Assembly (NCBI GenBank): GCA_014382445.1
Contig: JACNJS010000040.1
Location: 24,555-80,811, forward strand
DNA from: Bacteroidota bacterium
GTDB lineage: Bacteria > Bacteroidota > Bacteroidia > Bacteroidales > F082
Direction of reading: 5' to 3'
DNA length: 56,257 bases
Made by a program: the position numbers and the translations under genes
The notes under the pieces: generated by a model
What the model saw: only the letters and a program-made list of their open reading frames with translations
The model's database searches: none
What the model was told of the DNA's origin: nothing
Shown here: piece by piece, positions 1 to 56,257 of the stretch
Position numbering within the stretch: position 1 is the first letter of the stretch
Layout: every line of letters begins with the position of its first letter

Positions 1-75
1 CCCATATACCTTATACCCATATACCCTACACCCATATACCCTATACCCATATACCCTACACCCATATACCTTTAC
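1..75. repeat. 15-bp tandem repeat, about five copies
   Basis: Five head-to-tail copies of a 15-bp unit close to CCCATATACCCTAYA run from the window edge up to the typA stop codon; the copies differ at one to three positions. The array probably continues outside the window. There are no unique spacers, so it is not a CRISPR array. Its position directly after typA suggests an intergenic minisatellite that varies by slippage. No function can be read from it. Confidence 0.85.
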
Positions 76-79
76 CCCT

Positions 80-1882
80 CTATATCTTCAATAATCTTTT
101 TCGGTCGGTTTCATTGAGGAGGATTTTTCTTAACCTTAAAGAACGAGGTGTAATTTCAAGATATTCGTCATCTCTTATTATTTCCATATATTCTTCAAGT
201 GAAAACTTCATTGGAGGAGGAATTAACACCTTATCATCTGATCCTGATGATCGCATGTTAGATAGTTTCTTTGTTTTATTAACATTTATAACTAGATCAC
301 CTCCACGATTGTTTTCGCCAATCACTTGGCCTGCATATACTTCCACGTTTGTGTGGATGTAAAATTTACCACGGTCAACAAGCTTAAAAATGGCAAACGG
401 AATAGCAGTGCCAGTTTCCATTGATATTAAAGCACCATTGTTACGGGTTTTAATTTCTCCTTTCCATGGCTCAAAACTATCAAAACGATGACCAATAATC
501 GCCTCTCCTTCAGTTGCTGTAAGGATTGTGTTACGCAAACCAATAATTCCACGCGATGGTATTTTAAACTCCAGCATCATCCTGTCGTTTTTAGGTTCCA
601 TATTCAGGAATTCTCCTTTACGCATTGTTATAATATCTATAACTTTACCCGAAAAATCTTCTGGCACTAATATTATAAGGCTCTCAATTGGTTCATGTTT
701 AACACCATCAATTTCTTTGATTATAACTTTTGGTTGCCCTAACTGAAATTCATACCCTTCCCGCCGCATCGTTTCAACAAGAATTGAAAGATGAAGAATT
801 CCCCTTCCAAACACTTGATACGAATCGGCTGAGTTTGTTTCTTTAACTTTTAATGCGAGATTCTTTTCAGTTTCATGAAACAATCTGTCGCGCAAGTGCC
901 TCGAAGTTACGTACTTCCCTTCTTTACCAAAAAATGGAGAATTATTAATTGTGAAAACCATACTCATAGTTGGTTCATCAATCCTTATAGCAGGAAGCCC
1001 CTCAGGATTCACAATATCAGCAACTGTGTCACCAATATCAAAATCTTCAAGACCCATAATTGCAATTATATCACCCGATTTAACTTCATCCTTACATTTT
1101 TCTTTGCCCAGACCTTTGAATAAGTAGAGTTCTTTTATTTTTTGTTTTAGAATAGTTCCGTCTCTTTTCACAAGTGAAACAGGCATTCCCATTTTTACGG
1201 TACCGCGATGTAGTTTCCCCACGGCAATCCTTCCAACATACGACGAATAATCCATCGATGTAATTTGCATTTGTGGAGTTCCTTCGTTAAATTTTGCAGG
1301 TGGAATATGCTCAATAATCTGATCAAGTAAATAAGCAACATTGTCGGTTGGAGCATTCCAGTCGGACGACATCCAACCCTGTTTTGATGACCCATAAACA
1401 ACCGGAAAATCAAGTTGATCTTCAGTAGCGCCCAGATTAAACATCAAATCGAAAACAGCCTCATAAACTTCATCGGGCCTACAGTTTGGTTTGTCAACTT
1501 TATTTATTACAACAATTGGTTTTAACCCAAGGTCTACAGCTTTTTGCAGTACGAAACGTGTTTGAGGCATCGGGCCTTCAAAAGCATCAACAAGCAGTAT
1601 TACACCATCAGCCATATTTAAAACACGCTCCACTTCACCACCAAAATCGGAGTGACCAGGTGTATCTATAATATTGATTTTTACATCTTTGTATCTTACA
1701 GACACATTTTTTGCAAGTATTGTAATTCCACGCTCTCGTTCAAGGTCGTTACTGTCGAGTATCAATTCCCCCATATCCTGGTTATCCCTAAAGAGTTTTA
1801 CCTGATGGAGCATTCTGTCGACAAGTGTAGTTTTGCCGTGGTCAACATGAGCAATTATAGCTATATTCCTGATATTTTGCAT
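80..1882 (-). CDS. typA: Ribosome-associated translational GTPase TypA/BipA
   Basis: A translation-factor GTPase of the EF-G-like TypA/BipA family, which acts at the ribosome in 50S assembly and stress adaptation. The N-terminus carries the P-loop AHVDHGKTTL, the switch region RERGITI, DTPGHSDFGGE and NKVDKP, followed by the EF-Tu domain 2, EF-G C-terminal and BipA-specific C-terminal regions. Length is 600 residues from the chosen start, as usual for the family. The frame is open for 20 more codons upstream, but I start at MQNIRNIAII (1882). That is where homologues begin, and a promoter box TACTTTTG at 1909-1916 leaves the upstream codons untranscribed. It is a single gene, and its stop codon lies just after the tandem repeat. 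Confidence 0.97.
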   Translation of the reverse strand: MQNIRNIAIIAHVDHGKTTLVDRMLHQVKLFRDNQDMGELILDSNDLERERGITILAKNVSVRYKDVKINIIDTPGHSDFGGEVERVLNMADGVILLVDAFEGPMPQTRFVLQKAVDLGLKPIVVINKVDKPNCRPDEVYEAVFDLMFNLGATEDQLDFPVVYGSSKQGWMSSDWNAPTDNVAYLLDQIIEHIPPAKFNEGTPQMQITSMDYSSYVGRIAVGKLHRGTVKMGMPVSLVKRDGTILKQKIKELYLFKGLGKEKCKDEVKSGDIIAIMGLEDFDIGDTVADIVNPEGLPAIRIDEPTMSMVFTINNSPFFGKEGKYVTSRHLRDRLFHETEKNLALKVKETNSADSYQVFGRGILHLSILVETMRREGYEFQLGQPKVIIKEIDGVKHEPIESLIILVPEDFSGKVIDIITMRKGEFLNMEPKNDRMMLEFKIPSRGIIGLRNTILTATEGEAIIGHRFDSFEPWKGEIKTRNNGALISMETGTAIPFAIFKLVDRGKFYIHTNVEVYAGQVIGENNRGGDLVINVNKTKKLSNMRSSGSDDKVLIPPPMKFSLEEYMEIIRDDEYLEITPRSLRLRKILLNETDRKRLLKI

Positions 1883-1908
1883 TAAAATAGTTTTAAAATT
1901 TGGGGCTG

Positions 1909-1916
1909 CAAAAGTA
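1909..1916 (-). promoter_or_regulatory. Promoter -7 box for typA
   Basis: TACTTTTG on the minus strand fits the Bacteroidota -7 consensus TAnnTTTG and lies 26 nt upstream of the chosen typA start. I saw no clear TTG at -33. The box rules out translation of the upstream part of the open frame. Confidence 0.65.
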
Positions 1917-2034
1917 ATGCTTATTAACATCATTTTTGCCATAATGCCGAAATTTATCTATTCATATGGAAATTACAATTCACATTGAGACATTGGAGAA
2001 AATTAAAATTGAGGTGTTGATCACTTTTAATTAA

Positions 2035-3684
2035 CTATTTACCTGTTAAAACATTACCATCAATATAAGTGGCGATAACCACAGTTTTTGGAATTTTAAG
2101 CTCGGGTATTTGCATAATATCCTGATCAAGAATTACAAAATCTGCAACTTTTCCAACTTCTATACTGCCTTTTATGTTTTCATCAAAACTGCCTTTAGCA
2201 GGCCATATGGTTATTGAACGTAATGCATCCTGGCGGTTTAGTGCATTTTCCTTTTGAAACCCATTATCAGGCCATCCGTTTAAATCCTTTCTGCTTATAG
2301 CAGCATAGTAAGTTTTTAATGGACAAATGTCTTCAATAGGGGAATCGGTTCCATTTATTACCCATCCGTTTTGCAAAAGCAAATCGTGAGAAGCGTAAGC
2401 ATTCTTAATACGTTCATGCCCTAACCTTTCATCGGCCCAAGACATATCAGAAGTGCAATGAGTGGATTGAATTGACGGAATTATTGAGTAATCACTAAAA
2501 AGTTTCAAATCATTTGGGTGTACTACCTGAGCATGCTCAATTCGCCATCGCCTGTCGTTTTTTCCTTTAAGACATTTTGCATAAGATAGTAACATTATTC
2601 TGTTTCCCGAATCGCCAATTGCATGTGTATTAACCTGAAATCCTGCCTTGAAAGCCAGTTTACAAACACTATCGTAATATGCTTGTGGTTTTATTTGCAA
2701 ACCCAGCGTATGTGGAGCATCTGAATATGGTTCAAGTAATAGAGCTCCACGAGAACCCAGAGCACCATCCACATATAATTTAACAGAACTTACTGTAAGT
2801 TTACCATTGTTTATTGTTCCTTTTTCAAAGAAAAAATCGAAGTTCTCTTTTGTGGGGTTTAACATAGCATATACTCTGATATTTAATTCCCCCGATTGCT
2901 GAAGCTCGTCAATTAACACTATTTCGTCCTTGTCAAGACCTGCATCAGTAACAGAGGTTAAACCCACAGCAAAGCAAAGTTGTTGCGCTATCAGAAGTGC
3001 CTGAATCTTTTCTTCACGACTAAATTCAGGAATTATATCTCTCACCAGAGCAATTGCATTATCAACCAGTACACCTGTTGGCTCTCCGTTTTCCACAATC
3101 ACCTCACCTCCATCAACTGATGAAACTATATCAATTCCGGCACGATTTAGAGCTTGAGTATTAGCAATTACCGCATGGCCGTCGATACGTGTAAGTACAA
3201 CAGGATTATTTGGAAACACCTTATCAAGTTTATCTTTTGTTGGAAATGAAATATTTTCCCAGTCGTTTTGATCCCATCCCCTACCTAATATCCATTCGCC
3301 TGGAAAGTTTTTAGCATGGTCTGCCAAACGATCAATAACCTCATCAAACGAGGCCGTACCGACAAGATTTGCATATTTTGTTTCCATTAAGCCATATCCC
3401 AAAAAGTGGTTATGGCCATCGTTAAAGCCAGGGTAAATGAACTTGCCTTGTCCGTTAACTATATTATCCGATTTAAAAGATGATAATACTGCATCGGTAC
3501 TTCCTACTGCAACAAATTTCCCTTTGTCAACAGCCAGCGCCTCATTAATATCGAATGACTCATTAACTGTATAGATACGGGCATTAGTAATTATTAAATC
3601 AACATTGGCTTTTTGAGCTATTAATGTGGTTGCCATGATTACTAGATATAAGGTGATTTTGATTTTAGAGAGAAGCGTTGTCAT
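2035..3684 (-). CDS. Exported YtcJ-type amidohydrolase
   Basis: A metal-dependent amidohydrolase of the amidohydrolase_3/YtcJ group (family knowledge), probably acting on an N-acyl or cyclic amide substrate that cannot be named from sequence. Visible signs are the N-terminal strand VDLIITNARIYTVNE, the metal-binding GFNDGHNHFLG, WILGRGWDQNDW, NTHAIGDSGNR, RIEHAQVVHPND and the late metal Asp in GTDSPIEDICP. From the start chosen here (MTTLLSKIK) it has 549 residues and a signal-peptide-like N-terminus ending near IAQK. The frame stays open 45 codons further upstream, but that part is Thr/Ile low-complexity sequence translated from a palindromic repeat, so I leave it out. It stands alone between typA and the ABC importer. 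Confidence 0.88.
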   Translation of the reverse strand: MTTLLSKIKITLYLVIMATTLIAQKANVDLIITNARIYTVNESFDINEALAVDKGKFVAVGSTDAVLSSFKSDNIVNGQGKFIYPGFNDGHNHFLGYGLMETKYANLVGTASFDEVIDRLADHAKNFPGEWILGRGWDQNDWENISFPTKDKLDKVFPNNPVVLTRIDGHAVIANTQALNRAGIDIVSSVDGGEVIVENGEPTGVLVDNAIALVRDIIPEFSREEKIQALLIAQQLCFAVGLTSVTDAGLDKDEIVLIDELQQSGELNIRVYAMLNPTKENFDFFFEKGTINNGKLTVSSVKLYVDGALGSRGALLLEPYSDAPHTLGLQIKPQAYYDSVCKLAFKAGFQVNTHAIGDSGNRIMLLSYAKCLKGKNDRRWRIEHAQVVHPNDLKLFSDYSIIPSIQSTHCTSDMSWADERLGHERIKNAYASHDLLLQNGWVINGTDSPIEDICPLKTYYAAISRKDLNGWPDNGFQKENALNRQDALRSITIWPAKGSFDENIKGSIEVGKVADFVILDQDIMQIPELKIPKTVVIATYIDGNVLTGK

Positions 3685-3690
3685 TGTTGT

Positions 3691-3718
3691 GGTTGCCGGC
3701 CTGCCGGCAAGGCAGGTT
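3691..3718. repeat. Dispersed palindromic repeat (AACCTGCC family)
   Basis: On the minus strand this reads AACCTGCCTTGCCGGCAGG and onward, a GC-rich palindrome in AT-rich surroundings. A close relative lies at 25342-25370 and a shorter, diverged one near 7168-7188. The adjoining 3719-3790 holds short GTT/ATC-rich direct repeats. Together they produce a spurious open frame in front of the amidohydrolase gene. Confidence 0.7.
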
Positions 3719-3879
3719 GTCGTTGTTATCGTGGTTGTCATTGTTATCGTGGTTATTGTTGATATTGTTGATATTCCAGAAACATCGGAATTATCATTGT
3801 CCCCGAAAGGTTCGGTCAAATTTAATATTTTTTGTTGATTTATGATTTAGGTTTTGATTTCGACTGCAATTAGGTGACC

Positions 3880-3946
3880 CACCCCTGGCCCCCTCCGGGG
3901 CGGAGAAACGTTCCTAACTCCCCTTCTTGGAGGGGTTGGGGGTAGG
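3880..3946. repeat. Intergenic C/G-rich inverted repeat element
   Basis: An isolated C/G-rich block between the amidohydrolase and the ABC ATPase. It contains the small inverted repeats CCCC-tcc-GGGG and CCCCT-tcttgg-AGGGG. Similar blocks are common between genes in Bacteroidota. It could form hairpins that stop transcription of the ABC operon, but there is no T-run to support a standard terminator. Confidence 0.5.
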
Positions 3947-3961
3947 TTCTCTACTTGGATA

Positions 3962-4807
3962 TTAATTCATTGTTTCAAATTTCTTACTTTTAATATTAAA
4001 CATAACTCCCTCCCTATCGAAAAGACGGTTTATCATTCCCGATTTAACCAGTTCCTCAGGATCACCTTCCTTAAAATAATTTTCCTTGCCTAGTAGCCAT
4101 AGCTTACTGGCATAATTAAGGGCAAGCTCAGTATCATGAGTTGTGAGCAGGATGCTTTTATTATGGACAGTTACAAGTTCCTTAAGAAGGTTCATTATTA
4201 TTACTTTCCCCGGGGAATCGATAAATGCTGTTGGCTCATCCAAAAAAATAAGTGGCGTATCTTGCGCAATGGCTCTGGCCAGTAGTACTTTCTGTTTTTC
4301 TCCATCGCTTAAGCTATAAAAATATCGGCTATTTAGTTCATGGGCTCCAACAACATTGAAGGCATTTTGTATTTTTTCCTTATCTATTTTAGTCAATTTT
4401 CCGGTAAAAGATCCATAAGGGTATCTGCCAGTACCAACAATATCATAAGCGGTAAGGTATCTGTCATAAATCTTGTCGGTTAATACCACTGCGACCAAAG
4501 TGGAAATTTCTTTTTTTGATAATTGACTAAGATTCATCCCTTTGTAATAAACTTCACCATCTAATGCTGTATTTATTCCTAATAATGTTTTAAGCAAAGT
4601 TGACTTTCCTGCACCATTAGGTCCTAATAACGTTATAAGCTCACCCCTGCCAACATAGGAATTTAAATTACGATGCAAGTAAAGTTTTTTTCTGTGAGAC
4701 AAACTATATCCGGTACTAAGGTTATCTATTTTAAGGATGTTATCAACTGAGGAGTTCGCTACTCCATCGATGGCTCTATTGGTAGAAACAAATGATGAAT
4801 TACCCAT
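3962..4807 (-). CDS. ABC importer ATPase, FecE/BtuD type
   Basis: Cytoplasmic ATP-hydrolysing subunit of a metal-chelate (siderophore, heme or cobalamin) importer. Walker A is GPNGAGKST (residues 62-70), the ABC signature LSDGEKQK is near 166, Walker B LIFLDE is near 186, and the H-loop lies in LLTTHDTELAL. At 281 residues it is slightly longer than usual because of about 20 polar N-terminal residues. Its start overlaps the permease gene by 8 nt, so the two are translationally coupled. It is the last gene of the operon binding protein, permease, ATPase. The substrate cannot be decided: no TonB receptor and no riboswitch accompany the operon here. Confidence 0.93.
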   Translation of the reverse strand: MGNSSFVSTNRAIDGVANSSVDNILKIDNLSTGYSLSHRKKLYLHRNLNSYVGRGELITLLGPNGAGKSTLLKTLLGINTALDGEVYYKGMNLSQLSKKEISTLVAVVLTDKIYDRYLTAYDIVGTGRYPYGSFTGKLTKIDKEKIQNAFNVVGAHELNSRYFYSLSDGEKQKVLLARAIAQDTPLIFLDEPTAFIDSPGKVIIMNLLKELVTVHNKSILLTTHDTELALNYASKLWLLGKENYFKEGDPEELVKSGMINRLFDREGVMFNIKSKKFETMN

Positions 4808-5840
4808 TACTCACTCTCCTTCCCTTTATAATAACCCAAATAACAATTGGTGCTCCAACAATCGAAGTAACAGCATTAATTGGTAGGGAAGCATCATAAC
4901 CGGGCAGCTTAGAAATAAAATTACATCCCAAGGCTAAAGATGCTCCTAAAAGTACAACCACAGGCAACAAAATTCGATGATTTGATGTTCTGAAAATAGT
5001 TCGGGCAATATGAGGTACTGCCAATCCTATAAAGGCTATTGGCCCCGTAAATGCTGTTCCTATAGCAATTAAAAAACCTGATATTAATATAAATACATTT
5101 TGTAATCGTTTAACATTAAAACCTGAACTAACAGCGTATTGAGGCCCCAACAGCAGCGCGTTTAATGGTTTTACAAATGCCATTATTATTAGAAAAAACA
5201 AAATCGTTACAATAAATATCAACAATGATTGAGTTAAACTGGTTTTTGAGAAACTCCCCAATCCCCATAGGATAAATGCATGTAAATCTTCCGAGCTGCT
5301 AAAAAACTGCATAGTACCTACAACCGCCGAAACCAGGTAGCCGATCATTATTCCTATTATTAGAATTGTAACGGCGTTTCCAACTTTTCCTGAAACAAAA
5401 ATAATAATCAGCAAAACTGCTAACGCTCCAACAAAAGCAGCGAAAACTATTGCAACATCGCCAAAGAAAAATAAATTACTGCTAAGTTGTTGACCAGCTA
5501 CTCCACCCATCAAAACAATAATCGCTACTCCAAGACTGGCACCTGCACTTATACCAAGTACTGATGGACCAGCCAATGGATTACTAAAAGTAGTTTGCAA
5601 TAACAACCCTGCAAGGCTTAATCCCATACCAACCGACAATGCAGTTATTGTTTGAGGCAACCTGTATTGAAGAATAATTATTTTTGAAGAGTGAGCCGGA
5701 GTTCCCGACATTGTTAATGTATTCCAAACATCCTGCCAGCTTATATTAACAGAACCATACCAAATATTTACCAAGAAAAGAATTACAATTACCAGAGGCA
5801 ACAAGGCAAATATTAAGTTTGTATTTTTTTTAAATATCAT
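4800..5840 (-). CDS. ABC importer permease, FecCD family
   Basis: Inner-membrane permease of the FecCD/BtuC family, 346 residues with about nine or ten hydrophobic segments. Family signs include the early RLPQTITALSVGMGLSLAG, the Gly-rich NPLAGPSVLGISAGASLGV, and the late GPIAFIGLAVPHIARTIF. It would form a homodimer channel served by the ATPase encoded directly downstream (8-nt overlap) and the lipoprotein encoded upstream. A 122-nt gap separates it from the binding-protein gene and holds only a 19-codon reading frame. Confidence 0.94.
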   Translation of the reverse strand: MIFKKNTNLIFALLPLVIVILFLVNIWYGSVNISWQDVWNTLTMSGTPAHSSKIIILQYRLPQTITALSVGMGLSLAGLLLQTTFSNPLAGPSVLGISAGASLGVAIIVLMGGVAGQQLSSNLFFFGDVAIVFAAFVGALAVLLIIIFVSGKVGNAVTILIIGIMIGYLVSAVVGTMQFFSSSEDLHAFILWGLGSFSKTSLTQSLLIFIVTILFFLIIMAFVKPLNALLLGPQYAVSSGFNVKRLQNVFILISGFLIAIGTAFTGPIAFIGLAVPHIARTIFRTSNHRILLPVVVLLGASLALGCNFISKLPGYDASLPINAVTSIVGAPIVIWVIIKGRRVSNG

Positions 5841-5901
5841 TAGTTAGTGTAAACAGTTTGTAAAGGTAAGAGTTCTATAGTTTGTTTCTGTATATTCCTG
5901 A

Positions 5902-5961
5902 TTACTTTTTCAACTCTTCCATGTCCTGCTTACGACGTTGGGTGATATTCTCAATTTCCAT
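5902..5961 (-). CDS. Possible 19-residue ORF between importer genes
   Basis: A 19-codon frame starting with MEIENITQRRKQ begins one base after the stop of the binding-protein gene (TAA T ATG), inside the importer operon. It is charged and hydrophilic. The tight spacing looks like translational coupling, but a frame this short also arises easily by chance. I recognise no family. Confidence 0.2.
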   Translation of the reverse strand: MEIENITQRRKQDMEELKK

Positions 5962-5962
5962 A

Positions 5963-7129
5963 TTAATTTTTGTAAAGATGATAATATTTTGGTTGATAGT
6001 TTTTAAGCAAATCCGGATGAAACGCCTTTATTAAATCAGCCAAAACTAAGTGTGGTTCAAGAGTTCCTGTTTCAAAATAAGTTGATCCCTTTGAATCGCA
6101 AAATATAACTTTTTTATCCTTAAAGGCCTTAAAATGACTATACAGATTGTTTTCAGCTACCAGTTTATCGTATGAAAAGCCATCAGAATATGCCCCAACT
6201 ATTCTCCAAAAATCAGCAGAATGTGCTCTATTAAAAACAATTTCAAAATCTAGATTAACGCTGCCGGTATTATCATCATCTTTCCATAAATAATCGGCTC
6301 CTGCATCAGAAAATAATTGCGCAATGTAACTTCTTCCCCCCGACATAAACCATTGTCCGCTGTAATATTTGTCAGAAAATACTGTTGGCTTGTTTTCAAC
6401 ATTGGAAGCAAGTTGTTTATACCCCATATATTTAGCTACTATTGTGTCAAATATTTGATTAGCTTTTTCATCTTTCCCAAAAAATAATGCTGTAAACTTT
6501 ATCCATTCAGCTCTTCCTAAAGGATTTGATTCCATAAAGTCAAAAAATGGGATCATAGTTATTTCAGTAGCAGCCAAAGGATGTTTTTGAGCCAAATTAT
6601 ATGGGGAATAAAAAATAATCTGAGGATTTACTTCGAGAGTTTTTTCAAGGTAAAAGTTACCGTTACCGGCCAATTCAACTAGTTGTCCGCTATCGAATCG
6701 TTTTTTTATCTCAGTATTACGAATAAATTCTGATTCGGAAATGGCAATTACTTTATTAAGTAAATCCAGCTTAGTAAATGCATTTAGTTGAGTTGCCGAA
6801 AAAACAGCTACACTATCCAATGGAGTCTGGATAAATTCAGGAGAAAATCGGTAACTATAGTAGCAGGAAGAATTAGCAAAATAATAAGTTGCTAATACCT
6901 CCGCCTTGTTTCTAGGATTATAAATAACAAGTTTTTTAATGCTATCTACTTCATAAATATCAAACCCATCTGCATACAAAACCGATGAAACAAGTGGGGA
7001 TAGTTTTTGATTATCAAATAGCTGACTTACAGAAATTGCACTCTTATTTTGAGAACATGAGGAAGAAAAGATGATAGATATCATCAGAAATAAAAGAAAA
7101 CAAGTTTTTATAACTCCTCTTACCTGCAT
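5963..7129 (-). CDS. ABC importer substrate-binding lipoprotein
   Basis: Periplasmic binding protein of the FecB/BtuF (helical backbone) class. The N-terminal signal ends in a lipobox-like SSSCSQ, so it is probably a lipoprotein. The body includes PQIIFYSPYNLAQKHPLA, TMIPFFDFMESNPLGRAEW and FWRIVGAYSDGFSYDK, with the central long-helix region and two lobes expected for the class; length is 388 residues. It is the first gene of the operon with permease and ATPase. It would deliver an iron-chelate or corrinoid to the permease. The ligand is not readable from the sequence. Confidence 0.87.
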   Translation of the reverse strand: MQVRGVIKTCFLLFLMISIIFSSSCSQNKSAISVSQLFDNQKLSPLVSSVLYADGFDIYEVDSIKKLVIYNPRNKAEVLATYYFANSSCYYSYRFSPEFIQTPLDSVAVFSATQLNAFTKLDLLNKVIAISESEFIRNTEIKKRFDSGQLVELAGNGNFYLEKTLEVNPQIIFYSPYNLAQKHPLAATEITMIPFFDFMESNPLGRAEWIKFTALFFGKDEKANQIFDTIVAKYMGYKQLASNVENKPTVFSDKYYSGQWFMSGGRSYIAQLFSDAGADYLWKDDDNTGSVNLDFEIVFNRAHSADFWRIVGAYSDGFSYDKLVAENNLYSHFKAFKDKKVIFCDSKGSTYFETGTLEPHLVLADLIKAFHPDLLKNYQPKYYHLYKN

Positions 7130-7150
7130 TAAATAATTTGTTTAGGCTTG

Positions 7151-7183
7151 CAAAAATAGTTAATCCTGACTGCCGATAGGCAA
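7151..7183 (-). promoter_or_regulatory. Promoter for the metal-chelate importer operon
   Basis: The minus strand carries a -7 box TATTTTTG (7151-7158) and, 22 nt upstream, a TTG (7181-7183). The TTG lies within a diverged copy of the dispersed palindromic repeat, so the repeat may supply the -33 element. The box is 22 nt from the ATG. Confidence 0.5.
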
Positions 7184-7232
7184 GTTGTCAAGCTTTATTA
7201 GCAGTTCTATTTATACAAATCAATCAATTTAT

Positions 7233-7240
7233 TAATTTTG
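7233..7240 (+). promoter_or_regulatory. Promoter -7 box for the C26 lipoprotein gene
   Basis: TAATTTTG matches the Bacteroidota -7 consensus TAnnTTTG and lies 16 nt upstream of the ATG at 7257. No clear -33 TTG was seen. The short leader suggests that a slightly later ATG (7266) could also be used. Confidence 0.45.
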
Positions 7241-7256
7241 ACAACTTCATTTAAAA

Positions 7257-8066
7257 ATGCAACTCATGTTACAACGAATTATTTTCACACTTAGCTTTAT
7301 TATTGCAGGCACCATAATTTTTACGTCATGTGAAACAAAAAGTCCAACACAAATTAAGATTGCGATCTCTAAAGAAAAGTCGGACAAAAGCACTACAAAG
7401 TATTCTGATTGGTTATTAAGACACGACGATGAAATAGTTTACTACAATCTTTACCCTTTGGGAATTGATTCTGCAATGAAATTATTAAAAACGTGTAACG
7501 GACTATTACTTACTGGTGGTGAAGATGTTTTCCCTGGTACGTATGGCAAGATTGACGATACCGCCCGATGTGGCGAATTTGACAGATATCGTGACAGCCT
7601 TGAGTTTACTTTAATTGATTTGGCACTTGAAAATAAGATTCCTGTTTTCGGAGTTTGCAGGGGTGAGCAGATACTAAATTTAAGTATGGGAGGTACATTA
7701 TACATTGACCTACCAACCGATTTTAACACTACCGTTGCTCACAGACATAATCTTATGAGTAAGGCAAATCACTTTGTTAGGATAGTACCTAATACCACAT
7801 TATCTGAAATTTGTGAAAACACAAAACAAGATGATGTTGTCAGCAATCATCATCAGGGAATTGAAATATTGGGAACCGGTCTTTTTGTGTCAGCATATTC
7901 AGCTGATAACATGGCTGAAGCAATTGAGTGGGCCGACAAAACAGATCATGGTTTTTTAATGGCTGTTCAATGGCATCCTGAAGCAATGGATACATTACAC
8001 CCGTTGTCGGCACCATTAGCTAAAAAGTTTCTCCTGGAAGCCGCAAATTTCAAACCTGTTAACTAA
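7257..8066 (+). CDS. C26-type glutamine amidotransferase-like lipoprotein
   Basis: A class I glutamine-amidotransferase-like hydrolase of the peptidase C26 / gamma-glutamyl-GABA hydrolase group. It shows GLLLTGGEDVFPGTYG, the nucleophile elbow VFGVCRGEQILN with Cys134, and the His/Glu pair QWHPE (His240, Glu242), so the triad is complete. Unlike cytoplasmic PuuD, it has a signal peptide with a lipobox-like TSCE (Cys25), which places it outside the cytoplasm, where it could split gamma-glutamyl peptides. It heads a plus-strand group with the SDR gene 33 nt downstream. Substrate unknown. Confidence 0.88.
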   Translation: MQLMLQRIIFTLSFIIAGTIIFTSCETKSPTQIKIAISKEKSDKSTTKYSDWLLRHDDEIVYYNLYPLGIDSAMKLLKTCNGLLLTGGEDVFPGTYGKIDDTARCGEFDRYRDSLEFTLIDLALENKIPVFGVCRGEQILNLSMGGTLYIDLPTDFNTTVAHRHNLMSKANHFVRIVPNTTLSEICENTKQDDVVSNHHQGIEILGTGLFVSAYSADNMAEAIEWADKTDHGFLMAVQWHPEAMDTLHPLSAPLAKKFLLEAANFKPVN

Positions 8067-8099
8067 AATTCAATTGCCCGCTGTTTTTTATGAATTATC

Positions 8100-9041
8100 A
8101 TGGAATGGAAAACCAACATACCACCAACTATTCTAATAACCGGAAGTACTGGGTTCGTTTGCAGATATTTGGTTACTAAAATTCTGTTAAATTCTAACTT
8201 CAATATTGTTCTTACCTACAGAGTTAAAAAAGGGAACTACAATAAAAATAACAGATTATCTTTTGAGAAAGCTGATTTACTAAAACCACAATCATTTGAA
8301 GGCATTTTTTCAAAGTACAATCCAAAATATGTTGTTCATCTTGCAGCAATGGCACGTGTTTCGGATGGTGAAAATTACCCTGTGGAAGTATTAAAAACAA
8401 ACTATATTGCTACCATAACTTTATCAGAATTATCGATAAAATATAAGGTTGAGTCAATGGTTTTCACTTCCTCAAATCTTGCTCAGGATGCTGTTTCTGT
8501 TGTCGGAATATGCAAACTACTAGTTGAACAGTATTTTCAGAAATTAAACTCACAAACTACAAAGTTCATTAGTTTAAGGATGCCTAATGTTATTGACAGC
8601 AACGGAGCTGTTACATTAATTTTCAAAAAACAAATTGAAAATGATAATCCAATCACAATAACTCACCCTGATATGAGCCGAATGTTCATTACCGGTGAGC
8701 GCGCAGCTGATTTTCTGTACTTTCTTGTCAAACATGGGGCAAACAAAGGTGTTTACGTATCCTATGAAAAACCAGTTAAAATAACCGACCTTGCTGAAAA
8801 TATGATTAAAGAATCGGGTAAGCATATAAAAATTGATTTTATAGGTAAGAAGCGCGGAGAAAAACTTACGGAGAAAAGTTTCACTTTAAATGAGGTTATC
8901 ACAACGGATATTTCCGGACTCGGTATGATAAAAGAATACAAATACGAACTCAACTATTTAAAAGCTGCAATGGAGATACTTAACGATAAAGAAGATATCC
9001 TATCAGATAAAGACATTCAAAATTCATTTAAAAAATTATGA
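8100..9041 (+). CDS. CapD-like sugar-nucleotide SDR
   Basis: An NAD(P)-binding extended SDR most like the CapD/FlaA1 group of UDP-GlcNAc 4,6-dehydratases/epimerases. THPDMSRMFIT (188-198) and RGEKLTEKSF match that group's THPDMTRYF and GEKL motifs. The dinucleotide motif reads GSTGFVC, so the third glycine is Cys21. The catalytic segment reads VVGICK (Lys139) with Val135 where other SDRs have Tyr and CapD proteins usually have Met. Activity may therefore be altered. The soluble length of 313 residues lacks the membrane part of long CapD proteins. Its stop overlaps the next start by 4 nt (ATGA), so it is co-translated with the exported protein at 9038. Confidence 0.8.
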   Translation: MEWKTNIPPTILITGSTGFVCRYLVTKILLNSNFNIVLTYRVKKGNYNKNNRLSFEKADLLKPQSFEGIFSKYNPKYVVHLAAMARVSDGENYPVEVLKTNYIATITLSELSIKYKVESMVFTSSNLAQDAVSVVGICKLLVEQYFQKLNSQTTKFISLRMPNVIDSNGAVTLIFKKQIENDNPITITHPDMSRMFITGERAADFLYFLVKHGANKGVYVSYEKPVKITDLAENMIKESGKHIKIDFIGKKRGEKLTEKSFTLNEVITTDISGLGMIKEYKYELNYLKAAMEILNDKEDILSDKDIQNSFKKL

Positions 9042-10309
9042 TTAAAAAAACCATATTTATATTATTAATTCTTATTATCGGCATAATACCAATATCCAAG
9101 TCGGCATGGTTATTAATCCCCATGGATGAAAGCCAAAAAAACCACTTAAAAGCTTACGGTGTAGCATATTGGGCACTTACTAAAGGAGCTGAAATTGAAT
9201 GGCTTCTAAATTACAGAGGTGGCAGTTATTTGATGAAGTACCACCAGATATTCGAGGATGAATGTGTTATTAGGGATGTTACCTCACAAGTTATCACAGA
9301 TGTTCAAGCATCTTCAATCAAAAATCAAATATTACAGCCTGATGTAAACATGGATATTATTGAACTGCAAAAAGCACCAAGGATTGCGGTTTATTCTCCT
9401 AAAAACAATCAGCCATGGGATGATGCTGTAACTCTTGCTCTAACATATGCCGAAATACCATATGATGTTGTTTACGACCATGAGGTTATGAGCGGTATGT
9501 TGCCCACATTCGACTGGCTACATCTCCACCATGAAGATTTTACCGGACAATACGGAAAGTTTTGGGCCAACTATCGAAATTATCCCTGGTATAAAGAAGA
9601 TGTTGCGGCAAATGAGAAAATTGCCACTGAACTTGGTTTTGACAAAGTATCTGATCTAAAACTAGCGGTCGCAAAAAAGATACGTGATTTTGTACTGGGT
9701 GGTGGCTATTTGTTTGCAATGTGTTCGGCAACCGATAGTTATGATGTTGCCCTTGCTGCCGAAAATGTTGACATTTGCGATATTATGTTCGATGGAGATC
9801 CGATGGATGCCGATGCTCAGGAAAGTCTCGATTACGACAACTGCATGGTTTTTAAAGATTTCACCATAGTTAATAATCCTGTTAAGTACGAGATTTCAAA
9901 TATTGATGTTACCGAAACGAGGCCAAAAAGCATCCGCGAAAGTAACGATTATTTTGTGCTTTTTGAATTTTCGGCCAAATGGGACCACATACCCACAATA
10001 CTTTGTCAAAACCATGAGCGATTAATAAAAGGTTTTATGGGTCAGACTACTGCATTCAACAAAGACCTTATTCAATCGAATGCTGTAATTATGGGCGAAA
10101 ATAAGGCAGCAAATGAAGCGCGATACATTCACGGTGAATTTGGAAAGGGTTTCTGGACATTCTATGGCGGTCACGACCCCGAAGACTACCAGCACCGAAT
10201 TGGTGACCCTCAAACGGATCTTAATCTCTACCCTAACTCTCCAGGTTATAGATTGATACTTAACAATGTTCTGTTTCCGGCGGCAAAAAAGAAAAAAAGG
10301 AAAACTTAA
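9038..10309 (+). CDS. Exported protein, often mislabelled asparagine synthetase B
   Basis: A 423-residue protein with an N-terminal signal peptide. As I recall, the opening SAWLLIPMDESQKNHLKAYG belongs to a family conserved in Bacteroidota whose members are often annotated as asparagine synthetase B. I see no N-terminal Cys amidotransferase and no ATP-pyrophosphatase SGGxDS loop, so that name is not supported. The middle (about 110-240: RIAVYSPKNNQPWDDAV to GGGYLFAMCSATDSYDVA) looks like a flavodoxin-like or amidotransferase-like fold; Cys229 sits at a nucleophile-like turn. The tail is very basic (KKKKRKT). It overlaps the CapD-like gene by 4 nt. Function unknown, probably at the cell envelope. 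Confidence 0.75.
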   Translation: MIKKTIFILLILIIGIIPISKSAWLLIPMDESQKNHLKAYGVAYWALTKGAEIEWLLNYRGGSYLMKYHQIFEDECVIRDVTSQVITDVQASSIKNQILQPDVNMDIIELQKAPRIAVYSPKNNQPWDDAVTLALTYAEIPYDVVYDHEVMSGMLPTFDWLHLHHEDFTGQYGKFWANYRNYPWYKEDVAANEKIATELGFDKVSDLKLAVAKKIRDFVLGGGYLFAMCSATDSYDVALAAENVDICDIMFDGDPMDADAQESLDYDNCMVFKDFTIVNNPVKYEISNIDVTETRPKSIRESNDYFVLFEFSAKWDHIPTILCQNHERLIKGFMGQTTAFNKDLIQSNAVIMGENKAANEARYIHGEFGKGFWTFYGGHDPEDYQHRIGDPQTDLNLYPNSPGYRLILNNVLFPAAKKKKRKT

Positions 10310-10475
10310 GAAGCTCCGTGTCGATTATTTAATACCGATATTGATATTATTTTAAGTACTGTAATCAAAATACTTCATCGATATTTATTACCAGTTAATA
10401 ATTCTTCAAACCTAAAATATCACATTATTTTCAAATATTATTCACATTGATAGCAAAGTTAATTTGCAACCATTC

Positions 10476-10506
10476 TTGACATTTATTAAAAATTAGTTTA
10501 TTTTTG
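10476..10506 (+). promoter_or_regulatory. Promoter for zinc-ribbon gene (and perhaps the FNR-like gene)
   Basis: TTG (10476-10478), 20 nt, then TATTTTTG (10499-10506): a good match to the Bacteroidota TTTG-N19-23-TAnnTTTG promoter. It leaves a leader of about 40 nt before the ATG at 10555. The rest of the 245-nt gap from 10310 is AT-rich and shows no other clear signal. Confidence 0.65.
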
Positions 10507-10554
10507 AAATATAATAGTTCTTAATGTATTATTTAGACACTAAAACTTTGTAGT

Positions 10555-10962
10555 ATGACCAAAAAAGTTTCATTACACATAAAATGTCCTAAATGTGGCG
10601 AAAGCTTGATGGATCCTGAAACATTGATACTTGATTATCCGAGTATTAAATTTAACATCGTAACTTCGAATGACAGAGGAACTCTACGACTTTGTTCTAT
10701 TTATGGATGCTATAGCCATACAAGTGATATAGATCTAAAAGATGGCGAAATCGTAAATTTCATATGCCCAAAGTGCAACAAGCATCTAAAAAGCAATGAT
10801 GAATGTGATGCTCCCAACTGTAATGCACCTATGGTACCATTAAACCTTAAGTTGGGTGGTAAAGTTTTCATTTGTTCGAGAAAAGGATGTGCAAAACATT
10901 TTATAGCGTTTGAGGACCTGGCAACTGAAGTTAGAAAATTTTACGACGAATACGGGTTTTAA
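10555..10962 (+). CDS. Cysteine-rich multi-zinc-ribbon protein
   Basis: A 135-residue cytoplasmic protein without a recognised family. Ten cysteines form five pairs: C11-x2-C14, C47-x4-C52, C71-x2-C74, C84-x4-C89 and C107-x4-C112. The segment CPKCGES to CSIYGC is echoed by CPKCNKH to CSRKGC, suggesting two related zinc ribbons plus an extra Cys pair. Zinc is the likely ligand, but iron-sulphur cannot be excluded. It has a strong promoter of its own and lies 57 nt before the FNR-like regulator, so the two may be co-transcribed and functionally linked to redox control. Role inferred from position only. Confidence 0.75.
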   Translation: MTKKVSLHIKCPKCGESLMDPETLILDYPSIKFNIVTSNDRGTLRLCSIYGCYSHTSDIDLKDGEIVNFICPKCNKHLKSNDECDAPNCNAPMVPLNLKLGGKVFICSRKGCAKHFIAFEDLATEVRKFYDEYGF

Positions 10963-11019
10963 AATTTTTATTAATTTTATAAAAATATTTCTCGTTAATT
11001 TGATAACTACGTATTAACT

Positions 11020-11721
11020 ATGTTTAAGAACCTGGAATGTACAACCTGCCTTATCAGGCCCCAAACATGCTTTAACAACATAAGTGAGACAGATTTAAAA
11101 ACATTAAATCAAAGCAAACTTACCACGCTGTACAAAAAAGGTCAGGTTGTTTTTCATGAAGGCAGAGTACCAACTGGTATATACTGCTTACAAAGCGGAA
11201 AAATAAAAGTTTCAAAAATTGGCATTGATGGAAAAGAGCAAATCGTGCGCTTTGCTGTACCAGGTAGTTTACTCGGAATAAGGGCCCTGGTTTCAGGGCG
11301 TGAATACAGAGCATCCGCATCCACTCTGGAAGATTCAATTGTGTGTTTTATCGATAAAAAAACTTTTTTTGGAATAATAACAACCTATCCTGAAATATCA
11401 CAGTGCATACTTTTAAGCTTGAGCGATTTGCTTGAAGAAGCTGAAAAACGCATGACTTCAATGGCTCAAAAGCCGGTACGAGAAAGGGTTGCCGAAACAC
11501 TTTTGTTACTAAACAAAATATATAAAACAGAAAATTGCCCCGTAGAAAGAGCAACAATTAGCATATCACGCGAAGATTTGGCAAATATTGTTGGAACTGC
11601 TACTGAAACTGTTATCAGAATATTATCTTTATTCAAAGAAGAGAACCTGATCTCAATCGTTGGAAGAAAGATCGTACTGACTAATATAGATGCTCTTAAA
11701 CAAGTTGCCCGATTCGACTAA
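11020..11721 (+). CDS. FNR-like Crp family regulator with cluster cysteines
   Basis: A 233-residue Crp/Fnr transcription factor: N-terminal cyclic-nucleotide-like beta roll (GQVVFHEGRVPTGIYCLQSGKI), dimer helix (about 125-150), C-terminal winged helix with SREDLANIVGTATETVIRIL. The N-terminus has C7-x2-C10-x6-C17, and Cys109 (DSIVCFID) falls where E. coli FNR has its fourth ligand; the Cys17-Cys109 spacing (92) is close to the FNR spacing (93). This suggests an oxygen-sensing [4Fe-4S] cluster. The recognition helix reads ETVIR in place of FNR's ETISR. The gene lies directly before the hydrogenase operon, which has two FNR-like palindromes upstream. That it controls this operon is inference. 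Confidence 0.9.
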   Translation: MFKNLECTTCLIRPQTCFNNISETDLKTLNQSKLTTLYKKGQVVFHEGRVPTGIYCLQSGKIKVSKIGIDGKEQIVRFAVPGSLLGIRALVSGREYRASASTLEDSIVCFIDKKTFFGIITTYPEISQCILLSLSDLLEEAEKRMTSMAQKPVRERVAETLLLLNKIYKTENCPVERATISISREDLANIVGTATETVIRILSLFKEENLISIVGRKIVLTNIDALKQVARFD

Positions 11722-11795
11722 ATATTATTTAATATTTTGTATTACAAGCCCGCACCCGAATCCTAAACCCCTTAAATTCAGTTTATAATTAAGAT

Positions 11796-11815
11796 AATAT
11801 GATAATTGTCATATT
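11796..11815. promoter_or_regulatory. FNR/CRP-like operator, distal site
   Basis: AATATGATAATTGTCATATT is a 20-bp palindrome with a single mismatched pair. Its core ATGAT-AATT-GTCAT has the 5-4-5 layout of FNR boxes (TTGAT-N4-ATCAA). It lies between the FNR-like gene and the hydrogenase operon, 45 bp centre to centre from a second such site. Confidence 0.55.
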
Positions 11816-11843
11816 CAAAAGTGAATAAAAATCATTTTTCTCT

Positions 11844-11857
11844 ATGATAATAATCAT
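11844..11857. promoter_or_regulatory. FNR/CRP-like operator, proximal site
   Basis: ATGAT-AATA-ATCAT: perfect 5-bp arms around a 4-bp spacer, the FNR-box geometry. If the weak -7 box at 11880-11887 is used, the centre would lie near -41, the position of a class II activator site. That placement depends on an unverified transcription start. Confidence 0.55.
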
Positions 11858-11861
11858 TTCA

Positions 11862-11887
11862 TTGGTGTTTCCCTTCCATTATTATTG
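11862..11887 (+). promoter_or_regulatory. Weak candidate promoter of the hydrogenase operon
   Basis: TTG (11862-11864) followed 15 nt later by TATTATTG (11880-11887), one mismatch from TAnnTTTG. The short spacer and the mismatch suggest a promoter that needs an activator. It lies just downstream of the proximal FNR-like site. Confidence 0.3.
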
Positions 11888-11925
11888 TAACCGTTTTATT
11901 ACGTTTATTAAAAACTTATCCGGAT

Positions 11926-13713
11926 ATGAAAAAAATACCAGTAACAGGAGTTTATTTTCATTATTATACTAATGGCCACGCTGAGAGCATAAATTTTTTA
12001 GAAACAGAAAACTATATCAAAAAAATTCCAGGTGTTATTATACTTGGAAACTCCAATGAACTTCCTCCAATCGACAAGCAATTATTTATTAAAAAAATTC
12101 AGGAATTACATATTGAGAGGTTAGTTATTGCCGGCTATTCTCCCGGTATGGTGAAAACCTTTTTCACTTCAGCAATGCTGGAAGCAGGACAGGATGCCGA
12201 AAAAGTTCTGATTGCCGGCTTTAATGAATATGGTGCTATCAAAAAATCCGATACTGAATTAGCTAAAATAATATTACATTTTACTATTGCCGGCTTATCA
12301 TTAGATGATATTTCTACTTATTCTAAAAAACCGGTTAACGAAAATACACTGGTTATAGGAGGTGGCATTGCCGGAATACAGGCTTCGATAGAAATTGCCA
12401 ACAGCAAACATAAAGTTTACTTACTTGAACAAACAGGTACAATTGGCGGACACATGGCTATGTTCGATAAAACTTTCCCTACGCTTGACTGCGCTGCCTG
12501 TATACTCACTCCAAAAATGGTTGAAGTTGGCCAGCATCCTTTTATAGAGCTAATGACATATTGCGAGGTAATTGGTGTAACAGGTGAACACGGAGATTTT
12601 AAAGTTAAAGTACTTAAAAAGGCCAGGCGGGTTGACCTTGCCGATTGTATTGGATGTGGCATTTGCTCTGAAAAATGTCCGGCAAAAACACCAAGTGAAT
12701 TCGATGCCGGTACTACACTACGAAAGGCAATTTATATCCCTTTTCCGCAGGCCGTTCCAAATAAATATTTAATTGATGCCGAACATTGCATTTATGTTGA
12801 AAATGGTAAATGCGGAGTTTGTGTGAAGGTTTGTCCTGCCGATGCAGTTATACTCGACCAGCTTGATGAAGAAGTTGAAATTAATGTTGGAAATATTGTG
12901 CTTGCAACAGGTTTTAGTACGTTTGATGCACGACGAGCAGAAAATTTTGGGTATGGAAAACTTCCAAACGTACTTACATCACTTGAGTTTGAAAGACTGG
13001 TAAATGCTTCCGGACCTACCGAGGGCAATATCACCTTTAGAACAATAGATAAAAAGGGAAATCCAATCTTTACAAATGATAGCAAAAGTCCTCAGTCGGT
13101 TGCACTTATACATTGCATTGGAAGTCGTGATTTAACGTACAACCAGTATTGTTCAAAGGTTTGCTGTATGTATTCGCTTAAGCTGGCTCATTTAGTTAAA
13201 GAAAAATTACCTGATGCTGAGGTATATGAATACTATATCGATATGCGTGCTTATGGAAAAGGATATGAGGAGTTTTACGAAAGAATAAAGGGAGAAGGAG
13301 TTCACATAATTAGAGGCAGAACGGCAAAAATTGAACAGACAAATGATAAGTTACTTCTACGAAGCGAAGATATCGAAAATAACCGATTAATTGAGCAACT
13401 GGTTGATATGGCAATACTTTCTGTTGGTATTGAACCACGTGCTGATTCAAATTCACTAGCCGAAATGCTTGAAATAGTTACTGACAATTACGGCTGGTAT
13501 ATCGAGGAAAACAGCATCCTAAATACTACCAATACCAACAGGCCGGGAATTACACTCGCCGGAGTATGCCAGGGACCAAAAGATATTCCTGATACCGTAG
13601 TACATGCATCAGCAGCAGCTGCAAAAGTTATTCAGAATATTATCCTGCAAAAAACAAAAAAAGCAATTGATAAAGTTATGCTTTCAGAAATTGAAACTAC
13701 CTTAAAAGATTAA
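11926..13713 (+). CDS. HdrA/QmoA-like FAD iron-sulphur subunit (copy 1)
   Basis: Flavoprotein of the heterodisulfide reductase A / QmoA group, 595 residues. Order: HdrA N-terminal fold (1-130), FAD motif GGGIAG (145-150), FPTLDCAACILTPKM (Cys189, Cys192), inserted two-cluster ferredoxin (C241-C244-C247-C251 and C288-C296-C299-C303), HCIGSR (Cys397) and YCSKVCCM (409-414). The N-terminal domain has lost all its cluster cysteines: the usual CxCG is HYYT and ACSPR is GYSPG. The C-terminal ferredoxin of full HdrA is also missing. Copy 2 (14933) keeps exactly those parts. It is the first gene of the hydrogenase operon, 23 nt before the membrane subunit. It likely passes electrons between the hydrogenase, the membrane subunit and possibly ferredoxin. 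Confidence 0.9.
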   Translation: MKKIPVTGVYFHYYTNGHAESINFLETENYIKKIPGVIILGNSNELPPIDKQLFIKKIQELHIERLVIAGYSPGMVKTFFTSAMLEAGQDAEKVLIAGFNEYGAIKKSDTELAKIILHFTIAGLSLDDISTYSKKPVNENTLVIGGGIAGIQASIEIANSKHKVYLLEQTGTIGGHMAMFDKTFPTLDCAACILTPKMVEVGQHPFIELMTYCEVIGVTGEHGDFKVKVLKKARRVDLADCIGCGICSEKCPAKTPSEFDAGTTLRKAIYIPFPQAVPNKYLIDAEHCIYVENGKCGVCVKVCPADAVILDQLDEEVEINVGNIVLATGFSTFDARRAENFGYGKLPNVLTSLEFERLVNASGPTEGNITFRTIDKKGNPIFTNDSKSPQSVALIHCIGSRDLTYNQYCSKVCCMYSLKLAHLVKEKLPDAEVYEYYIDMRAYGKGYEEFYERIKGEGVHIIRGRTAKIEQTNDKLLLRSEDIENNRLIEQLVDMAILSVGIEPRADSNSLAEMLEIVTDNYGWYIEENSILNTTNTNRPGITLAGVCQGPKDIPDTVVHASAAAAKVIQNIILQKTKKAIDKVMLSEIETTLKD

Positions 13714-13736
13714 AACTCACATAATCAATAAGAGCA

Positions 13737-14921
13737 ATGAGTTACCGAGTAAATTCTGAATTTAAAAGCGACCTCAAGAAATTTGGCATTGCCGAACAGT
13801 GGAATGAATGTTTCCATTGTGGAAATTGTACAGCAGTATGCCCCTTAACCGAAAACGGATTTCTTTTTCCACGCCAGGGCATTCGCGTTATGCAAATGGG
13901 ATTGAAAGAAAAACTGGCCACATATGTTGATCCGTGGCTATGTTATTATTGCGGGGAATGTTCCGAAACATGCCCAAGGGAAGCAAACCCCGCGGAATTG
14001 ATGATGACACTACGAAGATACCTCACTTCGGTTTATGACTGGACGGGATTATCAAAAAAAATCTATACATCAAAGTGGTGGGAGTTTGGATCCATAATTA
14101 TAATTGCTCTGCTAATTATAGTTGGATTCCTCATATATCTTCCACTAAAATCAGGTGCTGATGCGATGGTTAACCAATCGGGGAGTGTTATGATAAACAG
14201 CCTTGTTGAAGGTATAAGCGCAGGCCAGTTTGTTAGAATCATTGAAATAGGCGACTGGACAATGGCAATTATTGTTGCAGCCTTACTAATCTCAAATATC
14301 CTGAATATGTTCTATAAAGTAATACTATCTGATAATGCAGTTAAAGTCCCGTTTGGTACATATTTTACCGAATTCTGGAGATTGATCTATAATTTCGCAA
14401 CACAGGCAAAATTCTCAAAATGCGACGATCGTAATTATTGGGTAGGTCATTTATTGCTCATGACGGGCTATTCAATTATGTTTGCTTTGGTGGTAATTGC
14501 CCTTCCCCTGTTTCAAATTGAGGAAATTGTACCATGGTATAACTGGCAGCGATTGCTGGGATATTATGCAACTTTCGGAATTTTATTTTTCCTGATCCAG
14601 GTAACAATCGGGCGAATCAAAAAGCAAGATACAAAGCTAAAATTTTCGCATCCAAGCGACTGGCTATTTATTATAATGCTTGCCCTAACAACCATTACGG
14701 GTATTCTTGTTCACATATTCAGATTGAACGGAATGGTTGAGGCAACTTATTATCTTTACATTGCACACCTTGCTGTTCTGGTTCCGATGATAGTAATTGA
14801 AGTACCATTTTCAAAATGGTCGCACCTCGCTTACCGGCCATTTGCCGTTTATTTTTCGAGACTAAAAAAAGCAGCTGTTAAAAAAATTGAATACCAAAGG
14901 GAGCTTGCTCCTGCTATTTAA
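13737..14921 (+). CDS. QmoC-like membrane subunit (HdrC-HdrE fusion)
   Basis: A 394-residue fusion. The N-terminal HdrC-like domain has two [4Fe-4S] motifs, C25-x2-C28-x2-C31-x3-CP and C69-x2-C72-x2-C75-x3-CP. The C-terminal membrane domain has about six hydrophobic segments starting near residue 118 and resembles the cytochrome b part of HdrE/NarI, with histidines (such as WVGHLL, VHIF, IAHLA) able to bind heme b. QmoC of sulfate reducers has the same layout and exchanges electrons with menaquinone. No HdrB (CCG-domain) protein is encoded nearby, so a disulfide substrate is unlikely. Placed between the two HdrA copies (23 and 11 nt spacing), it would anchor the complex to the membrane and the quinone pool. 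Confidence 0.9.
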   Translation: MSYRVNSEFKSDLKKFGIAEQWNECFHCGNCTAVCPLTENGFLFPRQGIRVMQMGLKEKLATYVDPWLCYYCGECSETCPREANPAELMMTLRRYLTSVYDWTGLSKKIYTSKWWEFGSIIIIALLIIVGFLIYLPLKSGADAMVNQSGSVMINSLVEGISAGQFVRIIEIGDWTMAIIVAALLISNILNMFYKVILSDNAVKVPFGTYFTEFWRLIYNFATQAKFSKCDDRNYWVGHLLLMTGYSIMFALVVIALPLFQIEEIVPWYNWQRLLGYYATFGILFFLIQVTIGRIKKQDTKLKFSHPSDWLFIIMLALTTITGILVHIFRLNGMVEATYYLYIAHLAVLVPMIVIEVPFSKWSHLAYRPFAVYFSRLKKAAVKKIEYQRELAPAI

Positions 14922-14932
14922 AATTTAGTGAT

Positions 14933-16687
14933 ATGAAAGAGCCAAAAATTGGGGTTTACATATGTTGGTGCGGGACTAACATCTCACATATGGTTGATGT
15001 TAAAGCAATTACTGAAGAAATCGGTGATATGCCAAATATCAAGGTTTCAAGAAATTATAAATATATGTGTTCCGACCCCGGACAGGATCTAATAATTAGT
15101 GATATAAAAAAGCATAAGTTAAACCGAATAGTGGTTGCTGCATGCTCGCCGCGGATTCATGAACTCACATTTAGAAAAGCCATTGAAAATGCGGGATTGA
15201 ACCCTTATTTGTTTGAAATGGCCAATATACGTGAGCAGGTGTCGTGGGTGCATACCGATATAGAAGCTGCTACCGAAAAAGCAAAATCACTTGTTATTGC
15301 CGCTATAAGCAAAGTTACACACCATGAGGAGCTGGAAAGAAGAACTGTCGATATAAATCCCGCTACTTTAATAATTGGAGGAGGTATTACCGGAATGACT
15401 GCTGCACTTGATATTGCTGAATCTGGTTTTAAAGTTTATCTTATCGAAAGAGATAACAAACTGGGTGGTGTTGTTTCAAAAGTGGATCTTACTTTTCCAT
15501 ATATGTCGAGTGCCCAGCAACTAATAAAGTCGTTGATAAACAAGGTATCTAATAATAAAAACATAGAAGTATTTTTTAACACCAAAATAAAAGAAATTAA
15601 TGGTTATGTAGGCAATTTTGAAACTAAACTTAAATTACAAAAAAAAGCAAGGGAACTAAAATTCGGAAACATGATACTTGCAACAGGACTAAAACCTACT
15701 GATCCGGAGAGCATACATGAAATTGGTTACGGCAGGCTTCCCGATGTGGTTACTGCTTTGGAATTTGAACAAATGCTGATTAAAGGAAACATAAAAACCA
15801 AAGCCGGTAAAGAACCTAATAATATACTCATAGTGCATTGTGTAGGGAGCAGGAACGAAAAATACAATCCTTATTGTAGCCGTACCTGTTGCATGACAGC
15901 ATTAAAATATTCAAACCAGATTAGATCGGCTTTACCCAAAACCAGCATTTATCATGCCTACTCTGATATGAGAGCTTTTGGAAAAGGATGTGAAGAATTC
16001 TATTCACAAACAGGCAGAAAAAATGCGGTGTTTTTAATGTATGATCAGAAAAATGATATTCCTACCCTAAGAAGAGCAGGTAAAAACGACAGGTGCAATA
16101 TAATTGCCCATATGTATGAAAAATTATCGGGTGAAGATATTGAAATACCGGCCGACATTGTTATATTAATGATTTCGATGGAAGCACATGAAAATGTCAA
16201 ACAGGTGGCTCATGCAGCTGGTGTCAGTATTTGCAGCAATGGCTTTTTTATGGAGAAGCACCCTAAACTCGATCCTATAGCAACAACAACTGATGGCGTT
16301 TATATTGCTGGCACTTGCCAGTCGCCAAAAGACATTCCTGATTCGGTATCGCAGGCGCGTGCTGCCGCTGCTCGTATTCTTACTTCAATTTCGGTTGGAA
16401 AAGTTGAAATTGAATTAACAACTGCCGTGGTTAACGAAGATATATGCGGCGCTTGCCATACCTGTATTAATGTTTGTCCTTATTCAGCTATCAGTTTTGA
16501 TGAAGAAAAGAAAGTATCGGTTGTAAATGAAGTTATTTGCAAAGGATGCGGTACTTGTAGCTCTGCCTGCCCAACCGGCGCCATCAGTGCACGGCATTTT
16601 ACCGATAAACAAATATTATCACAAATTGAAGGGCTGCTGGCCGTTTCAAATAAACTATCAGAAAAATTAGAAATGGAGGAAGTGTAG
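14933..16687 (+). CDS. HdrA/QmoB-like FAD iron-sulphur subunit (copy 2)
   Basis: Second HdrA-like flavoprotein, 584 residues. The N-terminal cluster domain is intact (GVYICWCGTN with Cys11 and Cys13, MCSD Cys46, AACSPR Cys71). Then come FAD motif GGGITG (149-154), HCVGSR, YCSRTCCM, and a C-terminal ferredoxin with C505-C508-C511-C515 and C536-C539-C542-C546. It lacks the PTLDCxxC segment (here FPYMSSAQQ) and the inserted ferredoxin, both of which are present in copy 1. In the known MvhADG-HdrABC structure, the C-terminal part of HdrA receives electrons from MvhD. Since mvhD starts one base after this gene, copy 2 is the likely docking partner of the hydrogenase. Resembles QmoB in sulfate reducers. 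Confidence 0.9.
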   Translation: MKEPKIGVYICWCGTNISHMVDVKAITEEIGDMPNIKVSRNYKYMCSDPGQDLIISDIKKHKLNRIVVAACSPRIHELTFRKAIENAGLNPYLFEMANIREQVSWVHTDIEAATEKAKSLVIAAISKVTHHEELERRTVDINPATLIIGGGITGMTAALDIAESGFKVYLIERDNKLGGVVSKVDLTFPYMSSAQQLIKSLINKVSNNKNIEVFFNTKIKEINGYVGNFETKLKLQKKARELKFGNMILATGLKPTDPESIHEIGYGRLPDVVTALEFEQMLIKGNIKTKAGKEPNNILIVHCVGSRNEKYNPYCSRTCCMTALKYSNQIRSALPKTSIYHAYSDMRAFGKGCEEFYSQTGRKNAVFLMYDQKNDIPTLRRAGKNDRCNIIAHMYEKLSGEDIEIPADIVILMISMEAHENVKQVAHAAGVSICSNGFFMEKHPKLDPIATTTDGVYIAGTCQSPKDIPDSVSQARAAAARILTSISVGKVEIELTTAVVNEDICGACHTCINVCPYSAISFDEEKKVSVVNEVICKGCGTCSSACPTGAISARHFTDKQILSQIEGLLAVSNKLSEKLEMEEV

Positions 16688-16688
16688 T

Positions 16689-17111
16689 ATGGAATTTCAA
16701 CCAACAATTGTATCATTCTTGTGTAACTGGTGTTCCTATTCTGGTGCCGATCTTGCCGGAACATCGCGCATGAAATATGCGCCGAACATACGTATTATAA
16801 GAGTTATGTGCTCAGGACGTGTAGATCCTACTTTTGTACTGAAAGCCTTCAGCGAAGGAGCTGATGGTGTTCTTATCTGCGGTTGTCATCCGGGTGATTG
16901 TCATTATCATGAGGGCAATTATAAGTGCTTAAGAAGATTTCTATTACTTCAAAAATATATCAGCCAAATGGGTATCAACCCCAACAGGCTGAGGCTCGAA
17001 TGGATAAGTGCCAGCGAAGGGAAACAGTTTGCTCAACTGGTTGATGAAATGACCGAAGTATTGATACAACTAGGCCCTAACAAATTTAAAGAAATAACTC
17101 AACCCGCATAA
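16689..17111 (+). CDS. mvhD: MvhD-type [2Fe-2S] adaptor of hydrogenase and HdrA
   Basis: A 140-residue MvhD/FlpD protein that carries electrons from the hydrogenase to HdrA. Cysteines at 12, 15 (LCNWC), 41 (MCSGR), 64, 66 and 71 (CGCHPGDCHY) match the family pattern, and the length is typical of stand-alone MvhD. In sulfate reducers this domain is fused to QmoB; here it is a separate gene one base after the HdrA copy 2 stop and 12 nt before the hydrogenase small subunit. The position supports the electron path hydrogenase, MvhD, HdrA copy 2. Confidence 0.94.
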   Translation: MEFQPTIVSFLCNWCSYSGADLAGTSRMKYAPNIRIIRVMCSGRVDPTFVLKAFSEGADGVLICGCHPGDCHYHEGNYKCLRRFLLLQKYISQMGINPNRLRLEWISASEGKQFAQLVDEMTEVLIQLGPNKFKEITQPA

Positions 17112-17123
17112 AAATTGTTTGTT

Positions 17124-18110
17124 ATGAATAGTTCAAATAATAATAATAAACCAAAACTGAAAATGGCAGTTTACTGGGGTTCGGCTTGTGGAGGATGCTG
17201 TGTATCTATACTTGATGTTCATGAAGCTTTGTTTGATGTAATTGCAAATGCTGATCTCGTTTTCTGGCCAATTGCTCTTGATACTAAGTACAAAGATGTT
17301 GAAGCGATGCCAAACGGGTTTATTGATATCACTCTTTTTAACGGAGCTATCCGCAACAGCGAAAATGAGCATATGGCATTGCTGTTGCGCGAAAAATCAA
17401 AATTGCTAATTGCCTACGGATCGTGCGCACATCTTGGCGGAATACCCGGACTCGGTAATTTCCATAACAGAAAAGAGATATTTGAACGGGTTTATGAGAC
17501 CAGCGAATCAACAGTTAATCCTGATGGGATTATGCCTCAAACCAATTACGCTGCACTTGAAGGAAATTTAAACCTTCCTGAATTTTATGATACTGTAAAA
17601 ACGCTCGACCAGGTTGTATGTGTTGATTACTACATGCCTGGCTGTCCTCCACAAACCGAACGACTCCTTGAAGTATTTATGGCAGTGGTAAACGGTTCTG
17701 AATTACCTCAAAAAAAATCAGTAATCGGCGCATGGGATAAAACCCAGTGCGATGAGTGCGACCGGGTAAAAACAGATAATAAGCTTGTAAAAAAATTTAA
17801 CCGGCCGTTTGAAATCGACGATGATCTCACAACCTGTTTTTTGGAGCAGGGTGTTATTTGCCTCGGACCAGCTACCAGAGGCGGGTGTGGCTACCGTTGC
17901 ATTAAAGGCAATGCCCCATGCCGCGGATGTTACGGCCCGACTCCCGATATAACCGACCCTGGTGCTAAAATGATGTCGGCCATTGGAACATTAATCGACG
18001 CCAACAAACCCGAAGAAATTGCCGAAATAGTTGATCAGATTGTTGACCCTGCAGGAACTTTTTACCGATACAGCTTACCTGCTTCAATATTAAGAAGAAA
18101 ATTGATATGA
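17124..18110 (+). CDS. mvhG: [NiFe] hydrogenase small subunit, Mvh/group 3 type
   Basis: Cytoplasmic small subunit with three iron-sulphur clusters: proximal-cluster motif WGSACGGCCVSILD near the N-terminus, AYGSCAHLGGIPG, MPGCPP, and a Cys-rich C-terminal half (CDEC, RGGCGYRCIKG, CRGCYGP). It has no Tat signal, which fits a soluble group 3 enzyme. I use the ATG at 17124 (MNSSNN); the frame also allows a TTG three codons earlier. At 328 residues it is of usual size. Its stop overlaps the large-subunit start by 4 nt (ATGA), ensuring balanced synthesis. Confidence 0.95.
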   Translation: MNSSNNNNKPKLKMAVYWGSACGGCCVSILDVHEALFDVIANADLVFWPIALDTKYKDVEAMPNGFIDITLFNGAIRNSENEHMALLLREKSKLLIAYGSCAHLGGIPGLGNFHNRKEIFERVYETSESTVNPDGIMPQTNYAALEGNLNLPEFYDTVKTLDQVVCVDYYMPGCPPQTERLLEVFMAVVNGSELPQKKSVIGAWDKTQCDECDRVKTDNKLVKKFNRPFEIDDDLTTCFLEQGVICLGPATRGGCGYRCIKGNAPCRGCYGPTPDITDPGAKMMSAIGTLIDANKPEEIAEIVDQIVDPAGTFYRYSLPASILRRKLI

Positions 18111-19570
18111 AAAGAATAACTATCGACCCAATTACCAGGCTTGAAGGCCATGGCAAAATAGAAATATTTACCAACAGAAACGGTGAAGTTGAAAATGTGT
18201 ATTTTCAGGTTCCCGAGTTAAGGGGTTTTGAAAAATTTTGCGAAGGCAGACCCGTTGAAGAATTAGCGCAAATTGTAACAAAAATATGTGGAGTGTGCCC
18301 TGGATGTCATCATATGGCATCAGGAAAAGCAGCCGACGCAGTATATGGTGTTGATCCTCCTGTAACAGCAAAAAAATTACGTGAGTTGTTTTATATGGCA
18401 CATTTCGTACACAGTCATATTGCGCACTTTTATGTATTAGCAGCTCCCGATTTTGTAGTAGGTCCAACAGCCCCTCCGGAAAAAAGAAATATACTGGGTG
18501 TTATTGAAAAAGTAGGTAAAGACATTGGTTTAGAAGTAATTAAACAAAGGCGAAGGGCACAGGAAATCCAGGCATTACTTGGCGGACATCAAACCCAGGT
18601 AGTAATGAATATTCCGGGCGGGGTTCGTAGAGGTTTATCAGAAGATGAAAGAGATGATGTGCTGGCAAAAACAAAAGGATTTATCGAGTTTGCACGCTTC
18701 ACTCTTAAAATTTTTGATGATTTTGTACTTGGAAATGAACAATATACCGACATAATCCTCAATGGTCCGTATAACCTGAAATTACACTCAATGGGACTTG
18801 TTGACGAAAACAACCTTGTTAATTTTTACGATGGAAAAGTAAGGGTTGTAGATACTGAAGGAAATGAGCATTGTAAATATTCCGCGCCCGATTATCTCGA
18901 TTATATTGAAGAAAGAGTTGAGCCATGGAGTTACCTTAAATTTCCATATCTGAAAAAGATAGGATGGAAAGGGTTTATTGAAGGTCAGGATTCAGGAGTT
19001 TATCATGCCACTCCCCTTTCGCGTTTAAATGCAGCAGAAGGTATGGCCACACCATTAGCCAACAAACACTATAAAAGAATGTTTGACACCCTGGGTGGAA
19101 AACCCGTTCACGCTACTCTTGCAATGCATTGGGCACGACTTGTAGAATTGCTTTATGCAGCCGAAAGATGCTTTGAACTTGCCAGCGACCCTGATATTAC
19201 CGGAGATGAATTAAGAACACCGGTTGGCAAACCCGTTGGTGAAGGAGTGGGAATAGTTGAAGCCCAGCGTGGAACGTTAACCCACCATTACTGGACTGAT
19301 GAAAAAGGTATCGTAACAAAAGCCAACATTATTGTAGGTACAACAAACAATAATGCTGCGATTTGTATGTCGTTGAAAAAAGTTGCACAAACACTAATTA
19401 AAAAAGGTGAAAAAGTGGATGATGGTATCCTCAATATGATTGAAATGGCTTTTAGGGCATACGATCCATGCTTTTCATGCGCAACCCACCATTTACCCGG
19501 AGAAATGCCATTGATTATTAAGATCAAAGACCCCGATGGTAATTTAATGCAGGAACTAAGACGCGACTAA
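18107..19570 (+). CDS. mvhA: [NiFe] hydrogenase large subunit, Mvh/group 3 type
   Basis: Catalytic subunit binding the NiFe(CN)2CO site. L1 motif ICGVCPGCHH provides Cys61 and Cys64; L2 motif DPCFSCATH provides Cys455 and Cys458. It opens with the family signature ITIDPITRLEGHGK. Maturation normally cleaves after the His of L2 (His461), leaving a 26-residue tail here (HLPGEMPL to the end), which is longer than the roughly 15 residues of many hydrogenases. The protease gene follows with no gap. The L2 form and the neighbours MvhG, MvhD and HdrA point to group 3c-like, probably H2-oxidising with electron transfer to HdrA. The hyp maturation genes are not in this window. Confidence 0.95.
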   Translation: MKRITIDPITRLEGHGKIEIFTNRNGEVENVYFQVPELRGFEKFCEGRPVEELAQIVTKICGVCPGCHHMASGKAADAVYGVDPPVTAKKLRELFYMAHFVHSHIAHFYVLAAPDFVVGPTAPPEKRNILGVIEKVGKDIGLEVIKQRRRAQEIQALLGGHQTQVVMNIPGGVRRGLSEDERDDVLAKTKGFIEFARFTLKIFDDFVLGNEQYTDIILNGPYNLKLHSMGLVDENNLVNFYDGKVRVVDTEGNEHCKYSAPDYLDYIEERVEPWSYLKFPYLKKIGWKGFIEGQDSGVYHATPLSRLNAAEGMATPLANKHYKRMFDTLGGKPVHATLAMHWARLVELLYAAERCFELASDPDITGDELRTPVGKPVGEGVGIVEAQRGTLTHHYWTDEKGIVTKANIIVGTTNNNAAICMSLKKVAQTLIKKGEKVDDGILNMIEMAFRAYDPCFSCATHHLPGEMPLIIKIKDPDGNLMQELRRD

Positions 19571-20035
19571 ATGAATAATACGCTTATTCTCGGATTTGGC
19601 AATCCTCTTTTGTCGGATGACGGAATAGGCACCCGTATTGTTAACGACCTGAAAACAAAAATGGATAATAATTTGTTTGAGTTTTCATCTGCTTATATTT
19701 GTGGGATAGATATTATTACCATCATTAAGGGATACAAAAATATGATTGTGGTAGATGGTTGTATGACACAAAATAGTACTCCAGGGGAACTCTCATTTTA
19801 TACGGTTGATAACTATTACGGAATGGCCCACCTGGATAATTACCACGACGTAAAGTTTAGAGACATAATTAAGTTAAGCAGGGATCTCAATCTTCATATC
19901 CCAGAAAACATTCATATAGTAGCCATTGAGATAAAAGAAGATATGGTTTTCAGCAAAGATTTGTCACCCTCTTTACAAAATTCATATCCAGAAATTTTAC
20001 AGAAAGTACTTGATTTCATAAATCAATTATCATAA
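19571..20035 (+). CDS. Hydrogenase maturation endopeptidase, HycI/HyaD family
   Basis: A 154-residue nickel-dependent protease that trims the C-terminus of the large subunit after the metal centre is inserted. It shows GFGNPLLSDDGIG (Ni-site Asp in DDG), IVVDGC at the second conserved Asp and the downstream HLDNYHDVK histidines. The ATG follows the large-subunit stop directly (TAA ATG), so it is the last gene of the operon. Its specific substrate is surely the neighbouring large subunit, whose DPCFSCATH-H site would be cut. Confidence 0.92.
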   Translation: MNNTLILGFGNPLLSDDGIGTRIVNDLKTKMDNNLFEFSSAYICGIDIITIIKGYKNMIVVDGCMTQNSTPGELSFYTVDNYYGMAHLDNYHDVKFRDIIKLSRDLNLHIPENIHIVAIEIKEDMVFSKDLSPSLQNSYPEILQKVLDFINQLS

Positions 20036-20039
20036 TTTG

Positions 20040-20239
20040 CCCAGTTTATTTCATTAACAGATTTGTGTCCATAAATCAAAAATGGTTTGGTGTTAACTCG
20101 AACTGAGCTATACCCGCAACACTTTCGTATGGCGCCGGGCTGCCCGCCTCCATGTAACCAACTAGGTGATGGTATCGGGGATAGCTGGACTTGTGCCTTT
20201 CCTAACTATACTAAAAACAAGGTTAAATCGACAAAATAA
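20040..20239. other. Unidentified GC-rich element with a 54-codon open frame
   Basis: A block clearly richer in G and C than its AT-rich surroundings, directly after the hydrogenase operon. GCTAT-ACCCG (from 20107) can pair with CGGGG-ATAGC (from 20176), CTC/GAG forms a small hairpin, and GTGTT/AACAC pair as well, so it could be a structured RNA. On the plus strand a frame stays open over 54 codons, ending at 20239, with an ATG at 20129 giving MAPGCPPPCNQLGDG, and onward to a Cys-containing stretch. On the minus strand GCGGGTATAGCTCAGTT resembles a tRNA 5' end, but no tRNA follows. I cannot identify it as a known riboswitch, ncRNA or mobile element. Confidence 0.4.
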
Positions 20240-20243
20240 ATAG

Positions 20244-20251
20244 TAAATTTG
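20244..20251 (+). promoter_or_regulatory. Promoter -7 box for the MFS gene
   Basis: TAAATTTG fits TAnnTTTG; no TTG at the -33 distance was seen. It would give a leader of about 85 nt before the ATG at 20344. The rest of 20252-20343 is AT-rich without clear signals. Confidence 0.4.
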
Positions 20252-20343
20252 ACAACTTTTTTGCAGACTTGCAACCTTCATATATATAATATTTATATTT
20301 CTAATTATCAAACTTATATAACACACGGCAACAAAAAAAATTC

Positions 20344-21552
20344 ATGCAAAGTACGACCAACTCATCAACCCCATCAATGGCGGTAATGTATGCCTTCTAC
20401 CCCATGGTAATTATCGCCGGTTTTGTGCAATTGCTTGCCCCATCAACAATTCACATGATAATGAAGCATTTTAATCTAAAAGCCGGTACAGTAGGGATTA
20501 TTCCACTTATATATTTTACGGGCATGATGATTAGTGCAGTGGTAATAACTCATTTAATTAAAAAACTAAGTGTTAAACAGCTCATGAGCTCAGGGGCTAT
20601 TATTGTTTCTGTTTCACTTCTTGCAGCATCACAAAGCCATTCATACTTTATTTTTGCCTTATTATTTTTTTTAACCGGCTTTGGAAATGGAATAATGATA
20701 ATACTTCCGGGTATTTATGCAACCAATCAGTATAGTGAAAAAAGTGCTCAATTACAGTCGATTATTTTTAGTTTCATAGCATTAGGTTTTGTAGTTGGTC
20801 CTGTTTTTCCGGGTATAGTATCATATCTGCAATTATCATGGCGATGGTGTTTTGCATTTCCAGGGCTACTAATATTACCGGGTATAATACCTATTATTCT
20901 AGCCAAACATGAGCCAATCGACCATACAGAAAAACTAACTTTCCGAATTGTAAAGGAAATAATATCTTTCGATAGAAAGTTTTTCTTCTTAATTGTTATC
21001 GCAGTTATTATTGCTGCCGGCTCATCTACAGGTTTGCTAACCTGGCTGGTGACATTTCTCGAGATTAAGCGCGGAACACCATTAGGGATGGCTCATGTTG
21101 TACTTGCAACTTTGGGTGTGGCATCTGTTGCAGGACGATTAATTTGGGGACGAGTTTCATCAAAAATAACTGTTTACCACACATTACTATTTATAGTTCC
21201 TATTTCGGCAGCACTTGTTTTTTTTGCACCATTACCAGAAACAACAATTGTTAATATAATTTTGTTTTTTATTGCCACAATTTTTTTATCCGGAATAAAC
21301 CCCTTATTTCTATCCGCAGCTAGTGTTTATCCAAAATCACTTTCTTCAAGTGCCTATACAGTTTTGTTTATTTCTATTTCCATTGGAGGCATGCTCATCC
21401 CTTTTGGTATAGGACAGGTATTTCAATATGCAGGCGCTGAGGTAGCAATTAGTTCCATTTCTATATTGTTGGTTATTGTTATTGGAGCTTTGCTGTTGGT
21501 TAAAAAAGAAATACCAGTTATTAAACATCTGCACCAAAATCCTCTGCCATAA
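20344..21552 (+). CDS. Major facilitator superfamily transporter
   Basis: A 402-residue inner-membrane protein with about twelve hydrophobic segments and a hydrophilic central loop (LAKHEPIDHTEKLTF, about residue 185-205). Family signs are the Gly-rich fourth and fifth helices (FFLTGFGNGIMIILPG) and the second-half loop GVASVAGRLIWGRVSSK, which resembles the MFS loop motif. The substrate cannot be read from the sequence. It has its own promoter box and is separated from the hydrogenase operon by the GC-rich element, so a link to hydrogen metabolism is not implied. Confidence 0.88.
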   Translation: MQSTTNSSTPSMAVMYAFYPMVIIAGFVQLLAPSTIHMIMKHFNLKAGTVGIIPLIYFTGMMISAVVITHLIKKLSVKQLMSSGAIIVSVSLLAASQSHSYFIFALLFFLTGFGNGIMIILPGIYATNQYSEKSAQLQSIIFSFIALGFVVGPVFPGIVSYLQLSWRWCFAFPGLLILPGIIPIILAKHEPIDHTEKLTFRIVKEIISFDRKFFFLIVIAVIIAAGSSTGLLTWLVTFLEIKRGTPLGMAHVVLATLGVASVAGRLIWGRVSSKITVYHTLLFIVPISAALVFFAPLPETTIVNIILFFIATIFLSGINPLFLSAASVYPKSLSSSAYTVLFISISIGGMLIPFGIGQVFQYAGAEVAISSISILLVIVIGALLLVKKEIPVIKHLHQNPLP

Positions 21553-21660
21553 CTATATTGTTAAGTGGCTACAAGATTATCCTTCCAAACACTATGCACT
21601 ACAGTATTCAAATTGTTACAAATATTCTTATTTTTACCACCATATTTTTAGAGATTAGAA

Positions 21661-23559
21661 ATGAACAAATTATTAAAAACAACAATATTACTTGCATTAG
21701 TTTTTTCATCAATTTTTCTTGGAGCACAAACAACCAATAAAATGCCTCTCGAAATTGCCAAAGCATTTCAAAATGGTACACGATCTAAGGATGGAAACCC
21801 AGGGCCCAATTACTGGCAAAATTACTCCGACTATACAATAAATGCGGAACTTAACACAAAGGAAAGCAAACTAATTGGAAGCGAATCAATAGTTTACCAT
21901 AACTGCAGCCCCGATACTCTTAAGATGATCGTGGTACGATTATATCCTGATTTTTACAAAAAAGGTAACGCGCGATCATGGACCATTGGTGAAGATGATC
22001 TTACGGATGGAACAATAATTCACAAACTAAATATTGCTGATAAAGATTTTGATTTGAATAACAGGAATGAAATCCACCGCTCAGCCACCAATATGTTTAT
22101 TTTTCTTGATAAGTATCTATTGTCAGGTGATTCTTTGGAAGTTAATATCCACTGGGAATTCAACATCCCTAAAAAGCGATGGGCCAGAATGGGGAACTAT
22201 GGCAACGACAGGTTTTTTATTGCGTACTGGTATCCGCAAATTGCCGTTTATGATGATATTGATGGCTGGGATATAATTGAATATTATGGAACCGTAGAGT
22301 TTTATAACGATTTTAACAATTACGATGTAATCATAAAAACACCCCCCGGATTTACTGTTTGGGCCACCGGCGATCTTGAAAACATGGATCAGCTGTATAC
22401 AAATTTAGTTATCGACAAATACACTAAAGCTAAAGAAACAGACGAAATTGTAGTTATATTTTCAACAACCGACCTTAAAAATGACAAGGTCCTTCGCAGC
22501 AAAAAATCAAATGAATGGCATTTTACAGCTAACAATATCCCCGATTTTACTTTTGGCACCACCAAATTTTCAAACTGGGATGGTACTTCAACTGTTGCTG
22601 ATCATAGTACAGGCAGGCGAGTATTTGTTGACGTTGTTTACCCCGATTCGGTTGATTCATTTGACGAGGGAGCACACTTTTCACAAGAGAGTATTAAATT
22701 TATGGTCGACAGTTTGCCCGGCTATCCATTCCCATATTCACATATGACGTCATTCTGCAATGGCCGTAAAAGTGGAGGTATGGAATCACCTATGATGGTT
22801 AATGAAGGCGACCCATCAACTCGAGGGCAGGCAATTGGTCTTATCTTTCATGAAATTTTACATAGCTATTTTCCTTTCTATATGGGAACAAACGAACGGA
22901 AATATGCATGGATGGACGAAGGTTGGGCAACGTGGCTTCCATATGGAACATTAAATATGCTTGAGCCCAGTGATAATTATTTTGAAAAAATTACTAACAG
23001 TTTTCAAAACTTGAGTTGTAAAGAAAAAGAAGTCCCGCTAATGTATCTTTCATATCAAATCAGCGACTATGCTTCTTATCGCGTCCATTCATACAATCGT
23101 TCGGCAATGGCATATGCTTTTTTACGTAATGCACTTGGCGACAGCATTTTTAAACTGGCATTACATACATATATGGATCGATGGAATGGAAAACACCCTA
23201 TTCCATATGACTTTTTTAATACACTTGAAAACGTTTCAGGGCAAGACTTTAATTGGTATATTCAACCCTGGTTCTTTGATCGAGCTTACGCAGATCTCGG
23301 CATTAAAAAAGTAACATTCGACAATAAAATCATTATCGAAAATAATGGCGGTTTACCCCTACCCGTTTTTGTTAAATGTTACTTTGTAGATGGAACAAAT
23401 TCAAACTATTATTTGAATACATCAGTTTGGAGTACTGGCCAGGGAGCAGTTATTATACAAGCCGATCCGGAAAATATAATTCAAAAAGTAGTTCTTGGGA
23501 ACAAGGAAATTCCCGATGTAATAAGTGAAAACAACGAGATAATTATAGTTACAAAATAA
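21661..23559 (+). CDS. Secreted M1 family zinc metallopeptidase
   Basis: Exported aminopeptidase-like protein, 632 residues. A signal peptide (to about LGAQ) is followed by the beta-rich M1 N-terminal domain and the thermolysin-like catalytic domain. HEILH (His397, Glu398, His401) is followed 18 residues later by the third zinc ligand Glu420 in WMDEGWATW. The exopeptidase motif of the family (GAMEN) appears as SGGMESPMM upstream. A Tyr-containing stretch (YNRSAMAYAFLRNALGD) could supply the transition-state Tyr. No T9SS tail is seen, so it is probably periplasmic or surface-attached. The secreted subtilase gene follows 48 nt later, suggesting a peptide-degrading pair. Confidence 0.92.
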   Translation: MNKLLKTTILLALVFSSIFLGAQTTNKMPLEIAKAFQNGTRSKDGNPGPNYWQNYSDYTINAELNTKESKLIGSESIVYHNCSPDTLKMIVVRLYPDFYKKGNARSWTIGEDDLTDGTIIHKLNIADKDFDLNNRNEIHRSATNMFIFLDKYLLSGDSLEVNIHWEFNIPKKRWARMGNYGNDRFFIAYWYPQIAVYDDIDGWDIIEYYGTVEFYNDFNNYDVIIKTPPGFTVWATGDLENMDQLYTNLVIDKYTKAKETDEIVVIFSTTDLKNDKVLRSKKSNEWHFTANNIPDFTFGTTKFSNWDGTSTVADHSTGRRVFVDVVYPDSVDSFDEGAHFSQESIKFMVDSLPGYPFPYSHMTSFCNGRKSGGMESPMMVNEGDPSTRGQAIGLIFHEILHSYFPFYMGTNERKYAWMDEGWATWLPYGTLNMLEPSDNYFEKITNSFQNLSCKEKEVPLMYLSYQISDYASYRVHSYNRSAMAYAFLRNALGDSIFKLALHTYMDRWNGKHPIPYDFFNTLENVSGQDFNWYIQPWFFDRAYADLGIKKVTFDNKIIIENNGGLPLPVFVKCYFVDGTNSNYYLNTSVWSTGQGAVIIQADPENIIQKVVLGNKEIPDVISENNEIIIVTK

Positions 23560-23607
23560 ATGCAACTCAAACAACAAATTTTTTGTCAGAATAAAAAATA
23601 TACACAA

Positions 23608-25266
23608 ATGAAACGAAACCTACTTCTTGTCATCCTTATTGGGATCATTGTTAACTCAACTGCTCAGATTGCACCTGATAAATATTATATACAGTTTACG
23701 GATAAAAACAATTCTCCATATTCCATCAACAATCCTCAGGAATTCTTAACACAGCGTGCCATTGATCGTCGAAATCAGCAAGGCATATCCATCAGTGAAA
23801 ACGATATACCTGTAAACGTATCTTATCTCCAAGGCGTTGCTGATATTGGTGTTGACTTGTTAAACCATACCCGCTGGCTAAATGGCGTAACAGTTTATAC
23901 TGAGGATTCTGCCCTTATTGAGCAAATTGAAGCCTTACCATATGTAAGCGGAGTTCTGAAATTTCATTATTCTGAAAATTTCATTAGCGATAAATTCAGG
24001 GAAATAAAAACTGATGCACCCAACTACAATAATAATTCCCGAAACAGCAATTCTTCAACCTCTTTAGACTATGGGTTGGCTTTCGGACAAATTGATCAAC
24101 TTAACGGCATTCCGTTGCATGATCATGGATTTCAGGGAGAGGGGATGGTTATTGCTGTACTGGATGCAGGGTTTACAGGCGTTCTTGTTCATCCTGTTTT
24201 TGAATACCTGTGGGAAAACGATAGAATATTGGGCACTAAAGATTTTGTTTATATGGGGGGCTCTGTTTACGATGGGCATGAACATGGTAAAATGGTACTT
24301 TCTTGCATGGGTGGCAACTTGCCTGGTGAAATGGTTGGTACAGCACCAGAAGCTGAATACTGGCTACTACGTTCGGAAGAAGGTCCGCATGAAAATATTA
24401 TTGAAGAATATAATTGGGTATCGGCAGCTGAATTTGCCGATAGTGTTGGTGCTGATGTTATTAACAGTTCTTTAAGTTACGCTACGTTTGATCTACCTGA
24501 ATGGGATTACACACCTGAAGATATGGATGGTAATACTGCAATAGCAACAATAGGAGCGGACATTGCTGCTTCAAAGGGTATACTTGTTTGTAATAGTGCA
24601 GGTAACTCCGGATCGTGGATAGGATCGCCGGGAGATGCTGATAGTGTTTTCACAGTTGGCGCTGTTGACCTTAACGATCAAAGAGCTTCATTCAGTTCTA
24701 TTGGTCCTACTGCCGACGGAAGAATTAAACCCACTGCCATGTCGTGTGGTGCAGGTGCAACAATAGCTGTAGGAAATGTTGGAATTTCGACAAATGGATA
24801 TGGAACTTCTTTTTCCTCCCCTATTATGGCGGGCATGTCGGCCTGTTTATGGCAATCGCACCCTGAGATGTCAGTAATGGAAGTTCAGGAAGCTATTAAA
24901 CAAAGTGGTTCATATGCTAACAACCCCGACAACTTTATGGGATGGGGAATACCAAATTTTGCAGGTGCCGACTCAATATTAACAGTAATTTCGCCTCCGT
25001 CGCACGATGATAAATTAATAAATGCAGGTCCAAGCCCTTTTCACAATCACTTAAGTGTTAGAGTAAACATCGATAGTGCAGAAAGCATTAGCGTTGAGCT
25101 TATTAACCTTGCCGGAAATGTTGTTATAAGAAAAAATTATAGTCTCACTAACCACAACAATAAGTTCGAACTAACTACGGAAGTGATTCCATTACCACAG
25201 GGAATTTACTTCCTTAAAGTAGTTACAATGCATAAAACTGACATCATAAAAGTTGTAAAAGGATAG
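23608..25266 (+). CDS. Secreted S8 subtilisin-like peptidase with T9SS tail
   Basis: Subtilase with all three catalytic residues: Asp186 in IAVLDAG, His226 in HEHGKMV and Ser401 in YGTSFSSP. CNSAGNSG supplies the oxyanion Asn. The N-terminal signal (MKRNLLLVILIGIIV) is followed by an inhibitor-like pro-region and the peptidase domain. The last 80 residues (GPSPFHNHL, VELINLAGNVV, LPQGIYFLKV, ending KVVKG) form a type A T9SS sorting domain, so it crosses the outer membrane by type IX secretion. The frame is open for 16 more codons, starting at 23560 right after the M1 stop, but the signal peptide fits the start at 23608 better. It has 552 residues. Confidence 0.93.
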   Translation: MKRNLLLVILIGIIVNSTAQIAPDKYYIQFTDKNNSPYSINNPQEFLTQRAIDRRNQQGISISENDIPVNVSYLQGVADIGVDLLNHTRWLNGVTVYTEDSALIEQIEALPYVSGVLKFHYSENFISDKFREIKTDAPNYNNNSRNSNSSTSLDYGLAFGQIDQLNGIPLHDHGFQGEGMVIAVLDAGFTGVLVHPVFEYLWENDRILGTKDFVYMGGSVYDGHEHGKMVLSCMGGNLPGEMVGTAPEAEYWLLRSEEGPHENIIEEYNWVSAAEFADSVGADVINSSLSYATFDLPEWDYTPEDMDGNTAIATIGADIAASKGILVCNSAGNSGSWIGSPGDADSVFTVGAVDLNDQRASFSSIGPTADGRIKPTAMSCGAGATIAVGNVGISTNGYGTSFSSPIMAGMSACLWQSHPEMSVMEVQEAIKQSGSYANNPDNFMGWGIPNFAGADSILTVISPPSHDDKLINAGPSPFHNHLSVRVNIDSAESISVELINLAGNVVIRKNYSLTNHNNKFELTTEVIPLPQGIYFLKVVTMHKTDIIKVVKG

Positions 25267-25341
25267 GAGAAGGGTTGTCGAGATGACGGGTTATCGGGCG
25301 TCGGGTTGTCGGGTTAACTTAAAAAATATGACTACCAAAAC

Positions 25342-25370
25342 AACCTGCCTTACCGGCACGGCAGGCAGGC
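25342..25370. repeat. Dispersed palindromic repeat (AACCTGCC family)
   Basis: AACCTGCCTTACCGGCACGG continuing to GGCAGGC, related to the copy at 3691-3718 (shared AACCTGCCTT-CCGGCA). It lies in the 272-nt gap between the subtilase and PUR genes. Just before it, 25270-25317 holds imperfect direct repeats of CGGGTTGTCGGGTT type. This gap has no convincing gene; an open frame of 60 codons here is only repeat sequence. Confidence 0.7.
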
Positions 25371-25396
25371 AACGTCAACCTCTTTCACACAATAGT

Positions 25397-25425
25397 TTAT
25401 CAACAAAAGTTGCTATTTATCAACA
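25397..25425 (+). repeat. Two direct TTATCAACA repeats, DnaA-box-like
   Basis: TTATCAACA occurs at 25397-25405 and again at 25417-25425, each within TTTATCAACAAAA, 20 bp apart (two helical turns). The nonamer differs by one base from the DnaA box TTATCCACA, and the par genes lie within 1 kb. Two sites are too few to call an origin. Confidence 0.4.
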
Positions 25426-25466
25426 AAAAATGATGGTTACTATTGTCATTAGTTATAATTTTTAAC

Positions 25467-25497
25467 TTTGGCAATGTATTTTAACATATTACATTTG
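25467..25497 (+). promoter_or_regulatory. Consensus promoter for the PUR gene
   Basis: TTTG (25467-25470), 19 nt, TACATTTG (25490-25497): an essentially exact Bacteroidota promoter. It implies a leader of about 35 nt before the ATG at 25539. This is the best promoter in the window. Confidence 0.75.
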
Positions 25498-25538
25498 TAT
25501 GATCTTAAAATAATTTTGGTTTAAATATTGAAGTTAAC

Positions 25539-25904
25539 ATGGAGGAGACAGAGAAACAGGAAAGAAGGGATGATCTTTTTTCAAAAGTAGTTAGAGCCGG
25601 AAAACGCACCTATTTTTTTGACGTTAAAGCCACACGCACAAATCAGCAGTATATAACAATTACTGAAAGTAAACGGAGGTTTAACGAAGAGCAGGGAAAG
25701 TTTTTTTATGAAAAGCATAAAGTATTTCTTTATGGAGAGGATTTTGACAAGTTCAAAGACGGTTTAAACGATGCTATAACATTTATTGAAACTGGGGAAG
25801 ACAACCAAAAGAAGGAACCTCCGGAAGATTCGGAAATTAAAGATGAGATAAGCAGTACTATCGACGTTAAATTTGAAGATCTCGGTGGAGATAACGCTGT
25901 ATAA
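25539..25904 (+). CDS. PUR family nucleic-acid-binding protein (DUF3276)
   Basis: A 121-residue protein of the bacterial PUR-alpha-like group, which binds single-stranded DNA and RNA. The core TYFFDVKATRTNQQYITITESKRRF and KHKVFLYGEDFDKFKDGL forms the PUR repeat (about 22-88), followed by an acidic, disordered tail. These small proteins are conserved and abundant in Bacteroidota and Borrelia and are thought to act as RNA- or nucleoid-associated regulators. A near-perfect promoter fits high expression. It lies 122 nt upstream of parA but has a separate promoter. Confidence 0.9.
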   Translation: MEETEKQERRDDLFSKVVRAGKRTYFFDVKATRTNQQYITITESKRRFNEEQGKFFYEKHKVFLYGEDFDKFKDGLNDAITFIETGEDNQKKEPPEDSEIKDEISSTIDVKFEDLGGDNAV

Positions 25905-25961
25905 CCACTGTCATTTTCAGAGGCTAACCTGAGTTGTTAATAAATTTTGCCATATTTAATA

Positions 25962-25989
25962 TTGCGAAATATGTTAAATTGTACTTTTG
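25962..25989 (+). promoter_or_regulatory. Promoter for the parA-parB operon
   Basis: TTG (25962-25964), 17 nt, TACTTTTG (25982-25989), followed by a leader of about 32 nt to the parA ATG. It fits the Bacteroidota consensus. Confidence 0.6.
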
Positions 25990-26026
25990 CACGAGGATCA
26001 AATTCTAAAAACGAAATACACATTTT

Positions 26027-26830
26027 ATGGGGAAAACCATCGCTATAACCAACCAAAAAGGAGGTGTTGGTAAAACAACAACATCAATAAATCTTGCTGC
26101 CAGTCTTGCAATTCTTGAATACAAAACACTTATTGTAGATGCCGACCCGCAGGCAAATGCCACTTCCGGAATTGGTTTTGACCCCAAACAAATACAGGCT
26201 AGTATTTACGAATGCATTATTGATGGCCTTAAAGTTGAGAACGTAATTCTACAAACCAAAACCCCTAACCTTGACCTATTACCTGCTCACATCGACCTTG
26301 TAGGTGCCGAAATAGAAATAATAAATTTGCCCGACAGGGAAAGGCTTATGTACAAGGTGCTGGAAAATATTAAACCAAAATATGATTTTATAATTATCGA
26401 CTGTTCGCCGTCATTAGGCCTCCTTACAGTAAATGCTCTCACAGCATCCGACTCGGTTATTATACCCGTACAATGTGAATATTTCGCTCTCGAGGGACTT
26501 GGCAAACTACTTAATACTATTAAGATAGTTCAATCTCGGCTTAACGAAAAGCTGGATATTGAAGGAATATTACTTACCATGTTCGACTCAAGGTTACGGC
26601 TTTCTAAGCAGGTTGTTGAAGAAGTAAAAACGCATTTTCAGCATATGGTGTTCGATACAATTATTAATAGAAATACCAAACTAAGCGAGGCACCAAGCTT
26701 TGGTGACTCAATTATTATGTACGACGCAGAAAGCACAGGTGCAATAAATTATCTAAACCTTGCTCGTGAACTGCTACAGAAGAACGATATGACTATTATG
26801 AATAACGCTGATAAAATAATTAATGAGTAA
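26027..26830 (+). CDS. parA: Chromosome-partitioning ATPase ParA/Soj
   Basis: ParA/MinD-type P-loop ATPase that moves or organises the origin region together with ParB. Deviant Walker A KGGVGKTT near the N-terminus, Walker A' IVDADPQANAT, Walker B FIIIDCSPSLG. At 267 residues without an N-terminal DNA-binding domain, it is the short chromosomal Soj type. Its stop overlaps parB by 8 nt. The setting (dapB, lepB, DUF5683) is that of a chromosomal locus and not a plasmid. Confidence 0.97.
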   Translation: MGKTIAITNQKGGVGKTTTSINLAASLAILEYKTLIVDADPQANATSGIGFDPKQIQASIYECIIDGLKVENVILQTKTPNLDLLPAHIDLVGAEIEIINLPDRERLMYKVLENIKPKYDFIIIDCSPSLGLLTVNALTASDSVIIPVQCEYFALEGLGKLLNTIKIVQSRLNEKLDIEGILLTMFDSRLRLSKQVVEEVKTHFQHMVFDTIINRNTKLSEAPSFGDSIIMYDAESTGAINYLNLARELLQKNDMTIMNNADKIINE

Positions 26831-27716
26831 CCAAGGTAAAAAGAAGGTGCTTGGAAGAGGCCTCGACTCAATATTGTCGAGCCCCGATACTGATATCACT
26901 TCAATAGATATTTCGGGTAATTTTGTTGCCGGTGCAATTGCAGAAATTGAAGTAAGTAAAATTGAATTCAATCCATTTCAACCGCGGACTTCTTTTGACG
27001 AAATGATGCTCAGAGAATTAGCCGATTCAATTAAGGCACAAGGAATAATTCAACCTATTACTGTTCGTAAAATGGGTTACGACAAATATCAGATTATTGC
27101 CGGAGAACGTCGTTATCGAGCAGCACTAATGGCAAATATTAAACAAATTCCTGCATTTATTCGTGTTGCCAATGATGAACAGATGTTAGAACTTGCCCTT
27201 ATTGAGAACATTCACAGGGAAGATCTTAATGCTTTAGAAATTGCAATAAGCTACCAGCGCCTTATTGATGAGATTAAACTTACACAGGAAAAACTAAGCG
27301 AAAAAATTGGAAAAAGCAGATCGTCGATTGCAAACTTCCTACGCTTGCTAAAACTTCCGCCATGTGTTCAGGTTGCTTTACGCGACAACATCATTACAAT
27401 GGGTCATGCCAGGGCTTTAATTACCCTTCCCAGTACAAAAGTTCAGGAAAAAATCCTTAACACTATTATTGACAAAGGGTTAAACGTTCGACAAGCAGAA
27501 GAGCTTGCAAGAGTTATCACATCTCCACCAGCAGAAAAAAAGAAAGTATCATCATCTAAATTTCCGGAGAAATTTAAAGATACACCGGCAATGCTAAGTC
27601 ATAAACTGGGAACAAAGGTAAACCTGAGAAGAAACAATAATGGCGAAGGTACCATCGTTATAAGCTTTAAAAACGATGATGATCTCGATAAGATTATTTC
27701 ACTTATCGGGGATTAA
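26823..27716 (+). CDS. parB: Chromosome-partitioning protein ParB
   Basis: CTP-dependent clamp that binds parS and spreads. The N-terminal ParB/Srx domain has FQPRTSFDE, the GERRYRAA motif and LIENIHREDLN; a helix-turn-helix region follows (KLSEKIGKSRSSIANFLRLLKL), then a C-terminal dimerisation domain. At 297 residues it is typical. The N-terminal KKKVLGRGLDSIL is the usual ParA-contacting segment. No parS (GTTTCACGTGAAAC type) was seen in the window. Confidence 0.97.
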   Translation: MSNQGKKKVLGRGLDSILSSPDTDITSIDISGNFVAGAIAEIEVSKIEFNPFQPRTSFDEMMLRELADSIKAQGIIQPITVRKMGYDKYQIIAGERRYRAALMANIKQIPAFIRVANDEQMLELALIENIHREDLNALEIAISYQRLIDEIKLTQEKLSEKIGKSRSSIANFLRLLKLPPCVQVALRDNIITMGHARALITLPSTKVQEKILNTIIDKGLNVRQAEELARVITSPPAEKKKVSSSKFPEKFKDTPAMLSHKLGTKVNLRRNNNGEGTIVISFKNDDDLDKIISLIGD

Positions 27717-27806
27717 TAGCCACACATTTTGAAACAGTTGTTAAACAGAGTGCTACTATACCGCCTCTATTGTAAATTGCAAGCAAATTGCAGTATATAT
27801 TCAACT

Positions 27807-28406
27807 ATGATTATGTTTGGAAAAACAAACCTGATCAGATACAGTTTATTTGCTACCATTTTTACTATTTCTGTTTGCTTAACAAATACGATATATGCAC
27901 AGCCAAATGTTCAGAGTGATCCAATTATTGTTACCCATTCTCCAAAAAAAGCAACATATTTAGCACTAGTTCCCGGACTAGGACAGATATACAATAAGAA
28001 ATATTGGAAACTTCCAATAGTTTACGCAGGATTTACAGCCACTACCTATTTTGCGATTTGGAACAGGGGGGAATATTTAAAATACAATGAAGCATATGTT
28101 TGTGTACTTACAGACCCGGAAAATTGTGATAACGAACTCGCATTAAGATATGATTCCGATCAGCTTAAAACAATACGTGACTACTACCGCCGTAACATGG
28201 AGCTTTCGTTTATCTTAACGGGAGTATGGTATATCATCCAAATACTTGACGCATCAGTTGATGCACACCTTTATTATTGGGAAGTTAATGACAATCTATC
28301 TGTTAAAGTGGAGCCGGTAATTCAACAAACAATAATGCCATTACCTCAAATTGTTCCGGGCAACGATATAAATCATAACGGGTTAAAAATCACTTTTAGT
28401 TTCTAA
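27807..28406 (+). CDS. DUF5683 exported/membrane protein
   Basis: A conserved Bacteroidota protein of unknown function with the DUF5683 signature PGLGQIYNKKYWKLP, followed by a hydrophobic segment and a second one around FILTGVWYIIQILDASVDA. An N-terminal signal ends near YAQPN. The frame is open from a TTG at 27729, but the signal peptide and the tandem ATGs at 27807 and 27813 argue for the later start (199 residues). It lies between parB and dapB, as in many Bacteroidota genomes. Confidence 0.85.
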   Translation: MIMFGKTNLIRYSLFATIFTISVCLTNTIYAQPNVQSDPIIVTHSPKKATYLALVPGLGQIYNKKYWKLPIVYAGFTATTYFAIWNRGEYLKYNEAYVCVLTDPENCDNELALRYDSDQLKTIRDYYRRNMELSFILTGVWYIIQILDASVDAHLYYWEVNDNLSVKVEPVIQQTIMPLPQIVPGNDINHNGLKITFSF

Positions 28407-28426
28407 CTTATAACTATTTCCTCAAT

Positions 28427-29149
28427 ATGGACATTATTATTTCCGGCTATGGGCGAATGGGCAAAGAAGTAGAGAAAGTTTGCCTTAAAAGAAATCACAC
28501 GATAATTGCTAAAATCGACAATGAGAATGATTGGCAACAATTGTTAGATATTGATTATTCATCGACTGTTGTAATTGATTTTAGCTTGCCTGATGAAGCA
28601 ATAAATAATTTTACAAGATGCTTTGAATTAGGATTACCAATTGTTACAGGCACAACAGGTTGGTACGATAAATTTGATCATATTGTTAAGCTATGCACAC
28701 ATTATGATGGCACTTTTTTTTATGCACCTAATTTCAGTATTGGTGTAAATATCTTCTTTAAAGCCAATACTTTGTTAGCACAACTAATGGCTGGTGTTAA
28801 TAATTATCAGGTCCATATTAACGAAACCCACCATATACACAAAATCGATGCACCAAGTGGCACTGCCATTGCTTCCGCTGAAGGTATTATCAGGGAAAAT
28901 ACGAACCTGTTAACATGGTCGTTAAACAATCAGGATAACGACAAGAGCTTGCCAATATATTCCTTTAGAGAAGGAGAAGTCACAGGAAAACATGAGGTGG
29001 TTTATGATTCGGATGAAGACAAGTTAACACTAAAACATGAAGCGAAAAACAGAAGCGGTTTTGCCCTGGGATCAGTTTTAGCAGCTGAGTTTATTTTAGG
29101 AAAAAAGGGAGTTTTTAATATGGAAGAACTAATGAAGCAAATGCTATGA
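28427..29149 (+). CDS. dapB: 4-hydroxy-tetrahydrodipicolinate reductase
   Basis: NAD(P)H-dependent enzyme of lysine and meso-diaminopimelate synthesis. Rossmann motif GYGRMGKE near the N-terminus, TGTTGW, APNFSIGVN, the catalytic THHIHKIDAPSGTA, and the C-terminal FALGSVLAAEFI. At 240 residues it is of the short Bacteroidota type. Its stop overlaps the following lipoprotein gene by 4 nt (ATGA). Confidence 0.96.
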   Translation: MDIIISGYGRMGKEVEKVCLKRNHTIIAKIDNENDWQQLLDIDYSSTVVIDFSLPDEAINNFTRCFELGLPIVTGTTGWYDKFDHIVKLCTHYDGTFFYAPNFSIGVNIFFKANTLLAQLMAGVNNYQVHINETHHIHKIDAPSGTAIASAEGIIRENTNLLTWSLNNQDNDKSLPIYSFREGEVTGKHEVVYDSDEDKLTLKHEAKNRSGFALGSVLAAEFILGKKGVFNMEELMKQML

Positions 29150-29592
29150 GATTTATATCATTATTGATATTGGCATTAACAACTATTTTGTTAAGCTCAT
29201 GTAAGACACCGAAAATAACTGCTGATGCGAAAGAAAATTTAATTGACTTTTGCGAGTCTATGTCATTTACCAATCAACCACTTAACAATATTACAACTGA
29301 TTATTACACGATCGACACACTTTTTATAACCAATAACTGCCTTAACTTATGGGTTAGCTATAGCGGAGGATGCGGTGATGCTGATTTTAAACTTTACTAT
29401 ACTAATTGGGTTATAGAATCGATACCACCAAAAACGAGTATCCTGCTTCAGCTCATTGATAACGACCCTTGCAGAGCAATTGTTCAACAGAAACTGTTTT
29501 TTAACCTTAGCTTTTTTGATGAATATTCAAACAAAGAAGGGATAGTGCTTAATTTGGCAGTTCGTGATAGAAGTCTTTTATTTAAAAATTAA
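29146..29592 (+). CDS. Small lipoprotein of unknown function
   Basis: A 148-residue protein with a lipoprotein signal (LLSSCKTP lipobox, Cys19). The mature part has a possible Cys pair (NNCLNLWVSYSGGCGDADF) and a beta-rich look. Translation is coupled to dapB by a 4-nt overlap, but no link to lysine synthesis can be read from the sequence. I recognise no family. Confidence 0.75.
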   Translation: MRFISLLILALTTILLSSCKTPKITADAKENLIDFCESMSFTNQPLNNITTDYYTIDTLFITNNCLNLWVSYSGGCGDADFKLYYTNWVIESIPPKTSILLQLIDNDPCRAIVQQKLFFNLSFFDEYSNKEGIVLNLAVRDRSLLFKN

Positions 29593-29607
29593 TTGTTCAA
29601 TTTTTAC

Positions 29608-29615
29608 TACTTTTG
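29608..29615 (+). promoter_or_regulatory. Promoter -7 box for lepB
   Basis: TACTTTTG followed by CACGC, a classic Bacteroidota -7 box, in the gap after the lipoprotein gene. No TTG at ideal spacing. The leader before the ATG at 29701 would be about 80 nt. Confidence 0.5.
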
Positions 29616-29700
29616 CACGCTTAAATATTTAAGATTAATTAACTAATAAGCAAGTGAATAGCAACTATCTTGCAGACTTGTAATCACAAATAGAATAATC

Positions 29701-31215
29701 ATGCTCGAATTGATAATTTTTTTGCCTTTATCATTTACAATTCCTACAATATTTGCATGGGCTGTTTTTGAAAAAGCCGATCGTAAAGGTTGGGAAACTC
29801 TAATTCCATTTTACAATCTGTATGTGTTTCTGAAAATTATTCAAAAACCGATCTGGTGGATGGCGCTTTTGTTTTTCCCGTTTTTAAACATATTTATGTA
29901 CATGCTCATGTTGGTTGAGTTGGTTAAATGTTTTAACAAATTTTCACTTTGGCAACAATTTTTGGGTGTTGTACTACCTTTCTTTTACCTACCCTATTTG
30001 GGCATGAAAAAAGATGAAGTTTATATTGATCCCTCCGACAGGCCCAAAATGAAGAAATCATTTTCAAGAGAATGGGTAGATGCGATAATATTTGCTGTTG
30101 TGGCAGCTACAATTATTCGTACGTTTCTTTTGGAGGCATATACTATTCCCACGTCATCTATGGAAAAATCGCTTCTCGTTGGTGATTATCTTTTTGTCAG
30201 TAAAATAACATATGGACCAAAGGTTCCTAACACGCCTTTATCTTTCCCGTTTGTACATCATACGTTGCCCGGAACCAAAGATGTTAAATCATATGTTGAA
30301 TGGATTAAATTACCATTCTACCGTTTTCCGGGATTTAAAAATGTTAAACATAATGATGCAGTTGTGTTTAACTATCCAACCGGTGATACAGTATCTACCA
30401 GATTTCAGAGTAATGTAAGCTATTACACTCTTGTTAATGAATATGGAAGGAAAAAAGTATGGTCGGATAAGCGTAACTTCGGCGATATAGTTGTACGGCC
30501 TGTTGACAAGAAGGAGAATTATGTAAAAAGATGTATCGGACTACCAGGTGATACTTTAAGTATTGTTAATCGGCAAGTTTATTTAAATGGTGTACCGGCT
30601 GACAATCCCAAAAAATTACAGTATCAATACATGGTTACTACTGATGGCAGTAGTGTAAACCCCAAGATCCTCGACAAATTAGACATCACAGAAACTTTCA
30701 GGGGTAATAAACCCGGACAGTTTGTTTATATGCTTACCAATGAGGCTAAAGAAGAGCTTGAAAAACTATCGCTTGTTAAAAAAATTGAAATTTTTAACGA
30801 GATTGCAGGTAACTGGAAACCGGAAATTTTTCCTAACGATTCTGCATATAAATGGAACCGCGATAATTTCGGACCCTTATACATTCCTAAAAAAGACGTA
30901 CCTATAAATCTAACCAACAAAAACCTGCCAATTTATGAGCGGTTAATCAAAACTTACGAGGGTAACCACCTTGAGGTTGACAGTGTTAACGTTATCATTA
31001 ATGGTGAAGTAACTACAACCTATACACCTAAGTTTGATTATTATTGGATGATGGGAGATAACAGGCATAATTCGGCCGATTCCCGCTATTGGGGCTTTGT
31101 TCCAGAAGATCATATTGTTGGAAGAGCTGAGTTCACCTGGTTGTCGTTAGATCCTAACAAATCGCTTTTCGATGGCAAAATAAGATGGGACAGGTTATTT
31201 TCAATTGTTAGATAA
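29701..31215 (+). CDS. lepB: Signal peptidase I with N-terminal DUF5684 domain
   Basis: Inner-membrane serine protease that removes signal peptides. The first 100 residues form a membrane domain with the DUF5684-like FEKADRKGWETLIPFYN. A further membrane anchor (about 122-140) is followed by the catalytic domain: Ser153 in PTSSMEKSL, Lys276 in NYVKRCIGLPGD, and the C-terminal GDNRHNSADSRYWG. At 504 residues it is far longer than E. coli LepB (324). The Ser-Lys distance (123) and the distance from Lys to GDNRHNS are both enlarged by inserts, as in other Bacteroidota. Adjacent to the par/dapB block as usual. Confidence 0.96.
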   Translation: MLELIIFLPLSFTIPTIFAWAVFEKADRKGWETLIPFYNLYVFLKIIQKPIWWMALLFFPFLNIFMYMLMLVELVKCFNKFSLWQQFLGVVLPFFYLPYLGMKKDEVYIDPSDRPKMKKSFSREWVDAIIFAVVAATIIRTFLLEAYTIPTSSMEKSLLVGDYLFVSKITYGPKVPNTPLSFPFVHHTLPGTKDVKSYVEWIKLPFYRFPGFKNVKHNDAVVFNYPTGDTVSTRFQSNVSYYTLVNEYGRKKVWSDKRNFGDIVVRPVDKKENYVKRCIGLPGDTLSIVNRQVYLNGVPADNPKKLQYQYMVTTDGSSVNPKILDKLDITETFRGNKPGQFVYMLTNEAKEELEKLSLVKKIEIFNEIAGNWKPEIFPNDSAYKWNRDNFGPLYIPKKDVPINLTNKNLPIYERLIKTYEGNHLEVDSVNVIINGEVTTTYTPKFDYYWMMGDNRHNSADSRYWGFVPEDHIVGRAEFTWLSLDPNKSLFDGKIRWDRLFSIVR

Positions 31216-31279
31216 TTCGTTTTCGATCATAATATTAATCCCGAATTAATGCTATATTCGTTTTTGAAAAAGAAAGTAT

Positions 31280-31287
31280 TAATTTTG
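31280..31287 (+). promoter_or_regulatory. Promoter -7 box for the TPR gene
   Basis: TAATTTTG followed by CGCG, 34 nt before the ATG at 31322. A TTG at 31264-31266 is only 13 nt upstream, so the -33 element is uncertain. Confidence 0.45.
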
Positions 31288-31321
31288 CGCGTACTTCTAT
31301 TAACTAAAGTTATACTATTTA

Positions 31322-32731
31322 ATGAGTGAAGATTACGGATGGGTTGATGATACAAACCTTAACGAACTTATTGGCAGATTCGAAAAAATGCTTAAATCGG
31401 ATGTGCAATTCTTTTTTGATGTTAATGAATTTGAAGAAGTAATCGACTATTTTATCGATTTTCAGAACTTTGATAAAGCAAAATTAGCGGTTAAATCGGC
31501 ATTGCAACAACATCCTTCCTATACAGGATTCAATATCAGAGGTGCAAAACTTTTAGCGCAAGACGGAAATTACTACGAAGCTTTAGAACAGTTAAATCAT
31601 ATTGAATTAATTGAACCTGCCAATGATGAGCTGTATATTTCAAAAGGTGAGATTTACAGTATGATGAGTAAGCACGAACTTGCTATCGAACAATATAAAA
31701 AAGCAATTCCATATACAGAGAACCCCGAAGATATATACTCAGTAATTGCATTCGAGTATGAAAATCTTAATGATTATCCAAACACAATTAAAAATCTGAA
31801 AAAGGCTTTAGCATTAAAACCCGATTCGGAAAACATTATTCATGAAATTGCCTTTTTCTTCGACATTACAAACCGTGAAGAGGAGGCAGTAAGTTTTTTT
31901 CGCGACTTTTTAGATACCAACCCTTTTTCAAAAGTTGCATGGTTCAATCTGGGTATTTTTTATAATCAACTTGAATTATTTGAAAAAGCTATTGAAGCAT
32001 ACGAATATACACTGGCGATTGATGAAGAATTTTCTTCAGCATATTTCAATATTGCAAATTCTCTTACTGGATTAAACAAATATAAAGAAGCCATTGAGTT
32101 TTACAAAGAAACCTTTAAATATGAAGCTCCCGAACCAATAACTCACTATTATATTGGCGAAACCTATGAAAATATGAGCGACATAAAAAATGCTATGCAC
32201 CACTTCAATAAAGCACTAGAAATTGATGATAAACTGGCAGACGCATGGGCAGGAATCGGAAGGCTTTATGCAGCTCAGGACAATGACGTAACAGCCATAA
32301 GCTACTATGAAAAGGCTATTGAGATGATGCCTTCAAATAGTGATTTTGCGTATGAACTTGCCATGATTCATTTTAAAAACGAACGCTATGATAAGGCACA
32401 TGAAATGTTTTCGCAGATTGTTAAAATCGACAACTCCCACATTGATGCCTGGATTAATTATTCAATGTGTGCATATGGTAATGATGATACAAAAAATGCC
32501 ATTGAAATAATTGAGGATGCAATTGATAGCAATAAAGACAGTGCCTTATTATGGTATCAACTTGCCGGATACCTCCATGTATCTGGAAAAGTACAGCAAG
32601 CATATTTTTATATTGAAACAGCTTTAAAGCTGAATTATGAGCAACATACCGAACTCCTGGATCTGATTCCAAACCTTTACGATGATAGCAGGTTTACAGA
32701 GCTTCTTGGGGTTTATAAAAGTTCTGAATAA
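31322..32731 (+). CDS. Tetratricopeptide repeat protein
   Basis: A 469-residue cytoplasmic protein built of about ten or eleven TPR units (for example AIEQYKKAIPYTENPEDIY, AIEAYEYTLAIDEEFSSAY and AMHHFNKALEIDDKLADAW), each near 34 residues. There is no signal peptide and no enzymatic domain. TPR solenoids bind other proteins. The aldehyde dehydrogenase gene starts right after its stop (TAA ATG), so the two share a transcript; partners are unknown. Confidence 0.9.
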   Translation: MSEDYGWVDDTNLNELIGRFEKMLKSDVQFFFDVNEFEEVIDYFIDFQNFDKAKLAVKSALQQHPSYTGFNIRGAKLLAQDGNYYEALEQLNHIELIEPANDELYISKGEIYSMMSKHELAIEQYKKAIPYTENPEDIYSVIAFEYENLNDYPNTIKNLKKALALKPDSENIIHEIAFFFDITNREEEAVSFFRDFLDTNPFSKVAWFNLGIFYNQLELFEKAIEAYEYTLAIDEEFSSAYFNIANSLTGLNKYKEAIEFYKETFKYEAPEPITHYYIGETYENMSDIKNAMHHFNKALEIDDKLADAWAGIGRLYAAQDNDVTAISYYEKAIEMMPSNSDFAYELAMIHFKNERYDKAHEMFSQIVKIDNSHIDAWINYSMCAYGNDDTKNAIEIIEDAIDSNKDSALLWYQLAGYLHVSGKVQQAYFYIETALKLNYEQHTELLDLIPNLYDDSRFTELLGVYKSSE

Positions 32732-34111
32732 ATGGATGAACAAAATAGTATAGAAAAACTATTCAGTAAGCAGACCACCTACTTTTCATCAGGCGAAACG
32801 CGAAATATTAAAGACCGAATAAGAAATCTAAAACTATTACGATCAGCAATTCTTGCTCATGAAGTTGAGATTTCGGAAGCTTTGAATAATGATATTGGTA
32901 AGTCGAATTTTGAAGCTTATGCCACCGAAACAGGTTTTGTTCTTGAAGAAATCAGGTACCATATCAGGCATCTTAAAAAGTGGGCAAAGCCACACAAATC
33001 GTCAACTCCCCTTACAAACTTTCCGGCGTCAAGTTACACAATTAGCGAGCCTTTAGGTACAGTGCTTATAATTTCACCGTGGAATTACCCTTTTCAACTT
33101 CTTATTGCGCCTTTAATTGGAGCAATCTCTGCAGGTAACACAGCAATTTTAAAACCTTCCGAAATATCAACCTCAACATCAAAAATTCTTAAAAAAATAA
33201 TCAATAAAACATTTGAGGCCGGCTTTATTCATGTATTGGAAGGTGATGCCGAGATTACACAATCATTATTAAAACTAAATTTTGATCATATCTTCTTTAC
33301 AGGAAGTCCTCGCGTGGGCAAAATAATAATGCAGGAGGCTGCAAAAAAACTCATTCCGGTAACGTTGGAACTTGGTGGTAAAAGTCCTTGTATTGTTGAC
33401 AATGAAGTTAATGTAAAACTTGCCGCTAAACGAATTGTATGGGGAAAGATGTTAAATGCCGGACAAACCTGTATTGCCCCAGATTATCTGCTTGTAAACT
33501 CAAAAGTGAAAGATCAATTACTTCCAGAGTTAAAAAAAGTAATAATAAAATTCTATGGTACTGACGCTTCTAAAAGCCCTGATTATCCAAGAATTATAAA
33601 CGAGGCTAACATTGATAGACTGGCCATTCTTATTGAAAACACAGATATTTATTACGGAGGAAATTATAATAAGGCCAACAAGTATTTTGAGCCAACTATT
33701 GTAGACCATATAAGTTTTGACATGCCAATAATGCAGCAGGAGATTTTCGGCCCGATTCTTCCTGTAATTATTTATGATGAAATTTCTGAAGCTATCGATA
33801 TTGTCAATTCAATGCCGAAACCACTTGCTCTTTATTTCTTTTCTAATTGTATAAGAAAACAAAGGAAAGTTGTTAAAAATATTTCGGCAGGTGGTGTAAC
33901 TATAAACGATACAATTATGCACATTGCCAGTAACAAACTACCGTTTGGAGGTGTTGGCAACAGTGGCATGGGAAGTTATCACGGGCGTTTTTCGTTCAAC
34001 ACATTCTCGAACCAGAAACCTGTTGTTTATAAAGGAACCTGGCTTGACATTCCTATTCGATATGCACCATATCGGAATAAATTAAAAATATTGAAGTGGT
34101 TGATGAGATGA
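32732..34111 (+). CDS. Aldehyde dehydrogenase, ALDH3-like
   Basis: NAD(P)-dependent oxidation of aldehydes to acids. Cofactor motif FTGSPRVGKIIM, the Glu-bearing LELGGKSPC, the catalytic Cys247 in NAGQTCIAPDY, and EIFGPILPV. The short N-terminus and 459 residues, together with ISPWNYPFQLLIAPLIGAIS and a C-terminus ending with hydrophobic and basic residues, fit the class 3 / fatty-aldehyde branch, which is often membrane-associated. It starts directly after the TPR gene. The substrate cannot be specified. Confidence 0.93.
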   Translation: MDEQNSIEKLFSKQTTYFSSGETRNIKDRIRNLKLLRSAILAHEVEISEALNNDIGKSNFEAYATETGFVLEEIRYHIRHLKKWAKPHKSSTPLTNFPASSYTISEPLGTVLIISPWNYPFQLLIAPLIGAISAGNTAILKPSEISTSTSKILKKIINKTFEAGFIHVLEGDAEITQSLLKLNFDHIFFTGSPRVGKIIMQEAAKKLIPVTLELGGKSPCIVDNEVNVKLAAKRIVWGKMLNAGQTCIAPDYLLVNSKVKDQLLPELKKVIIKFYGTDASKSPDYPRIINEANIDRLAILIENTDIYYGGNYNKANKYFEPTIVDHISFDMPIMQQEIFGPILPVIIYDEISEAIDIVNSMPKPLALYFFSNCIRKQRKVVKNISAGGVTINDTIMHIASNKLPFGGVGNSGMGSYHGRFSFNTFSNQKPVVYKGTWLDIPIRYAPYRNKLKILKWLMR

Positions 34112-34116
34112 GTTAA

Positions 34117-34149
34117 AACCTTCCAAGGTTCGCAAGACCTGGAAGATAC
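34117..34149. repeat. Inverted repeat after the aldehyde dehydrogenase gene
   Basis: CTTCCAAGGT and ACCTGGAAG face each other around a short loop, with one bulged base. It could act as a bidirectional hairpin at the end of the TPR-ALDH transcript. No T-run follows, so it may instead be a dispersed intergenic repeat. Confidence 0.45.
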
Positions 34150-34222
34150 TGTTTTTAAACTAAACTCCATAACCAGCTGACTCTGGAAAGTATATGAAGC
34201 TCACGGTTATTGAACAATTCAA

Positions 34223-34230
34223 TATATTTG
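34223..34230 (+). promoter_or_regulatory. Promoter -7 box for cysH
   Basis: TATATTTG, 18 nt before the ATG at 34249. It lies inside the upstream part of the open frame and therefore supports the ATG as start over the TTG at 34210. Confidence 0.5.
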
Positions 34231-34248
34231 CATCTTAAAATTATTACA

Positions 34249-34956
34249 ATGATAAATAAAGAGTTGGTTGATAGTTGGAATCTCGAATTAAATAATTCCT
34301 CACCTGCTGCAGTAATTGCATTTTTCCTAAAACAGTTTCCGGACAAAGTTGCGGTTTCAACCAGTCTTGGATTGGAAGATCAGGTAATTACAGCAATTAC
34401 AGCATCAATTGATAAAAAAGTTGGAATATTTACTCTCGACACAGGAAGGCTATTTCCAGAGACATATGACCTGCTTGACAGAACCTTTAAGAAATACAAT
34501 ATAAATATCAAAGTATATTTTCCAAATACAGCCGAGGTTGAAAAAATGGTAAATGAAAAGGGCATTAACTTATTTTATGATAGCATTGAAAACCGAAAAC
34601 TCTGTTGTAATCTGCGTAAGATAGTTCCTCTTTCTAGAGCAATGAAAGGATTAGATGCATGGATAACCGGACTCAGGAAAGACCAGTCGATTACTCGGAC
34701 CGACATGCAGTTAGTTGAATGGGATGAAAATAACAAGATGCTAAAAATTAACCCGCTAATAAATTGGACTGAGCAAGATGTTTGGGATTATATCGAAGCT
34801 TATAACGTCCCTTACAATACATTACATAAAAAAGGGGTTGCCAGTATTGGCTGCCAGCCTTGTACACGTGCCATTGAAAATGGTGAAAATATCCGTGCCG
34901 GACGTTGGTGGTGGGAAAGCCCTGATACAAAAGAGTGTGGATTACACGAGAAATAA
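34249..34956 (+). CDS. cysH: Assimilatory APS/PAPS reductase
   Basis: Reduces activated sulfate (APS or PAPS) to sulfite with thioredoxin. It shows VAVSTSLGLEDQV, TLDTGRLFPETYDL and ITGLRKDQS, and ends with the catalytic KECGLH motif. Cys119-Cys120 (LCCNLRKIVPL) and Cys202-x2-Cys205 (GCQPCT) form the [4Fe-4S] site that marks APS-type reductases, so APS is the likelier substrate. It has 235 residues from the ATG chosen here. No other sulfate assimilation gene is adjacent. Confidence 0.93.
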   Translation: MINKELVDSWNLELNNSSPAAVIAFFLKQFPDKVAVSTSLGLEDQVITAITASIDKKVGIFTLDTGRLFPETYDLLDRTFKKYNINIKVYFPNTAEVEKMVNEKGINLFYDSIENRKLCCNLRKIVPLSRAMKGLDAWITGLRKDQSITRTDMQLVEWDENNKMLKINPLINWTEQDVWDYIEAYNVPYNTLHKKGVASIGCQPCTRAIENGENIRAGRWWWESPDTKECGLHEK

Positions 34957-35072
34957 GATTACGCTCGTTATCATCCACGAGAAAACTTAGAGGCGAAAAA
35001 CGGATGATGGAATAGTGTCAATTTATTACACGAATTAAACGAAATAAAAGTTTTAAGCTTTGGATTTTGAGC

Positions 35073-35522
35073 TTAATGTTCCAAATGCCTCTTCCTTAAC
35101 TCATACATTATAATAGCGGGTATAAAAAATATTACATCTGCTATCATTTTTCCGATGAAGGTACCCAATAAAAAATCACCTGTGAGTGTAGGGATTAGAT
35201 ACATAAAGAAAGGCCTTACTGCCAGCACATCCAATAATTCAGCCGGTCCGAACTCAATTATTAAATTTCTAAAATCTATTAAAAACGACTTTATTTTATA
35301 CTTTTCATTATCAACTCTATGCTGTAGGATGCTTTTTCTAACATCACCAATTGCTACAATTCCATAGAAACTTAAAGAGGCTGCTGCTGAACCAATAAAA
35401 GCTGCCAATACACGATCGCCTGTCGACTCCATTAATAACCATGCAGTGCCTAATGATAATATTGTGCTAAGCACCTCAGCCACAATATATCGCTTCACCC
35501 ACTCTATTAACTTTTTCTTCAT
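35073..35522 (-). CDS. Small four-helix membrane protein
   Basis: A 149-residue protein with about four hydrophobic segments (near 12-30, 38-58, 100-118, 122-142) and a charged loop in the middle (DVRKSILQHRVDNEKYKIK). It shows no family motif that I can name with confidence; small exporters and GtrA-like proteins have similar topology. The next gene upstream on this strand is the frameshifted antiporter, which ends 24 nt before it, so both may belong to the same transcript as the arginine decarboxylase cluster. Confidence 0.7.
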   Translation of the reverse strand: MKKKLIEWVKRYIVAEVLSTILSLGTAWLLMESTGDRVLAAFIGSAAASLSFYGIVAIGDVRKSILQHRVDNEKYKIKSFLIDFRNLIIEFGPAELLDVLAVRPFFMYLIPTLTGDFLLGTFIGKMIADVIFFIPAIIMYELRKRHLEH

Positions 35523-35546
35523 GTATTTATTTTCAGAATACTAAAG

Positions 35547-37029
35547 CTATTTTATTTCTATTACATAATGTTGAAACCAGTGTATCCAGTTATCGACAGG
35601 CATTATTCCTGACACAAGCATTATAACAGAAGCTGCCGCCAAAATAACAAGAATTAAAATAATAACTTTTTCAACTGGTTTAAACATAGGACCACCATCA
35701 TCTTTTTCCTTCCATGCAATCCGGTAAACGATTATTCCGATGGAGTACAAAATTGTAGATAACAAAATGTATTTTATTCCGGCTGCATAAACAAGCCACA
35801 ACCCATATACAGATGCTGTAATGCCTGTAAACAAAGCCTTAGCCTTAAACTTGCCGGAATCGACATCCATCTTTTTCTTACTAAGGGCCAGTTTAGACAA
35901 AAAGAATGCACTTAGAACATAAGGAATGAGAATCATCGAACCTGAAATGCTGATGATTGCTAAAAATGCATTTTTTTCAAAAGCAGAAAACAATAAAGTT
36001 ATTTGCATAATTATGCTGGTAGCAGTTAATGCAAAAACTGGTGATTCATGTTTATTTAATTTACCAAATACTTTCGGAAAAACACCATGTTTAGCAGCTG
36101 ATGATGGCACTTCTGACGTCATAATTGTCCCATGCTAACCATGCCCCCAGTACTGAAATGATAACACCTAAATTAAGAACCACAGCACCCCAATTACCAA
36201 CAATAGCTTTCATCACATAGGCGGTTGACGGATCGGGAAGTTTTGCAAGTTCAGACTGGTTCATTATGCCAAACGAAAAAATACTGATGGTTGCATAAAT
36301 TAGAACAGCACCTACGAAACCAATAATTGTGGCTTTACCTACATCCTTTTTATTTTTAGCACGGCCTGAAATTACAACGGCTCCCTCAATACCAATAAAT
36401 GCCCAAAGCGTAACCAACATAGTGCTTTTTAGTTGTTTGGGCAAACCACCCAGTACGGCATTTTCATGGCCCCAAAAATCAAACGAAAGTTTATCCCAAT
36501 GGAAGGCAAAAAGCAGAATTATGACAAATAAAAACAATGGTACAAGTTTAGCTATTGTTGATATTATGTTTAAAAATGCAGCTCTGCTTACACCTCGCCT
36601 TACAACTATATTCATCGACCAAATTAATATTGATCCGCCTAATATTGATTGCCAGTTATTACCCGATATAAATACCGGAAAAAAGTAACCAAGAGCTTGC
36701 ATAAGAAGCACGGCAAAAGAAACATTACCGATAGCAGCACTTAACCAATAACCCCAGGCAGAATTAAAACCAACATATTTCCCGAAACCCTCTGCTGCAT
36801 AACTATAAATCCCTGAGCTTAGGTCGGGGCGAGTATCACTGAGAATTTTAAAGGTGTGAGCTAAAAAATACATTCCAACACCTGTAATAATCCATGCAAT
36901 TATAACCGCCCCTAAGGCCGCTCCTTCGGCCATGTTAGATGGAAGATTAAAAACTCCTCCCCCAACCATTGAGCCAACAACTATTGCAATTAGTCCTAAA
37001 AAGCCAACTTTTTTATTGTGTTCAGTCAT
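35547..37029 (-). pseudogene. Frameshifted APC basic amino acid antiporter
   Basis: One APC-superfamily antiporter gene (ArcD/AdiC-like) broken by a single extra base. The N-terminal part (37029-36091) starts VGFLGLIAIVVGSMVGGGVF and runs to VISVLGAWLAW, then leaves the family sequence. The C-terminal part (35547-36122) resumes in another frame with MTSEVPSSAAKHGVFPKVF. Removing one C from the CCC at 36129-36131 restores LGAWLAW-TIMTSEVPSSAAK, a good match to the family. It could be a real null mutation, a phase-variable tract or a read error. It stands next to the arginine decarboxylase and a second intact antiporter, so loss could be tolerated. An intact protein would have about 490 residues and twelve or more helices. 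Confidence 0.85.
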
Positions 37030-37063
37030 ATACTAACTTATTTAAATTGTCAAGGAGCAAAGC

Positions 37064-37107
37064 GAAGAATCTCTTTTTAATTCTTAAATTACAGATAGAG
37101 ATTCTTC
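37064..37107. repeat. Inverted repeat between antiporter and decarboxylase genes
   Basis: GAAGAATCTCT (37064-37074) and AGAGATTCTTC (37097-37107) are perfect 11-bp arms around a 22-nt loop, followed by ACTACGTTCAGAATGAC. This looks like a dispersed intergenic element of Bacteroidota genomes. It may also separate transcription of decarboxylase and antiporter. Confidence 0.6.
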
Positions 37108-37149
37108 ACTACGTTCAGAATGACAAATATGATCAATGTGGCTAATGAT

Positions 37150-39456
37150 CTACTTTTTAATACACATAGTTTTAAACCACTTCTTTCCACTACGTTCATC
37201 ACGCACAACACCATGAATATCACTTTCATAGCCAGGGAAGATGTTTTCGAAATCCTGGCGCTGCTTCAGATATTCATAAATAGGTCTGGCTTTTTCATTC
37301 AGTATCTCACCACCCATAATTATTGGAATACCGGGAGGATAGGGCACTATCATAACTGCAGGCGTACGTCCCATCATGTTATCAAGATCCACATATTCAA
37401 CTTTTCTACCAACAACGGCATGATAAGCTTCAGCAGGTCTCATCGCCTGATCGGGGATTACCTGAAAACCAGCCTGCATACTATCAAGAATCTTATGATC
37501 CCTGAAATAATCATGAATTCCATTACAATGGTCTTTTAAACCTACGCCTTCATATTCAACAGGATAAGATTTAACTAATTCGGGAAATACCTCACACAAA
37601 GGAGCATTTCTGTCATATAGTTCCTTAAATTTAAACAACTCTGCTAATAAAGTACCTTGTTTGCCCCTTGTTGTTCCTAAGGAGTTTAGCAACAGAAACG
37701 AATAGTAATCAGTTTTCTCACAAACAATACCTTTATCTATCAGGTAATTAGTAACAATATTCGCAGGAATGCCTTCATCTGCCATTGTGCCGTCATTGTC
37801 GATTCCCGGTGTTGTAAATGTCAGTTTAATCGGGTCGAGCATGGCATAATCATCTTCCATATCTTCAAAACCGTGCCATGGATTATCTTTCGACATCACC
37901 CATACACTTTGCGTACCTGCAAGTACCTCGTCATCTGTATCTTCAAACCTCATTTCCTTGCCTTCAATCATCACTTTTTCGGGTTGCCACATACCAAAAA
38001 ACCAATCATTCTCATTCTTCTCTTTCAATTCATCCAGAATAAGTATCATCTTTTTCCTTAGCTGAATAGCTTCTATAATAATGTCATTTAGCATAATATC
38101 CCCATTATCCTGCATCATTTTTGTAGCCACATCAAGCGATGCTATCATGCTGTATTGCGGTGATGTTGAGCCATGCATCATGTACGATTCGTTAAACTCG
38201 TCAGGAACAATTTTTACAGTTCCTCCATTTTTGATATGCAGCATCGAAGCTTGTGAAAAAGCTGTTAGTAGTTTATGAGTTGAATGTGAACAAAATATGG
38301 GTGGGTGATGATCTTTAAGATCATCGTCAGTCATTCCAAAATGATTTTTGTACATAGGATGAAAACGGGCATAGGCATACCAGGCTTCATCAAAATGCAG
38401 ATTCTCAACACTCCGCTCAAGCTCCTTCTTAATATTTATAACATTATAGCAAACTCCATCATAAGTTGAGTTTGTAAGCGTTGACATTTTTGGTGTTCGG
38501 TTTTTTAACTTATCAGGGATGAGTTTACTTGCCTTAACTTTTGCTTTAATGGTATCGGGCGAAAATTCTGACAAGCGAACAGGTCCTATAATGCCTCTTT
38601 TATTTCGGCGCGGGATCATATAAATTGGGAAAGCTTCGGTTATAACCATTGAATAGTTCAATGATTTATGGCAGTTTCTGTCAACAAAAGCAATATCATC
38701 ACGAAGTACCTGGCTCCTCCAAATTACCTGATTAACATTTGATGTCCCATTAAGGATATAATAAGTATAATCGGCACCAAAAGCTCGGGCTGAGTTTTTT
38801 TCAGCATCGCCAACAACTCCCTCATGGTCGAGCAATGAGCCTAACTCAGGTACAGAAATCGACAAGTCGGATCGTAAGGTATTTTCTCCAAAAAACTTAT
38901 AAAGCGCAACTCCGGCAGGGCTTCTTAAAAACCCTTCACCGCCCATATGTCCGGGTGTATGCCATGCATATTTATATTCTTCGGCATATTTTACTAACAT
39001 GCCAAAAAATGCAGGGTAAATTGTTTCTAAATATCTGAGTAAGTGCATTTCGATACGGCCAGCCAAAAATTCAACAGTATCGGCAACTTTCCATAAATAG
39101 CCATCAATCCTTCTAATAACATCAACCGGTATATCTTCTGTTTCAAGCCTATCGGTTAGTAGCAATATAGGGATAGTTTTGTTCCTGCTCCTGATTAGTT
39201 CAATAAGTTCAGAGGGTGTCATAAACTCTTCAGGATTTTCCTCAGGAAGGTCCCAGTCGATTACAACCGCTCCCAAATCGGCTCTTGAAATAAATATTTC
39301 TTGTGCGTCCTCATAAGTAAAGGAAGGTATCACACTACAATATTGAACATCCTCAAGCTCGGCAACTATCTCATTTAACCGGAAACCCTCGTCGGATGCT
39401 TCATGAAACTGGCCAGATACTATTAATATCGGCCATTGATGTTTATTAGCTTTCAT
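37150..39456 (-). CDS. adiA: Biodegradative arginine decarboxylase, AdiA-like
   Basis: PLP-dependent decarboxylase of the AdiA/CadA/SpeC fold. The N-terminal response-regulator-like wing domain (1-130) is followed by the PLP core. The PLP lysine lies in CSHSTHKLLTAFSQASMLH. DEAWYAYARFHPMY, SYMMHGSTSPQYS, WHGFEDMEDDYAMLDPIK and VIPYPPGIP-like VPYPPGIPIIMGGE follow E. coli AdiA closely. Its 768 residues also fit AdiA (about 755) better than CadA or SpeC (about 715). It would consume a proton while making agmatine and CO2, giving acid resistance with an arginine:agmatine antiporter. Such antiporter genes flank it on both sides. Lysine or ornithine as substrate cannot be fully excluded. Confidence 0.9.
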   Translation of the reverse strand: MKANKHQWPILIVSGQFHEASDEGFRLNEIVAELEDVQYCSVIPSFTYEDAQEIFISRADLGAVVIDWDLPEENPEEFMTPSELIELIRSRNKTIPILLLTDRLETEDIPVDVIRRIDGYLWKVADTVEFLAGRIEMHLLRYLETIYPAFFGMLVKYAEEYKYAWHTPGHMGGEGFLRSPAGVALYKFFGENTLRSDLSISVPELGSLLDHEGVVGDAEKNSARAFGADYTYYILNGTSNVNQVIWRSQVLRDDIAFVDRNCHKSLNYSMVITEAFPIYMIPRRNKRGIIGPVRLSEFSPDTIKAKVKASKLIPDKLKNRTPKMSTLTNSTYDGVCYNVINIKKELERSVENLHFDEAWYAYARFHPMYKNHFGMTDDDLKDHHPPIFCSHSTHKLLTAFSQASMLHIKNGGTVKIVPDEFNESYMMHGSTSPQYSMIASLDVATKMMQDNGDIMLNDIIIEAIQLRKKMILILDELKEKNENDWFFGMWQPEKVMIEGKEMRFEDTDDEVLAGTQSVWVMSKDNPWHGFEDMEDDYAMLDPIKLTFTTPGIDNDGTMADEGIPANIVTNYLIDKGIVCEKTDYYSFLLLNSLGTTRGKQGTLLAELFKFKELYDRNAPLCEVFPELVKSYPVEYEGVGLKDHCNGIHDYFRDHKILDSMQAGFQVIPDQAMRPAEAYHAVVGRKVEYVDLDNMMGRTPAVMIVPYPPGIPIIMGGEILNEKARPIYEYLKQRQDFENIFPGYESDIHGVVRDERSGKKWFKTMCIKK

Positions 39457-39511
39457 GTCTTATTATTTAAATGATAATTTGTTTTAAATTTATGATTTGT
39501 GTTTTCCATCG

Positions 39512-40804
39512 TCAGATTTTCTTTTTTGCAAACATCAGTGAATAAACAGCCATAACAACTAAAACAAGTGCTATAACAAGCCAAAGTTCGCCAAGCGTTG
39601 CTGAAACAAATGCTGAAATAATAAATACAGATGAAATTGCTACGATAATTCTGATACTAATGCTGCCGGCTCCTGTTTCAATATCTTTTTTCACCAAAGC
39701 TATACCCGACCAAAAATATGGGAACAGCAGTAACAGGACAGAAAGTGTTACAGTAATATTAAATGCGGCTGCAACATTACTTCCCATCAGCATCAAAATA
39801 ACTTCAAGGATTGTCATTATTATTCCATTAATTATTAAGCCTTTACTGTTAATCCCGTGTTTATTTGTATAAGAATAAGCTTTGGGCAAAAAGCCATTGT
39901 CGGCACTGGTTTTTGCTGCACTTGCCGATGAAAGATTCCATACCAGGAAGGATGCAATACAGGCAATGGCCATAATTAATGATACTGCTTCGCCAACATA
40001 TACTGAATTAAATATATGCTGCATTGAAAGGGCAAACGATGCAGGAGCCTTTTGTATCTCCTCGGCTTTAAACATTCCCTCAATAACTGTAGTAGAAACA
40101 ATATAAATAACAGCAACTATTATAAATCCAATAATTGTTGCCAGAGGAACGATTTTTTTAGGATTATTAATTAATGCATTATTTGTTGCTACACTTTCAA
40201 CACCTACAAATGCAAATATTAAAATTGCAAACCCCGACATAATTGCCGTACCCTCTGGTTTCCCTGAAACATTCCAGTTGGATTTAAATATTGCTATATC
40301 GAAATCAAACCAGCCACCAACAGCAGTTATAATTACCGAAATTAAAAGTAAAGTTACTGTTATAGATACTACTTTCGTTATAATACCAACACCCCTCAAC
40401 GATAGGAGAATAAAAACCCAAATCAGAATTATTACAGTAATTCCAAGGAAAAACGAGTTTTCAAGCTCCGGCATGAACATTTCCAAATATCCAAGCCCTG
40501 CAATTAGTATTGAAACGTTTGAAATAAGGTTGCCATATACATAAAAGAAACCACTTTTTGCCCCTAATACGGGGCTTACATAGGTTGCTAGTGCTGTTGG
40601 ACTTGGATCATCGAACATAGTACCGGCCCTCACATAAACAAGTGTTAAAAACAAAGCACCAATAGTTACAAGTACAAACGAAATGAGAGTTATTGATCCG
40701 GTTTGTGCCAGCTGCTGTGGTAATGCAATAACTCCACTACCGGCAAGGCTTGAAACAATTAAAAATATTGCTCCTGCCAATCCTAATTTTTTTGCTTTTC
40801 CCAT
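39512..40804 (-). CDS. APC family amino acid/amine antiporter (AdiC/CadB-like)
   Basis: Intact 430-residue inner-membrane antiporter with about twelve helices. The first helix carries the substrate-binding Gly-rich SSLAGSGVIALP, as in AdiC and CadB; FAFVGVESVATNNALINNPKK is the helix 6 gate region. It lies directly upstream of the arginine decarboxylase gene (55 nt) in the same orientation, so arginine:agmatine exchange is the natural inference. A GAGGAG-like sequence precedes the ATG at a plausible distance, which is unusual in this genome. Confidence 0.88.
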   Translation of the reverse strand: MGKAKKLGLAGAIFLIVSSLAGSGVIALPQQLAQTGSITLISFVLVTIGALFLTLVYVRAGTMFDDPSPTALATYVSPVLGAKSGFFYVYGNLISNVSILIAGLGYLEMFMPELENSFFLGITVIILIWVFILLSLRGVGIITKVVSITVTLLLISVIITAVGGWFDFDIAIFKSNWNVSGKPEGTAIMSGFAILIFAFVGVESVATNNALINNPKKIVPLATIIGFIIVAVIYIVSTTVIEGMFKAEEIQKAPASFALSMQHIFNSVYVGEAVSLIMAIACIASFLVWNLSSASAAKTSADNGFLPKAYSYTNKHGINSKGLIINGIIMTILEVILMLMGSNVAAAFNITVTLSVLLLLFPYFWSGIALVKKDIETGAGSISIRIIVAISSVFIISAFVSATLGELWLVIALVLVVMAVYSLMFAKKKI

Positions 40805-40909
40805 AAATATTTCTCCTCTTTTTTTTTAATATTATTTTCTTACAGATCACACAATCATATGTATTTTTGAACGACAGCAATACTAGTATAACACGATTAT
40901 TATTCTCTT

Positions 40910-40917
40910 CAAATATA
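40910..40917 (-). promoter_or_regulatory. Candidate -7 box for the antiporter-decarboxylase operon
   Basis: TATATTTG on the minus strand, about 106 nt upstream of the antiporter ATG at 40804. The leader would be long and AT-rich. No -33 TTG at normal spacing. This divergent 258-nt gap (40805-41062) holds no gene. Confidence 0.35.
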
Positions 40918-40990
40918 TTACTTTTTGATAAATTATCATTACTCAAAAAATTTAGTATGGAACAATCATTTTTATAACATGTAAAAAAGT

Positions 40991-40998
40991 TATTTTTG
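40991..40998 (+). promoter_or_regulatory. Promoter -7 box for the porin gene
   Basis: TATTTTTG followed by GC, 64 nt before the porin ATG at 41063; no clear TTG upstream. It is divergent to the antiporter-decarboxylase operon, so the two may share a control region. Confidence 0.4.
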
Positions 40999-41062
40999 GC
41001 ATTACAAAAATAAATGCCGTGATTATCAGGATTTAAATTTATAATTCAAAAAAGCTGAAAAA

Positions 41063-42196
41063 ATGAAAAAACACTTTTTTACTTTAATTTTTCTACTAAT
41101 TATTTTCAGCGTTATTGCGCAGGAAAACGAAGCAAACGAGAAAAAACTTTCGTTTGAATTTAGTGGTTTTATTAACCTGAATACTATTTTTGATTTTAAT
41201 GGATTAGATGATTACCAAGACTTTACTACTTCTGAAATTCCAATTAACCCTACTTCATACGAAAACACAGTCAGGCTCCATATGACAGCACGACAGTCGA
41301 GGTTGAATGCAGGCATTAATTATGTTACGCCATTGGGTGATCTCAAGGGATTTGTATCAGGTGATTTTTATAGTGGTAATACAGGCCTCACGTCATATTT
41401 TAATTTACGTGAAGCTTATTTAGAATTGGGACAACTATTATTAGGTCAAACTAACACCACCTTTGGAAACCCTGATATAGTGCCGGCAACAATTGATTTT
41501 GAAGGGCCAAATAGTTGCCCTGCATTACGCAATCCAATGGTTAAGTATTCAAATAAGGCCGGAAAAAACTGGAGTTATATACTTGCTCTTGAAATGCGTG
41601 GAAGTGATATAAGTGCTTTTCACACGACAGGAAAACCATTTCTCACAACACAAACCTTAGTTGGAACCATTAACAAACAGGGCGATTGGGGTGTTGTTTC
41701 TCTCTCGGGCATGGTTGATATTACACGATATTTTAATGGAGATTCTGTTGAACAACATGATTTTGCATACGGTGGAGCACTTTCAGCAATAATTAATATA
41801 TGGGAACAAAATCATTTAAACATTTATCTTGTTTCAGGTAAAGGGGTTTCTAATTTTATAAACGACCTTTCGGGAAATGGCTATAATGGGGTTCCTGATT
41901 TTAGCACCAACAAACTCGTACTGCTTAATAGTATTGGCGGATTTATATCCTACACTCAAAATTGGACTGATAAATTCAGCTCAAATTTTATATTCAGTTA
42001 TATTGAACTTGAAAAGAGCCCTTTACTCGCTCAAAATGATTTCAGATATAGTAAATACGCGCTTACCAACTTGTTTTACGCACCTTTTAAAAGATTGAAC
42101 TTTGGCGTTGAATACGTTTGGGGTGAGCTTTTTGTGCAAAATGATAATAACGCAACTGCCAATCGATTACAGTTTTTGGCTCAGTTTAATTTCTAA
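41063..42196 (+). CDS. DcaP-like outer-membrane porin
   Basis: A 377-residue beta-barrel protein with signal peptide (cleavage near VIAQEN). Alternating hydrophobic strands run throughout, and it ends in a typical barrel terminus, RLQFLAQFNF, with terminal Phe. LLGQTNTTFGNPDIVPATIDFEGP and the neighbouring strands resemble the DcaP porin family (LGQ-W-TF---P-T-DFEGP). DcaP porins take up small, often negatively charged solutes. Its stop overlaps the convergent deaminase gene by 11 nt. It is divergent to the acid-resistance genes, and co-regulation is possible but unproven. Confidence 0.8.
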   Translation: MKKHFFTLIFLLIIFSVIAQENEANEKKLSFEFSGFINLNTIFDFNGLDDYQDFTTSEIPINPTSYENTVRLHMTARQSRLNAGINYVTPLGDLKGFVSGDFYSGNTGLTSYFNLREAYLELGQLLLGQTNTTFGNPDIVPATIDFEGPNSCPALRNPMVKYSNKAGKNWSYILALEMRGSDISAFHTTGKPFLTTQTLVGTINKQGDWGVVSLSGMVDITRYFNGDSVEQHDFAYGGALSAIINIWEQNHLNIYLVSGKGVSNFINDLSGNGYNGVPDFSTNKLVLLNSIGGFISYTQNWTDKFSSNFIFSYIELEKSPLLAQNDFRYSKYALTNLFYAPFKRLNFGVEYVWGELFVQNDNNATANRLQFLAQFNF

Positions 42197-42605
42197 TCTC
42201 TAATTGATCTAACTCTATTCCTGCTCTTTCGAGTAATTCGAGACCATCCGTAATTCGATACTTATTTAAAAAAACAACCCTGCTAATACCTGCCTGAATA
42301 ATTAACTTGGCACATTCCATACATGGTGAATCGGTTATATATAATGTTGCACCCAGGCTGCTGTTATGCGATTTGGCTACTTTCGTGATGGCATTAGCCT
42401 CGGCATGAAGTACATAAGGTTTGGTTTCTCCGTTTTCATCTTCACAAACATTTTCAAACCCTGCAGGTGTGCCATTATAACCGTCGGAAATTATCATGCG
42501 GTCTTTTACAATCAGGGCACCTACCTTACGTCTTACGCAATATGAATTTTCAGCCCATACTAAAGCCATTTTCATATAACTGCTGTCAAATTTCTTATCT
42601 TTCAT
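42186..42605 (-). CDS. Deoxycytidylate deaminase (ComEB-like)
   Basis: Zinc-dependent dCMP deaminase, 139 residues, converting dCMP to dUMP for dTTP synthesis. Zinc and catalytic motifs are HAEANAI and PCMECAKL; the N-terminus shows the usual insertion with Cys residues (ENSYCVRRKVGALIVKDRMIISDGYNG, ENVCEDENGET). Its 3' end overlaps the convergent porin gene by 11 nt. Confidence 0.93.
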   Translation of the reverse strand: MKDKKFDSSYMKMALVWAENSYCVRRKVGALIVKDRMIISDGYNGTPAGFENVCEDENGETKPYVLHAEANAITKVAKSHNSSLGATLYITDSPCMECAKLIIQAGISRVVFLNKYRITDGLELLERAGIELDQLEIRN

Positions 42606-42656
42606 ATTACAAAAAAATATCTTTTTACAAATTCTTAATCAACTTATATATAACTA

Positions 42657-43436
42657 TCACAATTCTATACTACTAATATATTTTTCAAATAGTAGCACTT
42701 TTTTTTCGTCTTTTGCATTGAATAAAAAAGGACGCACATCATCAGCCATTTCTTTAAGGTTTATTTGCTGTAACTTAGCTTTTATTGCTGACTTTAGATC
42801 ACTGGATGTTACTATCCCTGCCTTTTGCTTCAAATAGGTATAATTAGGTACTACCTGCTTGCCTAATAAGAAGATGACATCATAAAAATCACGTCCTTTA
42901 TTACGCGGTCTGTTTATGATGGTATAAAACTTCTGTGCCAGAAGAATATCAATAGGAGTTGTGGCAATTTCAGTAAAAACATCAAACTTGTTTATCAACT
43001 TCCAGTCTGGTTTATAATCAAAATGCTGTGGCTCAGTATCCAGTCTAATCAAAATTCTTTCACTTGACTGACTGGTTAATCCTAATTCTTTTAGTAATCC
43101 CGGGAACTTAATATGACAATGGTAAGCACCTTTATAAACATTTCGCATTTGTATTTCAAAACCCTCCTGCTCCAACTTACTGTGAATAAATGTGGTAATT
43201 ATTTCGAAATCAGCCTCCTCTAGTTTGTAATTATCAAAATCCAAATCTTCCGAAAATCGATTATTATTATAAATAATTCGCAATGCAGTTCCTCCCATAA
43301 ATATTAATTTATTTGCATGCGGACTGTCATATATTATTTCCAATATTTTATATTGCAGGTATTCCCTAAGTATAAATCTGTTGAAACCCCAAAGTTGGTT
43401 TGGGTAATAATCCTTTATATTATGCAAACTAAGCAT
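42657..43436 (-). CDS. AbiEii/AbiGii nucleotidyltransferase toxin
   Basis: Toxin of a type IV-like AbiE toxin-antitoxin system, 259 residues. It shows the DUF1814 motifs MGGTALRIIY (47-56) with RFSEDLDFD (60-68) as the nucleotidyltransferase active site, then the Lys of AQKFYTI and GRDFYDVIFLL downstream. Characterised homologues are NTP-dependent nucleotidyltransferases, some modifying tRNA, and abort phage infection. Its ATG overlaps the antitoxin gene by 8 nt, the common layout. All core motifs look intact. Confidence 0.9.
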   Translation of the reverse strand: MLSLHNIKDYYPNQLWGFNRFILREYLQYKILEIIYDSPHANKLIFMGGTALRIIYNNNRFSEDLDFDNYKLEEADFEIITTFIHSKLEQEGFEIQMRNVYKGAYHCHIKFPGLLKELGLTSQSSERILIRLDTEPQHFDYKPDWKLINKFDVFTEIATTPIDILLAQKFYTIINRPRNKGRDFYDVIFLLGKQVVPNYTYLKQKAGIVTSSDLKSAIKAKLQQINLKEMADDVRPFLFNAKDEKKVLLFEKYISSIEL

Positions 43437-44040
43437 TCGTGTATGATTTAAATATACTAGCCCTATGGTTCATTATTGTTGACTTGTATACTGATAAAAA
43501 AGTGTCAAATTTAATGAAATCGATTAATTGCATAATTTCTTCTTTATTTATTCTGAGTGATTCAAAATCCAAAATACTTCTCGGTTTAACCAAATAACAG
43601 TAGTCGAGTATCATTTTTTCTGGCTCGGCGATCTTCATTGTTAAGTTATTAATTACTACCAATCGATACCCGAAAAACAATGAGGGCTTTATGCTCCTAT
43701 ATTCAAACCTTCCATATGTTGTATCGAATGAAGTGGTTTTTAATGTACCCACTGAAGAAATATTAAAAACAGCCTCGGGAATAAGACTATAGTACGCCAT
43801 TGCACTTGATAAAGAAATATAAGATGGTTTATACAGCTGATTGGCAATATAATACAATAATTGTTCGTTTTTTTCTTGATCTGAAAAACAATAATACCCG
43901 TTCCTTATTTTTGTAATATAACCTGCCTTTTGCCACTCAACCAAACGCCTTCGTTGAAAACTATAGTCAATTTTCCGTATATCATTATGTGTGAATACAG
44001 TCTTGTTTTTTAATGCCTTGTATAATTCCAAATACTTCAT
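43429..44040 (-). CDS. AbiEi-type antitoxin/repressor
   Basis: Upstream partner of the AbiEii toxin, 203 residues. The N-terminal winged helix (YKALKNKTVFTHNDIRKI, RRRLVEWQKAGYITKIRNGYYCF) and the following domain with YISLSSAMAYYSLIPEAV and KMILDYCYLV are characteristic of the AbiEi / transcriptional regulator family. Known homologues bind inverted repeats in their own promoter and repress the operon. Here an inverted repeat brackets the -7 box 12 nt upstream of the start, supporting the same mode of control. Confidence 0.88.
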   Translation of the reverse strand: MKYLELYKALKNKTVFTHNDIRKIDYSFQRRRLVEWQKAGYITKIRNGYYCFSDQEKNEQLLYYIANQLYKPSYISLSSAMAYYSLIPEAVFNISSVGTLKTTSFDTTYGRFEYRSIKPSLFFGYRLVVINNLTMKIAEPEKMILDYCYLVKPRSILDFESLRINKEEIMQLIDFIKFDTFLSVYKSTIMNHRASIFKSYTNA

Positions 44041-44051
44041 ATATTTCTATT

Positions 44052-44088
44052 TGTTGTCAAAATTAACAACATTTGGAAATAAATGCAA
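44052..44088 (-). promoter_or_regulatory. abiE promoter with -7 box inside an inverted repeat
   Basis: On the minus strand: TTG (44086-44088), 20 nt, TAATTTTG (44058-44065). The -7 box is flanked exactly by TGTTGT and ACAACA, forming a perfect 6-8-6 inverted repeat (44052-44071). A repressor bound here would cover the promoter. The antitoxin ATG is 11 nt from the edge of the repeat. Confidence 0.65.
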
Positions 44089-44162
44089 GGTTTTTTTTAA
44101 ATATTTTTTTGTGGGAAATAAAAACCCCCATTCAATAATAGCGCTTCCGCGCTTTCAGTCCT

Positions 44163-46979
44163 TCATTTCTCAACCTCAAACCCAAATGTTTTTCCCTTTT
44201 TTATTGCAGGTATGCCATCCTTCATCCATACTGGTTCAGGGGCATCTTTCAAATAGTAGTCGAAAAATTGCTGCATTCTTATGGTGAGATCTTTCATATC
44301 GGCACGGCGTTTTAGGTTATGGGGTGCGCCGTTGTAAACAAGAAGCCATGAAGGTTTATCCAGTCTTCGAAGAGCATTAAACAGCTCGATGCTCTGATAC
44401 CACGGTACGGCACCATCGGCATCATTGTGCATCATCAACAGAGGCGTTTGGATGCGATCGGCGGAAAATAACGGTGAATTTAACATATATAATGGAAGTT
44501 TATCCCACAGGTTACCGCCAATTCTACTTTGCGTTTGTTCGTATTGGAAAGCCCTGCTCCTGCCGCTTTCCCACCTTATTCCACCATAAGCGCTCGTCAT
44601 ATTACTTACTGTTGCACCAGCCATGGCTGCTCTATACATGTTTGTTTGAGTGATGATGTAAGCAGTTTGGTAACCTCCCCAACTTTGCCCCTGAATACCT
44701 AGCCGATCACGGTCGATATAATTATAATTATCGCACATTGCGTGAGTGCCGCTAACGATACAATCGAATGCGCTGGGACCGGGATATCCATTAGTATAAA
44801 CAATATCGGGTACAAATATCACGTAGCCATTACTAACATAATAGCTAAAGTTTATTACCGATCGTATAGGCTTTGGCGAATAATTTCGATGTAGCCTGTC
44901 GCTGTATCTTTCATAAAAGTAAACCAGCATTGGATACTTTTTGTTTGGATCGATATTTTCGGGGGTGTAAAGCAACCCTTGCAAACTGTCGCCGTTAAAA
45001 CTAATCCAATTCACAAGTTCCACTTTTCCCAATAGATATTCATCTTGTTGTGGATTAGCATCTGTTATTTTCGCTATTTCCTGAAAGTCACTATTACTCA
45101 AATAAAGATCGGGAAATAAGTTAAATGATTGTTTAGTCCAAATCAATTCATTAGCATGTTTAGCTTTACTTAGTGAGCCAAACTCAAAGCTATCCATTAT
45201 CATTTTAATTGGCGGACTTCCTTCACTAATGTTCAAGCTATAGTATCCTGCATCTTTATTTATGTTATTGAAGGCACTTAACATGATATGATCCGGAAGA
45301 TATTGAAGTTCCCTATCAAGTTTAATATAACGAAAAACTATCTTGTTTTTTCGTCCTTGGCTTTTGGTAAGGTTCACTGGCAGTTTCTTGCCACTGGCAT
45401 CAAAAAGCCAAAGATCGTATCTATTGTAAATAACCGGGGATCCGGTTTTGGTCCATCCGGCAATGCCATATGGATAGGGTTCGTTAGGCATGTCATTCAG
45501 CTCATTACAAAATTTTACCTCCATATTTGCAGTGAGATTTATCGATTTACCAGTATTGATATTATATGAATTCCAGGAACTATCCACAATATTATACCAG
45601 ACAATAAAATTTTGCTCCGGTGAAAAGAGTACACTCGATGCAATTTCTGGTAGCACAAGACTCTTATCTCCACTTTCTCTGTTAATAAGATACACATCTC
45701 TATAATGACTAGCTTCCCACGAGGCTTTTCGCTGGTATGGTTTATCATCAAACCCAATGCTGTATTTTCCCTTGCTCTTAACATTTATTGTAACTGATTT
45801 AATTTTTTCATCTTCCAATTGAACAAGTTTATCCTTCTTAGGAACGTAAACCGCCGTGTAACTTCTCTTTTTCTCCTTATCTAACTGTTTTAATTGCTGA
45901 GGTTGTAGATGGACATCCTTCCAGTTCCAGATATCTACACTCACTTTTTCATCTTCTGTAAGTGTATCTTTAGATACCGGCTCGGGTTTTGGTGCTGTGC
46001 CGAAATATAATTCCGATCCGGATTCGTTAAAATAAAGTTTCCCATTTTTACTAACAGACCAATCGGGCACAAGATTTGAAAAATTTGTTCCAGAGACAAG
46101 CCTTAGTTCGTTTTTTGTTACACCATAATAAAATAATCCAAAGGCTTTTTCCTTAATTGTGTCAGTTGAATACGTAAATGATAATTGTTTACCTGCCTCA
46201 TCGACACATATGTTTTCAGAGAAACCCGGTTTACTAAAAATCAGATTATATTTTTTTTCATTAGTAAAGTAATATGCTACCCGAACCGAGTCGATACTAT
46301 CTCCTGCGATGCTAACAAATGCGCACAGTTGGCCATTCTTCGAAATAGAATATTGAGTTACGTTTTTATAGGAAACAGAATCTCCGGTAATGGGATTCAT
46401 AATTACAAGCAAATCACCTTTCTTTTTTTTGTCTTTTTTTGATCTTTTCGTAATTTTTGTCGTATCTGATTTCGTAGTATCCTTTTTAACTTCTCCTTCT
46501 TTTAATAAAAACGCCAACCAGTCGGATTCCTTCTCCGGTATTTTTATGCTCTTCAGCTCTGCAAACTTTCTGATATCAGTGGTTTCTGTAATCCATATTC
46601 CAAGGGAATCGGCATGTAACTCATCCTTTTTCACTTTTTTTAATTTGGCCACCCTAACCGTATCAAACTGAGGCTTAATGTTAAACAGTAGCATATTTGA
46701 TTTTGAAGACAGTACCGGTTTATAGCCACGCTGTACTGAATCGTAGTTTCGGTTTTGCGTGTTAAATAAATACAATTGACCATCTCCCTCCTGCGGGTTT
46801 ATTTCATAAGTAAGCCAATTGCCATCGTTAGACATTGATTGATTACTGATTGATTTCCAATCGTTATATACCGAATGATTTAAGGGTATTTTTTCCTGAG
46901 CAAATATCCCTGAGATATTTATTGAAAGTAATACGAAGATAAGTAAAGGTCTTAATTGCATTATTGATTTTTTAGTCAT
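44163..46979 (-). CDS. Secreted S9 family prolyl oligopeptidase-like peptidase
   Basis: Exported serine peptidase of the prolyl oligopeptidase/DPP-IV/acylaminoacyl peptidase family, 938 residues from the chosen start. A signal peptide (to IFAQ) is followed by a long beta-propeller region with Lys-rich loops, then the alpha/beta hydrolase domain: nucleophile Ser766 in GQSWGGYQ, Asp in HNDADGAVPW, His in GAPHNLK. No T9SS tail, so it is probably periplasmic. The frame also allows a start at 47003 (eight residues more) or 46961; the start is uncertain because all give workable signal peptides. The Lys-rich insert (KRSKKDKKKKG) in the propeller is unusual for an exported protein. Confidence 0.9.
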   Translation of the reverse strand: MTKKSIMQLRPLLIFVLLSINISGIFAQEKIPLNHSVYNDWKSISNQSMSNDGNWLTYEINPQEGDGQLYLFNTQNRNYDSVQRGYKPVLSSKSNMLLFNIKPQFDTVRVAKLKKVKKDELHADSLGIWITETTDIRKFAELKSIKIPEKESDWLAFLLKEGEVKKDTTKSDTTKITKRSKKDKKKKGDLLVIMNPITGDSVSYKNVTQYSISKNGQLCAFVSIAGDSIDSVRVAYYFTNEKKYNLIFSKPGFSENICVDEAGKQLSFTYSTDTIKEKAFGLFYYGVTKNELRLVSGTNFSNLVPDWSVSKNGKLYFNESGSELYFGTAPKPEPVSKDTLTEDEKVSVDIWNWKDVHLQPQQLKQLDKEKKRSYTAVYVPKKDKLVQLEDEKIKSVTINVKSKGKYSIGFDDKPYQRKASWEASHYRDVYLINRESGDKSLVLPEIASSVLFSPEQNFIVWYNIVDSSWNSYNINTGKSINLTANMEVKFCNELNDMPNEPYPYGIAGWTKTGSPVIYNRYDLWLFDASGKKLPVNLTKSQGRKNKIVFRYIKLDRELQYLPDHIMLSAFNNINKDAGYYSLNISEGSPPIKMIMDSFEFGSLSKAKHANELIWTKQSFNLFPDLYLSNSDFQEIAKITDANPQQDEYLLGKVELVNWISFNGDSLQGLLYTPENIDPNKKYPMLVYFYERYSDRLHRNYSPKPIRSVINFSYYVSNGYVIFVPDIVYTNGYPGPSAFDCIVSGTHAMCDNYNYIDRDRLGIQGQSWGGYQTAYIITQTNMYRAAMAGATVSNMTSAYGGIRWESGRSRAFQYEQTQSRIGGNLWDKLPLYMLNSPLFSADRIQTPLLMMHNDADGAVPWYQSIELFNALRRLDKPSWLLVYNGAPHNLKRRADMKDLTIRMQQFFDYYLKDAPEPVWMKDGIPAIKKGKTFGFEVEK

Positions 46980-47021
46980 AGTTATAGAAAACTTGAATTG
47001 CATTAATTGAACTCATGCTTA

Positions 47022-47029
47022 CAAAACTA
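47022..47029 (-). promoter_or_regulatory. Promoter -7 box for the S9 peptidase gene
   Basis: TAGTTTTG on the minus strand, 42 nt before the ATG at 46979 and 18 nt before that at 47003. No good -33 TTG. It forms one side of the 454-nt divergent gap 47004-47457. Confidence 0.4.
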
Positions 47030-47204
47030 AAAAAATGTTTGACATGGTTTAACAGGTTAAGACGTCATTAACAAACTATGAACTACCCTTCTATGCAATC
47101 GTTATAGTTAGCCACATCTAAACATGTAAATTTTGAACTGGTTAAACTATGGTTAATTTAAAGTTAAGTTTTTTGATATTCAGATAATTTTTCTTAAATT
47201 GCCA

Positions 47205-47212
47205 TACTTTTG
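47205..47212 (+). promoter_or_regulatory. Promoter -7 box for the glycogen operon
   Basis: TACTTTTG followed by CAAATC matches the Bacteroidota -7 box. It implies a leader of about 140 nt before the small ORF at 47357 and about 240 nt before the debranching gene. No ideally spaced TTG was found. The rest of the gap is AT-rich and shows no known riboswitch. Confidence 0.5.
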
Positions 47213-47356
47213 CAAATCTAGTAGAGTACTTAAAGTGAGCGTAACTAATCAGTATTTTAAAGTAATGTATATATTTTTATTGCAGAAATAGTAAATAAAG
47301 AGATTATCAAACAACCATTAGATTATCAAAAAATTTGTGTGTAGGATTATAAAGTA

Positions 47357-47461
47357 ATGAAGACTATAACTTTAACTGTACCAGACGTTGATCCCAATAG
47401 TAATCGGAGCTATCACAGTTTGATGAAATGTATAAACCTCAACCGTAAAATAACCATATGA
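47357..47461 (+). CDS. 34-residue ORF coupled to the debranching gene
   Basis: A 34-codon frame starting MKTITLTVPDVDPNSN whose TGA overlaps the ATG of the debranching enzyme gene by 4 nt (ATGA), the arrangement used for translational coupling elsewhere in this window. It lies within the long leader behind a good -7 box. No signal peptide or known domain. It may be a leader peptide that controls translation of the downstream gene, a small protein of its own, or chance. Confidence 0.4.
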   Translation: MKTITLTVPDVDPNSNRSYHSLMKCINLNRKITI

Positions 47462-49401
47462 GCTATATTGATTTTGACCAAAAGCAACTTATAAACTTAA
47501 AATACTCACTTAATCGGGAGTTATTACGAACTAATCGTGCCGGAAGTTATGCTAGCACAACTATTATCACTACCAACACGCGCAAATATCATGGTTTGTT
47601 AGTTGTTCCGCAGCAAAATATTGATAATAACAACCATGTATTGCTTTCGGAAATTGATGAAACCATAATAGCTAATAACTTTGAGTTTCATGCAGGGATG
47701 CGTATGTATCCCGGTAGCGTTTACGAACCAAAAGGCCATAAATACCTAAAAGAATTTGTTTCGGACCCAAATCCAAGACTTATATTTCGAATGGGAGGGA
47801 TAGTGTTTGTTAAGGAATATATTTTTGCCGAAAACGATGATCGACTGTTTATAAAATATACTTTGGACAGCGCATCAGAAAAAGTAACATTCAGACTTAG
47901 ACCATTTCTTGCATTCCGCAGCGTGCATGATCTTGCAAAAGCCAACAATTATATTAATCGCAACTACAATGAGATTAAGAACGGGGTTAGCTGGCAGTTG
48001 TACGAAGGTTATTCGAAACTAAACATGCAGTTCTCCAAAAAGCCGAAATATACTCACTCCCCCGACTGGTATTACGGTATTGAGTATATTAGAGAACGTG
48101 AGCGCGGATACGAAAGCACTGAAGACTTATTTGTGCCAGGATATTTTGATATTGAACTCAAAAAAGGAGAATCGGTGGTTATTTCTGCAAGTATTGAAGA
48201 AAAAAACCCTTCACATATTAAGCGACAATGGTTGGCAGAAGTAAAAAAACGAACTCCACGCGACAATTATGAACATTGCCTTCTGAATGCAGCTGAGGAA
48301 TTTATAATAAATAGAAATAATAAATCAGAAGTTGTTGCCGGTTACCCTTGGTTTGGCCGTTGGGGAAGGGATACTTTTATTGCATTGCCAGGATTGACGC
48401 TCCCTCGTAACGATGTAAAATCGTTTAAATCGGTTACAAACACTATGCTTGGTGAGCTAAAAGACGGATTATTTCCAAATGTAGGTTCCGGTAAAGAAGC
48501 AGCGTATAACTCGGTCGATACATCTCTATGGTTTTTCTGGGCTCTACAGCAATTAAACAAACATAATAAAAACCATACTGACATTTGGGATGAGTATGGC
48601 GAGCAAATGAAGCATATACTTAACAGCTTTAAAAAAGGAACACACTACAACATAAAAATGCACGACAATGGCCTGATTTGGGCAGGGGAGCAAGGTAAGG
48701 CACTTACATGGATGGATGCAATTGTTGATGGCAATCCGGTAACACCTCGTATCGGGTGGGCAGTTGAAATTAACGCGCTGTGGTACAATGCAATTAATTT
48801 CTGTATTGATTTAGCAAATAATGCCAACGATACTGATTTTGTAAAAAGTTGGGAACATTGGCCTAAAAAAATTAGTTCCTCATTTAACCAGGTTTTTTGG
48901 GATAAAGCTAAGGGTTATCTGGCTGATTATGTTAATGGAGACAATAAAGATTGGTCTGTCAGGCCAAACATGATATTTGCAGTATCCTTAGATTACAGCC
49001 CTATAAAAGAGAATCAGGCATTCAGCATATTAAATGTTGTTAAAAGGGAGTTATTAACCAACAGAGGACTCCGAACGCTTTCACCAAAAAATCCAAAATA
49101 TAAAGGCATATATGAAGGTAATCGGGAGAATCGTGATAAAGCTTACCATCAGGGAACTGCATGGCCGTGGTTACTGGGAGCATTTTCTGAAGCATATTTA
49201 AAAATCCATGGCAACTCGGGTCTTGATCTTGTTAAAACAATATACACTGATTTTGAAGAAGTGATGAACAATAATGGTATTGGAACCGTATCTGAAGTTT
49301 ACGATGGCGACCCCCCTCACTCTGCAGGAGGGGGAATATCGCAGGCATGGAGCGTTGCAGAGCTGTTAAGAATCAAATCAATGATTGACAATGCTGAATA
49401 A
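47458..49401 (+). CDS. Glycogen debranching enzyme (amylo-alpha-1,6-glucosidase)
   Basis: A 647-residue cytoplasmic enzyme of the archaeal/bacterial GDE type. N-terminal sandwich domain (about 20-250, with NTRKYHGLLVVPQ) and a C-terminal (alpha/alpha)6 GH133 domain with AGYPWFGRWGRDTFIALPGL, SVDTSLWFFWAL, ENRDKAYHQGTAWPWLLG and VSEVYDGDPPHSAGGG, where the acidic catalytic residues lie. It removes alpha-1,6 branches of glycogen. The glycosyltransferase and GH57 genes follow at 45 and 64 nt in the same direction. Together they form a glycogen handling operon that is frequent in Bacteroidota. Confidence 0.93.
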   Translation: MSYIDFDQKQLINLKYSLNRELLRTNRAGSYASTTIITTNTRKYHGLLVVPQQNIDNNNHVLLSEIDETIIANNFEFHAGMRMYPGSVYEPKGHKYLKEFVSDPNPRLIFRMGGIVFVKEYIFAENDDRLFIKYTLDSASEKVTFRLRPFLAFRSVHDLAKANNYINRNYNEIKNGVSWQLYEGYSKLNMQFSKKPKYTHSPDWYYGIEYIRERERGYESTEDLFVPGYFDIELKKGESVVISASIEEKNPSHIKRQWLAEVKKRTPRDNYEHCLLNAAEEFIINRNNKSEVVAGYPWFGRWGRDTFIALPGLTLPRNDVKSFKSVTNTMLGELKDGLFPNVGSGKEAAYNSVDTSLWFFWALQQLNKHNKNHTDIWDEYGEQMKHILNSFKKGTHYNIKMHDNGLIWAGEQGKALTWMDAIVDGNPVTPRIGWAVEINALWYNAINFCIDLANNANDTDFVKSWEHWPKKISSSFNQVFWDKAKGYLADYVNGDNKDWSVRPNMIFAVSLDYSPIKENQAFSILNVVKRELLTNRGLRTLSPKNPKYKGIYEGNRENRDKAYHQGTAWPWLLGAFSEAYLKIHGNSGLDLVKTIYTDFEEVMNNNGIGTVSEVYDGDPPHSAGGGISQAWSVAELLRIKSMIDNAE

Positions 49402-49446
49402 TTTACTGAAGTTTCCAAACTATTAACTTTAAATGAATTTTTTACT

Positions 49447-50730
49447 ATGCGAATACTAATGTTTGGGTGGGAATTTCCGCCACATATAACGGGAGGTTTG
49501 GGAACAGCATGTTTTGGCCTAACTAAAGGGTTAGCAAAAAACGGTGTTGATGTTATTTTTGTGGTTCCAAAAGCCTATGGTGATGAGAGTGAAGAAGCTG
49601 TTCGCCTTGTTAATGCAAGTGATATACGCTTTGATTTTAAAGATGAAAACTATAATGAATATTGGGAGAGAATAAAATATTTTGAAATTGGTTCGAACAT
49701 TGTACCTTATGTAGGCCCGGAAGAGTTTTCGCGTGTGTATAAAAAACAGCAAAAAACCGGTGAAGAAATTACCAGTAATGTTTTTTCGAGGGATTATAAA
49801 TTTTCAGGAAAATATGGAGCAAACCTTATGGAAGAGATAGCTCGTTATGCGCTTGTTGCTTCGGCATTATCTCTTAAAGAGGATTTCGACATCATTCATG
49901 CCCACGACTGGCTTACATATCCTGCCGGTGTTGCTGCAAAAGAATCATCGGGCAAACCACTTGTGGTTCATATGCATGCTACCGAGTTTGACCGAACCGG
50001 GGAGAATGTTAACACAATTGTTTACGGCATCGAAAAAGAAGGTATGGAAAAAGCTGACAGGGTTATTACAGTTAGCAATCTTACGCGCAGGACAGTAATA
50101 GAAAAATATGGAATTGACCCCGGAAAAGTAATAACGGTTCATAATGCTGTTGATCAGGATATGTTCTCTGAAATTGCCGGCGTTAAAAAATATCTTAAAG
50201 AGAAAATTGTTACTTTTCTTGGCAGGATAACCTTCCAAAAAGGGCCAGAGTACTTTATTGAAGCAGCCGCCAAGATATTGAGAAAAGATCCTAATGTAAG
50301 ATTTGTAATGGCAGGATCGGGCGATATGCTTAATAAAATGATTGAACGTGTTGCACAACTGCGTATTGCTGATAAGTTTCATTTTACTGGTTTTTTGAAG
50401 GGTGAAGATATTGACAGGATGTTCGCCCTGAGCGATGTGTTTGTTATGCCATCCGTAAGTGAACCCTTTGGAATAGTTCCCCTTGAGGCAATGAGATCAA
50501 GTGTTCCGGTAGTTATTTCAAAACAATCCGGAGTAGCCGAAATATTGGAACATGCATTAAAAGTAGATTTCTGGGATGTTGATGCCATAGCAGATTCAAT
50601 TTACGGTTTATGTCACTACGAAGCATTATCAAAAACCTTTGTAAAATATGGAAAAGAAGAAGTAGAAAACCTTAAATGGGAAGATGCATCAAAAAAAATT
50701 AAAAATGTGTATGAGCCTTTATTGGTTTGA
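49447..50730 (+). CDS. GT4/GT5-like glycosyltransferase (glycogen synthase-like)
   Basis: GT-B fold glycosyltransferase, 427 residues. The N-terminal loop MFGWEFPPHITGGLGTACFGL is like the nucleotide-sugar binding entry of starch/glycogen synthases; IIHAHDWLTYPAG, VSNLTRRTV, TFLGRITFQKGPEYFIEAA and the donor-site SEPFGIVPLEAM follow. It is shorter than classical GlgA. The position between the debranching enzyme and GH57 suggests it builds alpha-1,4-glucan or transfers glucose to an intermediate. The exact donor (ADP- or UDP-glucose) is undecided. Confidence 0.9.
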   Translation: MRILMFGWEFPPHITGGLGTACFGLTKGLAKNGVDVIFVVPKAYGDESEEAVRLVNASDIRFDFKDENYNEYWERIKYFEIGSNIVPYVGPEEFSRVYKKQQKTGEEITSNVFSRDYKFSGKYGANLMEEIARYALVASALSLKEDFDIIHAHDWLTYPAGVAAKESSGKPLVVHMHATEFDRTGENVNTIVYGIEKEGMEKADRVITVSNLTRRTVIEKYGIDPGKVITVHNAVDQDMFSEIAGVKKYLKEKIVTFLGRITFQKGPEYFIEAAAKILRKDPNVRFVMAGSGDMLNKMIERVAQLRIADKFHFTGFLKGEDIDRMFALSDVFVMPSVSEPFGIVPLEAMRSSVPVVISKQSGVAEILEHALKVDFWDVDAIADSIYGLCHYEALSKTFVKYGKEEVENLKWEDASKKIKNVYEPLLV

Positions 50731-50794
50731 TTTTTATAAAAAGAAAGTAAAGACGAGGCATACTCTCGTTACAACTACAAAAAGATAAAATATT

Positions 50795-52363
50795 ATGAGA
50801 TCCATTTGCTTTTATTTCCAGGTACACCAACCATACAGATTAAGAACCTACCGTTTTTTTGATATTGGCAACAAACATAACTATCTTGACGATTATACAA
50901 ACAAAATGATTTTGAAGAGGGTTGCCGAAAAAAGCTACCTTCCGATGAACCAAATTTTACTTGATTTAATTATTGAGCATGGTTCAAATTTCAAAGTGAG
51001 TTTTTCTATTTCAGGAATTGCTTTAGATCAATTTGAAACTTACCATCCCGAAATTATCAATAGTTTTAAAAAGTTAGCAGAGACTGGTAATGTTGAGTTT
51101 TTAACAGAAACTTATGCCCACTCACTGGCATCTCTTAAAAGTAAAGATGAATTTACACGTCAGGTTCAGATGCATGCTGAAAAAACAGAGCGCTTATTCG
51201 GACAAAAACCCGTTACTTTTAGAAATACGGAGTTAATTTATTCTGATGAAATTGGTTCCATGGTTGCCGATATGGGTTACAAACTCATGCTCACCGAAGG
51301 TGCTAAACATATACTTGGCTGGAGAAGTCCGAACTATTTATATCATAGCGCAAAAAACCCTGAGCTAAACCTCCTCCTTAAAAATTTTAGATTAAGTGAT
51401 GATATTGCTTTCAGGTTTTCTGAACAGAGTTGGAAAGACTGGCCTCTCACAACAGATAAATTTACAAACTGGTTGAGTAATATTAAACCTGAGGAAGAAG
51501 TAGTTAACCTGTTTATGGATTATGAAACTTTTGGTGAACATCAATGGGTTGAAACAGGTATTTTTGACTTCATGAAAGCACTGCCGGGAGATGTATTTTC
51601 AAATACTAATTTCAAATTTGCAACACCAAAAGAAATTGGCAGTAAGTTAAAGCCAGTAAGCGCTTTAAGTGTACCTACTCCAATCTCCTGGGCTGATGAA
51701 GAGCGCGACCTTACTGCATGGCTGGGCAACGATATGCAGGATGAAGCCTTCGATAAACTTTATCAATTGGAAGATAAAGTGAAAACCTGTAATGATCCGC
51801 AGATTCTCAACGACTGGCTTTATCTGCAAACATCCGACCACTTTTATTACATGTGTACTAAATGGTTCTCAGATGGCGATGTACATAGCTATTTTAACCC
51901 TTATGGAACTCCATACGATGCTTTTATTAACTATATGAATGTGCTTTCTGATTTTATAATCCGTGTTGAAAACAATTCAAAAACTACAAAGGATGATTTT
52001 TCCGGGTTGAAAGAGGCAGTATCAAATATCGCTGGTAAGGTTGAGAATGTTGCCAGAAAAACAGCAAGAGCTACATCTCAAAAAGCAAAATCCACTTTCG
52101 AAAAAGGTAGTAAAATTAAGTTTGAAGATATTAAAGAAATGTCGGATACAATGATTAAGAAGCTGCTGAAAGAAATTAAAATTGAGGAGCTTACTGTTGT
52201 ATTAAAGGATGCAGAAAAGGAATTAACCGACAAAGTACTTCCTAACCTTAGCAAACGTGCGAAAAAGAAATATGAAGATTTTGAACAAGAGCTGAAAAAA
52301 GTAAATATCTCGGACATCAAAAAATATAAGAAAAAAATTGAAGATAAGATTAAGAACCTTTGA
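50795..52363 (+). CDS. GH57 alpha-amylase with Lys-rich helical C-terminal extension
   Basis: A GH57 family enzyme, 522 residues. The early HQP motif (11-13), GNVEFLTETYAHSLA, nucleophile Glu146 in FRNTELIYSD and acid/base Asp242 in MDYETFGEH identify the family, which includes alpha-amylases and branching enzymes. The catalytic part ends near residue 395. The last 120 residues, starting around SKTTKDDFSGLKEAV, are nearly all charged helix, rich in Lys, Glu and Ala (IAGKVENVARKTARATSQKA), ending in KKKIEDKIKNL. This extension is not part of the family domain as I know it. It could mediate oligomerisation or binding to glycogen or membrane. Third gene of the glycogen operon. Confidence 0.92.
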   Translation: MRSICFYFQVHQPYRLRTYRFFDIGNKHNYLDDYTNKMILKRVAEKSYLPMNQILLDLIIEHGSNFKVSFSISGIALDQFETYHPEIINSFKKLAETGNVEFLTETYAHSLASLKSKDEFTRQVQMHAEKTERLFGQKPVTFRNTELIYSDEIGSMVADMGYKLMLTEGAKHILGWRSPNYLYHSAKNPELNLLLKNFRLSDDIAFRFSEQSWKDWPLTTDKFTNWLSNIKPEEEVVNLFMDYETFGEHQWVETGIFDFMKALPGDVFSNTNFKFATPKEIGSKLKPVSALSVPTPISWADEERDLTAWLGNDMQDEAFDKLYQLEDKVKTCNDPQILNDWLYLQTSDHFYYMCTKWFSDGDVHSYFNPYGTPYDAFINYMNVLSDFIIRVENNSKTTKDDFSGLKEAVSNIAGKVENVARKTARATSQKAKSTFEKGSKIKFEDIKEMSDTMIKKLLKEIKIEELTVVLKDAEKELTDKVLPNLSKRAKKKYEDFEQELKKVNISDIKKYKKKIEDKIKNL

Positions 52364-52377
52364 GGTAGAGGTTTGTT

Positions 52378-52512
52378 ATGAGGAAGTTGTCCATGCGTGG
52401 CGGATATTATCAAAAAGCTAAGGATATCCTGTATGCTCTAATAAGAAGCAATATGAATCGCAATAACGTTTTCAGAATATTTGAACAAATTCTCTCTTCA
52501 TCCATAAAATAA
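52378..52512 (+). CDS. Possible 44-residue basic protein after GH57
   Basis: A 44-codon frame starts 14 nt after the GH57 stop with MRKLSMRGGYYQKAKDILYA and ends SSSIK. It is basic, without signal peptide or known motif, and predicted mostly helical by composition. The close spacing to the operon favours a real gene. The frame is short, though, and nothing else supports it. Confidence 0.35.
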   Translation: MRKLSMRGGYYQKAKDILYALIRSNMNRNNVFRIFEQILSSSIK

Positions 52513-52568
52513 TGGAAGCGAAAATATGTTGGCAAACATTAATCCCTAATCAATAAAACTATTCCAAC

Positions 52569-55500
52569 TTAATGCTGAATAATCAGTCGGTTGGTTCCTG
52601 TTTTTGATCCCGTACTTACAAGTACAGTGTATACACCAGAAGCAAAAGTGGTACTGGAAATAGTAGTGTTGAAAATCTGACCGATTACATCAAAATCTTT
52701 CTGAAAAACGATCTTACCATCAATCCCAATAATTTTCACAGTAACATTTCTTTCCATAACATCTTTCGCAGAAATTACAAATTGATTATTAGCCGGATTA
52801 GGTATAATTATAAAGCCTACTTTATTGAAAGAATACTCCCCAATATCATCACACCCAAGCACATAAAGCGTCATATTACTTGTTGCAATTTCTGAACATG
52901 GCGAAACCGGATATGCGTTAAGTTGCAATATAACTTCACCATTACTAATATCGACAGTTCCGGGTGTGTAATCCGTATTTAGAAGGTTTGCGTCAGTAAA
53001 GGTACCATCACCACTTGTTGACCACTCAGTACTGCTTTGGTAATCTGCCGCACCTGCCAGGGTTTTGGAGGCATTTTTGCAAACAGAATCATTCGACCCT
53101 GCATCTGCAATAGCGTTATGAAATACATTAAGTTGGAGTTCATCGTAACCCATTTCACAGCCACCATCAAAATATGCAGTAAGAGTTAAGGTTACATTAC
53201 CTTCTACAGCATCACCAGTTCCTGGCAAATATGATGTTGATAACAATGTATCATTATCAAAGTTCCCATCTCCTGAGGTTGACCATAAAACAGAAATTGG
53301 ATTATCAACTACACCAATTAATTGGAACGAACTGTTTTCGCAGGTTGTAGCATCATCACCGGCATTAATATTTGGCAACTCTAGTATAGTTAGCTCCATA
53401 TAATCAGTACTATCAGCTGGACAAGGTGGCATTGCAATTGCTGTTAAATTTAGGGTAATCATACCTGCGGTAATATCATTACTACCAGGTGTATAAATAG
53501 CATTTAGTAAAGAAATATCATCAAAGGTTCCATCGCCCAATGTTGACCATAATACTCCACTATAATTTTCGGCTAATCCGGCTAGCTGATACGAATTGGC
53601 GCCGCAAGTTTCCCCATCGGGTCCTGCATTTGGTATGGGACCTTGAATAATGTTAACATACATATCGTCCAGATCATCATCCTGGCATGGATCTGTTGCT
53701 CGCGCAAGTAAACTTAATTTAACCTGGCCATCTTCAATATCAACAGGTCCGAGTGTATATATTGCATTCAACATTGTAGGGTCATCAAATGTTCCATCTC
53801 CTCTTGAACTCCAAATAACAGATTCATAATTTTCTGCATTTCCCTCAAGTTGAGCTGATCCTGATTCACATACTGTAATATCTTCTCCTGCATTGGCGAT
53901 TGGATTATAAACAATAGTTACAATCATAGAGTCAGATATAGAATCGTTTAATGGTGGCAATGCGTATGCAGTTAGTTTCAACTCAAAGGTTCCATTAATT
54001 AGATCATTGCTTCCCGGTGTATAAATCGCATCCAATATTGTGGGATCATCGAACGCACCATCTCCATTTGTTGACCAAAGCACTGAACTACTATTGGTTG
54101 AACCACCATTAAGTTGTGCACTACTGTTCTCACAAAGGTCAATATCTTCACCGGCTGATGCAGATGGCAAAGAAACAGTATTTGTAACCCCACTAACAAT
54201 TATCGAAAAGGCCTGGTTACCTCCCGATAAAGTTCCGTCATGGTCAACTTCAACATGATATTCCCCGGCTGTAGGGTTCTCGATAAATACTACTTCAACA
54301 TTATCAACATTATTTTCGCTGTTATTTGTTGCTGCAGCTGTAGGAGAATTTCTGTTTAACTTCCATGGGTAGTATGTATTACCGTTGAAAGTAACTTTAA
54401 GGTCAAGGTCATTTATTAACATTGTGTCCAAAGGATCCAATTGCGGACCTACCGGTTGACCCGGTAAATCAGTCCAACAAATAGTAACTTTAATATCCTC
54501 AGAACCGTCTGAAGTAATCAACATTTCAAATGACCCTCCCTGGGTAAGAATAGCTTCATCAATAACATTAATATTTTGATCTTCCGAAATACGAAGGGCA
54601 GCATTTTTTGTATTCATAAGCCCCCAACCAAATTGATAATCAGGGCCATCATAAACACCGGCCTCATCTGCAGTATGAATAACAAGACCTTTTAATGAAG
54701 CTGCAGTCATATAATTTCCAGCACCGTTTAAATCTTCCCAATGTTGTTGCAACAATGCTAATGAACCAGTGGCCGAAGGTGCCGACATTGAGGTCCCATC
54801 TGATGAAACATAAGCAGAGTTTGACGCATCCGAAGAAGAATACAGACCAACACCATTTGCAACTATATCAGGTTTCACACGACCATCATCGGCAGGGCCC
54901 CATGAGCTGAAAGAACTCATACTAACGCTACTTGGTCCGCTATATCCGCCTGTAATATCATGAACAGCACCAACTGTTAATACATTTTTTGATATACCAC
55001 CGTGAGCTATGCAGTCATAAGGACCATCTTTTGGATATTGACCATTTGTTGGACCTTCATTTCTGTCATTTCCGGCAGATTTAACGATTAAATAATATGG
55101 TGCATTCGCTGCGATCTGATCCCATGCTTTTGATTCATTATCATAAAAACCAAATTTGTAATCTTCTTGCGTACTTATACTTGGGTTGCCATACCAAACC
55201 CAACCGCCTTCCCACGTCCAGCCTCTTGCAAAGCCATATGAATGGTTTGATATCAGCGCGCCCTGAGCTGCTTCCGATGCCATTTCCGAATCATCTGAAT
55301 TCCAATCGAAGGCTCTGAGGTTTGCATTATACGCCATACCTTTAGCAGCCGCTTGCACTCCTGCTGCCATTATTGTACCTGCTACATGAGTAGAATGCCA
55401 ATGTGTTGATGAAGGATTATCTACCTGTGTAACGCGGCCGCCATACTCTTGGTGAGTAAGACGCACACCGCCACCATCCCATTCGCGAGGTGTTATTCCG

Positions 55501-55844
55501 GTGCCATCAAGATTAAGTCCTGCTCCACCACCAGGGTAAACTTTATCAGTAGAAATAGTTTTGGCTGAATTTCTGTTATCAGTTTTGTAATACATTGGAA
55601 TACCATCCTCATTTATGTATTGAAGTTCAAATAAAACTCCTTTGTCATTTTCAAAAGTGACTAGTAAATCATTCTGTTTTGCATATACTTCAGCTTGCGC
55701 TCTTCTTTCGATAGATTCAACGGCTTTTTCCTTTGAGTACTTAAGTAAAGCTTCGGTATTTGTAACCACCTGACTTTCTGCAAGATTAGAAAGCAATAAA
55801 CCGCTAACGAAGGCAAGAATGATAATAAGTCTAATTGTTTTCAT
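52569..55844 (-). CDS. Large secreted S8 subtilase with five repeats and T9SS tail
   Basis: A 1091-residue exported peptidase. Signal peptide (1-24), pro-region, subtilase domain with Asp123 (EWDGGGV), His150 (HSTHVAGT), oxyanion Asn259 (SAGND) and Ser352 (DGTSMSAP), and a jelly-roll CUB-like domain (about 430-560). Then come five repeats of about 85-90 residues (570-1005), each with a start like AGEDITVCESGSAQLEG and the core WSTSGDGTFDD..LLNAIYTPG. The last 80 residues (IIPNPANNQF to RLIIQH) form a type A T9SS sorting domain. The repeats are Ig/PKD-like spacers that hold the protease away from the surface. Its promoter region was not resolved. Confidence 0.94.
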   Translation of the reverse strand: MKTIRLIIILAFVSGLLLSNLAESQVVTNTEALLKYSKEKAVESIERRAQAEVYAKQNDLLVTFENDKGVLFELQYINEDGIPMYYKTDNRNSAKTISTDKVYPGGGAGLNLDGTGITPREWDGGGVRLTHQEYGGRVTQVDNPSSTHWHSTHVAGTIMAAGVQAAAKGMAYNANLRAFDWNSDDSEMASEAAQGALISNHSYGFARGWTWEGGWVWYGNPSISTQEDYKFGFYDNESKAWDQIAANAPYYLIVKSAGNDRNEGPTNGQYPKDGPYDCIAHGGISKNVLTVGAVHDITGGYSGPSSVSMSSFSSWGPADDGRVKPDIVANGVGLYSSSDASNSAYVSSDGTSMSAPSATGSLALLQQHWEDLNGAGNYMTAASLKGLVIHTADEAGVYDGPDYQFGWGLMNTKNAALRISEDQNINVIDEAILTQGGSFEMLITSDGSEDIKVTICWTDLPGQPVGPQLDPLDTMLINDLDLKVTFNGNTYYPWKLNRNSPTAAATNNSENNVDNVEVVFIENPTAGEYHVEVDHDGTLSGGNQAFSIIVSGVTNTVSLPSASAGEDIDLCENSSAQLNGGSTNSSSVLWSTNGDGAFDDPTILDAIYTPGSNDLINGTFELKLTAYALPPLNDSISDSMIVTIVYNPIANAGEDITVCESGSAQLEGNAENYESVIWSSRGDGTFDDPTMLNAIYTLGPVDIEDGQVKLSLLARATDPCQDDDLDDMYVNIIQGPIPNAGPDGETCGANSYQLAGLAENYSGVLWSTLGDGTFDDISLLNAIYTPGSNDITAGMITLNLTAIAMPPCPADSTDYMELTILELPNINAGDDATTCENSSFQLIGVVDNPISVLWSTSGDGNFDNDTLLSTSYLPGTGDAVEGNVTLTLTAYFDGGCEMGYDELQLNVFHNAIADAGSNDSVCKNASKTLAGAADYQSSTEWSTSGDGTFTDANLLNTDYTPGTVDISNGEVILQLNAYPVSPCSEIATSNMTLYVLGCDDIGEYSFNKVGFIIIPNPANNQFVISAKDVMERNVTVKIIGIDGKIVFQKDFDVIGQIFNTTISSTTFASGVYTVLVSTGSKTGTNRLIIQH

Positions 55845-55958
55845 TTTTAAGATATTGAATTGTTGATATACTTAATGATTTGAGAGCTCAATGTTTGTTC
55901 AATTAATTTTGCAAAGTTAAACGATTTATTACTTATGTCAAATTTTTGATAGCCAGTA

Positions 55959-56111
55959 CTATGATTCAGATAAAGAATAGTATACGATCTCTTTCCATAT
56001 AAGCAATATAAACATTGCTATTCCCCCTACTAAAACGGTGAACACTAAATAGGGCTGAGCAATTTTTTGGGTGTTGGTGCCATGAAGTTGCTGTTCATCT
56101 TTTTGCCTCCT
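55959..56111 (-). other. Open frame for a small membrane segment without a clear start
   Basis: Directly after the stop of the T9SS protein (56112-56114) the same reading frame stays open for 50 codons. It reads RRQKDEQQLHGTNTQKIAQ, then a hydrophobic stretch LVFTVLVGGIAMFILLIW, then charged residues and a TAG at 55959. It looks like a single-pass membrane peptide, yet it has no ATG before the hydrophobic part. An AAAGGAGG lies just after the stop, followed by an ATG in another frame that yields only 17 codons. It may be a small gene with a GTG start or with a frameshift. The remainder of 55845-55958 has no visible signal. Confidence 0.3.
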
Positions 56112-56257
56112 TTATCGTATTAATGTTACTGTTCCACTGGTGCCTGTGTTGCCATCGCCATTGTCGCTGCCCTTCCAGTGTTTTCCATTCTCAAATACTG
56201 CCGTTATTCGCCATATGTATGAGCCGGTTGGTAACGCCTTGTCTTCGTATGTGCCAT
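56112..56257 (-). CDS. C-terminal end of a T9SS type B sorting-domain protein (partial)
   Basis: The last 47 codons of a gene that extends beyond the window. The sequence includes YEDKALPTGSYIWRITAVF, then GKHWKG and the ending SGTVTLIR. This is the typical end of the gliding-motility-associated C-terminal domain (CHU_C, T9SS type B), whose members end in SGxVTLIR. The full protein is likely a large surface adhesin or repeat protein secreted by type IX; nothing more can be said from this fragment. Confidence 0.85.
   Translation of the reverse strand, partial: GTYEDKALPTGSYIWRITAVFENGKHWKGSDNGDGNTGTSGTVTLIR

Follow-up and report, generated by a model that had tools for sequence, protein, structure and literature searches.

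A hydrogenase operon with complementary HdrA proteins and a QmoC-like cytochrome b in a Bacteroidales genome: a putative H2:menaquinone/ferredoxin oxidoreductase

Introduction

To our knowledge, flavin-based bifurcation by HdrA has been proven for soluble acceptors only, and a quinone-linked version would tie bifurcation directly to the respiratory chain. Whether such a version may occur is the question raised by a seven-gene set found in the stretch of Bacteroidota DNA analysed here (56,257 nucleotides, hereafter the window), in which two HdrA genes, a QmoC-like gene and the genes of an Mvh-type [NiFe]-hydrogenase follow one another. We consider it rather likely that this operon encodes one membrane-anchored heterodimeric, one-site bifurcating H2:menaquinone/ferredoxin oxidoreductase. 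The genes, their distribution and the alternative readings are presented below.

Organisation of the operon

As the original prediction had described, the set lies at window positions 11926-20035, with all seven open reading frames confirmed on the same strand and in tight succession (Table 1); the intergenic gaps, in gene order, are 23, 11, 1, 3, -4 and 0 bp, the large subunit gene overlapping the small subunit gene by 4 bp. The small subunit gene starts with TTG, and an in-frame ATG is present 9 bases further in. No terminator was found 3' of the operon.

Table 1. Features of the operon and of its upstream region (window positions). The NCBIfam matches of HdrA1, HdrA2, the QmoC-like subunit and the VhuG and VhuA models all score under the curated cut-offs.
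Feature	Position	Strand	Size and basis
Fnr/Crp-family regulator	11020..11721	+	PF00027 + HTH_Crp_2
Two Fnr-like palindromes	11800..11856		intergenic sequence
HdrA1	11926..13713	+	595 aa; HdrA NCBIfam model
QmoC-like subunit	13737..14921	+	394 aa; qmoC NCBIfam model
HdrA2	14933..16687	+	584 aa; HdrA NCBIfam model
MvhD	16689..17111	+	140 aa; PF02662
MvhG-type [NiFe]-hydrogenase small subunit	17115..18110	+	331 aa; VhuG model
MvhA-type [NiFe]-hydrogenase large subunit	18107..19570	+	487 aa; VhuA model
Hydrogenase maturation protease	19571..20035	+	154 aa; PF01750, TIGR00072

The hydrogenase module

By best match, the hydrogenase groups with the Mvh/Vhu enzymes, in agreement with its predicted type. 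The small subunit (VhuG, 229 bits for a cut-off of 450) is of the MvhG type: against solved structures, three Mvh/F420-non-reducing small subunits come first (5odc_E, 230 bits; 9sw2_E, 228 bits; 9sfi_I, 196 bits), the next one being 7t2r_E with 102 bits. For the large subunit (VhuA, 381 bits for a cut-off of 800), the structures 9sw2_F (394 bits) and 5odc_F (387 bits) are closely followed by 7t2r_D (368 bits). It carries the ICGVCP and DPCFSC motifs, presumably those of the Ni ligands, and a C-terminal tail that the last gene product (TIGR00072, 1.9e-23, above cut-off), a hydrogenase maturation protease, is predicted to cleave. The MvhD protein (PF02662, 1.2e-55), whose structure matches include 5odc_D (4.8e-51) and 8rvu_F, an MvhD-related protein of Elp-Hdr (3.9e-52), is the predicted [2Fe-2S] connector from hydrogenase to HdrA. 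We take the Mvh type to be [NiFe] group 3c; group names such as this one appear in the accessible text of PMC5037454.

The two HdrA proteins

As judged from their cysteine sets, HdrA1 and HdrA2 complement each other, each supplying half of a canonical HdrA; against the HdrA models they score 535 and 556 bits, for a cut-off of 1100. HdrA1 possesses the FAD domain with Cys189/Cys192, an inserted ferredoxin domain with eight cysteines and Cys397/409/413/414, and is devoid of both the N-terminal cluster set and the C-terminal ferredoxin domain; its Cys192 takes the alignment position of Cys197 in the solved HdrA. HdrA2 (predicted structure with a pLDDT of 76) shows the reverse, with the N-terminal cluster cysteines (Cys11, 13, 46, 71), a FAD domain with Cys303/315/319/320 from which Cys197 and the inserted ferredoxin are missing, and a C-terminal 2x[4Fe-4S] ferredoxin domain with eight cysteines.

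This pattern recurs among the homologues, counted per site over the rows covering that site, and leaving aside the Qmo-like HdrA of L015/L016, the G159 HdrA (L017, L109) and the HdrA pieces of L099-L105. HdrA1 rows have at most one of the four N-terminal cysteines (17/17), the Cys197 pair (17/17) and all eight cysteines of the inserted domain (19/19), and no C-terminal ferredoxin (20/20). HdrA2 rows have all four N-terminal (21/21) and all eight C-terminal cysteines (23/23), while the Cys197 pair and the inserted domain are each missing in 22/22. The FAD-domain cysteine set, which we take to provide the ligands of that domain's cluster, is retained in both proteins (HdrA1, 20/20; HdrA2, 23/23), and 47/47 rows retain the counterparts of E356 and K409 in the solved HdrA, which presumably act near the flavin. 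In one genome (G755), an HdrA1-like and an HdrA2-like half are naturally fused into a protein of 1490 aa, which adjoins QmoC, followed by MvhD-G-A.

The same complementarity of N-terminal cluster and Cys197 is described, in the part of PMC9012536 available, for HdrA proteins that are fused or encoded in tandem, those of ANME archaea and of Moorella MetFV-HdrABC, and the ANME pattern is read there as a heterodimer. The partners named in that text are HdrBC or HdrD, with other donors, whereas the present cluster is combined with a hydrogenase and a cytochrome b.

A simpler reading, distinctly unlikely in our view, is that the complex forms as a plain H2:menaquinone oxidoreductase with HdrA1 and HdrA2 doing no more than passing electrons on to QmoC, and the ferredoxin exit being idle or structural. 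Electron transfer from H2 to menaquinone requires no ferredoxin, and the QmoABC of sulfate reducers, for which confurcation is a proposal in the accessible parts of PMC10553843 and PMC3685469, also has two HdrA-like subunits. The retention of the eight cysteines of the inserted domain, while other cluster sets were lost, argues against an idle exit. So does the invariance of the counterparts of E356 and K409, as far as these act near the flavin.

The QmoC-like subunit and the absence of HdrB

The best family match of the membrane subunit is the qmoC model, at 191.7 bits for a cut-off of 300. The protein consists of an HdrC-like head, some 112 residues long and carrying eight cysteines for two [4Fe-4S] clusters, and of a part with six predicted transmembrane helices, in which His238, 305, 326, 344 and 363 are conserved candidate ligands of two b hemes. 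The eight cysteines and four of the histidines occur in 22/22 rows, the fifth histidine in 21/22. HdrC and NarI chains are among its best fold matches; a Foldseek search of the PDB with the QmoC model gave no match at E <= 0.001.

From these features, the HdrC-like head and the NarI-like cytochrome b are predicted to stand in for HdrC-HdrB. The interpretation first given to the locus is upheld for the Mvh-type subunits, the lack of HdrB and the presence of a QmoC-like cytochrome b instead; what has to be amended is that HdrC and HdrB are both replaced, and not HdrB alone.

HdrB was searched for by tblastn with two HdrB proteins (E <= 1e-3) in 27 sources, several of the stretches ending at contig ends. 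None was found in the window or in what was fetched of 22 type I/II loci, and an HdrB located elsewhere within the operon was rejected for these stretches. The two sources with matches are canonical loci: in these relatives of another type, a hydrogenase 74-75% identical to the present one adjoins hdrB and a full-length HdrA, with no membrane domain, i.e. a canonical HdrC-HdrB-HdrA set with a closely related hydrogenase. An adjacent hdrB in relatives, which had been named as evidence against the proposal, is found in these two of the 27 sources. Within the genome itself, CCG matches occur at three places (contigs C75, C73 and C51); that on C75 is an HdrC-HdrB fusion inside a separate NADH-type HdrA cluster, so that the cell has an HdrB, but with its own HdrA.

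Distribution and conservation

The gene-order search suggested at the outset was fruitful: the first six genes are found whole and in the same order in 12 loci, window included, with the protease next in nine of them (it was not seen in L022, L065 and L066). A chance arrangement is ruled out by this repetition. Seven truncated loci follow this order over the part that they cover; the contigs of L057 and L058 end before the QmoC side. Type I loci were found in 14 of the 247 genomes of the same taxonomic order, with QmoC in view in 12 of them.

Among gene pairs, the strongest correlation of distances was that between HdrA1 and HdrA2 (Mantel r 0.80, 1/2000 permutations, 12 loci). QmoC distances showed no correlation with those of the HdrA proteins or of MvhA, and the idea of the operon as a co-evolving unit is only partly borne out.

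A genome contig scan with a single QmoC protein returned four loci, all assigned to Bacteroidetes, Bacteroidales or Prolixibacteraceae. The reach of such a scan is limited to close relatives; together with a plasmid search, it represents the coverage beyond Bacteroidota. Plasmid carriage was rejected, since the plasmid collection contained no match to QmoC. In genomes of the same phylum, four QmoC clusters (L015, L016, L102, L103) are without a hydrogenase in the fetched stretch.

Such clusters would fit a reading in which HdrA1-QmoC-HdrA2 is a Qmo complex feeding a soluble reductase, as Qmo does for APS reductase, and in which the hydrogenase serves as an additional electron source. Like the operon, the QmoABC of sulfate reducers and green sulfur bacteria combines a QmoC-family membrane subunit with two HdrA-like flavoproteins. 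It differs from QmoABC in the sub-threshold qmoC score, the N-terminal HdrA domain and the hydrogenase. Against the reading, MvhD is encoded separately and adjoins the hydrogenase, no reductase gene was seen within the operon or among the genes of the 12 whole loci, and the aprA model had no match in the genome (G000, 96% complete), in a search without a clear positive control, control genomes matching below the cut-off only (0/14 pass). We regard a Qmo-type function as highly improbable.

Comparison with known systems

The methanogen HdrABC-MvhAGD (5odc, 9sw2-9sw6) has MvhA, MvhG, MvhD, HdrA domains and an HdrC-like domain homologous to those of the operon, in which all three Mvh subunits are present. 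The operon differs in having a cytochrome b for HdrB and the complementary HdrA1/HdrA2 for the HdrA homodimer; neither an HdrB with CCG domains nor a single HdrA with all clusters is encoded.

The closest counterpart, compared by description, is the cluster of Ca. Methanoglobus hypatiae, in which the accessible text of PMC10945360 reports MvhAGD, two HdrA and a QmoC fused to HdrC, with HdrB absent, and a high transcription level; an Mvh-Qmo-Hdr cluster is cited there for Ca. M. nevadensis as well. The authors propose H2 bifurcation to menaquinone and ferredoxin, in an archaeal hot-spring methanogen as opposed to a Bacteroidota host. The novelty of the present operon is limited accordingly. The literature searched yielded no account of a purified enzyme, so that the statement that no complex of this composition had been characterised stands to that extent; for Archaeoglobi, however, both the composition and the hypothesis are already in print. 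What the 14 Bacteroidota genomes would add is an extension of that proposal beyond hot-spring archaea. Ca. Methanomixophus also has an Mvh hydrogenase and HdrA without HdrB; in the part of PMC7380581 available, HdrD is proposed in place of HdrB, and no link to QmoC is put forward.

Proposed electron route and direction

In the reaction we propose, 2 H2 + ferredoxin(ox) + menaquinone <-> ferredoxin(red) + menaquinol (+ 2 H+), H2 would be oxidised by MvhAG and its electrons passed through MvhD to a mobile arm, formed by HdrA2 alone with its N- and C-terminal cluster domains, which would act on the FAD of HdrA1. The arm-to-FAD' route follows the model given in the accessible text of PMC12350162. 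The low-potential electron may run via a cluster shared by the N-terminal cysteines of HdrA2 and Cys192 of HdrA1, and exit by the inserted ferredoxin domain, which HdrA2 lacks, and the high-potential electron would pass from the FAD-domain cluster of HdrA1 to the HdrC-like head of QmoC, the two b hemes and menaquinone. Compared with methanogens, whose HdrA dimer is symmetric and has two sites, the enzyme would have turned into a one-site heterodimer, with the membrane subunit QmoC in place of HdrC-HdrB. Assembly, heme number, electron route, ferredoxin reduction and reversibility are what we infer from sequence; the one-site heterodimer is favoured because of gene content, conservation, complementary ligand loss, the G755 fusion and the HdrC-/NarI-like QmoC. 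Such a split HdrA would be a natural single-site enzyme, separating two electron routes that are blurred in the symmetric dimer.

The genome carries menD, i.e. menaquinone synthesis, which, like the lack of an aprA match, agrees with the interpretation first given to the locus; it also carries a fumarate reductase/succinate dehydrogenase flavoprotein and two Rnf/Nqr-type loci. One further [NiFe] gene is present, Hox-type as judged by eye from its neighbours, and no [FeFe]-hydrogenase match was obtained in the genome, so that the search of the genome yielded two hydrogenases in all, that of the operon and the Hox-type enzyme. A quinone-linked enzyme would explain how such a genome exchanges H2 with its menaquinone pool.

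With ferredoxin at -420 to -500 mV and menaquinone at -74 to -100 mV, the computed break-even lies at 0.2-14 Pa H2, which is the syntrophic range. Both this value and the small hydrogenase set could suit the same complex running mainly in reverse in the cell, with H2 formed by confurcation from menaquinol and reduced ferredoxin while partners keep H2 low. No operon marker fixes the direction, and the Hox-type enzyme could release H2 from NADH; we hold a mainly reverse operation to be possible, though unlikely. More speculatively, and with little confidence, we suggest that the enzyme could be widespread in bacteria and couple the quinone pool to bifurcation via the one-site HdrA heterodimer and a transmembrane two-heme cytochrome b. 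With hemes spanning the membrane, the membrane potential could push the bifurcating reaction or be fed by it. The complex would then be a reversible valve, taking up H2 and reducing ferredoxin when H2 exceeds a few Pa, and forming H2 from menaquinol and ferredoxin at lower pressures. If true, Bacteroidales could produce H2 directly from menaquinol in syntrophy.

Upstream regulator and Fnr-like boxes

The Fnr/Crp-family protein encoded 5' of HdrA1 is probably an anaerobic regulator of the operon. Its best NCBIfam match is Fnr, under the cut-off, and it shares with its homologues a CxxC pair near the N-terminus as well as one cysteine further on. Such a homologue adjoins HdrA1 upstream in 10 of the 13 type I loci whose upstream side is visible, window included, and is absent in L022, L060 and L066. 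Two palindromes precede HdrA1: TGATAATTGTCA, starting 126 bases 5' of its ATG and with one mismatch, and TGATAATAATCA, 81 bases 5' of it and with perfect half-sites. One of the 14 upstream stretches is only 2 bases long, leaving 13 usable, and four of these 13 have no TGAT-N4-ATCA box even with one mismatch permitted. Perfect boxes number four in the 14 stretches, vs. 0.17 expected from shuffles; that of L062 sits within the regulator gene.

Operon layout, precedents and distribution

All seven ORFs of the operon lie on a single strand at the positions first given, separated by gaps of 23, 11, 1, 3, -4 and 0 bp, in order. The closest upstream neighbour is an Fnr/Crp regulator, and the next downstream gene, 308 bp beyond the operon, encodes an MFS transporter.

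Coordinates of the operon and of other features observed in the window and in related loci
Locus	Coordinates	Feature
Window	11926-20035	HdrA1, QmoC-like, HdrA2, MvhD, MvhG, MvhA, maturation protease
Window	10555-10962	135-aa protein, zinc-ribbon-like by eye; no family above its cut-off
Window	23560-25266	Subtilisin-like secreted protease, C-terminal sorting-type domain (by eye, translation)
Window	52569-55844	Subtilisin-like secreted protease, C-terminal sorting-type domain (by eye, translation)
L056 (genome G315)	4184-19998	Tandem of a type II and a type I operon, same contig
L101 (genome G755)	9682-18411	QmoC, 1490-aa HdrA1-HdrA2 fusion, MvhD, MvhG, MvhA
L106 (own genome, C75:136000-154000)	8091-16930	Second HdrA system: HdrC-HdrB fusion of 384 aa, double HdrA fusion of 1020 aa, MvhD, NuoE-like, NuoF-like

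The complex and its catalysis are predicted from sequence. A gene cluster of like composition in Ca. Methanoglobus hypatiae has MvhAGD, two HdrA and a QmoC fused to HdrC, is highly transcribed, and was proposed to bifurcate H2 to menaquinone and ferredoxin (PMC10945360, citing Buessecker 2023, PMC10504316). Mvh pairing with QmoB had earlier been floated as a possibility in A. sulfaticallidus (PMC3949148), Ca. Methanomixophus has Mvh and HdrA without HdrB, with HdrD suggested as substitute (PMC7380581), and bacterial group 3c hydrogenases occur with Hdr genes, or with HdrA without HdrBC (PMC5317091, PMC4053972). A literature search of open-licence papers found no earlier report of the operon in Bacteroidota.

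The close relatives that carry names are Bacteroidetes/Bacteroidales MAGs. Of 395 genomes searched in the phylum, 18 have a QmoC match; in the class, at E <= 1e-20, QmoC is present in 5 of 295. MvhA passes E <= 1e-100 in 48 of the order's 247 genomes: 19 have a match of at least 70% identity, the remaining 29 one at about 40%. Flanks were surveyed in 18 genomes, i.e. the window's own and 17 of the 18 others at or above 70% (G360 left out), and three types were distinguished: HdrA1-QmoC-HdrA2-MvhD-G-A (type I), MvhD-G-A-HdrA1-QmoC-HdrA2 (type II) and the canonical HdrC-HdrB-HdrA-MvhD-G-A (type III). Type I was found in 14 of the 18 genomes and type III in two; two more were left without a type. 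Type II is additionally present in three of the 14 type I genomes, and L018 is a further type II locus. Contig ends cut four of the 14, including L057 and L058, which reveal HdrA2-MvhD-G-A only. With L013, L014 (cut) and L021-L024 (L023 cut) added, and L022, apparently the same record as L055, counted once, there are 19 distinct type I loci including the window: 12 have all six genes, six are cut by contig ends, and L056 is partial because the fetched stretch, not the contig, ended. Among six inspected genomes of the 17 with QmoC other than the window's own, one (G755) has a hydrogenase beside it, the contigs of two (L099, L100) ending nearby.

HdrA1 and HdrA2 as complementary halves

Residues 21-569 of HdrA1 match residues 20-562 of the solved methanogen HdrA (5odc_A), inserted ferredoxin domain covered, the C-terminal ferredoxin domain lying beyond the alignment end; HdrA2 aligns at both ends and skips the inserted domain. 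Ligands were compared over 47 rows (HdrA1 and HdrA2 of type I and II loci, the split L101 fusion and two canonical HdrA), five of them cut, so that counts use the rows covering each site. The full N-terminal ligand set is present in HdrA2 (21/21), whereas HdrA1 has 0 or 1 of the 4 Cys (17/17). The Cys197 pair is found in HdrA1 (17/17) vs. 0/22 in HdrA2, the inserted ferredoxin domain in HdrA1 (19/19) vs. 0/22, and the C-terminal ferredoxin domain in HdrA2 (23/23) vs. 0/20 in HdrA1. This division is without exception among rows covering a site, each half of the L101 fusion obeys it, and the canonical HdrA of L067 and L068 carry every set.

In the solved complex, the N-terminal cluster in one HdrA is completed by Cys197 from its partner, and it is this cluster that feeds the ferredoxin exit (PMC9012536). 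A mobile arm, built from the MvhD-like subunit together with HdrA's N- and C-terminal domains, has been described as serving the FAD in the opposite HdrA (PMC12350162). By alignment to 5odc_A, Cys192 of HdrA1 is the counterpart of Cys197. Since this counterpart is solely in HdrA1 and the N-terminal set solely in HdrA2, a single Cys192-completed cluster would be possible per pair; the arm domains are in HdrA2 only and the ferredoxin exit in HdrA1 only. Judged from their sequences, the two HdrA are halves of one HdrA, and an HdrA1-HdrA2 assembly is predicted. Consistent with this, G755 carries both halves as one protein adjoining QmoC and MvhD-G-A, and the HdrA1-HdrA2 distance correlation is the strongest of any gene pair (r 0.80, 12 loci).

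Hydrogenase tree and loose ends

In a midpoint-rooted hydrogenase tree (28 rows, good support for 9 of 25 inner branches), type III hydrogenases branch beside type I locus L066 (support 96/94), which indicates that the hydrogenase has been combined with either output module, the QmoC or the HdrC-HdrB type.

Two loose ends were noted. QmoC has an independent history, its distances showing no correlation with those of the HdrA proteins or MvhA. In the FAD-domain region of HdrA2, Cys353 and Cys434 occur in 19/19 type I rows and in 0/8 type II, canonical or Qmo-like rows, and Cys388 in 15/19 type I rows and all four type II rows; an extra cluster or a redox disulfide is possible.

Genome context and energetics

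The window's genome (3.47 Mb, 96% complete) has, both above cut-off, menD and the flavoprotein of a fumarate reductase/succinate dehydrogenase of B. subtilis type, as well as two Rnf/Nqr-type loci and one other [NiFe] large subunit (Hox type, judged by eye from neighbours); aprA and [FeFe]-hydrogenase gave no match in it. With this gene content, menaquinone and an outlet for reduced ferredoxin are likely available to the cell. Ferredoxin lies at -420 to -500 mV and menaquinone at -74 to -100 mV. The reaction 2 H2 + ferredoxin(ox) + menaquinone <-> ferredoxin(red) + menaquinol (+ 2 H+), computed from these potentials, yields -10 to -30 kJ per 2 H2 at 100 Pa H2 and balances at 0.2-14 Pa, so that energetics leave its direction unfixed.

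Related systems and neighbouring genes

The L106 system, which looks like an NADH-linked bifurcating complex, is slightly preceded by an aldehyde:ferredoxin oxidoreductase gene. In G755, a glutamate-synthase/NfnB-like flavin domain (Fer4_20 + Pyr_redox_2) splits the first half of the fusion, and a single complex at this locus may connect H2, NAD(P)H and menaquinone. By eye, beyond the BLAST matches, L017 with L109 (G159) and L099 (G570) show QmoC, then an HdrA piece (which in L017 carries a fused NuoE-like domain) and next a NuoF-like gene, continuing in G159 on the same strand with a large HdrA, MvhD, MvhG and MvhA; an NADH-linked QmoC/HdrA complex is possible.

The zinc-ribbon-like protein has relatives 3' of the protease gene in four loci (L021, L057, L059, L071). 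In L062 a relative with 62% identity lies upstream of the regulator, and in L019 one lies some 5 kb away from the Hox-type hydrogenase; from these positions the protein may be hydrogenase-associated.
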